DNA of 64,000 bases from Ilex aquifolium. Lineage: Eukaryota > Streptophyta > Magnoliopsida > Aquifoliales > Aquifoliaceae. The DNA is taken from the NCBI GenBank assembly GCA_951799425.1, contig OX637393.1, positions 18,991,744 to 19,055,743 on the forward strand, given 5' to 3'. The notes beneath the pieces were generated by a model. It had not been told where the DNA came from. It did no database searches and worked only from the letters and a program-made list of their open reading frames with translations. A program made the translations under genes and the position numbers. How positions within the stretch are numbered: the stretch's first letter is position 1; the number at the start of each line of letters is the position of its first letter. Of the stretch, positions 1-64,000 are shown one piece after another.

Positions 1-260
1 TCTCTATGCTCCGGAAGTATACTCCAGATCCGACGCATGTTGTGGATTGGGGAGAACTCGTTGTTGATGCAGATGGGACCTTTGAGGAGGGACCGGTGCG
101 TGTCATGGATAGCCGGGAGCAGGTTTTGCGAGGCAAGACCGTGAGGCTTGTGAAGGTGTTGTGGCGACACCGAGGGGTGGAAGAGGCAACATGGGAGCGA
201 GAGGACACCATACGTGCCAATTATCCTTTCTTGTTCGAGGATGGAGGTATATTCTTATAG
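1..260 (+). CDS. C-terminus of Tekay-type pol with chromodomain (element A)
   Basis: The frame is open from the window edge to a TAG at 258-260, so this is only the tail of a polyprotein. The first visible residues (SMLRKYTPDPTHVV) match the end of the integrase C-terminal domain of chromoviruses. The remainder (RLVKVLWRHRGVEEATWE) is a chromodomain of the Tekay/Del type, thought to steer integration toward heterochromatin. The PPT and LTR of element A follow within 100 bp, as expected for pol of an LTR element. No break is visible in this short piece. The ATG at 6 is internal, not a start. Confidence 0.9.
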   Translation, partial: SMLRKYTPDPTHVVDWGELVVDADGTFEEGPVRVMDSREQVLRGKTVRLVKVLWRHRGVEEATWEREDTIRANYPFLFEDGGIFL

Positions 261-340
261 TCATTTAGTGTTATATGACTGTGGCATATGCATGTGGTAG
301 TTGTGCATGAGTGTGTGAATTTCGGGGACGAAATTCTTTT

Positions 341-353
341 AAGGGGGGAAGAA
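341..353 (+). other. Polypurine tract of element A
   Basis: The purine run AAGGGGGGAAGAA lies directly before the TGTAAAACCC start of the LTR. It is the expected primer for plus-strand DNA synthesis. The sequence before it (ggggacgaaattctttt) is shared with the B and C elements. Confidence 0.85.
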
Positions 354-2898
354 TGTAAAACCCGAGAAAATTTGAACTGTTGTGAAAAAAAAGGCAAAAT
401 GGTAAATTGTCACTATGGTACAGGTTGTAAACCTGAAATTTTCTAGAAATTGGATGACGAAATGAACCTCACCGTTGGATTCGTCTCGCGAAAACTAGTT
501 ACCCTGTCAAATTTCATTAAATTCCGAGTTAGTCGGATTTTTCGCGTTTTACGAGGCGGTCGAGCCTCGGGAGACCCAAAAACGAGATTCTGATTTAAAA
601 TTTTAAATTTTGGGAAATAAATGACGGCAAGTTAAAATAAAAATATTTTGAACTTGAACCGGAGCGAAATTTAATCGTTTCGGGGTTAAAACGGACCCGG
701 GAAATAAGGGCCGTGTGGCGCATTGTGGGCCAAGCATTTAAAGAGTATTTAAAGGGGAGAAAATCAGATTTCTCTCCCCATTTGCTCAACCGGTTTTAAC
801 GTGAGAGGAAGAGAGGGAAAGAGCAAGTCTTCTCCACCTTCTCTCTACGATCTACACCCATTGAGAGCTCAAATCCACTCGGGCTAAGAACAAAAGTCGT
901 TCTCCTCGCCAAGGGCTACAGAACCATACCAAGGAGGTCGGGTTTTGGAGAGAATCCAAGGACGGGATTTTTGGAGGCTAGGGCTTTGGGATAGGATCGG
1001 GTTTTGGAGGCTTCCTACGGTTATTCTACACGCTACAAGAGGTAGGGTTTCCTCCTACTAAGGTTCATTCCAAACCTAGAATGTTTTAATGAAATGGGTA
1101 GGATGATTGGTTGTGTATCTCTTGCCCCTTTTGTTTGATTTGGGTAAAAAGAATTGGGTATATGAAATTGTTCCAATGTGATTCTTGGATTATGTGAATT
1201 GTGGGCATGCTATGTGCTTACATTATGCCATGAGACTTGAAGTATGTTATTACTTGATTATGTGATGACATGTTTGGGTGTTGTCCAAGGTAAAAGGTTG
1301 ATATATATATACGTATTTGTAATATATTGACATTGTAGGGAATGATGGGAATTATATGCTTATGATATAAATTGCCATGAAATATGTGAAATATGATTAG
1401 AATGTTCAAGTGTTACTCATAGCATATTGAACATGATAATATTGTTGAAATGAGACATCACATTTCATATGCACGGGAGCATTGCACTTAGTGGGTGTGT
1501 GTGCATGGTGGTTGTCTTCACCACGCTTGGTGGATGACAAGTGGGCTCGAGTAAGACGGGTCGATGACCTAGTCGAGTCGCACGGTTTGCATGGTTGTTA
1601 GGGTTGGGGTAGCAAGAAGGGCTAGACTATCCCTCGGGTGAGAGACCTGGTGATTGGATACGCACTCCGTTGGTATAAGAGTCCATAAAGTGTGTCGGTG
1701 TACGCGGAACCGTTGGTGGAAGTCCATGAATTCCGTGTCGGTTGGGTGCCGTTGGTGTAAGTCCATAAATATCCACCCCAAGAAAGACCCTAGAATGAAA
1801 AATCATTTGATGTGCAACATCAATGACAGATTAGTACACATTGGCACTTGCATGTGTAGAGGAGCCGGGAAGGGCTCGGTTGATATGCATGAGTGAGTCT
1901 CACCTCATTCCATAGCATGACATTGCAATTTCCATCATTGAATATATTTCCTTGCTTGGAATGTTATGAATTGTGGTTTTGTGGCATGTGAACATTTCAT
2001 ATGCATATAGGTTGGGGAGTAGCCTCATTAGGAAATACCCTATTGAGCGTGGCTCACCCTTTGTGGGAAAAACATTTCAGGTGCGGGGTTCACACCGGCG
2101 GACGGCTCCCATTTCGAGCCCCAAGGTTGAAGAAAGCCGACTTGTGGCTTTTATTGTTGTTTTGTAAAAGCTTTTGAAAAGAATTCCATTTTGATATGTA
2201 AATGTATGGAATCAATTGTAATAGAACTTGTATAAACCATGTTTTATATGGAAATCCTTGTCAAACATGTATTTGATGAGTTGGGAAGGGTTTTGAATGG
2301 ATTGGAAAGGAAAAATGGTTGAAAATGGCAAAACTGGGCAGAGAGTACCGGTACTGGGTACCGGTACTGAATGGTACCGGTACTGGGTACCGGTACGGAA
2401 TGGTACCGGTACTGGACACCGGTACCCTCTTTCCAGTGGGTTGACAGTACCTGTACCGGGTACCGGTACGGAATGGTACCGGTATTGGACACCGGTACCC
2501 TCTTTCCAGTGGGTTGACAGTACCGGTACCGGGTACCGGTACTGAATGGTACCGGTACTGGATACCGGTACCCCCCTTTCCAGTGGGTTAATAGTACCGG
2601 TACCGGTACTGGGTACTGGTACTCTCTTCAAAATTTTCAGATTTTCACACTGGTTCGCCCTATTTTCAATCTACGTTTCCTTTCCCTCCAATGATGTAAA
2701 TGGAGTATAAATCATGGTATATCGAATATTGGTTGAACCCAAATGAATAATCGAATCCGGTTAACAATGGTGAATTAAGATCCCGGTTAAGGGGATGCTA
2801 CTACCGTGGTGTTAGGTTGAGTGACATCCATGGTTATTTCCGCGGGTTGACGGGTGGTCAACGGTTAATATAGGACCCCCGGAGATTGGGGCGTCACA
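354..2898 (+). mobile_element. 3' LTR of Tekay-type element A
   Basis: The LTR starts TGTAAAACCC after the PPT and ends GGGGCGTCACA, giving TG...CA termini and 2545 bp. A TATA-like TATTTAAAGG lies near 748, followed by a pyrimidine/GA-rich leader, so transcription probably starts near 780. Around 2040-2080 is the GAGC-GTG-GCTC hairpin shared by all Tekay LTRs here. A palindrome cluster lies near the 3' end. The last 100 bp (ccgcgggttgacgggt, then ggaccccc) recur at 3780-3839 and, inverted, at 61166-61230. No coding capacity is seen. The element body lies to the left, outside the window. Confidence 0.9.
2345..2622. repeat. GTACCGGTAC palindrome cluster, LTR A
   Basis: About 11 exact GTACCGGTAC decamers plus variants (CACCGGTACC, GTACTGGTAC) are separated by short spacers such as TGAATG and TTTCCAGTGGGTTGACA. 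A unit of about 80 bp ending in the spacer is repeated. Each decamer is its own reverse complement. Open frames read through it on both strands (TGTGYRY/VPVP-like) are translation artefacts. Confidence 0.95.
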
Positions 2899-3839
2899 TG
2901 AATTGTCTTCAATGGTCTTTGGATGTACTTCATCAAAGACAATGATTTTACACATATGCATCGCATGGTGTTGTGGAGTCGGTGTGGGCTCGGAATAGCA
3001 TGCATGAGTGAGTTTCATCTCATTACAGGGCATGGCATCATGATTTTTCCAACATTGCATTGCATGTTATGTTTGGAAGAGATACTTGTTGTGGAATGTG
3101 GGACAAGGCCTTTGCATATGCATTTAGGTGGGGAGTAGCCTCTGTAGGAAACTTTCTACTGAGCGTGGCTCACCCTTTATGGGAACACTTTTCAGGTGCG
3201 GGACTCGTGCCTAGGGAGGACACACACTCGGGGCCTTGAGAGTGAAGAAAAAGCCGGTTGTGGCTTTTGAAATGAAATTTGTATAAACAAACTTATTTCA
3301 TTCCCTTTTTGAATTGTATTTGTATGGGATGGATTGTAATGGTCTCGTATGGATCATGTGTAATGTAAAAATATGGTTTGTACATATCTTGGATGAATTT
3401 TAGGAGGTTTGGAATGGCTTGGAAACGAAAATCAGGTAAAAAGAGGAAATTCGGGGCCAGACGTACCGGTACACTAGGGTCCAGAAGGTGTAGCGTACCG
3501 GTACGATCTAGTCCAGAGGGCGTAGTGTACTGGTACGCGTACCGGTACGCTCACCAAAACTCAGAAATTTTTATTTTTTTTTATTTCTTTTGCCAAGTTC
3601 TTGGGCTATGTTTTCCTCCCTCCTAATGTTACAAATGGATAATAAAGGGATACCAATGGTGGTATATTAGGTCTCGGATGGGTCAACCAACCGAAAGAAA
3701 TTGGACTCGTATTTTCTTTTATCTCGGTAAAGGGAATGTGGTGCCGCGATGTCGGGTCAAGCGACATCCACGGGCATATTCCGCGGGTTGACGGGTTGTC
3801 AACGGTTAATACAGGACCCCCGGATTTTGGGGCGTCACA
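2899..3839 (+). mobile_element. Partial older A-type LTR
   Basis: Homologous to roughly 1800-2898 of the A LTR in the same order: the gcatgagtgag...ctcatt segment, the GAGCGTGGCTC hairpin at 3161-3171, the leader before the palindromes, the cluster, then ccgcgggttgacgggt and GGGGCGTCACA. The 5' part is missing. It is clearly more diverged than two LTRs of one element would be, so element A probably inserted into a pre-existing A-type LTR. The last base overlaps the start of B1. Confidence 0.8.
3463..3549. repeat. GTACCGGTAC cluster, partial A-type LTR
   Basis: Exact decamers start at 3463, 3494 and 3539, with a GTACTGGTAC variant at 3527. Spacers contain gtccagaaggtgtag. The position within the LTR is the same as in LTR A. 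Confidence 0.93.
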
Positions 3840-6089
3840 GTAACACCCCGAATTTTCTTTTATATATTTATAGAGATATATATATATATAGTAAATAATA
3901 TTTGTAAAGATGTAGATATATGTAGTGACATAAGAATAAACCGTAGGAATAAATGCTATGGAGACAATTTGATTGGGAAGTTACGTGTCGAAGATGTTTA
4001 AACTTGGAAAGGGTGATTAGACAAGTTTCTAAAAGTTTGTAGGTCAAAATAATGATTCCATTGAATCCGGAAGGTCGAAAAACATTGGGAGTGGTAATAT
4101 GGATGTATTGGAAGTTAGGAAGTGTCTCGGAGTTAAAATACACTTTAGCGAGAATTTTGGTAAAAATGGGTATTGAACACTACTTAGTGTTTTGGCCATA
4201 ACTTTTTATCCTTAAGTCCAATTGATCTGAAATTTTTACAGTAGATAGTAGACATCTAGGGCTACAAAAGTATGTCTCTATGAAAATTTTCCAATTCGAC
4301 CTCTAAATGGGTCAAAACTGCATTGGAAGTTGAAACAAAAATCTGGCAGTCAAACCGTACCGGTACGCGTACCGGTACGCTGAACTCCAGAAGCTAAATC
4401 GTACCGGTACGCGTACCGGTACGCTGGACTCCAGAAGCTCAACCGTACCGGTACGCGTACCGGTACGCCCGACAAAATCCAGCCCGATCCGACTGCGGGT
4501 CTTCCTCCATTTCTTCCACTAGAAATACATTTTGTCACCTCCTTAGCCTTCATTACACCACTCCAAACCCTAGAAAACATAAGAGAGAAAGAGAGAAAGA
4601 GAGAAACACAAGAACAAGAGAAAACAAGAGATTGAATGGTTGATTCAAGATCAAAGCCCTAATTTTTTCAAGAACACCAAGGTAGGGGATTTCTTCCTAT
4701 TCTCTTACATTGAGGCTAGGGTTAAATTATATGTATTCTTTTGGTTCAAAATCGTATATACTTGCTATTATTTACTTGATTCTTGATCCTCTTGCATTTA
4801 TTACCATGTTTTCAACATTGTAGTAGTTGGGTAACCATTAAAGGTCCCTTTTTCATTCTCAAACCCTAGTTTTAAGAAAAATGAATCTTTCCTCTTTACA
4901 TTTTCTTTGTTCTCACCATCACAACCTTAGTGTTTGATATTGTATAACAAAATAATGTTTATGGTGATCTCTTGCTCTTTTTCTTCCATTTTGCTATGGT
5001 ACAAATTGTGAAATTTGGGGATTTGTGGAGTATTGTGTTAATTGAGGAAATTGTGGATATCGTATGTCTTGTTTGGTTGTTTGGAGGAACAAGGGTGAGA
5101 GGTTCCTTGTAAGGATGCTTGAGAAATAAGGCTTTAAGGGAGAATTGGGGACTTGTGAAATTGTTGGTTATGTGAAATATATATTGGTATTTTATTTCTT
5201 ACGTGGTTGTACGATACGAACATGGATTACTATGGACCGGGTATCATGTAGTGGGTATACGTCTTTATATGCCATGCGGGTATGAACTTTTCCTATCACA
5301 TGGAGTGGGTAGACGCCTTTGTACGCCGTGTGGGTATAAACTTTTCATATCGCTAATGATCACGGTTTAGTAACGTGGGTTGTATCGGGTACACCGTGTG
5401 GGTCATCGTGCATTGTACCAAATACGATTTCTGCAAGAGTTTTGGGGTAGTATGGGATGCCACAAGAACTTGTGGAAATGGTGTATGGTGGGATGGATTA
5501 TGTTTTGGGAATTGATTCTTATTGGTATCTTGTGTTCATTTATTCTTTTAATTACCGTGGTTCCTTAAACTTGAGATCTATTTAAAATGTCCTGCTTTTC
5601 CTTGAAAAATGTTATATATGCTATTTGTGAAAATGAGACCAACCGTTTTATATGCTTTCCTAAACCTTGTTTGAGTTTGGGAAGATTTTGCTACAGAGCT
5701 TCGTGCTCATCCCCTACAATTAACATTTTTCAGATTATGCTATAGAGGAGGAGCTTGGCGCTAATGAGCAGGGCCTTGGGGAAGCCTCATTAGAGGGGTA
5801 CCTGGATCCCGAGTGGGACATTTAGAGATGCCCTTTTTCTTTTGTACTAGACTAGGAACCAATATGTACGAACATTGTAAAGTCTAGTTTTCTTTTGTAA
5901 TTCTGCTGCGCTACATTATTAAATTTTTGAGATGTAAATGCCATGGTTGGGCATATTCTTTTGGATAATGATGTAAATATTTTATGGATGATGAATGAAG
6001 TTTAATTTAATTATGGATGATATTAGTGCTCTCATGATGTGAATGTTTTAGAATGTAATGCCGTCCAGGGTGTGTTTTGGGGCGTTACA
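3839..6089 (+). mobile_element. Solo LTR of family B (B1)
   Basis: Starts (T)GTAACACCCCG with the expected first T read as A at 3839, and ends GGGGCGTTACA. It aligns throughout with the B element 5' LTR at 10579-12966: same start, same tttatatat stretch, same tgaatccggaaggtcgaaaaac, same end. No internal B sequence flanks it, so it is a solo LTR. No clean target duplication is seen (GTCAC on the left, GTCTA on the right), which suggests later rearrangement. The GAGCTTCGTGCTC hairpin is near 5697. The LTR carries a GA-rich putative leader at 4575-4640. Confidence 0.85.
4357..4467. repeat. Compound GTACCGGTAC cluster, LTR B1
   Basis: Three pairs of decamers, each pair joined by GC so that every 22 bp pair is itself a perfect palindrome. 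The pairs are spaced by ctgaactccagaagctaaat-like spacers. The cluster lies about 520 bp into the LTR and about 200 bp before the GA-rich putative leader. Confidence 0.95.
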
Positions 6090-7311
6090 GGTCTATGTAC
6101 CATGCATTAGTTAAACAACCCTAGTAAACCAGAAGGCAAGCCATTCAGGAGAAATACTACAGTTATTCAACCGGCAGGTTGATGATTCACTCATGACGGG
6201 ATTCTAATTTATGCATTGAATCAAAAGCATTGGCTATGCCATGACTTAACCCGTGTATAACCAATCTATCGACTGTTGCATAAAGCCCAATTACGTACAT
6301 CACTGTATCATGCATGAAGTACATAATTAGTAGAGATAGTATGGTATATAGCATTAAGTACTGCTCGATGTTCATAACCATGAGCATAGTATAAATGTAA
6401 CCATCCATCAATAAAGAGAGGTATATAACATTAAATCATAGATAGGACATCGACATTTCCATAACTTAAATAATATCGTACATGTATTCACCCTTCATCG
6501 AAGGGTATAAATGAACTACTCACGCGCTCATTGCTATAGACGGGCAAGAGGTACGATATAGTTCCATTACAACAAAACAAAATACAAAATAATCCTTCAT
6601 CAAGGAATAGTTGAAACATTGCCACTCTTATTACCAGTTAGGGCACAAAAGTGGGAGAGGTTCAACCCTCCAAGTAAAAAGGAATAAATAGAAATGTAGC
6701 AGTAAAGAAAAGATGGCTGGAAGTGGTTCGGCAGGGCTTCACTTCACTGTTTGATGGCTGGAAGTGGTTCGGCAGGGCTTCACTTCACTGTTTCTCTCTC
6801 TTTCTCACTCTAAACTGTCTCTAACTCTCTCTGGCGAAGCTCTGACTGAATATGACGGACCTCTGGCAGAATGCTGAAAATGGAACCTGAAAGGGCCTAT
6901 TTATGAAGCTAGAAGCTTGGCTTGAAGTGGCAGAAATAGGGATGGCCAAGTAGGCTTTTTGATGCATTAATGGACTAGTAGGGGTAGGAGAGAGGTTTAA
7001 CGCGGTTTGCCCATCGTCCATATGCCATCACCACCATCCAGACGGTGGCAATCCTTTGGTTTGCTCCTTTGCTTGATTGATGTTGTAATGATGTATTTGC
7101 ACTTGCCTCCCCTTGCTGATTAAGCTTGTACACTTCCATCCTCCTAGCTTTGCATAATTCCGCACAAAACCCTGCAAAATGTCAAGTTTCTCGCATTAAC
7201 CCTAATTTACGCACTAACCCTAATTTCACTTATCTTTGATGTTTTAACCTAATTCATTAACACAATTAACCTACTAACCTAATTCAACATTGCATTATTT
7301 AGGGTTAATCA
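6090..7311 (-). mobile_element. Inverted Athila-type LTR (E2)
   Basis: On the minus strand the LTR starts TGATTAACCC at 7311 next to a PPT. It aligns with the E1 LTR at 9245-10578: the caatagagtg...gagtag segment, the accctt(c)a(t/g)(c/t)gaagggt segment, and the tgaatggcttgaccttctgg unit at the far end. A TATA-like CATAAATAGG lies near 6897-6906, with a CCGTCTGGATGG palindrome remnant upstream of it near 7035. A 57 bp segment (ctggaagtggttcggcaggg...) is duplicated in tandem at 6716-6791. The LTR is cut off by solo LTR B1. Confidence 0.8.
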
Positions 7312-9011
7312 CACCCCCAACTAAAACATTACTAGTCCCTAGTAATAAAAACAAATAACAAAACAAAATCACTTTCGTAAATTTCACGATTGCATTTAGA
7401 ATATGCAACAAGTCATTAAACCCCTAGGTGATCCCTAGTGGAATAGTTTTGTCTTGTGAAGGTTTCTAGTGAAGCTACCTACAAAATTCAAAGGTTAGGG
7501 TACAATAATTCATATTTTTCACAGATAAAATTAAATCACCATTCCTTTGTATTGCTAGGATACTTCCCATCCCTGATCACTATAAGAGTAACACACATTA
7601 GTTGTAACACTATTCCATATATTTTCAGAAAACTTGTGTGTGTGTTGAAGGATTCCTTTATTTCAAAAATCACTTAAGAAATATCACCACCCTTCACTTT
7701 GCTGTACAAGAATTAGCCTCGATGTCAATCCTTTCCTGGAAATCACTCAACAAAGAACACACTCTCTCGTTATAGTGACTATCACTCAAAAATTACATGT
7801 GATAAGAATATTGTTAACAAAACAAAGTTATATCACATGTAGTGTATTAAAAGAAAGGTTATTTGAATAAAACTAGAATTTGGCATAATCTCATGAAAGA
7901 ATATTAACATAGCATCAAACACATTATCAACATCCTCCCTTTTCATGAATAGGCGGAGATAATACACATGCATGATTTCTGGAATAAAAAAAATGACTTT
8001 AATAGGGTTGTAACGTGGCCATGGGTGTTGGGTTTAAGAAACGACATCAAAGGTATTCAAAAGCTATCATTTCTTGATTAGTGTGGCACACCTCTTTCCA
8101 AAATTTCACATACATGGTATTTCCATTTCTCCATTTTCTTTCCCATTTTTTACTTTCTTGGCTATTTTCTTTCTTTTCTTCTTTGCTTTTTTCTTTCTGC
8201 TTTCTTCCACATAAATTTTCTTTCTTTGAATGGTAGTCACCATCTTCTTCTTTTCCTCATTTTTCTCCTTTTTCGTATCACACTGAATTTAGAAGAGGGT
8301 GCAAGAAAATTAGCTAGCAAAGGTTGGTCAAATATATTTTTCTATGGTTCGGTTAACTTATGGGTTTCATGAAAAAGAAATTATACTTTTTTGGCTCAAT
8401 CACAGCTAATTAGGGATATAATTTTGTAAAAGAAATGGCTAAGGCACAAAATTAATTACAAATGGCCTAAAATCATTTTTCAGAAATCATACACCTGCAT
8501 AATTCTGAATTAAAATTTTAAGGAAAATGTTAACCATGTTATTCAATGAATGATAATCAAAACAAAACTAATGAGATTACTTGAGTAAATGTGAAATATC
8601 TCTCCAAGGAGGATTGGCTCAAAATCTGCAATAGACTTTACATCTCCACTATATATAAGCTTAATAAATAAGTGTAATATTTCAGAAGGTTTTCAAAATA
8701 AGGAACTTTACGTGCTCAAAATAATGAGTTTCTCTGAAAATATTAAGATAGTGCACAAATAACATATGAAAATCCCGTATAATCGGGTTAAGGGTATCCC
8801 TGCAAAGTATAAGAATAATAACCTAATTGTTAACATGAATCACATGAAATACGCATCCTAACTTAACAAAATTTAACCAAAACGATCAACTAACTATATT
8901 AACTTAAAAACCAAATCCAAAACAACATTCAAAACATAAAAACTGAAATGACATGCAAAAATAAAAAGTTTAGAAAAAGTAGTAGTAATGTGAATTCTCC
9001 AGTGTCTCTGA
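7312..9011 (-). other. 3' noncoding region of Athila E2 between ORF3 and LTR
   Basis: No gene is seen. The 210 bp next to the LTR, including the PPT (cacccccaac on the plus strand), match 59520-59721 of E1 closely. Further in are a pyrimidine-rich stretch (8100-8270 on the plus strand), a TTCATGAGATTATGCCAA-like block (complement at about 7884-7901) and the conserved block at 8581-8662. These occur in the same order in D and D', but there they lie between pol and ORF3 rather than after ORF3. Confidence 0.7.
8581..8662 (-). other. Conserved Athila noncoding block, E2 copy
   Basis: Minus strand reads AAGCTTATATATAGTGGAGA, then tgtaaag, ttttgagccaatcctccttgg and ttactcaa. The same pattern is at 25691-25779 (D), 38718-38811 (D', minus) and 59297-59377 (E1). 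Function unknown. Confidence 0.7.
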
Positions 9012-9244
9012 TCATGAAGTTGATGGGCCTCCACTGTACTGTCCTTTTAGTAGCCTCAAAATCTCATCCTGGTTTTGCTCATAGCTAGCCATGCGTTGAT
9101 CGAGCTGGGTGATGCTGGTCTCCAACCCTAGCAATATTTGGCGGTCGGACCTATCGTCTACCAGAATGTATGGCTACTCCTCTTATGGCTGAGGCTCCTC
9201 TGGTGGATGAAAATCTGCACCTCCCGACAATGGTTCTGCATGTG
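9012..9244 (-). pseudogene. C-terminal fragment of Athila ORF3 (E2)
   Basis: The minus strand reads PYILVDDRSDRQILLGLETS, then a heptad-like stretch (QLDQRMASYEQNQDEILRLL) and a TGA at 9012-9014. It matches the end of E1 ORF3 at 58762-58911 (YIPVDDRTDRQILLGLETT, then NEQAEMLRLL-like). Two in-frame stops lie just upstream, so it is broken. The N-terminal part is missing: the E1 LTR begins at 9245. The end probably forms a coiled coil. Confidence 0.75.
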
Positions 9245-9510
9245 TGATTAGCCCTAATTAGTATGTGAATTAAAATAGTTAAATAAGTTAATTTTGTAAG
9301 ATAAAATAGTTAAAAACTGTAAATTAGAGTTTGTGCGTAAACAAGGGTTTATGTGTGTACTGTTTAAAATTTCAGGGTTTTGTGCAGAATTGCCGAAAAT
9401 CAGGAGGAGCAATCTGTCAAAGCCTGAAACAACAAAAGAGGCAAGTGTAATTTAAGAATAAGACAATGCAAGAACATCATGGAACCTCCACCACTTCTCC
9501 AGCAAACAAG

Positions 9511-9607
9511 CACCGTCCGAACAGTGGTGGTGGCGTCCGGACGGTGGTTCTAGGCGCGATTTGAGTTGATCCTCCACCTCCTGCTTCACTTTTGCCTATA
9601 TATATAT
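9511..9607 (+). promoter_or_regulatory. Putative U3 promoter of E1 LTR: palindromes plus TATA
   Basis: CACCGTCCGAACAGTGG (9511) and GCGTCCGGACGGTGG (9532) form a pair of CCGTCCGGACGG-like sites. About 50 bp downstream is CTATATATATATG (9597-9607), a good TATA box, followed after about 50 bp by a GA-rich leader. The same arrangement occurs in the 3' LTR at 59988-60084. Confidence 0.65.
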
Positions 9608-10342
9608 GTGTGACCCTTCATCTTTAGACGAATGGAGTTGGAGAGTTAAAAAGAGGTTGTCCAAGGGAGCTCCAGAGAGAATTCAAAGGGGAGAAAAAGA
9701 AAAGAAAAAAAGAGAAAACAAGAGAGAAAAGAAGGAATCCAGAGTAGAACCCTGCCTGACCAACTCTCCAGCCAAAATTCTGTAATTTCTACATTTATGT
9801 TATGTCTTTCTACTTGGAGAGTTGAACTGCCACCACCTTTGTGTCTTAATCAATATTAAGGGTGGTTGTATTTCAACTATTCCTTGCAAAAGAAGTGTCA
9901 GTGTCTATATTTTATTTGCTATTGTAATGAGAATTACCCGCACTTTTTGCTTGTTTATAGCAATAGAGTGTGAGTAGTTTACTTATACCCTTCAGTGAGG
10001 GGTAAACATATGTATATTATTAGTTAAGTTATGGAAATGCCGATGTTTAATTATGCTATATTGTTATATATATACCTCCCTTAACTGATGGATGGTTGTA
10101 GTTATAATATGCTCTTGGTTATGAACACCGAGCGGTACTTAATATTCTATATCATACTATCTACCATTATATACTTCATGCATTATACAATGATGTACGT
10201 AATTGGGTGTTACGTAAAAATCGATTGACTGGTTATATACGGGTTAAGTCTCGGCATATCCAATGCTTTCAGTACAATACGTAGCCCGGAATTAGGTCAT
10301 CAGTGAATCATCCACCTGCCGGTGGAATATCTAAAGTGTTCC

Positions 10343-10578
10343 AACTGAATGGCTTGACCTTCTGGTGCACTAAGGATATTTTACTGTTGCATGGTATATA
10401 AAGTTGGTAGATGAATAACTTAAGTGATCCTCCTAAATGGCTTGACCTTCTAGTTCACCAGGGTTGTTTAACTGGTACATAAAGTTGTCAGATGAATAAC
10501 CGAATTGATCTTCCTGAATGGCTTGACCTTCTGGTTCACTAGGGTTGTTTAACTAGTACATAAAGTTGTTAATGAATA
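10343..10578 (+). repeat. Three tandem units at the end of the E1 LTR
   Basis: Units of 65-90 bp, each starting tgaatggcttgaccttctgg and ending ataaagttg(g/t)(t/c)agatgaata. The third is cut by the B insertion. The inverted E2 LTR has one recognisable unit at 6095-6170. Confidence 0.8.
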
Positions 10579-11080
10579 TGTAACACCCCGCATCTTCTTT
10601 TATATATGTATATAGATATATAGTAAATAATTGTTGTAAAAAAAATGTGGATATGTGTAGTAATAGTAGGAATAAATACTAGGGAGACAAATGGATTGAG
10701 AAGTTTGAGTTTCGAAGGTGTGTAAACTTGAGAAGAGGGATTATGGAAGTTTCTAAATATTTTTAGGTCAAAATAAGTTCTCCATTGAATCCGGAAGGTC
10801 GAAAAACATTGGGAGATGTAATATGGGGTGTATTGGAAGCTAGGAAGTATTCCGGAGTGAAAACACACTTAGAGAAAATTTGGGTAAAAAGGAGTTGGGA
10901 CACCTTCTAGTATTTAGATCATAACTTTTTATTCTTATATCCAATTTATCTGAAATTTGGACAGTAGATATTAGACATCTAGGGCTACAAAAGTGTGTCT
11001 CATGACACTTTTCCAATTCAACCTCTAAATGGGTCAAAACTGCCATGAAAGTCGAAGTAGCTGAAGTGTATTGGAACACA

Positions 11081-11166
11081 GTACCGGTATGGTACCGTAC
11101 CGGTACGGTACCATACCGGTACGCCCGAACCAGTAGCTAAACCGTACCAGTACAGCGTACCGGTAC
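11081..11166. repeat. GTACCGGTAC cluster, LTR B2
   Basis: A decayed cluster: two exact decamers plus GTACCGGTAT, CATACCGGTAC and GTACCAGTAC variants, most of them single transitions from the palindrome. It is followed by cgcccgaaccagtagctaaa. Confidence 0.9.
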
Positions 11167-12563
11167 GCCCGAAGTTTGGCACAGTAAAAGTCAGGATTTT
11201 GGTATTTTAAAACACCCTTTTAAGCCTTATTTGACCCATTCTTCCATCCCACTCTCACCCCAAACATCTTAGAGCCCTAAGAGAAGAGAAAAGGAGAGAA
11301 ACACACAAAGATCTTGAGAGAGTTACCCCTTATAGAGATCAAAACCGAAATTCCTCAAGAACACCATTCTTCTACTCTCTTCTTCTACACTTTCACTACA
11401 CCCTTACCCACACCTCTTGGAATTCTAGAGAGAGTCTTAGAAAAGAATAAAGAAGGAGAAAACACAAGATCAAAAGGGAAAAACGAAGGATTTAAGAGTG
11501 ATTCAAGATCAAACCCTAGATTTTCAAGAATACCAAGGTAGGGCTTTTCTTCCATTCTTGTTCATTGATGTTAGGGTTATTATATATATATGTTTTGACT
11601 CCTAATCATATGTATTTGCTATGGGTCCGTTGTTTCTTGGTTATCTTGCAATTGTTAACATGTTTTACACAAAGTTAGGGTTGTATACCCATGAAATCCC
11701 TCTTTTGTTTGAAAAACCCTAGTTTTCAAGAGTGATGAGTTTTCCTCTTGAACTCTTCCTTTATTCTTGATTTCAAAATCATAGTGTTTTGTGTTGAGTA
11801 ATAAAATGATATTGTTGTGATCTCTTGCAATTTTCTTGGTTGGTTATTGAAAAATGTCACATGCTTAATTTGTGGATTTTGAGATATGCTTGTAAAATGA
11901 GAAATTGTGGATTTTGTAGTTAGTTGGAATTGTTGGTGAATTGAGAATATTTTGGTTTCCTCATTTGTATGGTTGTTGTGATGGACTTGGATTGTCTTCA
12001 AGAGATGCCGTAGAGTGTTAGAAGTTAGTCTATCCCAGTGGGGGTGAGATAGTTTCCTAACACTTGTGGTGGGTTGTCATTTGGTAATGCGACCACTATC
12101 GTTCACTGGAGTTCGAACAAGGGATGATATACTTTTCCTGGGAAGGGACTCGTCACTGCCATTGGGATGGTAGATGCCATTTCCTAAAGTGTTTGTGATT
12201 GTGATTGTGATGGGTGGACTAGGTATAATCGTTGGGTAGATTCATGAGAAGCAATCAACATATATGGTACGGGGATGAACCAATATAAATGGGATGAGGG
12301 GTTGGACCGCCTTGGCCGGTGCATTGGTATGGGACAATGCATCGGAAGGTGCCCTTCCTAAATGGCTAAAAGTTGGAAATGGTATAGTGTTATGAAATTT
12401 ACCTTAACCTTTCACTTGATTATTGTTACGGCTTAAACTTGAGATCTATTTAAAAATGTCCCGTTTTTCCTTCAAAAATTGATATATGCTATTTACGAAA
12501 TGATACCGACCGATTTTTATCTGTTTTCTAAACCTTGTTTGGGTTTGGAAGAATTTTTCTACA

Positions 12564-12576
12564 GAGCTTCGTGCTC
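12564..12576 (+). other. Conserved LTR hairpin GAGC-N-GCTC (B2 copy)
   Basis: GAGCTTCGTGCTC followed by ACCCCCCTAC and TTTTTCAG. Versions occur in every Tekay LTR of the window: 2044, 3161, 5697, 31132, and on the minus strand 48179, 48673, 57170 and 62042 areas. Stem kept, loop variable. Confidence 0.6.
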
Positions 12577-12970
12577 ACCCCCCTACAGTTGAACATTTTT
12601 CAGATTTTGTGCCAGAGGAGGAGCTCTGTGCGAATGAGCTGGGCCATGGAGAGGCTTCACTTGAGGGATACTTGGATCCCGAGTGGGACATCTAGAGATG
12701 TCGTTTACTTTTTTTCTAGACTAGAATATTCTTTCGAAACACGGTGTAGTCTAGATTTCTTTTGTAATTTCCGTTGCGCTATAATAGTAAATGTTTTCTT
12801 TGGGAAATGTAAATGCCATTGTTCGGCTTATTCTTTTGGGATGATACTGTAAATTCTATGGATGATGAATGGAAAATTTTTCTTATTGATGGATTATCTA
12901 GGTGTTCTCATTATGTAAATGATTTTAGAATGTAATGCCGTCCAGGGTGGTTTTTGGGGTGTTACAAAGT

Positions 12971-12982
12971 TGGTATCAGAGC
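12971..12982 (+). other. Primer binding site, B element
   Basis: TGGTATCAGAGC lies four bases after the LTR end. It is complementary to the 3' end of plant initiator Met-tRNA, the usual primer of chromoviruses. Confidence 0.9.
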
Positions 12983-13136
12983 TTAGGCTTTAGGTCTTAC
13001 ATGGGAGCTGTACGTTATGGATTACCACTGGAAATGTAGGACTAGGTTGAAGGAACCGTAGGCTTGCATTTGTTTGAAGTTATGTGCTTATCAGATAGGT
13101 TAGATTTATTGTATATTTAGGTTAAGGGTTAATTAT

Positions 13137-14091
13137 TTGTTCGGATTCGATGAGTTGTCTCGCTACGCAATCAAGTTTGTGGTCACTGAGGCAAGGAGGG
13201 CTAAATGCTTTGAACAAGATTTGAGGCCTTCCATCCGCGAGAAGTGGTTACACTCTGAATTCGAGAATACAAGATCTCGTGAACGTGGATGTGGACGTGG
13301 GCGTGTACGTGGACGTGGACGCGGTTGAGCAAAGACTTCAGACAGTTGGAGAAGATGGAGTTACTCAGACGAGAGCAGGCATGGACTCGGGCCAATTCTT
13401 TGCATGCGGAGAGTATGGGCACTTCAAACATAGATGCCCCTCGTTTCCCCCAAGGACCAAACAAGCAACCGAGCAAGTACCAGCAAACAAGCCACCTCTA
13501 CAAAGGCCAGCACAGCAGAGACCTTAGATAGCTCGAGGAGCGGGAGGCGTACCAGAGAGAGTAGGCATGGATGCACGCCGATGCTTTGCCTGTGGAGGTG
13601 TTGGGCACTTCAAAGATAATTGGCCATTGCTTTCCACCAAGACCAACCAAGCAACTGGGCGAGTGAATGCAAACAGGCCACTGCTAAGACAGCCACTACC
13701 ACCACAGAGACAGTTACAAGCTCATGCCCCCGGTGGCGCCAATCAAGGAAGGGTTTTTGCTTTGACTCAACCGGAGGAAGATGCCTCCAACGCCGTTGTG
13801 GAAGGTATTGTTCTTCTCTACCATTCTTGGGCCCGAATTTTATTGGATTCCTATGCGACTCATTCTTTTCTACGTACTGTGTACGCTGTGGAATTGGGAT
13901 TGGGTTTCGAGGAAATAGAACTTACTGTATATGTTAACTTGCCTACGGGAAAACAAGGGGATACCAGTAGGGTTTATTTATATGTAATCTTTGACTCTAA
14001 TTTATATCTAATTGCTAGGGAATCATCATGTCTTGCCATTCTGGATAATACTACCTTGTTCCAAAATATATTATGTTTGGGTAAACCCTAA
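13137..14091 (+). pseudogene. Degenerate gag and protease remnant of the B element
   Basis: Pieces of a Tekay gag in shifting frames. ELSRYAIKFVVTEARRAKCF matches the gag segment also seen in element C. Two zinc-knuckle regions follow: CFACGEYGHFKHRC-like near 13398-13440 and CFACGGVGHFKDNW near 13580-13620. In the second the last Cys is Trp. Then comes a protease-like stretch with ILLDSYATHSFL near 13836, where the catalytic D-S/T-G reads DSY. The latter part (13567-14091, 174 codons) is one open frame. The zinc-knuckle and linker segment looks duplicated. RT, RNase H and the integrase core are absent, so the element is non-autonomous. Confidence 0.78.
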
Positions 14092-15240
14092 ATCTGTTCT
14101 TATGCCTTCAAACCCTAGTTTACAAAGGAGATGTGTTTTTCTCTTGATTTCTCCTTTGCTCTTGATTCCCGAATTTAAATATTATTTGTTCTAAGCTATG
14201 TTATGGGTGGATGACCACCAAATCCTTTTGGTATGCCCTTGAAATCCTAGTTTTCAAGGGAGAGGTGTTTTCTCTTTATCTTGCCTTTGTCATTGATTTC
14301 AAACCTTGATGGTCGTTTGTTATCGATTCCAATATATGATTGTTACTTTATCTCTGATTCCAAGCTTGATATCCGTTGTTATTGATCTCGAGACTTGATT
14401 GTTTCCTTGTCCTTAATTTCCTAAGCTTAATGATCCATTTGTTCTTGGTATCTAAATTTGATATTCGTTTGTTATTAATTCTACCCTTGTGATTCAATTA
14501 TTTTCGATATTCAATACTTGATATTTATTGGTTATTGATTTCAAGATTTGACATTCAATTGCTCTTGACTTCAATACTTGATATTCCTTCGTTCTCGGTT
14601 CCAAAACTTGATATTCGTTTATTATTGATTTCAATACTTGATTACTTTTTGTTTTTGAGTTCGAAACTTGAGACTTATTAGTTCCTGATTACAAAGTTTG
14701 ATATGTCTTTGTTATTGACTCCAAGATTCGATTGTTACTTTGTTCTTAATTTCAAACCTTGCTTGTTCCTTTATTCTTGATTTCCAAGCTTAATATTCAT
14801 TTGCTCTTGATAGCCAAATTTGATATTCATTTGATTGATTCTAACTATTGTAATTCATGTATTCTTGATATTCAATACTTGACATCCTTTGGTTCTTGAT
14901 TTCAAGACTTGGTTGTTCCTTTGTTTTTAATTTCCCCAGACTTGATGATCCATTGGTTCCTGATAGCCAAATTTAATATTCATTTGTTATTGATTCTAAC
15001 CCTTGTGATTCATTTATTCTTGATATTCAATACTTGATATTCATTGGTTCTTGATTCCAAGACTTGACATTCAATTGCTCTTGATTTCAATACTTGATTT
15101 CTCCTTGTCCTTGAGTTCAAAACTTGATACTCTTTAGCTCTTGGTTACAAAGCTTGATATGCATCTGTTATTGACTCCAAGACTCGATTGTTACTTTGTT
15201 CTTGATTCCAAAGCTTGATTATTTATTTGTTCCTTAATTC
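14092..15240 (+). repeat. Degenerate tandem repeat inside the B element
   Basis: About 1.15 kb built of units near 30-38 bp with the theme TTGATATTCATTTGTTCTTG, then atttcaanac. A higher-order pattern (aagctta(at)gat/attc, then tagccaaattt, then tattcaatacttgata) appears near 14430, 14783 and 14938. No coding potential is seen. It occupies the place where RT, RNase H and most of integrase should be. Confidence 0.85.
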
Positions 15241-15444
15241 AGAATTCTACCGATTGGTATTGACCAATAAAATTGTATTTTCGATGATATTATGTTAATT
15301 TTTCTTAAATTATTTCGTTGGAAAAATGTATATGGATTTGGAAGCTAAAATGGGAGGACAAGTCTGGTTAGGTTTCAACTGTAACCTTTGGTGGATTGTA
15401 ATTTATATCAGAGTGCGCAGCGAACTAACGGAGTAAGGACTACA

Positions 15445-15974
15445 ATGGGGAAACTACGAAGAAGATTCAACTCATCCGAGAGAGGCTACGCATGGCGCAA
15501 AATAGACAGAAGAGCTATGCGGACCACAGACGAAGACCCTTGGAATTCAAAGTGGGAGACTACGTGTTCCTCAAAGTGTCACCCAAGAAAGGAGTATTTA
15601 GATTCGGCAAGAAGGGAAAGTTAGCGCCAAGATATACTGGGCCATTTGAAGTAATTAAAGTTGTGGGCAAAGTGGCGTATCAGTTGCGGTTACCAGCTCA
15701 GTTGTCTGGGGTACATGACGTGTTCCACGTGTCGATGTTGAGAAAGTGTCAATCGGATGCAACGCCGGTCGTAGACTTGGAAGATATTGAAATTCAAGAT
15801 GGAGCAACCTATGAAGAACAACCGTTGAAGATTCTCGATGCCAAAGAGAAGGTGCTCCGTAACAAAGTCATCCGACTAGTGAAGGATTTGTGGCAACACC
15901 ATGGAGTGGAAGAAGCTACTTGGGAACCGGAGCTAGAAATGCGAGAGAAGTACCCGCACATATTCGCTACTTAA
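15445..15974 (+). pseudogene. Integrase C-terminus and chromodomain, B element
   Basis: The frame from about 15445 (GETTKKIQLIRERLRMAQ) runs open to TAA at 15972-15974. It contains the integrase C-terminal fold motif (FKVGDYVFLKVSPKKGVFRF, then KLAPRYTGPFEV), the HDVFHVSMLRK joint and a chromodomain (LVKDLWQHHGVEEATWEPE). It is very close to the end of C pol at 52084. The catalytic DDE core is missing upstream, so this cannot act alone. The PPT follows within 30 bp. Confidence 0.88.
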
Positions 15975-15998
15975 GGTAAGTTTCGAGGACGAAACTTT

Positions 15999-16015
15999 CT
16001 TTAAGGGGGGTGGAT
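15999..16015 (+). other. Polypurine tract, B element
   Basis: CTTTAAGGGGGGTGGAT abuts the TGTAACACC of the 3' LTR. The same PPT, inverted, lies next to the C LTR at 52043. Confidence 0.88.
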
Positions 16016-17551
16016 TGTAACACCTCGCATCTTCTTTTATATATGTATATAGATATATAGTAAATAATTATTGTAAAAAAAATGTGGATATGTGTAGTAA
16101 TAGTAGGAATAAATACTAGGGAGACAAATGGATTGAAAAGTTTGAGTTTCGAAGGTGTGTAAACTTGAGAAGAGGGATTATGGAAGTTTCTAAATATTTT
16201 TAGGTCAAAATAAGTTCTCCATTGAATCCAAAAGGTCAAAAAACATTGGGAGAGGTAATATGAGGTGTATTGGAAGCTAGGAAGTATTCCGGAGTGAAAA
16301 CACACTTAGAGAAAATTTGGGTAAAAAGGAGTTGGGACACCTTCTAGTATTTAGGTCATAAATTTTTATCCTTATATCCAATTGATCTGAAATTTGGACA
16401 ATAGATAATAGACATCTAGGGCTACAAAAGTGTATCTAATGAAAATTTTCCAATTCAACCTGTAAATGGGTCAAACTACCCTAGAAGTCGAAGTAGCCGA
16501 AGTGTACCGGAACACAGTACCGGTACGCCCGAACCAGTAGCTAAACCGTACCGGTACAGCGTACCGGTACACCCGAAGTTTGGCACAGTAAAAGTCGGGA
16601 TTTTGGTATTTTAAAACACCCTTTTAAGCCTCATTTGACCCATTCTTCCATCCCACTCTCACCCCAAACATCTTAGAGCCCTTAGAGAAGAAAAAAGGAG
16701 AGAAAAACACAAAGATCTTGAGAGAGTTACCCCTTATAGAGATCAAAATCGAAATTCCTCAAGAACACCATTCTTCTACTCTTTTCTTCTACACTTTCAC
16801 TACACCCTTACCCACACCTCTTGGAATCCTAGAGAGAGTCTTAGAAAAGAATAAAGAAGGAGAAAACACAAGATCAAAAGGGAAAAACAAAGAATTTAAG
16901 AGTGATTCAAGATCAAACCCTAGATTTTCAAGAATACCAAGGTAAGGGTTTTCTTCCATTCTTGTTCATTGATGTTAGGGTTATTATATATATATGTTTT
17001 GACTCCTAATCATATGTATTTGCTATGGGGTCCGTTGTTTCTTGGTTCTCTTGCAATTGTTAACATGTTTTACACAAAGTTAGGGTTGTATACCCATGAA
17101 ATCCCTCTTTTGTTTGAAAAACCCTAGTTTTCAAGAGTGATGTGTTTTCCTCTTGAACTCTTCCTTTATTCTTGATTTCAAAATCATAGTGTTTTGTGTT
17201 GAGTAATAAAATGATATTGTTGTGATCTCTTGCAATTTTCTTGGTTGGTTATTGAAAAATGTCACATGCTTAATTTGTGGATTTTGAGATATGCTTGTAA
17301 AATGAGAAATTGTGGATTTTGTAGTTAGTTGGAATTGTTGGTGAATTGAGAATATTTTGGTTTCCTCATTTGTATGGTTGTTGTGATGGACTTGGATTGC
17401 CTTCGAGAGATGCCGTAGAGTGTTAGAGGTTAGTATATCCCAGTGGGGGTGAGATGGTTTCCTAACACTTGTGGTGGGTTGTCATTTGGTAATGCGACTA
17501 CTATCGTTCACTGGAGTTCGAACAAGGGATGGTATACTTTTCCTGGGTGAC
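16016..17551 (+). mobile_element. 3' LTR of the B element, left part (split by D)
   Basis: Starts TGTAACACCTCGC and tracks the 5' LTR (10579 onward) closely to ttttcctggg near 17547, where element D interrupts with TSD GTGAC (17547-17551). The remainder is at 30595-31521, but that half resembles family C rather than B, so this is a chimeric LTR. Confidence 0.85.
16504..16570. repeat. GTACCGGTAC cluster, B 3' LTR
   Basis: Three exact decamers at about 16517, 16548 and 16561, with a GTACCGGAAC relic at 16504. It is shorter than the cluster of the 5' LTR: a block present at 11081-11130 is lost. Confidence 0.92.
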
Positions 17552-19178
17552 TGATTAGCACAAAACTTTGTATATTTTAAGGTGCTAATCAGCTCATTTC
17601 ACTTGTTTTTGAAGATTAAATGATAGGAGTTATGATGATTGAAGTCTTAACGTCAAAAATTTGTGTTTGCAGTTGAAAGGAGCTAATTATGGTTTGTTAA
17701 GGCCCACCCATACCACTTGGGATGAAAGGAGATGAAAAGAGAACTTGGGTACAGCTCCGGAGCAAAGGAATCAGAAGTTTCAGACAAGGAGGCAGAACAG
17801 TACCGGTACTCAGTACCGGTACGCCAAACATTCTGGAGTCGAAGTACCGGTACGATTTGCCTGATGAGCCCAGAGTCTGCAAATCTGCTCAGCTACTTCG
17901 AGGGTCCCACCATAGATGCCCCCACACTCCTCTGACACGCCCACAACACTGTTCATCAGGCCCACACCTTACTCTGCACTCTAGAGCTACAGCCTTAAAG
18001 GAAGAGAGAGAGAAGAGGAGGAGCTGGGTGTGTGCAGGCCAATTCTGCACTCCCTTGTCCAGGTCATCCAGGCTACCCCCTACTGATGGGGGTCACTTCA
18101 GGGAGCTAGAGGAGCAGACCAGGCACGGTTTTGGAGGGAAAGAGCTTTCCAATGATCAGCATTCTTCCATAGCAGAGAGAGGCAGATAGAGAGGGAAGCT
18201 CTGGGCATAGAAGATGATGAATAGTAGTTTTAGAGAGAGAAAGTTCTGATTTCTGCATTTCTTTTACTGCATTGTCTTGTAATCAATGGTAGGAACCTTT
18301 ATATCTTCAATGAATGTCATTAATGTCATTTTCCCTTATGTCATTGCTAGTTTAATGCTCCCATTTAAGTTCTACCATTAATGCTTTCAAAGTATTCATG
18401 TTTATAGATATAAAATAGATTTTCATTCCATTCACTTCTAGTCTATGATTTCTTGCACTTAGTTACTTCAAAACTCCATATCCATACAATGCTTTATATT
18501 TACATTGTCATTTCTATTTCAAGTATGAGTAGCTAAGCCCTTTTTGTTGGCAAGACCAAGGGGAATCCTCATTTGGGTATATTGTTTCAACTCTTTCTAC
18601 ACCCTCCCTTTAGAGTCCCATGGTTCGGTTTGACCGGATTGAAGGTGGATGATTCGGTGAATCTTTGATAATCCGTAGGCCTAGTCACGGTTTATGCTTA
18701 GGCACTCACCAACATCATCCTCGGCTTTCCGTGAATCAACCGTTCATTCTTGCTCAATCGGAGGTGTGAGTTGAGTTGAGATAGTATACCCATTGGAGGG
18801 ACCCCTTGGAATTGCCAACGCTTGTTCTCTCATTCTAATTTTACCAAAACACACTTCATCAAACAATTTCCAACAACAAGAATTTTACACTTTCTTTGCC
18901 CAAAATCACTTTCAAATTGGTTTACTTCCTTCCCCGTGGAAACGACCTTGGAATACCATCAAGTAAAAGACGAGCCACGAAAGTCTCCTTGCGATTGGGG
19001 AGCATTTTTGTGCATTCACCTATCACATTCCCACTGACCTATTTCCTTTCCTATTGCCCTTTCTTTTCACACTATTCCAAAGGAGCGTGACCTCCCTTCC
19101 CGGTTGAATATACATCACACATACACCTTGGGGGATAGTATTTTAGGGGTTAGGAATAGGACTGTTTTTGCTCAATCA
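17552..19178 (+). mobile_element. 5' LTR of D
   Basis: TGATTAGCACAAAACTTTG at the start, CTCAATCA at the end. The start contains an inverted terminal theme (TGATTAGCAC and GGTGCTAATCA within 45 bp). A palindrome cluster lies about 250 bp in. A GA-rich stretch (ggaagagagagagaagagg, about 17999) may be the leader. Frames inside it are not conserved as protein. Confidence 0.93.
17800..17852. repeat. GTACCGGTAC cluster, D 5' LTR
   Basis: Three decamers at 17800, 17813 and 17843. The second and third are separated by gccaaacattctggagtcgaa. The 3' LTR lacks the third copy and this spacer. Confidence 0.95.
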
Positions 19179-19181
19179 TTT

Positions 19182-19198
19182 TGGCGTCGTTGCCGGGG
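19182..19198 (+). other. Primer binding site, D (Asp-tRNA type)
   Basis: TGGCGTCGTTGCCGGGG is complementary to the 3' end of plant Asp-tRNA with one mismatch (T where C is expected at position 6). Asp-tRNA priming is typical of Athila elements. Confidence 0.85.
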
Positions 19199-19336
19199 AA
19201 GGCAAGTGTCAAATCAAGGAAGTGATTTCCGAACAACGGAGGTAAGTCCCGTGATCTTCATCACGGGCTGAGGTACGTTGTCTCGTGTACATATTCTTGT
19301 TTGTTTATAATTTCATTTGTATAGATATCTTGTTGC

Positions 19337-22300
19337 ATGTGGGGAAGGGACAACTATCACCGATTAGTTAGACAACCCTTAGGCCCCAACATGAACATCG
19401 ACCAAGACCCACCCGAGGATGCGGGTGACAATTTTGAAAATGTGGATGTCAACCCAAACATACAAGGGGGTGGAAACTTTGACAATGTCGGTGCAAATCC
19501 AAATGCTCAAAGGGGTGGGGGATTACCCGAACCTAGAATGCCTAACCCAAGAATGCAATATCCCCCTCCCGATGCTTTTGATAATGAGGATGCTAACCCG
19601 AATAGGCAAATGGGTGGGGGATTTCAAAAACCTAGGATGCCCAACCCACGAGTGCAATTTCCCCCACCTAGGAATGAAGGGAATATCCAACTTGACCCTC
19701 CACCAAGGACAATGCGGGAGTTCCTTCAGCCGACCCGTAGCTCCACACCATCATGTCTTGTTCTTCCTGTCCAAGCTCATCTCTTTGTAATCAAACCATG
19801 GATGTTGCAACTACTCCCTAAATTTCATGGGGTTGAGAAGGAAAACCCTTATAGTCATCTAAAGTCTTATGAGGAAATAGTTGCAACCTTTATCCCAAAT
19901 TACAACATGGAAGATATAGCAAGGATGCAATTGTTCTCTTTTTCGTTGGAGGGTAAAACAAAGATTTGGTTTGATTCCATGGGGCCTCGGACCATGCTAT
20001 CTTGGGACCATATAGTTTCATTCTTTTTAAAAAAGTTTTTTCCGGTTCATAGAACCACTTCTTTGAAAAAAGACATTCAAAACTTTTCTGAAAAACCCAA
20101 TGAACAATTTTATCAGTGTTGGGATCGGTATAAAGATTTGATTCAATCCATACCACACCATGGTTTTAAATCGTGGCAATTGGTGAGTTTCTTCTACGAA
20201 GGAATCTCACCAAACCATAGACAATTCATTGACATGATGTGCAATGGTGAATTTTTGAACAAAGACCCTGACGAGGCCCTTGACTACTTTGGTACCTTGG
20301 CTGAAAATGCACAATCGTGGGATGTTAGGGATCCAAGTGATGTACCTAGGACGTTGCCAGTGAGTGGCCAATCTCAAAGGGGAGGGATATATGATTTGAA
20401 AGACCGGGAGGACCTACTTTCACAAATTTCCAAATTGTCTAGGAAAGTAGATAGCCTTGAGGTGGAAAGGAGACGAGAGGTGTCTCATGTGTCAAAAACC
20501 GAGGAGACTTGTTCTATTTGTGGTGGTGTCGAGCATCCCACATCGGAGTGTCCGAGCATTCCGGCACTTAGAGAAGCATATCATGAACAAGTCAATGCCT
20601 TCAACCAACCAAGGCAATCATTTCCTTCAAATTCCAACACTTACAATTCGGGGTATCGTGATCACCCTAATTTCAGTTGGAGGAATGAGAACCCCATCCC
20701 CTTTGGTTCCAATACATACACCTCTCCTACACTTCCCAAGCAAGGTCAGTACCAATCCCAACATCAAGGCCAAGGGCAAACTTCTAGCTCCCAATACCCA
20801 CGGGCCAATCCGCAAGGGTACCAATCCAACCCTCCCCCACAGAATTTCTCCCAACAAGGCCCATCTAGTTCTTCTAGCTACCAACCACCTCATAAAAGGA
20901 GTTTAGAAGATGTGCTCCACGCCTTCATCCAAAGCCAAACCACCTTCAATAAGGACATTACGGCTCAACTCACAAAGATCACCAATCACATAGGCTTGTC
21001 TCAACAAGAGAAAGGGAAATTCCCCTCTCAACCACAACAAAATCCCAAGGGCCAAAATGTGATTGAATCAGTTGAGCCCACCCAAGAGAGTTGTGAGCAC
21101 CTTAAGGCGGTTACCACTCTTCGTAGTGGCAAACAAGTTGAAAAGACCATAGTGCCAAAGGTTCCACCTAAGCCACAATTGCCAACAGCAGAGTCCATTG
21201 AGGGTGAGTCCATTGAGGGTGAGGCCAAGGAACGTGTGGCCGAAAAAGGTGGGATGAGTAAAGATAAAGAAAATGAGCAAATTGAAAATGAACATGTGGT
21301 TGATGATAGCTTGTGTTTTCCTCCTATGCCTGCCCCCTTTCCCCATCGTTTGAAGTCACCTGTCAAGGTGGCTAATTATTCTGACATTTTAGACATGTTT
21401 AAGCAGGTAAAAATCAATATCCCGCTCCTTGATGCCATCAAGCAAATACCGTCATGTGCCAAAATCTTGAAAGATCTATACACGGTCAAGCGGAGGCTAA
21501 ATGTCCGGAAGAAGGCATTCTTGACAGAACAAGTGAGCTCCATTCTGAGGACCAACACTCCTCCCAAGTTCAAAGATCCCGGTTGTCCAACAATTGCCAT
21601 CACTATCGGAAATTGCCAGGTTGAACAAGCATTGCTTGATCTGGGAGCAAGTGTCAATCTCCTGCCCTACTCCGTGTATCAACAACTCAAGCTTGAGGAG
21701 TTGAAACCTACTTCAATCACTCTTCAACTTGCGGATCGTAGCATCCGCACACCAAGGGGAGTAGTGGAAGATGTGTTGGTTCAAGTCGATAAGTTTTATT
21801 TTCCAGTCGATTTTATTGTATTAGACACTCATCCTGTTGCTAATCTTAGATCCCAAATCCCCGTGATACTTGGGCGACCTTTCCTTGCTACATCTAATGC
21901 AGTGATAAATTGCAGGAATGGTCTGATGAAATTGGCATTCGGGAACATGACACTGGAACTTAACGTCTTCAATTTGCCAAGGCAACCAGGGGATGACGAG
22001 GAGGCAAATGAGGTCAATAGAATTGACACAATGATTGATGAACACTTGGAGTTAGAAGGGATGTTGAAACTTAAGGAGGAAGAATTGGTTGAATTGGAGA
22101 AGTTGAATGAGCAAGAAAAGGTGGAGGAGTTGAAAGGAATGGAAAGGTGGATCCCCACATTTGAAGAGCTACCTGAGCAAGAGAAGAAAATTTTCCCTTC
22201 GGATGAGAAAAATCCAAAACTGGAATTGAAGCCATTGCCCGCACATTTGAAATATGCTTATCTTGGCAATGATGAGACTTTCCCGGTAGTCCTTAGCTCT

Positions 22301-22459
22301 ACCCTAACCATGGAACAAGAAGAAAAACTTTTGGGGGTATTGAGAAAGAATAAGGGAGCGATCGGGTGGACTATTGCAGATATCAAGGGAATCAGTCCTA
22401 TAATTTGCACCCATCGCATCTATCTTGAGGAAGATGCTAAAACCTCCCGACAACCTTAA
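19337..22459 (+). pseudogene. Athila gag-protease part of the D polyprotein
   Basis: Opens at ATG (MWGRDNYHRLVRQ) 140 bp after the primer site; the same start is used in D'. Order: Gly/Pro/Asn-rich N-terminus; gag core around residues 150-330 (PKFHGVEKENPYSHLKSYEE, then LSWDHIVSFFLKKFFP); a zinc knuckle near residue 395 (CSICGGVEHPTSEC, CX2CX4HX4C); a Gln/Ser-rich linker; an aspartic protease near residue 766 with LLDLGASVNLLP, the DLGA form usual in Athila; then the start of RT. The frame ends at a TAA (22457-22459) where D' has CAA, so this is a nonsense mutation, not a natural gag end. Translation would otherwise continue into RT. Confidence 0.93.
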
Positions 22460-23440
22460 AGGAGATTGAATCCGAGCATGAAAGAAGTAGTGAAGGATGA
22501 GGTGTTAAAGCTACTTGATGTGGGCATTATCTTTCCAATCGCGGATAGCAAATGGGTAAGCCCCACACAAGTCGTCCCAAAGAAATCCGGAGTCACAGTG
22601 ATTGAAAATGAGGAAAATGAACTCATACCTACAAGAGTCATTACCGGATGGAGAGTTTGCATCGACTACCGGAAGCTCAATGCTTGCACACAGAAAGATC
22701 ATTTTCCAATGCCGTTTCTCGATCAAGTCTTGGAAAGGGTAGCAGGGCACCTATTTTATTGTTTCCTTGACGGGTACTCTGGCTACAACCAAATCGAGAT
22801 CGCATTGGAGGACCAAGAGAAGACTACCTTCACCTGCCCATATGGCACCTTTGCCTATCGCCGTATGCCGTTCGGATTTTGCAATGCCCCGGGGACCTTT
22901 CAACGGTGCATGATGAGGATTTTTAGCGATATGGTGGAGAAAATTTTGGAGGTCTTCATGGACGATTTTTCCGTGTTTGGTGATTCCTTTGATGGATGCT
23001 TAGATAACTTGGAGAGAGTATTGGAGAGATGTGAAGAAAAGGATCTTGTGCTTAATTGGGAGAAGTGTCACTTCATGGTGACGGAAGGAATAGTCTTGGG
23101 CCACATAGTATCGGCGAGGGGCATCGAAGTTGACAAATCCAAGGTGGAGGCCATCTCCAACCTTCCCACGCCAACAACCATCAAGGGTATCCGGTCATTT
23201 TTGGGCCATGCAGGTTTTTATCGTCGTTTCATTCAAAATTTTAGTGCATTGGCCCGACCTCTGACAAATTTACTGTCTAAGGAGATTCCTTTTGAGTGGT
23301 CGGATGAGTGTGAGGCATCATTCAAAAAACTAAAAAGCATGCTTGTCACGCCTCCTATCATGCGACCACCCAATTGGGATCTACCTTTCGAGCTTATGTG
23401 CGACGCGAGTGACTACGCGGTTGGCGCAGTGCTTGGTTAG
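22460..23440 (+). pseudogene. Reverse transcriptase segment of D pol
   Basis: In frame with the upstream gag-pro after the nonsense codon. RT motifs in order: GWRVCIDYRKLN, HFPMPFLDQVLERVAG, CFLDGYSGYNQI, the RMPFGFCNAPGTFQRC block, the catalytic VFMDDFSVFGDSF (F-M-D-D), LGHIVSARGIEVD and GIRSFLGHAGFYRRFI. It runs into the start of RNase H (MCDASDYAVGAVLG) and stops at TAG 23438-23440, where D' has CAG. Catalytic residues are present; the frame breaks alone disable it. Confidence 0.93.
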
Positions 23441-24228
23441 AGGAAGGACAATCGACCGCATGTTATACACTACGCTAGCAAAACACTTAATGAGGCTCAA
23501 ATGAATTACACTACCACTGAAAAAGAATTGCTAGCTGTAGTGTTTGCTCTTGATAAATTCCGTTCATATATCATTGGCTCACCTATTGTTATCTTCACTG
23601 ACCATTCTGCCTTAAAGTACTTGTTATCTAAGCAGGATGCGAAGCCAAGACTCATTAGGTGGATCCTCCTCCTACAAGAGTTTGATTTGACAATTAAAGA
23701 CAAAAAAGGAGTTGAGAATGTTGTGGCGGATCACTTATCCCGGCTGGTGGTGCAAGAGACTAATGAGCATATTCCTATTGCCGAATCTTTTCCTGATGAA
23801 CAGTTACTTTCAATCCATTCAGTTTGTCCTTGGTATGCTGACATTTGTAATTATCTTGCAACAGGACAAATACCGTCACAATGGAGCCTGGAGGACGAAA
23901 GACGATTCATGGCGGACGTGAAGTATTTTTACTTCGACAATCCGTATTTGTTCAAATATTGCCCAGATCAAGTCATGAGGAAATGCGTGCCCGAAGATGA
24001 ACAACAGAACGTCCTTGCATTCTGCCATTCCCAAGCTTGTGGCGGACATTTCTCGGCAAAGAAAACCTCGACCAAAATTTTGCAGTCAGGTTTCTATTGG
24101 CCCTCTCTCATTAAAGACTGTGTTTCATATTGTAAGGCATGCGACAGATGCCAACGATTAGGTAGTGTGACCCGCAGAAATATGATGCCCCTTTCCCCCA
24201 TCCTTATCATAGAAATATTTGAAACTGG
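23441..24228 (+). pseudogene. RNase H and integrase zinc domain of D pol
   Basis: Same frame continues: VIHYASKTLNEAQMNYTTTE, the KELLAVVFALDKFRSYIIG motif, FTDHSALKYLL and VVADHLSRL, all RNase H of Ty3/gypsy. Then the integrase HHCC domain: H-SQACGG-H near 24030 and C-KAC near 24137. The frame is lost at about 24222-24228, where one base is missing relative to D' (TTTGAAACTGGGG against TTCGATTGTTGGGG). Confidence 0.92.
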
Positions 24229-25134
24229 GGCATCGATTTCATGGGTCCATTCCCCATGTCTTTTGGTAATCTGTACATTCTTCTGGCGGTGGACTACGTG
24301 TCCAAGTGGGTAGAGGCAATCCCAACCAAGACTAACGACCACCGGGTCGTAGTCAAATTCCTTAAAGAGAACATTTTCTCGAGGTTTGGGATGCCTCGTG
24401 CAATGATTAGTGACGGTGGATCTCACTTCTGTAATAGGCCATTTGCATCATTAATGTTCAAATATGGCGTTTCACACAAGGTATCCACTGCTTACCACCC
24501 ACAAACCAATGGCCAAGCTGAACTAGCCAATAGGGAGATTAAGAATATCTTAGAAAAAATGGTCAACCCGAACAGGAAGGATTGGTCAGCCAGACTGACC
24601 GATGCCTTATGGGCATATCGTACTGCCTATAAGACTGTTTTGGGTATGTCTCCCTACCGGCTGGTTTATGGAAAAGCTTGCCATTTGCCGGTTGAAATGG
24701 AGCACAAGGCCTACTGGGCCATAAAGACCTTGAATTTTAACTTGAGAATGGCCGGGGAGCAGAGAAAATTGGAACTGAATGAATTGGAAGAGATCCGAAG
24801 AGATGCATATGAGAGTTCCAAAATTTCAAAAGAACGGGCTAAATTTTTTCATGATAATTCCATCACACGGAAATCATTTAAGCCCGGGCAAAAAGTACTC
24901 TTGTATAATTCTCGTCTCTCCGTATTCCAAGGAAAATTAAGATCCCGTTGGGATGGCCCCTATTTTGTCGAGGCGGCCTACCCCAACGGAGCGGTAGATA
25001 TCACAAACCCTAAAGATGGCCAAACATTCAAGGTTAATGGCCAAAGACTCAAGCCATTCTTTGAGGGTTTCGAGGAACAAGTGGTGGAGGAGGATTTAGT
25101 TGACCCGGTATACCCGGAATTGATGGAGGGTTAG
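24229..25134 (+). pseudogene. Integrase core and C-terminus of D pol
   Basis: Frame shifted by one base from the upstream segment. The DDE residues are visible: D in the first motif just before [12 protein letters not shown] (24233 region), D in [10 protein letters not shown] (near 24410) and E in [11 protein letters not shown] (near 24520). The C-terminal part ([20 protein letters not shown]) ends at TAG 25132-25134. There is no chromodomain, as expected for Athila. Confidence 0.92.
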
Positions 25135-25364
25135 CTAGGGTTTTTTTTTCCTTTTACTGTACAGTTACTTTTACTTATTTATGTTAATGTTATTTTATGT
25201 CACTCACTTGATGTGGTTGTATAGATTGAGTTCTCCCAGATCCAGATCTTGGTGCTTTTGTCGAAAGCGCAATTGCGAGGTGTTCTCTTACCCTACTTAT
25301 CTTTTTTATTGCCTTCCATTGCATATTATATCTTTTTGTTGCATTGAGGACAATGCATGGTTCT

Positions 25365-25380
25365 AGTTGGGGGGTGAGGT
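25365..25380 (+). other. Internal PPT-like motif after pol, D
   Basis: TTGAGGACAATGC is followed after about 10 bases by AGTTGGGGGGTGAGGT, nearly the same as the true PPT of D (AAGTTGGGGGGTG at 28991). Equivalent motifs follow pol in D' (39110-39126, minus) and E1 (32246-32263). Confidence 0.7.
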
Positions 25381-25690
25381 GCACCATTTGTATGATACAC
25401 CAAGGTTGTTTGACATTTTTTTTTTGATTTTTGCTTGCAATTGTGAAAAATAGGTGAAATTTTTGAAATTTTTTGATGAAAAAAATATCTAATTGTTGAT
25501 CTGTATTCCTTCATGTTGTGCTTGCGTGAGTTGATGACATGTTGATCTTTGTTTTGAACTTTGTGCACATGAGTATTCTATGGAAGTGGATCCTATGCAT
25601 GAGTATCATTTAGGTATTGATTTTTGAACTCAACTGTATGTAACTCTTGAATGTGTAATTTTGGCAATTTACGGATTGGATTCATGTTTT

Positions 25691-25779
25691 TAAGCTTGAC
25701 ATAAGTAGTGGAGACGAGTAAAGACCCTTGAGAGCTTTAGTGCCAAATCCTTTTTGGAGGGAATTTATAATTACTCAAA
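25691..25779 (+). other. Conserved Athila noncoding block, D copy
   Basis: AAGCTTGACATAAGTAGTGG, then agacgagtaaag, ccaaatcctttttggaggga and ttactcaaag. Shared with D', E1 and E2, although the four elements are otherwise diverged outside coding regions. Confidence 0.7.
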
Positions 25780-27214
25780 GAACATTTTTTTTTTGTCAAG
25801 TTGTTCAATAGTCTCATTATGTTCGCGTTGGTTAGTGCATTTGGCTAGTAGACTGATTTGTCTTGAACATATAATGCCCTCCCATGTGGACCTGGAAGTG
25901 ATCTTAGGCCATCTTTGAATATTTTGAGCCTTTAACCTTTTTCTTGTGCAAATATTATCCCTAGTGCCGTGATTGAGCTTAATTGAAATTCGTTTCTATG
26001 CCACACAATTGACCAAGCCTGTGAAAACAAGAAAGATATACCTTACCTTGGTTGTTCCTAAAAGCAGAAATGAGTGATTGCAAAAGTAAAGGATGTATGG
26101 TGTGGAAACCCAAACAAAAGGGATAAATGATGTTGAAACTCAAATAGTTCAATGGAAAAAGAATGAAAATCCAAGAAAAGGAAGAAAATGGGTGAAAGAA
26201 GAAAATAAAGAGAAAAAGAAAAGGAAATTGTTGAAAAGAAAAAAAAAAAAAATGGTGTAACGAAGAATGTGGTGACGGGGTGAGAATCAAAATCCCATGA
26301 AAAGGGAAGTGTTTTTCTAGAATAAAAGTCTCTCACTCGGAACAACCCTCTTTGTTATCCTATATCCTTCATTTCAATTTCCTAGATACCACCCCAATGC
26401 CCCATTTTAACCCTTAAAGTCCTAAGTGATCTAGAGAAGTTGGGAGGTGCATATTTCAAAGGAAATGATGAGTTTAGTCTTACTACCTAATGCCCTAATA
26501 TTCTATTCATGAGACTATGCCAAGTTCGCTTCATTTTCATTTGTTAACTTCATTTTTGGATTACATGTGGGCACACTTTGTTTTGAACATAAGACTCTAT
26601 CTCACATGTACACATGGAGTGCATACCAGGATAACTTGAGTGTATTTCATTGCTTAAGAGTGTCCCTTGGTGACTTGTTGCATTGAAGCTGAATTTGTCC
26701 AATTTTTCAAATGTGAATCCTGTTGTGTAACTGTTCAAATTACTTGTTTAATTCACACACACACAAGTTGAAAATCAATGTTTAGGTGCATACTTTAGAC
26801 TAGTATCTAAAACTATGGTTTTGCTCATGTTTGCCTAGTTCAATCAATTGAGAAATTTGTTAAGTAACTCAGGGCTTGCAACAATGAGGGAATACTGCTC
26901 AAGTTTTTGATATTTGTAAAGGATTAGAACTATGTGTGTTGTTTAAATCCATTTTTACATTTTGGGATACTCATTTTGATATTTAAAGAATAGAAATCCA
27001 TTCCTTGGATGTTGAATGCATCAAAGTTTTAAATCACTTTGCAATTTTGAAATTAACTTGGGCATGATGGATCAAATTGTGGAAATTAAGTGGAGTACAT
27101 CTTTTGGAAGGGAGTTGGAGTCACAAGTAATGTGAGGAAATGTCTAGGAAGGTCCTAAGCTGAATTGGAGTGGTGGTATGCTCAGTAGGAGGAGTCTGTC
27201 TGACAAAGCAGAAC

Positions 27215-27327
27215 AGTACCGGTACTGAGTACCGGTACCATATGGTACCGGTACTCAGTACCGGTACGCCAAACCTTCTGGAGTCGAAGTACCGGTACTG
27301 TATGGTACCGGTACTCAGTACCGGTAC
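27215..27327 (+). promoter_or_regulatory. Internal GTACCGGTAC cluster upstream of D ORF3
   Basis: Seven exact decamers within 113 bp, ending 207 bp before the ORF3 ATG. Flanks match the D LTR cluster too: gacaaagcagaaca before it, gccaaaccttctggagtcga between copies and gatttgtctga after it. It therefore looks like a copy of the U3 regulatory segment, and probably gives ORF3 its own promoter (inference). An AT-rich stretch (tttttaattttaa, about 27358) follows. Confidence 0.7.
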
Positions 27328-27533
27328 GATTTGTCTGACACGAAAATTTTTTAGGGCTTTTTAATTTTAACTCCTCGTTAAACCCTTCATTTCCCCACTT
27401 CTATTCCTGACCTATTCCTCTCTCCCTCACTCGAAAACAATCCGAACTCCCAAAACCCTCTCCATTTCCCTCTCAATCCATAAAACCCCCTTTGATTTCG
27501 GCTTCTTTGGACAACCCTCATTGGATAATCTCA

Positions 27534-28724
27534 ATGGTTCGCACCAAGAGAGCTGGACCAGGGCCAGAACCAGAGCCCAGTTCCCCTCCTGCCAAGGTCT
27601 CCTCCAGCCACAAGAGAGGAGGCGAAGGGTCAAGTGAAGACCTAGAGGAGCTGAGGAAGAGGGCTAAGAGGGATGCCCGTCGCCAATTGATCGATGGTAA
27701 GGGTGTGACCTGTGAATGATTTTTGGATAAAATTTCCCTTTCCCCCATTCATCCCGTTGTGAAAATCATTGAGGGACATGGGATGCATTTCTGGTTCAAG
27801 GAGGTTGAGGGTTACAACCTAGCATTGGTGAGGGAGTTCTACCGTTCATTGAAATTAGTTGAGGTTGCTGTTGGGGAAGTTCTGAGAGTGAACATTAGGG
27901 GAAAGATGTTTACAGTGACCCCTGATGTCATAGCCACCCTTCTTGGAGACTATCAGAGACCCCCATCTTCCCCACCTGTCTATCCCTACAACATGGGAAG
28001 AGCTAAGACCAAGGCGGAGTATGTCGATTTGATGTATGAGGATCCGACTGAATTCAAGGGAGTGGTTCATAGTGGTGGGTTGAAGCATGTTTATGGGCTT
28101 CTAAACAAATTGCTTCATTATAACCTACTCCCAAGGGCTGCAGAAAAGAAACCAAACCTGGAAAAGCTGGCCATTCTGGATGCTGTTGTGTTGGGCAAAA
28201 CAATCGATTTTGCCCTTGTCATTTGGGAAGTTATGAAAGACTTTGCCATCACAGAGAAGCCATTGACTAACCTGCCGTATGGGAGCTTGGTTACCCGACT
28301 GTGTAACCATTTTAAGGTTAAGGGCTACGCATCATAAAAACTCACTCCACCTGAGACTGGGGCCATAGGTAGGGCCAGTATCCAAAAGAGGAGGGCTATG
28401 GGTCGTGGGGAGCGAGCTCAGCTTGAGTCTGATGAGGACGTTGTACCAACTGCACCCACCATGCCATTCAAGCCTATTTCAGCACGCTCAGTCCCTAAGA
28501 GACTTGATGCACTAGAGACGACAGTGCATGAGATGGAGGCCTCGGTTCAGGGAATAATGGTGATGATGAAGGAGATGTACATGCACACATTCCCTGGGAG
28601 ACCCATCCCAGAAGTTCCTACTGCTCCTTCAACCTCCAGGGTGAATGAGGATGTGGAAGATGAAGAGGAGTCTGAGGAAGGGGAAGAATCAGAGGGTTAT
28701 GAGGAAGAGAGTGATGGAGAGTAA
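27534..28724 (+). pseudogene. Athila ORF3 of D, broken by two nonsense codons
   Basis: Starts at ATG (MVRTKRAGPGPEPEPSS), aligned with the start in D'. Layout: basic N-terminus (ELRKRAKRDARRQLIDGK); central domain (HGMHFWFKEVEGYNLALVRE, then LRVNIRGKMFTVTPDVIATL and GGLKHVYGLLNKLLHYNLLP) resembling proteins annotated as putative plant transposon protein (Transposase_32, family from memory); a heptad-rich stretch (PKRLDALETTVHEMEASVQG); and a C-terminus very rich in Glu/Asp. In-frame TGA at 27717 and TAA at 28335 stand where D' has sense codons. It sits where env would be in a retrovirus, but no signal peptide or membrane segment is seen. Confidence 0.85.
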
Positions 28725-28987
28725 GGAGTTCCTGTGCTAGTATAGGATTTTGAGTAGTTGGGGGGGGGGGAGATTAGACTATTTTGTTCTTTTTGATGAC
28801 CTACTCCATTTTGTACTCCAACTTCGTTCACATTAATATAAACCCACAATTGTTCCATTTTACTCACTTTCATGTTATTACTTGCATTTTGATTGCTTGA
28901 ATGAATGATCATTGATTTGGATTGAATATGTGCTATTTTCTTTGTGTTGTGCTGGGGAATGAATCTTTTGCTAAGGGACTAGCAAAA

Positions 28988-29003
28988 CCTAAGTTGGGGG
29001 GTG
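28988..29003 (+). other. Polypurine tract, D
   Basis: CTAAGTTGGGGGGTG directly precedes the 3' LTR. A second G-rich tract (gttgggggggggggagatt) lies just after ORF3 at about 28757-28773; its counterpart is after ORF3 in D' (35504-35530). Confidence 0.88.
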
Positions 29004-30594
29004 TGATTAGCACAAAACTTTGTATATTTTAAGGTGCTAATCAGCTCATTTCACTTGTTTTTGAAGATTAAATGATAGGAGTTATGATGATTGAAGTCTT
29101 AACGTCAAAAATTTGTGCTTGCAGTTGAAAGGAGCTAATTATGGTTTGTTAAGGCCCACACATACCACTTGGGATGAAAGGAGATGAAAAGAGAACTTGG
29201 GGACAGCTCAGGAGCAAAGGAATCAGAAGTTTCAGACAAGGAGGCAGAACAGTACCGGTACTCAGTACCGGTACGATTTGCCTGATGAGCCCAGAGTCTG
29301 CAGATCTGCTCAGCTACTTCGAGGGTCCCACCATAGATGCCCCCACACTCCTCTGACACGCCCACAACACTGTTCATCAGGCCCACACCTTACTCTGCAC
29401 TCTAGAGCTACAGCCTTAAAGGAAGAGAGAGAGAAGAGGAGGAGCTGGGTGTGTGCAGGCCAATTCTGCACTCCCTTGTCCAGGTCATCCAGGCTACCCC
29501 CTACTGATGGGGGTCACTTCAGGGAGCTAGAGGAGCAGACCAGGCACGGTTTTGGAGGGAAAGAGCTCTCCAATGATCAGGATTCTTCCATAGCAGAGAG
29601 AGGCAGATAGAGAGGGAAGCTCTGGGTGTAGAAGACGATGAATAGTAGTTTTAGAGAGAGAAAGTTGTGATTTCTGCATTTCGTTTACTGCATTGTTTTG
29701 TAATCAATGGTAGGAACCTTTATATCTTCAATGAATGTCATTAATGTCATTTTCCCTTATGTCATTGCTAGTTTAATGCTCCCATTTAAGTTCTACCATT
29801 AATGCTTTCAAAGTATTCATGTTTATAGATATAAAATAGATTTTCATTTCATTCACTTCTAGTCTATGATTTCTTGCACTTAGTTACTTCAAAACTCCAT
29901 ATCCATACAATGCTTTATATTTACATTGTCATTTCTATTTCAAGTATGAGTAGCTAAGCCCTTTTTGTTGGCAAGACCAAGGGGAATCCTCATTTGGGTA
30001 TATTGTTTCAACTCTTTCTACACCCTCCCTTTAGAGTCCCATGGTTCGGTTTGACCGGATTGAAGGTGGATGATTCGGTGAATCTTTGATAATCCGTAGG
30101 CCTAGTCACGGTTTATGCTTAGGCACTCACCAACATCATCCTCGGCTTTCCGTGAATCAACCGTTCATTCTTGCTCAATCGGAGGTGTGAGTTGAGTTGA
30201 GATACCCATTGGAGGGACCCCTTGGAATTGCCAACGCTTGTTCTCTCATTCTAATTTTACCAAAACACACTTCATCAAACAATTTCCAACAACAAGAATT
30301 TTACACTTTCTTTGCCCAAAATCACTTTCAAATTGGTTTACTTCCTTCCCCGTGGAAACGACCTTGGAATACCACTAAGTAAAAGACGACCCACGAAAGT
30401 CTCCTTGCGATTGGGGAGCATTTTTGTGCATTCACCTATCACATTCCCACTGACCTATTTCCTTTCCTATTGCCTTTTCTTTTCACACTATTCCAAAGGA
30501 GCGTGACCTCCCTTCCCGGTTGAATATACATCACACATACACCTTGGGGGATAGTATTTTAGGGGTTAGGAATATGACTGTTTTTGCTCAATCA
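29004..30594 (+). mobile_element. 3' LTR of D
   Basis: TGATTAGCACAAAACTTTG to CTCAATCA, 1591 bp. Nearly identical to the 5' LTR. The main differences are one missing palindrome unit near 29274 and a 5 bp indel near 30203. The TSD GTGAC follows. Confidence 0.94.
29252..29274. repeat. GTACCGGTAC cluster, D 3' LTR
   Basis: Two decamers only; the 5' LTR has three. It goes straight from the second decamer into gatttgcctgatgagc. Confidence 0.95.
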
Positions 30595-31521
30595 GTGACC
30601 GTTGACCGAGTATCATAGAGTGGGTTAGATGCATTTCTTACTCCGTGTGGGTTTGAAGGTTCCCTATCACTCATAGTGGGGTTGGTGCCTTGCGAGGACC
30701 AAACCACTATTCGCTCACGTGGTATCGAGGCTGAGGGTTAGTATACTATTCCTGGGTTGGATTCGTCACTGCCAATGTGTTGGTATACGCCCTTCCTAAA
30801 GTTGGATATCCTTGCGAGGATTGGGTGTGTGCGTGTGGGTCAGGATATTCTCGATGTGTTTAATCATGCGATGTCATACATCATACCTGAGATACATTGT
30901 GGGCTATTGGTTTATTGTGAAAATGGTTATCGTGGAAATAGTAACTTGTTGGAATAGTTATTTTTGGGAATTGGTTTTACTTTTTCATTTAATTATTGCT
31001 ATTGCGTAAGCTTGAGATCCATTAAAATATCCCTGTTTTCTTTCAAAATATATATATGATATTTGTAAAATGAGACCAACTATTTTATATGCTTTTGAAA
31101 CCTTGTTCGAGTTTGGGAGGATTTTCCTACAGAGCTTAGTGCTCACCCCCTACAAACAATATTCTTTTCAGATTTTGGTTTAGAGGAGGAGCTCAGAGTT
31201 GACGAGCAGGTAGCTTGGGAAGCTCAACTTGATGGGCATGTGGACCCGGAGTTAGATGTCTAGAACTGTTCTTTTTATGTCCTAGACTAGGAGGTTTATT
31301 TGAGATAATGTTCATGTTAATATTTTTCTTATTCCGCTGCAAGATAATAGTTAAATTTTGGGATGTAATTGCCGTAGTTGGGCATATTCTTTTGGATGAA
31401 GTTGTAAATATTATGGATGATGAAATAGAACTTCCTCTAATTATGAATTTTATTAGTTGCTCTCCTGATATGAATGATTTTAGATAGTAATGCTGTCCAA
31501 GGGGGATTTTGGGGCGTTACA
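30595..31521 (+). mobile_element. Right part of the B/C chimeric 3' LTR
   Basis: Starts with the D target duplication and ends GGGGCGTTACA. This half follows family C (compare 47764-48297 and 50768-51230 inverted): gtatcatagagtggg, ggttagtatactattcctgggttgg, GAGCTTAGTGCTC at 31132-31144, and the end gctgtccaagggggatttt. The B 5' LTR has gccgtccagggtggttttt there. The open frames at 30757-31009 are not genes. Confidence 0.8.
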
Positions 31522-32063
31522 AAAAAACAGTAAATCCAGATCGTAAGGATTGGTCTTTGAGATTAACTGATGCGCTTTGGGCTTACCGTACTGCATATAA
31601 AACTATTTTAGGAATGTCTCCTTATCGGTTAGTTTTTGATAAAACATGTCACTTACCCGTAGAATTAGAACATCGAGCATATTGGACAATCAAAATGATG
31701 AATTTTGATATGGATAAAGTTGGAGTAGCTCGTAAACTTCAAATTAATGAATTAGAAGAATTCAGAAATGAAGCTTAAGAAAATGCGAAGATTGCTAAAT
31801 CTAGAACAAAAATTTTTCATAATAAAAATATCGTGCGAAAGTCTTTTGAACCTTCTCAGAAAGTTCTGTTATATAATGCAAAACTCCGTTTATTTCCTGG
31901 AAAGTTAAGATCTAGATGGACAGGTCCTTATATTTTCAAGCAAGTTTTTAATTATGGGGCAATTGAAATTGAAAACCCATTAATTGGAAATATTTTTAAA
32001 GTAAATGGTCAAATACTTAAACCCTATTATGATGGATTCACTCAAGATGCAACTTCTATATAA
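31522..32063 (+). pseudogene. Integrase C-terminal part of E1
   Basis: Begins inside integrase ([20 protein letters not shown], then [16 protein letters not shown]) and runs to the end of pol (FKVNGQILKPYYDGFTQD, TAA at 32061). One in-frame TAA near 31776 splits it. It is clearly Athila: it aligns with 24563-25100 of D at protein level. Everything upstream (gag to the catalytic core) is missing because the sequence to the left is the end of the B/C LTR. The apparent ATG/GTG in the LTR tail at 31509 is not a start. Confidence 0.88.
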
Positions 32064-32245
32064 CTGTTAGAGCCAGTCTATGTGTTCTAAAAAATTATAT
32101 TGTTGTTTGATTGTAAATAGTAGTACTAATTGTTTGTTGTTTGTTTCACACATTAGGTTTTAAATTATCAGTTGTATTACCTACCACACTTTGTTAAAAT
32201 TTCTATATTTTTATTATTTTAATCATTGTGGACAATGTTTAATTT

Positions 32246-32263
32246 AAGTTGGGGGGAAGGGAA
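32246..32263 (+). other. Internal PPT-like motif after pol, E1
   Basis: ATTGTGGACAATG at 32225 is followed by TTTAAGTTGGGGGGAAGGGAA, the same arrangement as after pol in D and D'. No LTR follows here. Confidence 0.65.
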
Positions 32264-32419
32264 TTTATCTAAAATTAAAATTTGTGAAATTTGTTTTGTA
32301 TTTTGTGTTTTTGTGTTTTTTTATAAATTTGTTTGTCTTTGTGACTGGTAGACGTTAAAGAACTAGATAGTGAGTAAATTTTGAGTCGTTTTTAAAATTT
32401 TCCGAAAAATAATTGTACA

Positions 32420-32824
32420 ATGGATGAGAAACTGTTTTGGTTAAGTTTAATTTTACTCCGCCATTTTCCAAAAGACATACATTCGTTGATCATGCAAAAA
32501 ACAAGATTTGTTAGAAATTTTGAAATTTTTGAAAATCAAGCAAAACCCTTGTGCGGAAAAAGTTCATTTGCTAAACGCCGACGAGCGAATCGTCTCGGTG
32601 GCTTTGTAAGGTGTGGTTGTTTAATGCATTTGAGACAATATAATCAGTGTGCGGAACCAATTTCAGGTCGAGCGTCAGATCGTCTTCAGTGGATTAGGTA
32701 TGGGCAGAGTAAGGAATATCCTGAGATGCCATCCTATTCTACTCCTATGTTGTCAAGATACGTGAGATGTGAAGTTAACCGTGTTACTGGTGTTGTTGAT
32801 CTAGAAGATTCTGATTATGAATAA
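32420..32824 (+). CDS. Unrecognised 134-codon ORF of E1 between pol and ORF3
   Basis: ATG to TAA in an AT-rich region where an open frame this long is somewhat unusual. The protein has a basic, Cys-containing middle (SSFAKRRRANRLGGFVRCGC) and an acidic end (GVVDLEDSDYE). I recognise no family. D and D' have no counterpart at this place. It could be a remnant of an element-specific gene or a chance frame. The rest of 32064-33057 shows only AT-rich noncoding sequence. Confidence 0.35.
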   Translation: MDEKLFWLSLILLRHFPKDIHSLIMQKTRFVRNFEIFENQAKPLCGKSSFAKRRRANRLGGFVRCGCLMHLRQYNQCAEPISGRASDRLQWIRYGQSKEYPEMPSYSTPMLSRYVRCEVNRVTGVVDLEDSDYE

Positions 32825-33057
32825 GTGTGATCAAATGATGTATAATTTTGGAATAGTACATAAATGTAAATAACTTTAGATTAATTAAGGAAATGAGTAA
32901 ATAATAAATAACAAATAAATAATTAATAGCTCCAATTTTTTTTAAAAAAAAAGAGTGGTTAGCAAATTATGAAGAATGTTTAAAATCGTAATTAATTTTG
33001 TAACTGCAGGAAATAGAAAGTCAGCAGTGCAGTGCAATACAAAAACCAGTGTACCAG

Positions 33058-33108
33058 CACCGTCTGGACGGTGGTACTGGCGTCTGGACGGTAGTGCAAA
33101 TATAAAAA
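33058..33108 (+). promoter_or_regulatory. Internal palindrome pair plus TATA upstream of E1 ORF3
   Basis: CACCGTCTGGACGGTGG and GCGTCTGGACGGTAG, the same paired arrangement as in the E1 LTR (9511 and 59988), with spacer tact instead of tggt. TATAAAAA begins at 33101. The ORF3 ATG is at 33321. This parallels the internal GTACCGGTAC clusters of D and D' but uses the E-type palindrome. Confidence 0.65.
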
Positions 33109-33320
33109 CCGATTTGCATGAAAAACCGATCAGTTTTCATTTGCTAGCAAGCCAGAATTCGAAACCAGTGGGTTTTCTCCAAGGATTTCTTCTCAAATCT
33201 ACTACATTTGACCGTTTTCTTCAAATTTTCTCCGATCATTCACTTATTCATATCATTTTCAAGGTTTCTACCGATTGAAATCAGTCGAAAGCAAGTAGGA
33301 AGAAAGAAATTAGTAAAAAC

Positions 33321-33405
33321 ATGGATTCAAGGCGTCGAACGAGAGGATCTTCGAGTCGTGCATGAAGGGATCAACCTCTGCAACTTGAAGCACCTCCACA
33401 CCTAC
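33321..33405 (+). pseudogene. E1 ORF3, first piece (interrupted by D')
   Basis: ATG followed by a basic start (MDSRRRTRGSSSRA) and a TGA at 33363. The frame that continues into the next piece (KHLHTY, then PGNIYNEV across the D' insertion) is offset, so a frameshift accompanies the stop. D' inserted at 33405/47103 with the CCTAC duplication. Confidence 0.65.
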
Positions 33406-35261
33406 TGATTGTCACAAAAACGATATCTTTCCTAACCCCTAATTACTATCCCTCAATGTATGCAATGTATGGACGGGGGAGAAGAATTTCTTCCCCTAGG
33501 GATAGTGTCAAAAGGAAGGGCAATGAGGAAAGGGAAATGGGAAGATGTAAGTATAGGATATGTGTGCACAAAAATGCTCCCCAATCGCAAGGAGACTTTC
33601 GTGTGTCGTGAGTTACTTGGAAGAGTATTCCAAGGTCGTATCCACAGGGAAGGTAGTGAATCAAGGTTGAAATGATTTGGTAAAACAAGAAAATGTAAAA
33701 TCTTTAGTCTTGAAAGTTGATTGGTGAATTTTATGCTAATGAAAATGTAATGATAATATAAATGTTGGCAATTCCAAAAGATCACTCCAATGGGTATACC
33801 ACCTCAACTCAAATCACTCCTCCTATTGAGCATGAATGAACGCTTGAATCACGGAAAGCCGAGGATGGCATCGATGAGTATCTAAGCATGAATCGTGACT
33901 AAGCCTACGGTTTATCAAAGACTCATCGACACATCCATCTTCTATCCGGTCAAAACGAACCATTTGACTCTAAAGGGAAAGAGGAGAAATAGTTGAAATG
34001 GTATCCCCAAGGGAGATCCCTCTTGGTCTTGCCAACTAGAGGATTTAGCTACTCATACTTGGAATGGAAATAACTATGTAATGGAAGAGCATTCAAATCT
34101 ATGAACTTCTAAGGTGGCTAAATATCAGAATTTATGAGCTAAAAGAACATGTATTTAAACCCATTGCATAGTTATGAAAGATGAAATACTTGGAGCATTA
34201 ATGGTGAAGCATTAAATGAACATTGAACTAACAAAACATGAAGGAAAAACAACATTCATGGCATTCAATGAAATCCTAAGAGTCTTACTCAAGATTACAA
34301 GACAATGCAGTAGAAGAATATGCAAAAATCACAACTTTCTCTCTCTAGAAACTACTGTTCATCTCCTTCTCCGCCCAGACTTTCTCTCTCTAAAAACCTA
34401 TTACAAAAAAATATGCTCTCTAATAATCTCCCTGGCTTCCTGGTCATCCCCATCCTTGGAGAACATTTCTTTCTCCAAAACGTGCCTGGGCATCCCCTGA
34501 AGCTTCAGCAGCAGAGCCTAGTCTGCAGGCTTGGACCAGGAAGATGCAGCAACTCCCTGCACCCCAACTTGCCTTCTTGGTGTAATTTCCTTTGCTATGG
34601 AGAAAAGCCCCTTTTTCCCTTCACTCCCCATTCTGGAGAAGAGGGAGTCTCCCATCTGTTTTTGTCTCAGAGGAGTGCAGGAGCCAGGGACAGACAGGAA
34701 GTGGCAGAGCATGTCTGCCTACCCAGCTCATCCCATCCTCTCTCTCTTCATTCAATGCTTTAAATCCACAAGTCTAGAAGGGAGTGTGAGTCCTGATGAA
34801 TAGAAAGGTGGGCGTATCAGAGAGAAGCATGGAGGGGTCCACAAGACAGCTGAGCAGATCTGCAGAGTTTGGGCACTTCAGGGAATCAGTACCGGTACTG
34901 GGTACCGGTACCATTTGGTACCGGTACCGAGTACCGGTACTGCGATTCCAGTAGGTTTTGGGTACCGGTACTGGGTACCGGTACCATTTGGTACCGGTAC
35001 CGAGTACCGGTACTGTTCTGCATCCTTTTCTGAATTTCTTGATTTCTTGCTCCCGATCTATCCTCGAACTATCATTCCCACTCCTTTCATCCCAAGTGGT
35101 ATGGGAGGGTCTTTAAAGGCCATATTTAGCTTCATTCAACTACAAGAACAACAACTTGATGTTAAGACTTCAAGTGGCATAACGTACATAATTTAAAGCT
35201 CTAAAGTAAGTGAAATGAGTTGATTAGCATCTTAAAGATATGCAAAATTGTGTGCTAATCA
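33406..35261 (-). mobile_element. 3' LTR of D'
   Basis: On the minus strand starts TGATTAGCACACAATTTTGC at 35261 and ends CGTTTTTGTGACAATCA at 33406. It contains the palindrome cluster and a GA-rich leader candidate (agagagaaag on the complement, near 34340-34400). The open frames in it occur identically in the other LTR and are not genes. Confidence 0.95.
34889..35013. repeat. GTACCGGTAC cluster, D' 3' LTR
   Basis: Eight exact decamers in two near-identical blocks of four, separated by a gcgattccagtaggttttg spacer. Some overlap GGTACC to give longer palindromic runs. Confidence 0.96.
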
Positions 35262-35277
35262 CACCCCCCAACTTAAG
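35262..35277 (-). other. Polypurine tract, D'
   Basis: Minus strand CTTAAGTTGGGGGGTG abuts the LTR start. Confidence 0.88.
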
Positions 35278-35580
35278 GTTTGCTAGTCCCTTAGCAAACT
35301 GTTCATTTCCCAGCACAACCAAAACAACCAATAGTCACACAATCAATCAATTTAAACAACCATCTCATCAAAAGAAAAGTAAAAATCAAAATGCAATTAT
35401 CAACATAAACCATGAGCAAAAGGAAAAACTGTGGTTTCATAAATTGTGATAACAGTTGGAGTACAAAACGGAGTAGGACATTGAGATGAACAATCAAAAG
35501 ACAAACCTAATCTCCCCTCCCCAACTTCACCTAATCCTTAAACAAAAAGAAACAAAACACAAAAAAATTCCAAATAACAA

Positions 35581-36777
35581 CTACTCTCCATCACTCTCAT
35601 CATCCCCCTCAGACTCATCCCCCCCCTCATCTTCTTCATCCTCTTCAGCCTCAGAATCTTCCTCCTCCACATCCATTCTGGAGGTTGAAGGAGCAGGCGG
35701 AACTTCTGGGACGGCTTTCCCAGGAAATGTGTGCACATACATCTCCTTTAACATTGTTGCCATTTCCTGCACTGAGGTCTTGATTTCCTGCGTTGTCTTT
35801 TCCAGAGCACTAAGTCTCTGATGGGTTGAGCGTTTCACAACAGGCTTGAATGGCATAGTTGGCACAGCAGGTGCAACATCCTCTTCAGAGTCAGACTGAG
35901 CCCGATCCCCACGGCTCATGGCCTTCCTTTTCTGACTGCTGGCCCTGCCGATAGCTCCAAACTCCGGAGGGGTCAATTTCTCTAGTCCATAGCCCTTGAC
36001 CTTAGCATGGTCACAAAGTCGGGTGACCAAGCTTCCGTATGGTAGATTGGCCATCGGCTTCTCAGTGGTGGCAAAGTCCTTCATCACATCCCAAATGATA
36101 AGGGCAAAATCCATTGGTATGCCCGACACAAATGTATCTAGAAGGTTCAACTTCTCCACATTCGGTTTCTTCTCAGCAAACTTTGGGTAAAGATTATAGT
36201 GAAGGAGTTTGTTAAGAATCCCATATACATGCTTCAACCCCCCACTCTGAAAGGTTCCCCTGAACGTAGCAGGATCCTCATACATCAGCTCGACAAGCTC
36301 CTCTTTAGTCTTTTGCTTACCCATTCTGCGAGGATAAACAGGTGGTGTGGCTGGGGGTCTCTGGTAATCCCCAAGGCATGTGGCTATGACAGCAGGAGTC
36401 ACCACAATAATCTTACCCCTAACATTTGCCCTCAGCACTCCCTCATCATCATTCTCAATGAAATTCAATGACCGGTAAAACTCCCTCACCAAGGCCAAAT
36501 TATATCCCACAACCTCCCTAAACCAAAATTGCATCCCATGCCCCTCAACGATTCTCACAGCAGGATGAGTGGGGGAAAGGGAAGGCCTATCCAAAGAACG
36601 TTCACAAGTCACATTCTTACCGTCAATCAATTGGCGGCGAGCATCCCTCTTGGCCTTCTTTCTCTGCTTCTCAAGGTCCACACTCGATCCCTCTCCACTT
36701 CGTTTGCGGCTGGCAGAACCCATGGCAGGGGGAGAACTGGGCTCTGGTCCTGACCCGACCATCTTGGTGCGAGGCAT
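35581..36777 (-). CDS. Athila ORF3 of D', intact
   Basis: 398 codons from ATG at 36777 (MPRTKMVGSGPEPSSPP), chosen because D ORF3 begins at the same place (MVRTK); the frame is open a further 42 codons upstream. Layout: basic N-terminus around residues 20-55 (EKQRKKAKRDARRQLIDGKN), which could be a nuclear localisation signal; conserved central domain about residues 60-250 (MQFWFREVVGYNLALVREFY, then LRANVRGKIIVVTPAVIATC and GGLKHVYGILNKLLHYNLYP); Ser/Asp-containing linker; heptad-rich segment about 315-345 (LSALEKTTQEIKTSVQEMAT); tail of mostly Glu/Asp (EEEDSEAEEDEEDEGGDE). No signal peptide, transmembrane or envelope features. Biochemical role unknown. It stayed open while gag-pol of the same copy broke. 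Confidence 0.82.
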   Translation of the reverse strand: MPRTKMVGSGPEPSSPPAMGSASRKRSGEGSSVDLEKQRKKAKRDARRQLIDGKNVTCERSLDRPSLSPTHPAVRIVEGHGMQFWFREVVGYNLALVREFYRSLNFIENDDEGVLRANVRGKIIVVTPAVIATCLGDYQRPPATPPVYPRRMGKQKTKEELVELMYEDPATFRGTFQSGGLKHVYGILNKLLHYNLYPKFAEKKPNVEKLNLLDTFVSGIPMDFALIIWDVMKDFATTEKPMANLPYGSLVTRLCDHAKVKGYGLEKLTPPEFGAIGRASSQKRKAMSRGDRAQSDSEEDVAPAVPTMPFKPVVKRSTHQRLSALEKTTQEIKTSVQEMATMLKEMYVHTFPGKAVPEVPPAPSTSRMDVEEEDSEAEEDEEDEGGDESEGDDESDGE

Positions 36778-37125
36778 TGTGTAATGAATGGAGATAATAG
36801 GAGAGATTTGAGATTCGGCTATAAGGGTAGGGTAGAATGGAGGAGGCCTGTGAAAAAAATAATCTAGCTTAAAGGGAAATTTATAGAGTGAGAGGGGAAG
36901 CAAAAAGGATTATGGACCCTTGGAGTTCCGTCGGGTAAGGGGGGAAAAAGGAAGGGGAGGAGTAAATGGGTAGAGTGAAGAAGGAGAGAGAAAAGGCTCA
37001 TGACCCTTGGAGTGCCGTCGGGTAGGGGGGAAGTAGGAAGGGAAGGAGTAAATGAGGGAAATGAAAGGTTAAAACTAGAATTTGAAATTAAAAGCCCTAA
37101 TAAAAATTTTTCTGTCAGGCAAACG

Positions 37126-37294
37126 GTACCGGTACTCGGTACCGGTACCATTTGGTACCGGTACTGGGTACCGGTACTGCGTTTCCAGTAGGTTTTTGGT
37201 ACCGGTACTGGGTACCGGTACTGCGTTTCCAGTAGGTTTTTGGTACCGGTACTGGGTACCGGTACCAAATGGTACCGGTACCGAGTACCGGTAC
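37126..37294 (-). promoter_or_regulatory. Internal GTACCGGTAC cluster upstream of D' ORF3
   Basis: Ten exact decamers in 169 bp, 350-520 bp upstream of the ORF3 ATG (minus strand). Spacers (gcgtttccagtaggttttt; catttg; tgttctgc) match those of the D' LTR cluster. It thus duplicates the LTR cassette of its own element, as in D. Probable ORF3 promoter or regulator site (inference). Confidence 0.7.
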
Positions 37295-39354
37295 TGTTCT
37301 GCTTTGTCCACCAAACTACTCCTGCTGAACATTCCTTCACTCAAGATCAACTCAGGCCCTTCCTAGACACTTCCTCACATTACTTCTAACTCCAACTCCA
37401 TTTGACAAGATATATTCCAATTATAACCCACAACTTGAGACATCATGCTCACTTTATGATTGAAATTGCAAAGTGATTTAAACCTATGAGCATTCATCAT
37501 ACAAAAATTCGAATTCTGTTCTCAACTATCAAAATGAGTACCCAAAATAAACATCATAAGGTTCAGAATCAATGCATTCCAAAAAATATGTCAATATCAA
37601 TAAGTTGAGAAATATTCCCTCATTCTTGTAAGCATGAAGCTTTTTAACAAATTTCTCAATTGAACGAACTAGATGTACATGAGCAAAAGTATAGTCTTAG
37701 ATGCTAGGCTAAAGTATGCACTTACCATATTAATTTCCAACTTGTGTGCAAATGAAATAAACAAGTAATTTAGGAATTTACAAAGTAGAATTCACATTCG
37801 ACAGGCTAGACAAACTCAGTTTCAATGCAAAAACTCACCAAGAGACACTCTTAAGCAATAACCGCACTCACGTTATACAGGTATGCACTCCATGTGTACA
37901 TGTGATATAGAATCTTGTATTCAAAACAAAGTGCTCACATGTAATCCAAAAATGAAGTTCATATGTAGAAATAAAGCGACCTTGGCATAGTCTCATGAAT
38001 AGGATGTTAGTGCATTAAGTAGTAAGACACAACTTGTCGTTTTCTTTGAATTTATGCGCCTCCCATGCTTCTCTAGATCACCTAGGACTTTTAAAGGTTA
38101 TAATGGGGCCTTGGGGTGATATATAGGTAAAAGAAATGAAGGATTCAGGATAACAATGAAGGTTGTTCCGAGTGAGAGACTTTAATCTTAGAAAAATACT
38201 TCCCTTTTATGGGATTTTGATTTTCACACCATCACCACACCCTTTGTTTCTTTTCTTTCTTTTCCTTTACATTTCCCTTTTTCTTTTGATCATTCTTTCT
38301 TTATTCTCACCCCTTTTCTCCTTTTCTTGGCTTTTTCATTTTTTTCCATTGAACTCTTTGAGTTTCAACATCCATTATCCCTTGCTTGAATTTCCACACC
38401 ACACTTCCTTCTTTTGCAATCACTCATTTTTGTTTAGGAACAACCAAGGTAAGGTAGGTATTTCTTATTTTCTTTGGCTTGGTTCAATGTGTGGCATAGA
38501 AATGAATTCAATTAAGGCTCAATCATGGCACTAGGGATAACATTTCCTCAAGAAAAAGGGCAAAGGCTCAAAATATTCAACAATGGCCTAAGATCACTTC
38601 CAGGTCCACATGGGAAGAGCATTACATGATCAAGACAAATCAGTCTACTAACCAAATGCAACTAACCAAAACAAGCATAATGAGACTATTGAACAAACTT
38701 GATATCAAAAATTGTTCTTTGAGTAAACGTAAGTTCCCTCCAAAAAGGTTTGGCACTAAAACTCTCATGGGTCTTTACTCATCTCCACTACTTATGTCAA
38801 GCTTAAAACATGAATCCAACCCATGAATCACTAAAATTACAAATTCAGAAATCACATACAGATGAGTTCGAAAATCAATACATATGTGATACTTATGCAT
38901 AGGATCCATTTCTATAGTAAGCTCATGTACACAAGGTTCATAATAACGATCAACATGTTATCCAGTTCATACTCGCTTCATAAGGGAATACAGATCAACG
39001 TAAAGATATTTTTCATCAAAAATTTTCAAAATTTTTCACATATTTTGTACTAATGCGACAAAAACAGAATACTTCCCAGCAACCTTGGTGTAACATACAA
39101 ATGGTGCACCTCACCCCCCAACTAGAATCATGCTTTGTCCTCAATGCAACAAAAGGATATAGTAGGCAATGGAAGACAATAAAAGATAAATAGGGTAAGA
39201 GAACACCTCGCAATTGCACTTTTGACAAAAGCACCAAGATCTGGATTCAAGAGGAAAACAAAGCTATACACCAACAACAAGTAAGTGACATGAAATAAAA
39301 ACAGGACAATATTAAAATAAAAGAAAACTGTACATGCAAACAAAGGACCAATTG
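37295..39354 (-). other. Noncoding region of D' between pol and ORF3
   Basis: Counterpart of 25135-27214 in D. It holds the internal PPT-like motif (39110-39126, with GGACAAAGC rather than GGACAATGC upstream), the conserved block (38718-38811), a pyrimidine-rich run on the plus strand (38220-38360) and TTCATGAGACTATGCCAAGG (complement near 37980-38000). No supportable gene. Confidence 0.72.
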
Positions 39355-40485
39355 TTATTCCTCAACCAAGTCCGGATACACCGGGTCGGTTAACTCTTCC
39401 TCCACCACTTGGTTTTCAAAGCCCTCAAAGAATGGCTTAAGTCTTTGGCCATTGACCTTGAATGTTTGGCCATCTTTGAGGTTGGTGATCTCAACAGCTC
39501 CATTGGGGTAGGCCACCTTGACAAGTTAGGGGCCATCCCAACGGGATCTTAGCTTTCCAGGAAAAATGGAGAGGCGGGAATTATACAAGAGTACTTTTTG
39601 CCCGGGCTCGAATGATTTCCTCACTATGGAGTTATCATGAAAGATTTTCGCCCGTTCCTTTGAAATTTTGGAACTCTCGTATGCATCCCGCCGAATCTCT
39701 TCCAATTCATTCATTTCTAGCATCCTATGGTTCCCGGCCATTCTCATATTGAAATTTAGGGTCTTGATGGCCCAATAGGCCTTGTGTTCCATTTCTACCG
39801 GCAGATGGCAAGCCTTTCCATAGACAAGCCGATAGGGGGACATGCCCAAAACTGTCTTGTAGGCAGTACGATATGCCCACAGGGTATCAATCAATCTCTC
39901 AGACCAATCCTTCCTATTGGGGTTAACTGTTTTCTCAAGGATGGTCTTGATCTCCCTATTGGCTAGCTCGGCTTGGCCATTTGTTTGTGGGTGATAAGCG
40001 GTGGATACTTTATGTGTAACACCATATTTCAACACTAAAGATGCAACTGGCCTGTTACAGAAATGTGATCCACCGTCACTAATCAAAGCACGAGGCATCC
40101 CGAACCTCGAAAAAATGTTCTCTTTCAAGAACTTGACCACAACCCGGTGGTCATTAGTCTTTGTCGGGATAGCCTCCACCCATTTGGACACGTAGTCCAC
40201 TGCCAGCAGAATGTATAGATAGCCAAACGACATAGGGAAGGGACCCATGAAATCGATGCCCCAACAATCGAATATTTCTATCACAAGTATAGGGGAGAGA
40301 GGCATCATATTCCTTTGGGTCACACTCCCCAACCGTTGGCATCTATCACATTCTTTGCAAAATGAAATACAATCCTTAATTAAAGAAGGCCAGTAGAAAC
40401 CTGATTGGAGAATCTTTGAAGAAGTTTTCTTGGCGGAGAAATGGCCACCACAGGCTTGGGAGTGACAGAAGGCAAGGACGTTCCG
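39355..40485 (-). pseudogene. Integrase of D' pol
   Basis: Same frame as the upstream RT segment, after a TAG where D has CAG. Contains the zinc domain residues, [16 protein letters not shown] with the first [14 protein letters not shown] with the second D, and [11 protein letters not shown] with the catalytic E. A second nonsense codon (TAA after RSRWDGP, at 39526) truncates the C-terminal domain; the natural stop would be at 39355. All catalytic residues are present. Confidence 0.92.
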
Positions 40486-43400
40486 CTACTCATTTTCAGG
40501 CACACATCGCCTCATGATTTGGTCCGGACAATACTTGAACAGATACGGATTATCGAAGTAGAAGTATTTCACGTCGGCCATAAATCTCCTTTTATCCTCA
40601 GAGCTCCAGTGTGGTGGGATTTGTCCTGTTGCAAGATAATTGCAAATGTCAGCATACCAAGGACAATGAGAATGAATAGACAGTAATTGCTCATCAGGGA
40701 ACGAGTCTGGGATAGGGATGTGCTCATTTGTCTCTTGTGCCACCAGCCGGGATAAGTGATCCGCCACAACATTCTCAACTCCCTTCTTGTCTTTAATGGT
40801 CAAGTCAAATTCTTGTAGGAGGAGGATCCACCTAATGAGTCTTGGCTTCGCATCCTGCTTAGATAACAAGTACTTTAAGGCAGAATGGTCAGTGAAGATA
40901 ACAATAGGTGAACCAATGATATATGAACGGAATTTATCAAGAGCAAACACTACAGCTAGCAATTCTTTTTCAGTGGTAGTGTAATTCATTTGTGCCTCAT
41001 TAAGTGTCTTGCTAGCGTAGTGTATAACATGCAGTCGATTGTCCTTCCTCTGACCAAGCACTGCGCCGACCGCGTAGTCACTCGCGTCGCACATAAGCTC
41101 GAAGGGTAGATCCCAATTGGGTGGTTGCATGATAGGAGGCGTGACAAGCATGCTTTTTAGTTTCTTAAAAGATGCCTCACACTCATGCGACCACTCAAAG
41201 GGAACATCCTTAGACAGTAAATTGGTCAGGGGTCGGGCCAATGCACTAAAATTTTGAATGAACCGGCGATAGAAACCTGCATGGCCCAAAAATGACCGGA
41301 TTCCCTTGATGGTTGTCGGCGTGGGAAGGTTGGAGATGGCCTCCACCTTGGATCTGTCCACTTCAATGCCCCTTGCCGACACTATGTGACCCAACACGAT
41401 CCCTTCCGTCACCATAAAGTGACACTTCTCCCAATTTAGCACAAGATTCTTCTCCTCACATGTCTCCAACACCTTCTCCAAATTTTCCAAACACCCCTTA
41501 AAGGAGTCCCCGAAGACTGAGAAGTCATCCATAAACACCTCGACAATCTTCTCCACCATATCACTAAAAATCCCCATCATGCAACGTTGGAATGTTCCAG
41601 GGGCATTACATAGCCCGAAAGGCATGCGACGATATGCAAAGGTACCGTAGGGGCAAGTGAAGGTGGTTTTCTCCTGGTCTTCAAGGGCAATCTCTATCTG
41701 ATTGTAGCCAGAGTATCCATCTAAGAAGCAATAGAAAAGATGCCCCGCTACCCGTTCTAGCACTTGATCGAGGAATGGAATTGGAAAGTGGTCTTTCTTT
41801 GTGCACAAGTTGAGCTTCCGGTAATCAATACACACTCTCCACCCAGTGATTACTCTTGTTGGAATGAGCTCATTCTCCTCGTTTTCCACCACGGTCACAC
41901 CCGACTTCTTGGGGACTACTTGCGTGGGACTAACCCACTTACTGTCGGAAATTGGAAAGATAATGCCCACGTCAAGTAGCTTTAGAACTTCATCCCGTAC
42001 CACATCTTTCATGATTTGATTTAATCTCCTTTGTGGCTGGCGGGATGGTTTCCCATCTTCTTCAAGGTAGATCCGGTGTGTGCAAATGGTAGGGTTGATC
42101 CCCTTTATATCCGCAATTGTCCAACCAATTGCTCCCTTGTGTCTTCTCAAAACCTCCAAGAGTTCTTTTTCTTGCTCATTGTTCAATGTGGAACTAATGA
42201 TCACCGGAAATGTATCTCCCTCGCCAAGATAGGCGTACTTCAAGTGTGAGGGTAACGGCTTCAACTCCAAATTTGGCTTTTGTTCCTCCGACCGGAAAAT
42301 CTTCTTTTCTTGCTTAGGCAACTCCTCAAAGGTGGGAATCCATTTTGTTACCCCTTTCAACTCTTCCATGCTCACTTCCTCATCTAACTTTACAAGTTCA
42401 ACAAGGTCCTCCTCCATGCAGTCCAACATCCCTTCTAATTCCACTTGCTCCTCAATCAACGTGTCGATTCTATTGATCTCGTTCACCTCCACATCATCCC
42501 CGGGTTGTTTTGCTAAATTGAACACATTCAACTCCATGGTCATGTTCCCAAAAGCCAACTTCATTAGACCATTCCTGCAATTAATCACAGCATTAGCGGT
42601 AGCAAGAAAAGGTCTTCCAAGAATAACGGGGATTTGGGAATTAAGGTTAGCAACCGGGTGTGTATCTAATACAATAAAATCGACTGGAAAGTAAAAATTG
42701 TCAACTTGGACAAGCACATCTTCCACTACTCCCCTTGGTGTGCGTATGCTCCGGTCCGCCAGTTGAAGTGTAACTGAGGTGGGCTTCAACTCTTCAAGCT
42801 TGAGTTGTTGGTACACGGAGTAAGGAAGAAGATTGACGCTCGCCCCCAAGTCAAGCAATGCTTGCTCAACCCGGCAATTCCCAATGGTGATGGCAATTGT
42901 TGGACAACCGGGATCCTTGAATTTTGGAGGAGTGTTGGTCCTCAATATGGAGCTCACTTGTTCGGTGAGAAATGCCTTCTTTCGGACATTCAACTTCCTT
43001 TTCACCGTGCATAGGTCCTTCAATATCTTGGCACATGACGGAATTTGCTTGATGGCATCAAGGAGCGGGATGTTGATTTTCACCTGCTTAAACAAATCCA
43101 AAATGTCAGAATAATTAGCCACCTTGACAGGTGACTTCAACCGATGGGGAAAAGGGGCAGGTATAGAAGGAGAGCATAACCCATTATCAATCAAATGTTC
43201 TTTATCAACCCCATCTCTTTCACTCGACTCACCCTTGTCGACCACACTTTCTTTGGCCTCACTCTCAATTTCTTTCTCCTTTGGCAATGTGGCCTTTGGT
43301 GTTAACTTTGGCACCACCATCTTTTCAATTTGTTTACCACTCCTAAGTGTGGTGACGGCTTTGAGTTGCTCACAACTCTCCTGGGAGGTTTCGGCCAACT

Positions 43401-44078
43401 CAACCACATTTTGACCTTTGGGATTTTGTTGGGGTTGAGAGGTAAATTTTCCCTTCTCTTGTTGAGACAACCCAATGGCATTGGTGATCTTGGTGAGTTG
43501 GGCCGAAATGTCCTTATTGAAGGTGGTTTGGCTTTGAATGAAGACATGTACCACATCTTCTAGACTCCGTTTATGAGGTGGTTGGTAGCTGGAAGAACTA
43601 GATGGGCCTTGTCCGGAAAAATTCTGTGGGGGAGGGTTGGATTGGTATCCTTGTGGATTGGACCGTGGGTATTGGGAGCTTGAAGTTTGCCCCTGACCTT
43701 GATGTTGGGATTGGTACGGACCTTGCTTGGGAGGTGCAGGAGGTGTATATGTGTTTGAGCCATAAGGAATGGGGTTCTCATTCCTCCAACTGAAATTAGG
43801 GTGATCACGATACCCCGAATTGTAAGTGTTGGGATTTGGAGGAAATGATTGCCTTGGTTGGTTGAAGGCATTAACTTGGTCATGGTATGCCTCCTTAAGT
43901 GCCGGGATGCTCGGACACTCCGATGTGGAATGCTCGACACCACCACAAACAGAACAAACCTCCTCGGCTCTTGACACATGAGAGACATTTCGTCTCCTCT
44001 CCACCTCAAGGCTATCCACTTTCCTAGACAATTTTGAAATTTGGGAAAGTAGATCCTCACGGTCTTTTAAGTCATACA
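40486..44078 (-). pseudogene. Zinc knuckle, protease, RT and RNase H of D' pol
   Basis: An open frame of nearly 1200 codons whose first codons are gag sequence after a frameshift (VYDLKDREDLLSQISK). In order: zinc knuckle CSVCGGVEHSTSEC; Gln/Pro/Ser-rich linker; protease LLDLGASVNLLP; RT with GWRVCIDYRKLN and VFMDDFSVFGDSF; RNase H with MCDASDYAVGAVLGQRKD and TDHSALKYLL; and the first part of integrase. It ends at TAG (40486-40488). RT and RNase H motifs are uninterrupted, so this piece could in principle be translated only after ribosomal frameshifting or from another copy. Confidence 0.93.
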
Positions 44079-45083
44079 CCCCCCCGGTGGTGGTTGACTA
44101 CTACCCGGCATTGTCCTAGGTATGTCATCCGGATCCTGAACACCCCAAGTTTGTGCCTTTTCAGCGAGGGTACCAAAATAGTCAAGGGCCTCATCGGGGT
44201 CTTTGTTCAAGAAATCCCCATTGCACATCATATCTATGAATTGTCTATGGTTTGGGGTGATTCCTTCGTAGAAGAAAGTCACCAATTGCCATGAGTTAAA
44301 ACCATGATGTGGTATGGAGTGAAGTAGATCCTTATAACGATCCCAACATTGATAAAACTGCTCATTGGGTTTTTCAGAAAAGTTTTGGATTTCCTTTTTC
44401 AAAAAGGTGGTTCGATGAACCGGGAAAATTTTTTTTAAGAAAAAGCAGACAATGTTATCCCATGACAGCATAGTCCGGGGTCCCATGGAATCAAGCCACA
44501 CTCTTGCCTTCCCATCCATAGAGAAAGGGAACAATTTCATCCTGGCTATCTCTTCCAAATTGTGATTTGGGAGAAACGTTGCAACCATTTCCTCGTAAGA
44601 CCTTATGTGGTTATACGGGTTTTCATTTTCAACTCCCCTGAATTTGGGGATTAGTTGCAACATCCACGGTTTCAACACAAAAAGGTGATGTTGGACAGGG
44701 AGACGGATGCATGATGGTGTGGTGCTGTGGGTAGGTTGAAGGTACTCTAGCATAGTTCTTGCCTCAAAATCAAGTGGGATGTTCCCTTCATTCCTTGGTG
44801 GGGGAAAATGCGCTTGTTGGTTGGGCATTCTAGGTGGTTGCACTCCCCCACCTCCTTGCCTATTCGGGTTGACACCCACATTGTCAAATTGATCGGGAGG
44901 GGGATAGTGTAATCTTGGGTCATGCTCCCCATGTTCGGGTATTCCCCCACCCCTTTGGTCATTTAGGTTTGCACCTATATTTTCAACATTGTCACCCACA
45001 TTCTCGGGTGGGTCTTGGTCGATGTTCATGTTGGGTCCTAAGGGTTGTCTAACTAATCGGTGATAGTCGTCCCTTCCCCACAT
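44067..45083 (-). pseudogene. Gag N-terminal part of D'
   Basis: ATG at 45083 (MWGRDDYHRLVRQPLGPNMN), same start as D. The gag core (PKFRGVENENPYNHIRSYEE, then FLKKIFPVHRTTF) is complete. The frame leaves the pol frame at a run of seven G on the minus strand (C7 at 44079-44085). D has no such run there. This may be a slippage mutation, a sequencing artefact in a homopolymer, or conceivably a programmed site, though Athila elements do not normally need one. Confidence 0.9.
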
Positions 45084-45221
45084 GCAACAAAATATCTATA
45101 CAAATGAAATTATCCACAAACAAGAATATGTACACGAAACAACGTACCTCAGCCCGTGATGAAGATCACGGGACTTACCTTCGTTGTTCGGAAATCACTT
45201 CCTTGATTTGAAACTTGCCTT

Positions 45222-45238
45222 CCCCGGCAACGGCACCA
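45222..45238 (-). other. Primer binding site, D' (Asp-tRNA type)
   Basis: Minus strand TGGTGCCGTTGCCGGGG, complementary to the Asp-tRNA 3' end with one mismatch (T for C at position 4). D has its single mismatch at position 6. Confidence 0.86.
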
Positions 45239-45241
45239 AAA

Positions 45242-47097
45242 TGATTGTCACAAAAACGATATCTTTCCTAACCCCTAATTACTATCCCTCAATGTATGCA
45301 ATGTATGGACGGGGGAGAAGAATTTCTTCCCCTAGGGATAGTGTCAAAAGGAAGGGCAATGAGGAAAGGGAAATGGGAAGATGTAAGTATAGGATATGTG
45401 TGCACAAAAATGCTCCCCAATCGCAAGGAGACTTTCGTGTGTCGTGAGTTACTTGGAAGAGTATTCCAAGGTCGTATCCACAGGGAAGGTAGTGAATCAA
45501 GGTTGAAATGATTTGGTAAAACAAGAAAATGTAAAATCTTTAGTCTTGAAAGTTGATTGGTGAATTTTATGCTAATGAAAATGTAATGATAATATAAATG
45601 TTGGCAATTCCAAAAGATCACTCCAATGGGTATACCACCTCAACTCAAATCACTCCTCCTATTGAGCATGAATGAACGCTTGAATCACGGAAAGCCGAGG
45701 ATGGCATCGATGAGTATCTAAGCATGAATCGTGACTAAGCCTACGGTTTATCAAAGACTCATCGACACATCCATCTTCTATCCGGTCAAAACGAACCATT
45801 TGACTCTAAAGGGAAAGAGGAGAAATAGTTGAAATGGTATCCCCAAGGGAGATCCCTCTTGGTCTTGCCAACTAGAGGATTTAGCTACTCATACTTGGAA
45901 TGGAAATAACTATGTAATGGAAGAGCATTCAAATCTATGAACTTCTAAGGTGGCTAAATATCAGAATTTATGAGCTAAAAGAACATGTATTTAAACCCAT
46001 TGCATAGTTATGAAAGATGAAATACTTGGAGCATTAATGGTGAAGCATTAAATGAACATTGAACTAACAAAACATGAAGGAAAAACAACATTCATGGCAT
46101 TCAATGAAATCCTAAGAGTCTTACTCAAGATTACAAGACAATGCAGTAGAAGAATATGCAAAAATCACAACTTTCTCTCTCTAGAAACTACTGTTCATCT
46201 CCTTCTCCGCCCAGACTTTCTCTCTCTAAAAACCTATTACAAAAAAATATGCTCTCTAATAATCTCCCTGGCTTCCTGGTCATCCCCATCCTTGGAGAAC
46301 ATTTCTTTCTCCAAAACGTGCCTGGGCATCCCCTGAAGCTTCAGCAGCAGAGCCTAGTCTGCAGGCTTGGACCAGGAAGATGCAGCAACTCCCTGCACCC
46401 CAACTTGCCTTCTTGGTGTAATTTCCTTTGCTATGGAGAAAAGCCCCTTTTTCCCTTCACTCCCCATTCTGGAGAAGAGGGAGTCTCCCATCTGTTTTTG
46501 TCTCAGAGGAGTGCAGGAGCCAGGGACAGACAGGAAGTGGCAGAGCATGTCTGCCTACCCAGCTCATCCCATCCTCTCTCTCTTCATTCAATGCTTTAAA
46601 TCCACAAGTCTAGAAGGGAGTGTGAGTCCTGATGAATAGAAAGGTGGGCGTATCAGAGAGAAGCATGGAGGGGTCCACAAGACAGCTGAGCAGATCTGCA
46701 GAGTTTGGGCACTTCAGGGAATCAGTACCGGTACTGGGTACCGGTACCATTTGGTACCGGTACCGAGTACCGGTACTGCGATTCCAGTAGGTTTTGGGTA
46801 CCGGTACTGGGTACCGGTACCATTTGGTACCGGTACCGAGTACCGGTACTGTTCTGCATCCTTTTCTGAATTTCTTGATTTCTTGCTCCCGATCTATCCT
46901 CGAACTATCATTCCCACTCCTTTCATCCCAAGTGGTATGGGAGGGTCTTTAAAGGCCATATTTAGCTTCATTCAACTACAAGAACAACAACTTGATGTTA
47001 AGACTTCAAGTGGCATAACGTACATAATTTAAAGCTCTAAAGTAAGTGAAATGAGTTGATTAGCATCTTAAAGATATGCAAAATTGTGTGCTAATCA
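45242..47097 (-). mobile_element. 5' LTR of D'
   Basis: 1856 bp, no difference from the 3' LTR found by eye. Ends CGTTTTTGTGACAATCA three bases before the primer site. TSD CCTAC lies outside it at 47098-47102. Confidence 0.95.
46725..46849. repeat. GTACCGGTAC cluster, D' 5' LTR
   Basis: Same eight decamers and spacers as at 34889-35013. Confidence 0.96.
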
Positions 47098-47102
47098 CCT
47101 AC

Positions 47103-47763
47103 CCAGGAAATATTTACAATGAGGTGATTTTTGAGAATATTGAACATCAGAATTGGTACAATGCTCATTTTATCTCTAAAACTATCATTCCTGAAATGCC
47201 AGTAATTTTTGAAGATTTTGAAAATATAGGGGTTAGACAAATTCTTGCTGCACGTGGATGGTTAGATTATGTTAGATTTATTACTCCTGCTTATGACTAT
47301 TTAGTACGTGAATTTTATAGTAATGTGGACATTACTGGGGAAAGAAAACTTCGTGTGTTTGTTCGAGGTAGAATTTTTCAAGTTACATCGGCTACTATAG
47401 CCGATTTTTTTAACCCATGCAAAGACCACCCAACCCACAATATCCTTACACTCAATTACCTGATTTGATTGACATAGGGATAGAGTTGATGGGTATTCCG
47501 GATTATGTATGGGGGAGGCCACACAAATATATAAAGCAAGGGGACTTGACGGACAAATACCGAATTCTGAATATGATTACAGTGAATAGTCTGTTACCCC
47601 GAGCCTAGAAAAATCAAATTTATACTGAGCAGGCTTACTTCCTCTATGCCTTTGGGATGGGACACACGATTGATCTTTCAAACCTCATTATGGATCAAAT
47701 GTTGCTTACTGTGCAAAGGAAAAAACCCTCACTCCCATATGCTATGTTAGTTTCTTAGTTATG
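47103..47763 (+). pseudogene. E1 ORF3, middle piece
   Basis: Central domain of ORF3: YLVREFYSNVDITGERKLRV, FVRGRIFQVTSATIADFF and, after a frame change near 47420-47440, ITVNSLLPRA, which matches NKLLHYNLLPRA in D. Stops and shifts break it. Element C interrupts it at 47763 (TSD TTATG), and it resumes at 58575. At protein level it is more diverged from D than D' is. Confidence 0.75.
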
Positions 47764-48976
47764 TGTAACGCCCCAAAATCCCCCTTGGACGACATTACTA
47801 TCTAAAACCATTCACATCATGAGAGCAACTAATAAAATTCATAAACAAAGAAATTTTCATTTATCATCCATAATATCTACAACGTCAGCCAAAAGAATGG
47901 GCCAAACCATGACCATTACATTCAAAAGAATATGCCATTCATGACAATTACACCCAAAAATCAACTATTATCTTGCAGCGGAATAACAAAGACATTAGAT
48001 TTCACATTTTCTCAAAAGAACTTCCTAGTCTAGGACATAGGAGAATATAGCTCTAAACGTCCAACTCTGGATTCACGTTCCCATCTTTAGGAGCTTCCCA
48101 ATGTACCGGCTCATCAACTCCAAGCTCCTCCTCTAGGCCATAATCTGAAAAAGATGTTGTTTGTAGGGGGGTGAGCACTAAGCTCTGTAGGAAAATCCTC
48201 CTAAACTCGAACAAGGTTTAGAAAACATATAAAACAAGTCGGTCTCATTTCACAAATATCATATATAACTTTTGAAAGAAAACAGTGACAGTTTATCTGT
48301 AACACCCCAAAACACACCCTGGACGGCATTACATTCTAAAACATTCATATCAGGAGAGCACTAATATAATTTCATCAATAAGAAAATTTTTCCCTTCATC
48401 ATCCATAGAATTTACAAGATCATCCCAAAAGAATAAGCCAAGCTATGGCATTTACATCTCCAAAAATTAATTAAAGTTGCACAGCGGAATAAACAAAAGA
48501 AACTAGACTACACAGTGCTCCAAAAGAATGTTCTAGTCTAGTACAAAAGGAAAGGAGGTCGCTCTAAACGTCCACCTCGGGATCCATACTCCTGTCCAGT
48601 GGAGTCTCCCAAGTAGCGGGCTCCTCGACCCCTACGTCCTCCTCTTGCAGGTGATCTGAAAAATGTTAGCGGTAGGGGGTGAGCACGAAGCTCTGTAGAA
48701 AATTCTCTCAAACCCACACAAGGTTTAGAAAAGCATTTAAAAACGGTCGGTCTCATTTCACAAATATCATATATAAATTTTGAAATAAAAACCAGGACAT
48801 TTAATAGATCTCAAGTTTAAGGAACAACAGTAATTGAATGAATAAGTGAAACCACTATACAGTTAGCAAATCGTTTTCAAATATAATCCAGTCCACCATA
48901 CACAATTTCCAACAATTCTTTCGGTAGGTGGCATACTTTAGGGTAACCTCCACCCCCGTTTAGGTCATATTTGATT

Positions 48977-49440
48977 CTCAAGCATCCTTACAAGGAACCT
49001 CTTGAGAATGAGTGAGCATCCTTACAAGGAACCTCTCACAAATCATTACATGGCTTCACAAGCATCCTTACAAGGAACCTCTTGGGAAGTGGTGAGCATC
49101 CTTACAAGGAACCTCTCACAATTCATTGCATGGCTTCCCAAGCATCCTTACAAGGAATCTCTTGGGAAGGGGTGAACATCCTTACAAGGAACCTCTCACA
49201 AATCATTACATGGCTTCCCAAGCATCCTTACAAGGAACCTCTTGGGAAGGGGTGAGCATCCTTACAAGGAACCTCTCACAATTCATTGCATGGCTTCCCA
49301 AGCATCCTTACAAGGAACCTCTTGGGAAGGGGTGAGCATCCTTACAAGGAACCTCTCACAATTCATTGCATGGCTTCCCAAGCATCCTTACAAGGAACCT
49401 CTTGGGAAGGGGTGAGCATCCTTACAAGGAACCTCTCACT
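48977..49440 (-). repeat. 80 bp tandem array in the solo B LTR
   Basis: Five and a half copies of an 80 bp unit (starts near 49049, 49129, 49209, 49289 and 49369), each made of two halves sharing GCATCCTTACAAGGAACCTC. The 49209-49440 copies are nearly identical, so expansion is recent. The two frames at 49126 and 49286 are products of the repeat. B1 and B2 have single related units (compare 5080-5125, ggaacaagggtgagaggttcc). Confidence 0.93.
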
Positions 49441-50081
49441 CATGTGTATAACAAACAACCCCAACCAAGCTTACAATTCCAGTATTGATTTCAATTTACA
49501 ATCATCTATCCAAAATCCCCCAAAATATATCATGTAATAATTCCCTAACTAACAAAGAAAATACAGGAGATCACAATAACATCATTGTTCTACCCAACAC
49601 AAAGCACTAAGGGTTCGAAAATCCATAATAAAGAAAGCATTTAAGAAAGCATTTAAGAAAGAAATACATCACTCTCCAAAAATGAGGATTTTAAAACTAG
49701 GGAAGAGATTTCATGGGTATTAAACCCTAGCTTTGTTCAAAACATGTAATCTTTGCCAAAAAGCCTAAGAGAGGATGATTTCATAACATATATATACCAT
49801 TGATAGCCAAAACATACATATATAAATACCCTAACCTCAATGTAAGAGAGTGAGAGAAAACCCCTACCTTTCTTCTTCCTATATGTTCTTGAAAACTTGA
49901 AGTTTTGATCTTCTTCAAGGTGCAAATCCTCCTTTGATCTTGTGTTTTCCCTTTCTTTCCTCCTCTCTAAGTCTTCCTAGGGTTTGAAATGTTGAAATGG
50001 GACTAATGGAGATGTCCTTATGTATGTATAGTGGAAGAAATGACCTCCTGTGCGCGATTCTGAAGTTCAGAATTCGTAACT

Positions 50082-50245
50082 CACGTTCAAACGTCATTGG
50101 CGTTCGAACGTCACTAGTGCAAATCATTGATTCACGTTCGAACGTCACTTTGGCTTTCGAACGTTGGTTGCTCCCAGTACTTTTTCATTTCCATCAGAGC
50201 TCTGCGGATACCAAAGTACTGGGACTCCCTCACGTTCGAACGTCA
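50082..50245. repeat. ACGTTCGAACGT palindrome cluster, solo B LTR
   Basis: Exact or near copies at 50082 (one substitution), 50100, 50134, about 50155 and 50231, most as ACGTTCGAACGTCA. The flanking LTR sequence aligns with B1 and B2 up to about 50 bp from the cluster, so this occupies the place of their GTACCGGTAC sites. Confidence 0.88.
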
Positions 50246-51830
50246 TCCCAGTTTCTGTTGAATCTTCCAGTGAAGTTTTGGCCTATTTAGCGATTGATTT
50301 GGAAAATTTTCGTGAAATACTCTTTTGTAGCCCTAGAAGTATTATATCTACAGTAAAAATTTCAGAGCCAACAGACATTAGAATAAAAAGTTATGATCAA
50401 AATACTAGGAAGTGTCCAAAATCCTTTCTACCCAAGTTTTCTCTTAAATGTGTCTTTACTCTAAAATACTTCCTAACTTCCAATACACCTCCTATTACCT
50501 CTCCCAAGGTTGTTCGACCTTCCGGATTCAATGGACACCTTATTTGGACCTAAAAATATTTAGAAATTCATCTAATCACCCTTTCCAAGTTTAAACGTCT
50601 GAGAAACTCCAACTTCCCAATCAATATGCATCTCTAGCATTTCTCCTACTATTACAATCTATATAGTTCATTCTTACATCATTCCACATATCCACATTTT
50701 TACAACAATTATTTACTATATATCTATATACATATATATAAAATAAAATGCGAGGTGTTACATTATCCGATCTCAAGTTTAAGCAATATCACTGAAGTAA
50801 ATGAAGAAGTAAAACCAATTTCCAAAACGAACAATTCCAACAAATCACTATAAACCATAGCCAACCATTGGCACAATAAACCATAGCTCACAATGTATTT
50901 CAAACCACAACTTGTATCTCAGGTATGATGTATGATATCGCATGAATAAACACATCGACAATATCCTGGCCCACACACACACACTCAATCCTCTCAAGGA
51001 TATACAACTTTAGGAAGGGCGTATACCAACACATTGACAGTGACGAATCCAACCCAGGAATAGTATACTAACCCTCATCCTCGGTACCCGTGAGCGAATA
51101 ATGGTTTGGTCCTCACAAGGCACCAACCCCACTATGAGTGGTAGAAAAAATCCAAACCCGCACAGAGTAAGAAATGCATCTACCCACTCGACGATACCCG
51201 GTCAACGGCCACCCATGGTCATCCGAATATCCACAAGAGATACAATACCCAACCAATTTCCTCAAGTCACAAACAAATCCAAAAATCCCCAAATTTCATA
51301 TGGAGTATTACCATAGAACCATTTAAGAAAATATACAAGAGATCATCCACAATACCATTTTGTTATTCAATACAAAGTACTAAAGTTTTGAAATTTAGGA
51401 CAAAGGAAGAATCAAGAGAAAAATCTATTTCTCTTGAAAACTAGGGTTTTAAGTCAAGAAAAGAGATTTAATAGCTATTCCATCATAGCATTGTCCAAAA
51501 CATGATAATATTTACAAGAATATCAAGAATCAAGGATTTCATAGCATACATATATGATTTAGAGTCAAAAGAATACATATATATAAGCCTTAGCCTCAAT
51601 GTAAGAGAATAGGAAGAAACCCCTACCTTAAATCAAGAGTTCCAATCAAAAACCCAAGCTCTAGAGACTTCCTTCCTCCCTTTTCTTTTTCCTTTTATCT
51701 TCCCCTAGGGTTCTAAGAGGTTTGGGGTGAGAGTGGAGTGAAAGAATAGAAGAAAATAGGATGAAAATGTGTTTTAAACTCAGTCCAATCCCGAATTTTA
51801 CTGTTTTAAATTTTTTGATTTTTACCGACA

Positions 51831-51900
51831 GTACCGGTACGCTGTACCGGTACGGTTTGCTCTCGGGACATCGGGGGTACCGGTACGCTGTACCAGTACG
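51831..51900. repeat. GTACCGGTAC cluster, C 3' LTR
   Basis: Exact decamers at 51831, 51845 and 51879 plus GTACCAGTAC at 51892. Spacers: gct; ggtttgctctcgggacatcg. About 145 bp from the LTR 5' end. Confidence 0.95.
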
Positions 51901-52042
51901 GTTTGTCTGGATTTGCCTTTTTCACCTGTTTTTCATTTCCAATCCATTCCAAACCCTTCCAAAACCAACCCTAAACTTATACAACATACATTTGCATATC
52001 AAACATAGTTGGTACAAGTTCTATTACATGTGGGGGTTTACA

Positions 52043-52057
52043 ATCCACCCCCCTTGA
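52043..52057 (-). other. Polypurine tract, C
   Basis: Minus strand TTCAAGGGGGGTGGAT, next to the LTR. Same as in the B element. Confidence 0.87.
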
Positions 52058-52083
52058 AGAAAGTTTCGTCCTCGAAACTTACC

Positions 52084-52848
52084 TCAGGTAGCGAACAAAT
52101 GAGGGTACTTCTCTCGTATCTCCAGCTCCGGTTCCCAAGTAGCTTCCTCCACCCCATGATGTTGCCACAAGACTTTCACCAGTTGGATGACTTTATTGCG
52201 AAGCACTTTCTCCTTGGTATCGAGAATCTTCACCGGTTGTTCTTCATATGTTGCTCCATCTTGAATTTCAATATCCTCTAAATCCACGACATGCACTGTA
52301 TCCGATTGACACTTTCTCAACATTGAAACATGGAACACGTCGTGTACCCCTGACAACTGAGCTGGTAACCGAAGTTGAGACGCCACTTTGCCCACTGCTT
52401 TGATCACCTCAAATGGTCCGATGTACCTTGGAGCTAATTTCCCTTTCTTGCCAAATCTAAACCCCCCCTTTTTGGGTGACACCTTGAGGAACACACAGTC
52501 CCCCTCTTGGAATTCCAAGGGTCTTCTTCTTCTATCCGCATAGTTTTTCTGTCTACTTTGAGCCATGCGTAGTCTTTCCTGGATGAGTTGAATTTTCTCC
52601 GTAGTCTCCCGTACAACCTCTGGCCCAAACAAACTACTTTCTCCAGCTTCCAACCAACAAGTCGGGGACCTACATGGTATTTCATACAATGCCTCATAAG
52701 AAGCCATTCCAATACTTGCCTGATAGCTGTTGTTATATGCGAATTCCACCAGCGGCAAATGATCACTCCAACTTCCCATGAAGTCCAACACACAAGCTCG
52801 TAGCATGTCTTCGAAAATTTGTATCACCCTCTCGGATTGGCCATCCGT
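52084..52848 (-). pseudogene. Integrase C-terminal part and chromodomain, C
   Basis: Continues in frame after a TAA that follows STAFHP. It holds the catalytic E (TDGQSERVIQ), the LVEFAYNNSYQASIGMA motif, the GPFEVIKAVGKVASQLRLPA C-terminal fold and a chromodomain (IQLVKVLWQHHGVEEATWEP). Ends at TAG/TGA-equivalent stop 52084-52086, 25 bp from the PPT. Confidence 0.92.
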
Positions 52849-53520
52849 TTAGGGATGAAAGGCGGTGCTAAAGTGTAACTCTGTCCCCATAGCTCGTTGT
52901 AGACTTTGCCAAAATTGCGCCACAAAATGAGAATCACGATCCGACACAATAGAGAGTGGAACTCCATGCAATCTAACAATCTCGCGAATATAAAGCTTGC
53001 TCAAAATCTCTAAAGTGTCAGTGGTCTTCATACTCAAGAAATGAGCGGACTTGGTGAGTCTATCTACAATGACCCATACGGCATTATGCCCGCGTGAAGT
53101 CAGTGGAAAGCCAGACATGAAATCCATGGTGATTTGATCCCACTTCCACTCTGGGATAGGTAAGGACTGTAGTAATCCTCCGGGTTTCTGATGTTCAATC
53201 TTCACCTGCTGACATACCGCGCACTTTGCAATGTACTTAGCCACGTCTTGCTTCATCCCTTTCCACCAATATTGACGCTTCATGTCTCTATACATCTTAG
53301 TACAACCCAGATGTATGGAGAATTTTGAACGATGACACTCACCCAACACTTCTTCCCTTACTTGGTCATTGTTTGGTACACATAGTCTTCCACGAAACTT
53401 TAACTCGTCATTGTGTATGGACCAGTTCTCAACAACCTCATTCCTCTTCAATCTATCCCGGATAGTTTCCAACTCAGTGTCTAATCGTTGCAACTCTACA
53501 ATCCGTTGTCGGAGAATTGG
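52849..53520 (-). pseudogene. Integrase zinc domain and core, C
   Basis: Zinc domain ([21 protein letters not shown]) and core with the first two catalytic Asp ([35 protein letters not shown]). Bounded by nonsense codons at 53521 and 52849; same frame as its neighbours. Confidence 0.92.
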
Positions 53521-54387
53521 TTAAGCTACAAGATTGAATAAGCATGGTCGATCCCCCTGCCTATCCACCAATAGATCAAAGTCCTCCAAAGCATCAATCA
53601 TCTTCCACCTATTAACAACAAAAACATTGATTTCTTCCCAAGACTTCCTGCTTAGTGCATCTGCTACTACATTAGCCTTCCCCGGATGGTAGTTGAGTGT
53701 GAAATCGTAATATTCCAAATATTCGATCCACCTTCTTTGTCGGAGATTCAAATCTTTCTGTGTGAATATATACTTGAGACTCTTATGATCATAAAACACT
53801 TGAAACTTTTCTCCATACAGGTAACACCTCCACAACTTAAGAGCAAAGACCACAGCGGTGAGCTCTAAGTCGTGAGTGGGATAGTTCTGCTCATGAACCT
53901 TTAGTTGTCTCGATCCATAAGCGCCTACCCTGCCTCCCTGCATTAGCGCACATCCTAACCTTCGTAAAGAAGCATTGGTGTAAACATTGTATCCTTCCCC
54001 ACTGGTAGGAATAATGAGGACAGGGGCTGTTGTCAACCTCTCCTTCAAGGTGCGAAAGGCTTGTTCATATGCTTGCATCCACAAGAACCTCTCCCCCTTC
54101 TTGGTAAGGCGGGTCATTGGCATCGCGAGCTTTGAGAACCCTTCCACAAACCTCCGGTAATAGCCTGCTAATCCCAAGAAACTACGTACTTCGGTCACAT
54201 TCCTTGGTGGTTCCCATTTCATCACGGCTTCACTCTTTGCGGGGTCAAAAGCTACGCCTCGTTCCAACACAACATGGCCAAGGAATTTCACTTCCTTCAT
54301 CCAAAACTCGCATTTGCTCATCTTAGCATACAACTTATGCTCTCTCAATGTTTGTAGTACAATCGAGAGATGGCGTTCATGTTCCCC
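53521..54387 (-). pseudogene. RT end and RNase H, C
   Basis: [25 protein letters not shown] and [20 protein letters not shown] end RT. RNase H follows ([20 protein letters not shown], then [20 protein letters not shown] and [20 protein letters not shown]). The first RNase H acidic residue reads N (YTNAS, usually SDAS), a probable loss of activity. Confidence 0.9.
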
Positions 54388-55131
54388 TTATGTCTGTGAA
54401 TATATCAATATGTCATCAATAAACACGATAACAAACTGATCTATATACGGCCGGAATACCCTGTGCATCAAATCCATAAAGGCTGCAGGAGCATTAGTCA
54501 GTCCGAACGGCATTACAGTATATTCGAAATGACCATACCGGGTACGGAAAGCTGTCTTAGGAATATCCTCCTCCTTGATCCGTAGTTGATGGTACCCTGT
54601 GCGAAGATCAATCTTGGAGTAATACTTAGAACCCCTCAGCTGATCGAATAAATCATCAATTCGTGGCAACAAATATTTATTCTTCACTATCACCCGATTC
54701 AACCTTCGGTAATCTGTGCATAACCGAAGTGTTTCGTCATGCTTCTTCACAAAGATGACCGGGGCTCCCCAAGGTGAAGTGCTTAAACGGATAAACCCAA
54801 TAGTCAACAGATGGTCCAACTGCTTTCTTAGCTCCTTTAACTCCAAGGGTGCCATCCTATAAGGAGCAATGGATATGGGTTCGGTTCCCGGATATAGATC
54901 GATTGCAAACTCGATCTCTCTCTGTGGGGGTAACCCGGGTAGTTCATCTGGAAAATCCGACACTATCAATACCATGTCCGGTTGAGATCTATCCCGATCA
55001 TCTCCCATCAAGCTAGCTAAGAAACTCAAATGGCTCCCCGCCTTAGCTTTTAAGAATCTACTACCCATAGTAGGGAATGGATGGGAAGAATTTCGATCAT
55101 TCATGAAACTGAAAACTACCCCTCCCGGTAA
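54388..55131 (-). pseudogene. Reverse transcriptase core, C
   Basis: Follows a TAA at 55132. Motifs: [80 protein letters not shown] and the catalytic [14 protein letters not shown] after IYSQT ends the segment. Confidence 0.93.
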
Positions 55132-55440
55132 TTAAAATGAAATCCGCTTGCGAAAACAATCCATTACCGCACGGAAAATGGACAACAAGTCCATCCCAAA
55201 TATTATGTCATACCCCTTCATGTCTAACGCAACCAAATCTATAATCAATTCTTGCTCCCCAATTCGAAGCACGCAACCTCTACACACCTTTTTTGTATCC
55301 AACCGTTCTCCCGTAGGCATGACAATACTCAAAGCATGTTCTAACTTCTCAAATTCCAATCCCAAATTAAGAGTATATGTAGTGCGTATGAATGAATGAG
55401 TCGCACCGGGATCAAATAAAATTCGGGCCTAAGAATTATA
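55132..55440 (-). pseudogene. Protease, C
   Basis: ARILFDPGATHSFIRTTY carries the active-site region, but the usual D-S/T-G reads D-P-G. LRVN/ LRIGEQELIIDLVALDMKGY and IIFGMDLLS follow, typical of Tekay protease. An in-frame stop lies just before the active site. Confidence 0.82.
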
Positions 55441-56569
55441 AAGAAGAACGATACCTTCCACAACTGCATTGGAAACGTCTTCCTCCGATTGGGTCAAAGC
55501 AAACACTCTTCCCTGATTTGCACCGGCTGGGGATGGAGCTCCTAACGGTCTCTATTGTAGCGACTTTTGTAGGAGTGGCTTGTTTGCATTTACTTGTCCT
55601 GCTGCTTGATTGGTCTTTGTTGAAAACAATGGGCAGTTATTTTTGAAGTGCCCGAAACCTCCACATGCGAAGCATTGACATGGATCAGTGCCTGTTCTCT
55701 CTGGTACGCCTCCAACTCCTTGAGCTATCTGAAGTCTCTGTCCAACCGCCTGGTTTGGGCGACGGTATGGTGCCGCCCTCTACACTCCACTGCCACTAGC
55801 ACTCGTCCGGATCGGACCTCCCCTCATGAAGTTCTATCGCCTCTGGTTGTCCTCCGTGTCTCTCTCCACCAGTGCAACTCTGTCAAGAAGATCCCCATAG
55901 TCCCGGATCTTGAGAGCCACAAGCTTCTCCCTTATGGCAGGCCTCTAAGCCCTGCTCAAAGCGTTTGGCCCTCCTGGCCTTGGTAGATATGAACTCCGTG
56001 GCATAACGGGATAGCTCATCAAAATTTCCTTCATACTCCGTCACCGTCATGCTACCCTATCGTAGAGCGAGAAAATCTGCACTCATCTTGTCTTGGACCG
56101 ATTCAGGGAAATACTTGTCTTGGAAGATTTGATTAAACTCCTCCCAGGTAAGAGCATCCGTGTTCCTCCTTCTCTTCACTGAGTCCCACCAATGATTTGC
56201 CTCCCCCTCTAACAGATATATAGCTAATCCGACCTGAAGATCCTCGGCAACTCCCATGCCATCACACATCTTCTTCACCCAACGAATCCATCTATCCGCA
56301 TCCACAGGGTTAGAGCTTCCTTGGAAGGTAGGTGGGTGTTGGCGTAAGAATTCTCAAAGAACTACCATCCTTCGATTTTTATCCCCGTTGCCCGGCACCT
56401 GAGCTAAGGGATGAACCCCACCATTGTGGTTGTTGTTTCCATTCTGGTGTTGTACCAGAGTGGTTAGATCCCTTAAGCATTGATAAATGCCATTCATGGC
56501 ATCTGGATGTGGTGGTGGTGGGTGTGCTTGGCCACTACGTCCTCGTCCACGTCCACGTCTACCGTCCAT
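55441..56569 (-). pseudogene. Gag of C
   Basis: ATG at 56569 (MDGRRGRGRGRSGQAHPPPP). Gag core: DADRWIRWVKKMCDGMGVAE, YLLEGEANHWWDSV, FNQIFQDKYFPESVQDKM. Zinc knuckle CFACGGFGHFKNNC at about 55640-55680 is intact. Nonsense codons follow MVVL (56354, TGA) and FLALR (56057, TAG), and there is disruption near 55940. The gag N-terminus is Arg/Gly rich. Confidence 0.88.
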
Positions 56570-56742
56570 ACTGCACATCAATTCACAGTTTAGTTCATTG
56601 ATGTACAAGACATCCTAACTATCTCCTTAATCTAAAGCATGATGCTTGTATAAAAATTTAAATCAATAATTTCCTTCACCCTAATCCTACCTCTCTAGTG
56701 GTAATCCATAACCTAAAGCTCCTATGTAAGATCTAATTCCTA

Positions 56743-56755
56743 GGTTCTGATACCA
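56743..56755 (-). other. Primer binding site, C
   Basis: Minus strand TGGTATCAGAACC, complementary to the initiator Met-tRNA 3' end with a change in the last bases compared with the B element (GAGC). Confidence 0.87.
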
Positions 56756-56761
56756 AAATTT

Positions 56762-58569
56762 TGTAAGGCCCCAAAATCCCCCTTGGACAGCATCACTATC
56801 TAAAACCATTCACATCATGAGAGCAACTAATAAAATTCATAAACAAAGAAACTTTCATTTATCATCCATAATATCTACAACGTCATCCAAAAGAATAGGT
56901 CAAACCATGACCATTACATTCAAAAGAATATGCCATTCATGACAATTACACCCAAAAATCAACTATTATCTTGCAGCGGAATAACAAAGACATTAGACTT
57001 CACCTTTTCTCAAAAGAACTTCCTAGTCTAGGACACAGGAGAATATAGCTCTAAACGTCCACCTTTGGATTCATGTTCCAACTATGGGAGCTTCCCAATG
57101 TACCGGCTCATCAACTCCAAGCTCCTCCTCTAGGCCATAATCTGAAAAAGATGTTGTTTGTAGGAGGGTGAGCACTAAGCTTTGTAGGAAAATCCTCCCA
57201 AACTCGAACAAGGTTTAGAAAACATATAAAACAAGTCGATCTCATTTCACAAATATCATATATAACTTTTGAAAGAAAACAGTGACAGTTTATCTGATCT
57301 CAAGTTTAAGCAATATCACTGAAGTAAATGAAGAAGTAAAACCAATTTCCAAAACGAACAATTCCAACAAATCACTATAAACCATAGCTAACCATTGGCA
57401 CAATAAACGATAGCTCACAATGTATGTCAAACCACAACTTGTATCTTAGGTATGATGTATTATATCGCATGAATAAACACATCGAGAATATCCTGGCCCA
57501 CACATACACACCCAATCCTCTCAAGGATATATAACTTTAGGAAGGGCGTATACCAACACATTGGCAGTGACGAATCCAACCCAGGAACAGTATACTAACC
57601 CTCATCCTCGGTACCCGTGAGCGAATAGTAGTTTGGTACTCACAAGGCACCAACCCCACTACGAGTGGTAGGAAAAATTCAAACCCGCACGGAGTAAGAA
57701 ACGCATCTACCCACTCTACGATACCCAGTCAACGACCACCCATGGTCATCCGAACATTCACAAGAGATACAATACCCAACCAATTTCCTTAAGTCACAAA
57801 CAAATCCAAAAATCCCCAAATTTCATATGGAGTATTACCATAGAACCATTTAAAAAAATATACAAGAGATCATCCACAATACCATTTTGTTATTCAATAC
57901 AAAGTACTAAAGTTTTGAAATTTAGGACAAAGGAAGAATCAAGAGAAAAATCTATTTCTCTTGAAAACTAGGGTTTTAAGTCAAGAAAAGAGATTTAATA
58001 GCTATTCCACCATAGCATTGTCCAAAACATGATAATATTTACAAGACTATCAAGAATCAAGGATTTCATAGCATACATATAGGATTTAGAGTCAAAAGAA
58101 TACATATATATATAAGCCCTAGCCTCAATATAAGAGAATAGGAAGAAACTCCTACTTTAAATCAAGAGTTCCAATCAAAAACCCAAGCTCTAGAGACTTC
58201 CTTCCTCCCTTTTCTTTTTCCTTTTATCTTCCCCTAGGGTTCTAAGAGGTTTGGGGTGAGAGTGGAGTGAAAGAATAGAAGAAAATAGGATGAATATGTG
58301 TTTTAAACTCAGCCCAATCCCGAATTTTACTATTTTAAAATTTCTGATTTTTACTGACAGTGCTGGTACGCTGTACCGGTACGATTTGCTCTCAGGACAT
58401 CGGGGTACCGGTACGCTGTACCGGTATGGTTTATCCGGATTTGCCTTTTTACCTGTTTTTCATTTCCAATCCATTCCAAACCCTTCCAAAACCAACCCCA
58501 AACTTATACAACATACATTTGCATATCAAACATAGTTGGTACAAGTTCTATTACATGTGGGGGTTTACA
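56762..58569 (-). mobile_element. 5' LTR of C
   Basis: TGTAAACCCCCACATG (58569) to GGGGCCTTACA (56762), 1808 bp. Its first 140 bp (TGTAATAGAACTTGTAC and GGAATGGATTGGAAATGAAA) match the sequence just before the palindrome cluster of the A LTR (2217-2340). Confidence 0.93.
58360..58430. repeat. GTACCGGTAC cluster, C 5' LTR
   Basis: Two exact decamers (about 58374 and 58405) plus degraded copies (GTGCTGGTAC, GTACCGGTAT), mostly single transitions from the 3' LTR copy. Confidence 0.94.
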
Positions 58570-58574
58570 TTATG

Positions 58575-58911
58575 CAGGGACAAGGGAGTGATTGTAGATC
58601 CTTCATGGAAAACGGTGGAACATTTTGGACTGCTAGATAAAAATTCTTTGAAGAAAAGCCATGGAGTACAACCTGAAGTACCACTAGCACCACAAGAAGA
58701 GCCATTTCAAGTACCTGAAGAATTTTTTCTACCAGAACAGCCTCCACCACAAGGAGATTAGCCGTACATACCAGTGGATGACAGAACTGATAGACAAATT
58801 TTACTAGGGTTAGAGACCACTGTTACACAGCTCGGTACCAGCATCACCCGGATCAATGAACGTATGACTAATTTTGAGCAAAACCAAGCTGAAATGTTGA
58901 GGCTACTCTGA
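58575..58911 (+). pseudogene. E1 ORF3, C-terminal piece
   Basis: Resumes after element C: KTVEHFGLLDKNSLKKSHGV, a Glu/Pro-rich stretch, one TAG at 58759, then YIPVDDRTDRQILLGLETTV and a heptad segment ending MLRLL with TGA at 58909. The same end is seen in E2 at 9012-9244. Confidence 0.72.
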
Positions 58912-59721
58912 TAGCATTTTGGTGGAGGACCGTCTACATATTGATCCGAGACACTGGAAATTCTACAAAACTTTGCTATCTTTCACTCATCTTTTAATTA
59001 TGCACTTTAATTTACTTTATGTTTTGAACTTGTTTTTAGTCTTAAACTTGTTTATGTTTAAACTTGTTTGTGTTAGTTACTATGGAGCTTATGTTTTTAA
59101 GTTAGGAGAATTATTTCATATAATTCACAGTTTAATTAGGTTAATATTCCCAGGCTTTGCAAGAATAATCTTAATCTGATCACGCTGGATTTTCATATTT
59201 TAGTTGTATATTATCTTAATATTTTTGTTTAAACTTATTCTTATGAGCACAAATAGATTTCTTTATTTTGAAAACTTTGTGAAATGTTACAATCTTTGCA
59301 TATATAGTGGAGATGTAAAACCAATTGCTGAATTTGAGCCAATCTTTCTTGGAGAGACACTATACATCTACTCAAATAAGAATCTTCGATAATGTTACAA
59401 CTAATGTATGGATAATGTTACAACTAACGTGTGTTACTCTTATAGTGATCAGAAAAAAGAAATTATTCTAGCAATGCAAAGGAATATTGCTTTAATTTTA
59501 TTTGTGAAAAGTATGAATTATGAACTCCTAACTATCGAAGTTTGTAGGCAGCTTCACTGAAAAACCTTCACGAGACAAAACTCGTCCACTAGGGATCACC
59601 TAGGGGTTTAACGGCTTGTTGCATATGCTAAATGCAATCGTGAAAATCTACGAAAGTGATTTAATTCAATTTTGCTTTTATTTTATTTACTAGGGGCTAG
59701 TAAAGTTTAAGTTGGGGCGTG
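58912..59721 (+). other. E1 3' noncoding region and PPT
   Basis: AT-rich, no gene. The conserved Athila block is at 59297-59377. From about 59400 it matches the E2 counterpart closely (gttacaactaa(c/t)gtgtgttactc; ccactagggatcacctagggg). The PPT-like AAGTTTAAGTTGGGGCGTG at 59703-59721 abuts the LTR. Confidence 0.75.
59297..59377 (+). other. Conserved Athila noncoding block, E1 copy
   Basis: GCATATATAGTGGAGATG, then taaa, tttgagccaatctttcttgg and ctactcaa. Lies after ORF3, as in E2, whereas in D and D' it lies before ORF3. Confidence 0.7.
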
Positions 59722-60239
59722 TGATTAGCCCTAATTAGTATGTGAATTAAAATAGTTAAATAAATTAATTTTGTAAGATAAAATAGTTAAAAACTGTAAA
59801 TTCGGGTTTGTGCGTAAGCTAGGGTTTATGTGTGTACTGTTTAAAATTTTAGGGTTTTGTGCGGAATTGCCAAAAATCAGGAGGAACAATCTGTCAAAGC
59901 TTGAAACAACAAGGGAGGCAAGTGTAATTCAAGAATAAGAACATGCAAGAACATCATGGAACCTCCACCACTTCTCCAATAAACAAGCACCGTCTGGACG
60001 GTGGTGGTGGCATCCGGACGGTGGTTCTAGACGGTTTGAGTTGATCCTCCACGTCCTGCTTCACTTTTGCCTATATATATATATGTGACCCTTCATCTTC
60101 AGCCGGCTGGAGTTGGAGAGTTAAAAAGAGGTTGTCCAGGGGGAGCTCCAGAGAGAATTCAAAGGGGAGAAAAAGAAAAGAAAAAAAGAGAAAGCAAGAG
60201 AGAAAAGAAGGAATCCAGAGTGGAACCTGGCTAACCTAC
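59722..60239 (+). mobile_element. 3' LTR of E1, truncated
   Basis: TGATTAGCCCTAATTAG onward, matching the 5' LTR at 9245-9752. Cut at about 60239 by LTR F, which begins TGAACAGCAC. Confidence 0.85.
59988..60084 (+). promoter_or_regulatory. Putative U3 promoter, E1 3' LTR
   Basis: CACCGTCTGGACGGTGG and GCATCCGGACGGTGG, then CTATATATATATATG about 50 bp downstream. Compared with the 5' LTR, the first site is closer to the palindrome and the second is weaker. Confidence 0.62.
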
Positions 60240-61165
60240 TGAACAGCACAAAATATTGTATATTTGATGGCCTCATTACATGCATTTTAACTCAACTTTG
60301 TAATTAATTACTTAGAGTTAGCCGAAATTATGAATAATGTTGAATTTTTGATGTTGCAGGTAATTATATCTTAAATGACTTGCAACTAAGTGTGGATGTG
60401 TGGTGAAGGCATGGACACATTACTTGAGGATTTGGAGGCTTAAAAGTGAAAGAAATCAAGGAGGTATCGGTGTTTGGTAGCATAGGCACCAACACCCTCA
60501 CCATTTGGTTACAGTACCTCGGTTTTCCTCATTTTTGACCATGATCCACTTCGAATATGAAAAAGTTCAAAACATGAAAGTTGTAGATCTGGATGTCTTC
60601 TGTATTGTGTCAAAATTTAAGCTCAATATGACTGTTGGAAAATTATTTATGACAATTCTACAAAAATTAGTCCGGAGCAGAAGAGTACCGGTATGCCGTA
60701 CCGGTACGGTTTACCTACTGGTGTTCGACGTACCGGTACGCCATACCGGTACGCTCTTCTAAAACACCCCAAAATGCCCAGAATGCCTGCAAGTCTTCTC
60801 CCACTTTCTTGGGGGTCCCACCTACACTTCTCCCACTTGTCCCTTGACTTCCCTTACACATTTACATGCCTCCCATCGCCCATACTTGGACTTTGGAGAC
60901 ATTGGCATTAATGGGGATGGGAGAGAAGGGGGCTGCCAGGGAAGTTGCTGGGTTGGCTTGTCCTAGCCTGCCAAGCATTCAAATCAACATCCCATTGATG
61001 GAGGCCATTCACACACCTAGGGGGACCACCATGGACGAAATTGCAAGGCTCTCACACTCCATATATTCAGCATTCCACAAGCATTTCAAGGGTGTGGCTA
61101 CCTAAGCTTAGGAGTAGTCCAAGGAAGAAGATGAAGAATAGTGCTATAGAGATAAAATTTATGTT
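60240..61165 (+). mobile_element. Athila-like LTR F, 5' part
   Basis: Starts TGAACAGCACAAAATATTG, reminiscent of the D LTR start (TGATTAGCACAAAACTTTG), with GTTGCAGGTAATTATATC later as in D (ttgcagttgaaaggagctaatt). It carries a GTACCGGTAC cluster. The inverted A-type LTR interrupts it at 61166 and its other end is not in the window. No coding sequence: the frames at 60505-61105 follow the cluster and leader. Confidence 0.65.
60685..60752. repeat. GTACCGGTAC cluster, LTR F
   Basis: Four sites: GTACCGGTAT, GTACCGGTAC, GTACCGGTAC and ATACCGGTAC, arranged as two pairs joined by GCC. About 445 bp into the LTR. Confidence 0.93.
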
Positions 61166-64000
61166 TGTGACACCCCAATTTCCGGGGGTCCTTTATTAAC
61201 CGTTGACCATCCGTCAACCCGCGGAAATACTCGTGATAGTCGTATAACCCGACACCACGTCGTTCACATGCTTTTAACCGGATTTACCATCCACAAGATC
61301 AATTATACCTCAAATTATGTCCATTTATGTCATAGGAACCAAAGAAAACCAAGCCCAAAAGCATGGCTAAGCATTTTGAAAATTTCAAATTTTTGGAAAA
61401 CCTTCCGGAAGGTTTTGACTAAACCTTCCGGAAGGTTTGCTCACTGGAAAAGTTCTTCCGGAAGGTTTTTCTTAACCTTCCGGAAGGTTTTGCCTTCTGG
61501 AAATAGATTGAAAAAAAATGAAACGTGTCGGCCTTCCGGAAGGTGTACTCAAATCTTCCGGAAGGTTTTGCTCACTGGAAAGGTTCTTCCGGAAGGTTTT
61601 TCTTCACCTTCCGGAAGGTTTTGCCTTCTGGAAAATAGATTGAAAATGAGACGTGTCGACCTTCCGGAAGGTGTACTCCGCCTTCCGGAAGGTTTTACCT
61701 TCTGGACCACAATTCTGCCTTAACCTTCCGGAAGGTGTTAGTGACCTTCCGAAAGGTTTTGCCCAGAATTTCTTCCTTCCTTAGTTTTTCAATTCGAATC
61801 CATTTCAATTTGCTTCAAAATCATCCAAAACTTATACAATGAAGTTTCTAACATAAAACATTGTTTGTACAAGTTCTATTACAACCCAATACATATATTT
61901 ACATGTCAATATCAAATTTCCTTAAAATTTTTACAAACATTCAAAACAAAGCCACATCCGGCTTTCTTCGTCCTTGAAGCCCGTATGAGGGTCTTCCACC
62001 CATGCATATCCCACACCTGAAAATGTTGTCCCACGAAGGGTGAGCCACGCTCAATAGGATATCCTCCTACAGAGGCTACTCCCCAACCTAAATGCATATG
62101 AAATGCGCACATGCAACGATCAACAAGCATCAACCAATCCAACAAGAATATACACCTCAATGTTAGAAAGCTACCATGCTATACTATGTCATGCCATGAT
62201 ATGAGATGGAACTCACTCATGCACCTTGTCCCGAGTCTTCCCCGACTCACACCACACAATGCAAAAGCCAATGTGTATGAACCCGTCTATTGACGGAAAA
62301 ACCCTCCCAATGATCGTTTGAGATAAAAGTTATGTCTTTATAAAAAAATCAAATCATTGTTTGAGGCTACCCATTGGATGGGTGTTTTTATATAACAAAA
62401 TCTTGTGTCTTCTTGGGCAACGGATTTTGGAGTCGCACCACTGGCTCCGTGGGCCATGCCACTTTTCTGGAATTTCACCGCCGGTCAAATGACTAAACCA
62501 AGTGGTTCCGGGTTTTTCACCCGAGGGAGTGTCTAGCCCTACTTGCTTTACCCGACACAAGTTTTCCTTATGCAATGCAACCGTGCAACTCAGTCGGATC
62601 TTCGATCCCGACTTTCCCGAGTTCACATACCAACCCCCAAGATTTGGTGGTTGATCCACAACACATGCACACACCCACACTCATGCCTATGACCCATGAA
62701 TGCGATGTCAACTCACCCACACACACTCATGTCTTATAACCATGAATGTGATGTACCCATGAGAATGCAATGTAATGTACCCTTGCATCTTCTCCACATG
62801 TTCAATGTGTATGAATGCCATATGAACAACACAACAATAAATCCACATATCCATGGTACTTCATATCATAAGCATATGAACACCATAATTTAACACATTG
62901 TCAATATATAGCAAGCATGCATATATCAACATTTCATCCAATAACCATTTTCAAACATGTTATCACATAAGCATGCAATTAACATAGCAAACTCATCAAT
63001 ACAACATTTTCACCAAGGCATTTAATCAACACCTTCGAACCACCCAAAGCATGTAATCATATAATATACTCAAATTCATCATAAAGCTCAAGAAATCATA
63101 TTAATTGATTTCTACACAATTATACCAAGATAGAATTCATTCAACCCATAACATAACCTCATATGTCATAATTTCTCAGGAAATTATCAACAACCATTCC
63201 TAATTGTCCATTTCATTTAGGAATTCACTTTACCCAATTTCCCATATCAATTTTCTACACTTCAAGTTTCTTTATGAAATTTACCCCTCAAGTAAATTTA
63301 TTTACCCATTTCATACCAACCTTGCTTAGCATATTTGGTACTCATTTCCCACACATGAAATGCATTAGTGGTACATTAAACTAGAGAATGTGATTTAAAT
63401 CTTGCTACCCATTCTCAATACCCATTTCACCCAAATAACCACAATAGGCAAGTGATACATATATATATACACCTACCCATTCCATATAACCTTCCTAGGT
63501 TGGAAATAAACCTAAGTAGGAAGAAAACCCTACCTCTTGTAGCGTGTAGAATCGCCGTGGGAAGCTCCTAGAACTCAAAGCAAGCTTGAATCCTCCACTT
63601 CCAAATTTTCGGCCTCCCAACGTTCGGTGAAAGCCGTCGTTTTTGGTACCCACGCGTAGCCCTCGTCGAGTAGAACAATCTTTGTTCTTGGCCCAAGTGG
63701 ATTCGAGCTCTAAAATGGAGTAGATCGTAGAGAGAAGTTTTGGAGAACCCTCACTCTCTCTCTCCTTTCTATCGGCTGAGCAATGAGCAAATATGTGGGA
63801 AAAATTAGATTTTCCCCCTATTTATATTTTTAGAATACTTGGCCCACAATTGGCCACACGTCCCTTTTAATTCCGGGTTCGTTTTAATCCCGAAACGACT
63901 AAATTTCGCTCCGGTTCAAGTTCGAATTATTTTTATTTCAACTTGCCTCTAATATTTCCCCAAACTTTAAAATTTTATAAAAATTTCGTGCACGGGGTCA
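61166..64000 (-). mobile_element. Inverted A-type LTR, partial
   Basis: Plus strand TGTGACACCCCAATTTCCGG is the inverted LTR end. Homologous to LTR A in order: ccgcgggttgacgg end, leader, palindrome cluster, GAGC-CAC-GCTC hairpin (62042-62052), gcatgagtgag-like segment, (A/G)GGGTTTTC-type leader near 63500-63760, TATA region near 63820, and the ttgaaccggagcgaaattta segment at 63896-63918. It runs off the window before its 5' end. The small open frames in it are not genes. Confidence 0.88.
61401..61756. repeat. CCTTCCGGAAGG palindrome cluster, inverted A-type LTR
   Basis: About 11 exact TTCCGGAAGG cores, most as the full 12 bp palindrome, plus CCTTCCGAAAGG. Spacers include ttttgactaaa, tttgctcactggaaaggtt and ttttgccttctggaaatagattg. 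The block is itself duplicated (61401-61545 and 61545-61690). It holds the same LTR position as the GTACCGGTAC clusters of LTR A and the partial A-type LTR. Confidence 0.95.

Follow-up and report, generated by a model that had tools for sequence, protein, structure and literature searches.

Do the Athila-type retroelements at this locus of Ilex aquifolium transcribe their third open reading frame (ORF3) from a promoter of its own, controlled in the same way as the LTR, and could the ORF3 protein itself be the controlling factor? An earlier note had proposed the former and, by analogy with the VANC proteins of VANDAL transposons, suggested the latter. We addressed both in a window of 64,000 nt (the whole stretch of DNA analysed), which holds three elements with an ORF3, referred to hereafter as D, D' and E1.

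Palindromic arrays in the LTR and before ORF3

The features on which the argument rests are as follows.

17552..30594, + strand: element D, Athila-type, with gag/PR/RT/IN domains, a self-BLAST LTR pair and the target duplication GTGAC
17800..17853, + strand: array of three GTACCGGTAC in the 5' LTR of D, about 250 bp inside the LTR
27216..27327, + strand: array of seven GTACCGGTAC before ORF3 of D
27534..28725, + strand: ORF3 of D (Transposase_32, PF20167; ATG at 27534), earliest in-frame stop at codon 62
33060..33091, + strand: module before ORF3 of E1, two CCGTCTGGACGG-type sites (exact at 33060, one-mismatch partner at 33080)
33406..47097, - strand: element D', Athila-type, inserted in ORF3 of E1, target duplication CCTAC
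34889..35013, - strand: array of eight GTACCGGTAC in the 3' LTR of D'; the 5' LTR copy (46725-46849) also has eight
35581..36777, - strand: ORF3 of D', open, 398 aa, Transposase_32 at residues 79-260 (ATG at 36777)
36879..36885, - strand: TATAAAT in D', 108 bp before the ORF3 ATG
37126..37294, - strand: array of ten GTACCGGTAC before ORF3 of D'
47103..47763, + strand: middle part of E1 ORF3, Transposase_32-like (E 8.7e-9, short of the curated cut-off), flanked by the D' and T2 insertions
59990..60021, + strand: module in the 3' LTR of E1, about 270 bp inside the LTR (CCGTCTGGACGG exact at 59990, degenerate copy at 60010)

The coding order of D and D' (gag, protease, RT, RNase H, integrase, ORF3) is that of Ty3/gypsy elements. 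A Ty3/gypsy pol followed by a third ORF with Transposase_32, as in sunflower Athila, agrees with the Athila lineage, a name which rests on these features rather than on a tree and was otherwise taken from the earlier note. The LTRs of D (about 17552-19178 and 29005-30594) are 96.5% identical by self-BLAST, and those of D' (33406-35261 and 45242-47097) are 100% identical. The 3' LTR of D holds two GTACCGGTAC (29252-29274); array length differs by one unit between its own LTRs. Because the insertions splitting E1 are flanked by target-site duplications (CCTAC for D', TTATG for T2), its internal and LTR pieces can be assigned to one element. The ORF3 frame is intact in D' only, being interrupted by stops in D and E1.

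As the earlier note had claimed, the word of the LTR array recurs upstream of ORF3 in all three elements, GTACCGGTAC in D and D' and CCGTCTGGACGG in E1. The arrays are offset from the LTR start by 249 (D), 244 (D') and 272 bp (E1), and the internal ones lie 207, 349 and 230 bp, respectively, before the ORF3 ATG. Co-variation of LTR and internal words thus holds in 3/3 elements, effectively two independent cases since D and D' are related. Two details need qualifying for E1: its sites are imperfect palindromes, and the supposed LTR pair of CCGTCTGGACGG consists of one exact site and a degenerate partner. The internal module, with its exact word at 33060, lies 230 bp from the ORF3 ATG (33321); beside it stands TATAAAAA (33101-33108).

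Within the window, 70 exact GTACCGGTAC sites were counted against 0.01 expected: 21 in the D and D' LTRs, 17 in the two arrays before ORF3, 30 in chromovirus-type LTR intervals and 2 in a further element. The internal part of T2, the usable one without ORF3 (other chromovirus-type internal parts are incomplete), has no internal array.

Conservation and limits of the array module

All 28 palindromes of D and D' (counting the internal arrays and a single LTR per element) are exact, while their flanks diverge by 23% (123/533 sites); a rough neutral model, with sites treated as independent, puts the chance of 28/28 at about 1e-15. The long spacer shows 3/42 differences within an element versus 13/42 at the same place between elements (Fisher p 0.011), and the identical spacers of the earlier description are nearly so for this spacer (2/21 differences in D', 1/21 in D). 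Words that stay exact while spacers diverge are not predicted by plain turnover, which bears on the alternative that the arrays are RNA hairpins, small-RNA targets or turnover-homogenised tandem repeats with no regulatory role. The one-unit difference between the two LTRs of D would fit such a reading, as would the description, in passages of PMC5311732, of maize Sirevirus LTR palindromes as small-RNA hotspots. Predicted RNA folding is strong in D (z -10.9 internal, -4.2 in the 5' LTR) and D' (-14.5 in the LTR, -7.7 for part of the internal array), but not in E1 (-0.28 in the LTR, -2.8 internal), and hence is not general. We regard this alternative as very unlikely.

Similarity between LTR and internal copies is confined to the array module: the surrounding U3 is not common to both, and the flanks of the E1 LTR and internal modules are unrelated. 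A leftover LTR as the source of the internal array was ruled out, since local alignments between linker and LTR stop at the module. Upstream of each internal array lies a PPT-like GTTGGGGGG, with no U3 likeness after it. The E1 internal module differs from that of its own LTR at 6/40 positions, no closer than other E-type comparisons, and the linker of D aligns better with the D' LTR (score 161) than with D's own shorter array (103); both results count against the internal promoter considered below. Apart from expected pairings, the linker-LTR matrix had two marginal scores above their own shuffle maxima: 40 vs 38 for E1 against X1, and 37 vs 33 for D' against the E-type LTR.

A candidate promoter upstream of ORF3

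Taking together the arrays, the match between their LTR and internal copies, their conservation and their placement, all directly observed, we think it on balance probable that a promoter dedicated to ORF3 lies between pol and this frame, carrying a copy of an enhancer-like module of the LTR. The array of 10-12 bp dyads, about 250 bp inside the LTR and copied before ORF3, would be this module, and a dimeric protein, probably encoded by the host, may bind the dyads. Transcription of ORF3 would start downstream of the array, in D' and E1 at a TATA box. Selection on the word and an exchange of array units within the element may each contribute to keeping the internal copy LTR-like.

The support that this gives to the earlier proposal of LTR-type control is indirect, coming from the sequence: an exact module at both places, candidate TATA boxes and published precedents. 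TATAAAT (D') and TATAAAA (E1) are located between array and ORF3 ATG, such sites occurring at 0.297 per kb per strand, so that about 0.23 would be expected in 784 bp. Pyrimidine-rich tracts follow the arrays, and TATATAT lies 47 bp past the 3' LTR module of E1. Counting against an internal promoter, D has no TATA box before ORF3, with CATAAAA (27479) in the alignment column of the D' TATAAAT, and in the LTRs of D and D' none follows the array within 400 bp.

A consensus splice donor, AGGTAAGT, stands in the leader, nearly identical between the two elements, at 19240 in D and at 45180 (minus strand) in D'; it also counts against the promoter, these being 2 of only 4 such octamers in the window on both strands. 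It raises the possibility that the message for ORF3 is a spliced subgenomic RNA begun in the LTR, the internal array being intronic and serving something else. In passages of published work, Bagy2 is reported to be spliced and Athila is predicted to be, and D' has four acceptor-like sites upstream of ORF3, one of them at 70 bp; the same scan, however, found none in D and one in E1, and a spliced RNA leaves the repeat of the LTR module before ORF3 unexplained. We consider this route unlikely, and favour the internal promoter.

The ORF3 protein, shared words and known systems

Could ORF3 act as a VANC-like activator or anti-silencer by binding its cognate palindromes, both those of the LTR and those of the internal promoter? 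The D' protein is basic at its N-terminus (+8) and acidic at its C-terminus (-20), a nuclear signal is predicted in a related sunflower Athila ORF (passages of PMC11728184), the divergent ORF3 of E1 goes with a different word, and VANC targets are described as short, tandemly arrayed motifs that differ among related elements (passages of PMC5735166). Against this, independent pairs of ORF3 and word number only two, and Pfam searches (E up to 10) returned Transposase_32 and one chance-level match, with no DNA-binding or DUF1985 hit. NCBIfam gave chance-level matches for P0001 and P0002, the two relatives retrieved by protein searches, and none for D' ORF3; the search of solved structures gave 0. 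Scans of viral and genome contigs found no related copy, the one DNA match (L001) lying in the reading frame of an unrelated contig. An ENV-like transmembrane protein was rejected as a candidate (top 19-residue hydropathy 1.48 in D', without a clear segment, a borderline 1.93 in P0001 and 1.27 in P0002).

Further evidence comes from chromovirus-type LTRs in the same window.

2345..2622, unstranded: GTACCGGTAC array in LTR X1, 11 exact and 4 one-mismatch sites
4357..4466, unstranded: GTACCGGTAC array, 6 exact sites, in solo LTR T (3840-6090)
50083..50243, unstranded: other word, ACGTTCGAACGT, in the solo LTR 48298-50762, homologous to T; 2 exact sites, 5 within 2 mismatches
61397..61736, unstranded: other word, CCTTCCGGAAGG, 8 exact sites, in LTR X3, homologous to X1/X2

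Tblastn with the three ORF3 proteins found relatives solely in D, D' and E1, and yet 30 of the 70 GTACCGGTAC sites fill chromovirus-type LTRs. Because these LTRs, with no ORF3 found, carry the same palindromes, and homologous ones have different words at the equivalent position, VANC-like autoregulation is not supported, and we judge it quite improbable. VANDAL is moreover a DNA transposon (PMC5735166, PMC10398659); VANC has DUF1985, and anti-silencing of this kind calls for a protein that reduces DNA methylation and binds to the motif, whereas DNA binding by ORF3, with Transposase_32 only, is putative and the word also occurs in elements without ORF3.

The word is common to both lineages; sharing of the spacer is partly supported. 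Strong spacer homology, first suggested by 5/9 chromovirus-type spacers at no more than 1/1000 shuffles, was discarded, as the reference set contained the spacer of element F. With F removed and both strands considered, 3/9 fall below 1% (7, 0 and 11 of 2000 shuffles), 3/9 at 3-6%, and 3/9 (T1 and both of T2) give no signal. One word across lineages, together with word swapping, is the unusual part. That a single trans-acting system is at work, possibly an Athila factor such as ORF3, with chromovirus-type elements having borrowed the GTACCGGTAC array, so relying on a factor that is not their own product, and escaping to other factors by word swaps in homologous LTRs, strikes us as a long shot.

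For Arabidopsis Athila6A, an 'ENV ORF promoter' has been reported (PMC4977677), likewise within an Athila element upstream of the third ORF; ours is predicted, and the passages concerned mention neither a palindromic array nor a link to the LTR. Among the matches listed in literature searches combining palindrome with Athila, Sirevirus, chromovirus or gypsy, titles and abstracts described no such Ty3/gypsy arrays, and titles listed for the motif itself were on other subjects.

The closest likeness is to Sireviruses (Ty1/copia), in which, according to passages of PMC2829016, palindromic RM boxes, most with a CGG/CCG core and called Sirevirus-specific, lie in the LTRs and before ENV (9/9 elements with ENV, 0/4 without), and an internal ENV promoter was proposed. 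This layout, described in 2010, recurs here: a palindromic LTR word lies 200-400 bp past the LTR start in D, D' and E1, and copies precede the third ORF in 3/3 elements with ORF3, with 0 sites in the T2 internal part. The differences are that D and D' are Ty3/gypsy rather than Ty1/copia (by coding order, not by a tree), that ORF3 is a Transposase_32 and not an ENV-type protein, and that one word is common to different lineages within one window. Should the module prove to be a genuine switch, one regulator would govern the promoters of both genome and accessory gene, and the two could change together. A layout known from published Copia elements and seen here in Ty3/gypsy ones, with one word across lineages and several words per LTR family, suggests that plant LTR elements have a regulator or silencing target in common, one that the passages of related literature considered here do not name; the array word offers a defined 10 bp bait for seeking it.

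Palindrome arrays in nested elements

The window is composed of nested plant LTR retrotransposons, including:

17552-30594, + strand, element D, Athila-type
33406-47097, - strand, element D', Athila-type, inserted in the ORF3 of E1, target duplication CCTAC
47764-58569, element T2, chromovirus-type, the second insertion splitting E1 ORF3, target duplication TTATG

D and D' are related (~9 kb alignable, 82% identity), the D' LTR pair shows no difference across 1857 bp, and E1 is a third, more distant Athila-type element. Both D and D' show the Ty3/gypsy coding order, with gag, protease, RT, RNase H and then integrase. Some 2.4–2.7 kb further on comes an ORF3 that matches Transposase_32 (PF20167; E = 1.2e-24 in D', 5.3e-23 in D); the E1 ORF3 piece matches it under the curated cut-off (E = 8.7e-9). 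The label Athila, assigned without a tree, follows the earlier note and a sunflower Athila ORF sharing this domain (excerpts of PMC11728184), while chromovirus-type, likewise named without a tree, reflects SH3 domains of the Tf2-1-like kind together with chromodomain matches under the curated cut-off. An 80 bp tandem unit is repeated six times inside a solo LTR (48895-49519).

The palindrome GTACCGGTAC has 70 exact sites in the window (0.01 expected). A blind search for palindromes of at least 10 bp returned 179, against a mean of 66 in a first-order random model. Besides AT runs, the recurring cores were GTACCGGTAC (70), CTTCCGGAAG (11), GTACGCGTAC (4, spanning two adjoining GTACCGGTAC sites at three of the four places) and CGTTCGAACG (3), with minor cores in 2–4 copies each (e.g. 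GAAAATTTTC, 4; GCAGATCTGC, 3); in the model, any core containing G or C reached at most 3 recurrences. Element F (60266-61182) carries an array with two exact and two one-mismatch GTACCGGTAC sites.

As the earlier note had claimed, the LTR word (the repeated palindrome) recurs before ORF3 of the same element: GTACCGGTAC lies ~245–250 bp from the LTR start in D and D' and again 207 bp (D) and 349 bp (D') upstream of ORF3, and CCGTCTGGACGG-type sites lie ~270 bp from the start of the E1 3' LTR and 230 bp upstream of its ORF3 ATG. The proposed co-variation of LTR and internal words holds in all three elements, but amounts to two independent cases, because D and D' are related.

Copying and conservation of the arrays

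What is copied between LTR and linker (the pol–ORF3 interval) is the shared array module alone. In E1, the sequences flanking the 40 bp module in LTR and linker are unrelated on either side, and the best local match of the D linker to the LTR is 34 bp. When linkers were compared with nine LTRs, clear matches of the D and D' linkers were restricted to LTRs with GTACCGGTAC, and the E1 linker scored 56, 46 and 44 against three E-type LTRs (shuffle maximum 38); two marginal exceptions paired the E1 linker with the chromovirus-type LTR X1 and the D' linker with an E-type LTR. D (25364), D' (39124, - strand) and E1 (32246) each have an internal polypurine-tract-like GTTGGGGGG past the end of pol and ahead of the pre-ORF3 array; an additional PPT is mentioned for Athila4 and Calypso linkers in excerpts of PMC2829016.

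All 28 palindromes compared across D and D' (one LTR each, 3 and 8; internal, 7 and 10) are exact, while 123/533 sites differ in the stretches preceding the arrays, 40/189 between array and ORF3, and 112/320 in the LTR past the array. The neutral chance of this is ~1e-15, a rough estimate that takes sites as independent and ignores array-unit turnover. A 21-base spacer differs between LTR and internal copies at 1 (D) and 2 (D') positions, at 6 and 7 between D and D' at the same place, and at 5 and 8 in crossed pairs; the two arrays of an element, in the LTR and before ORF3, have thus evolved partly in concert. No such sign is seen in E1, whose internal and 3' LTR modules differ at 6/40 positions.

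Among 13 one-mismatch GTACCGGTAC sites, none of them in D or D', 11 are C-to-T or G-to-A changes (four at the central CpG), which fits decay by deamination in methylated older copies. Predicted RNA folding is strong for the D and D' arrays, weak for the E1 internal array and absent for the E1 LTR, so hairpins are not a general feature.

Candidate readers of the word

The earlier note suggested autoregulation by ORF3. In that case elements without ORF3 should be without the word; they carry it, with 30 of the 70 exact sites inside chromovirus-type LTR intervals, and tblastn of D' ORF3 and two protein relatives, P0001 and P0002, finds relatives in D, D' and E1 only (E ≤1e-3). Moreover, homologous LTRs of the chromovirus-type families X and T bear different words at the same place (GTACCGGTAC in X1 and X2, CCTTCCGGAAGG in X3; GTACCGGTAC or ACGTTCGAACGT in T), with homologous sequence flanking the array on either side:

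61397-61736 versus 2345-2622, word swap at the same position, family X LTRs
50083-50243 versus 4357-4466, word swap at the same position, family T LTRs

Because of these swaps and the word's presence in elements without ORF3, one or a set of host proteins would be the simpler reader; a bolder reading is that other elements may use an Athila factor. Spacer similarity between lineages is partial: of nine chromovirus-type spacers compared against shuffles, three fell below 1%, three at 3–6%, and three showed none.

ORF3 expression and known systems

Possible signs of a promoter in the array–ORF3 interval are a TATAAAT 108 bp upstream of the ATG in D' and TATAAAAA 10 bp past the array in E1; D has CATAAAA aligned to the D' TATA box. 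The first 200–350 bp upstream of ORF3 are 67–72% pyrimidine in D and D' and 51% in E1. Against a promoter reading, no TATA box was found within 400 bp past the array in the D and D' LTRs. ORF3 could alternatively be expressed from a spliced RNA, as the D and D' leaders contain a consensus splice donor, AGGTAAGT, and immediately behind it a stem-loop without mismatches, CCCGTGAT-CTTC-ATCACGGG, in a stretch almost identical in the two:

19240-19265, + strand, donor and stem-loop of D
from 45180 downwards, - strand, donor and stem-loop of D'

This layout resembles that of retroviral splice donors and packaging signals. Acceptor-like sites before ORF3 number four in D', none in D and one in E1. 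The two remaining AGGTAAGT octamers in the window (15974, +; 52084, -) occupy corresponding places at the pol end of two chromovirus-type elements.

The likeness to VANC proteins of VANDAL elements drawn in the earlier note extends to the motif arrangement but not to the ORF3 protein (excerpts of PMC5735166). In Sireviruses, palindromic boxes occupy the LTRs and recur before ENV, an internal ENV promoter has been suggested, and the repeated motif is termed specific to them (PMC2829016, in part); that layout is matched here in Ty3/gypsy elements. For the related Arabidopsis Athila6A, the consulted portion of PMC4977677 defines transcription starts and reports an 'ENV ORF promoter'; here, a palindrome array precedes ORF3. 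The present case unites the Sirevirus motif layout with a position before an ORF that, in a related element, reportedly has a promoter of its own.
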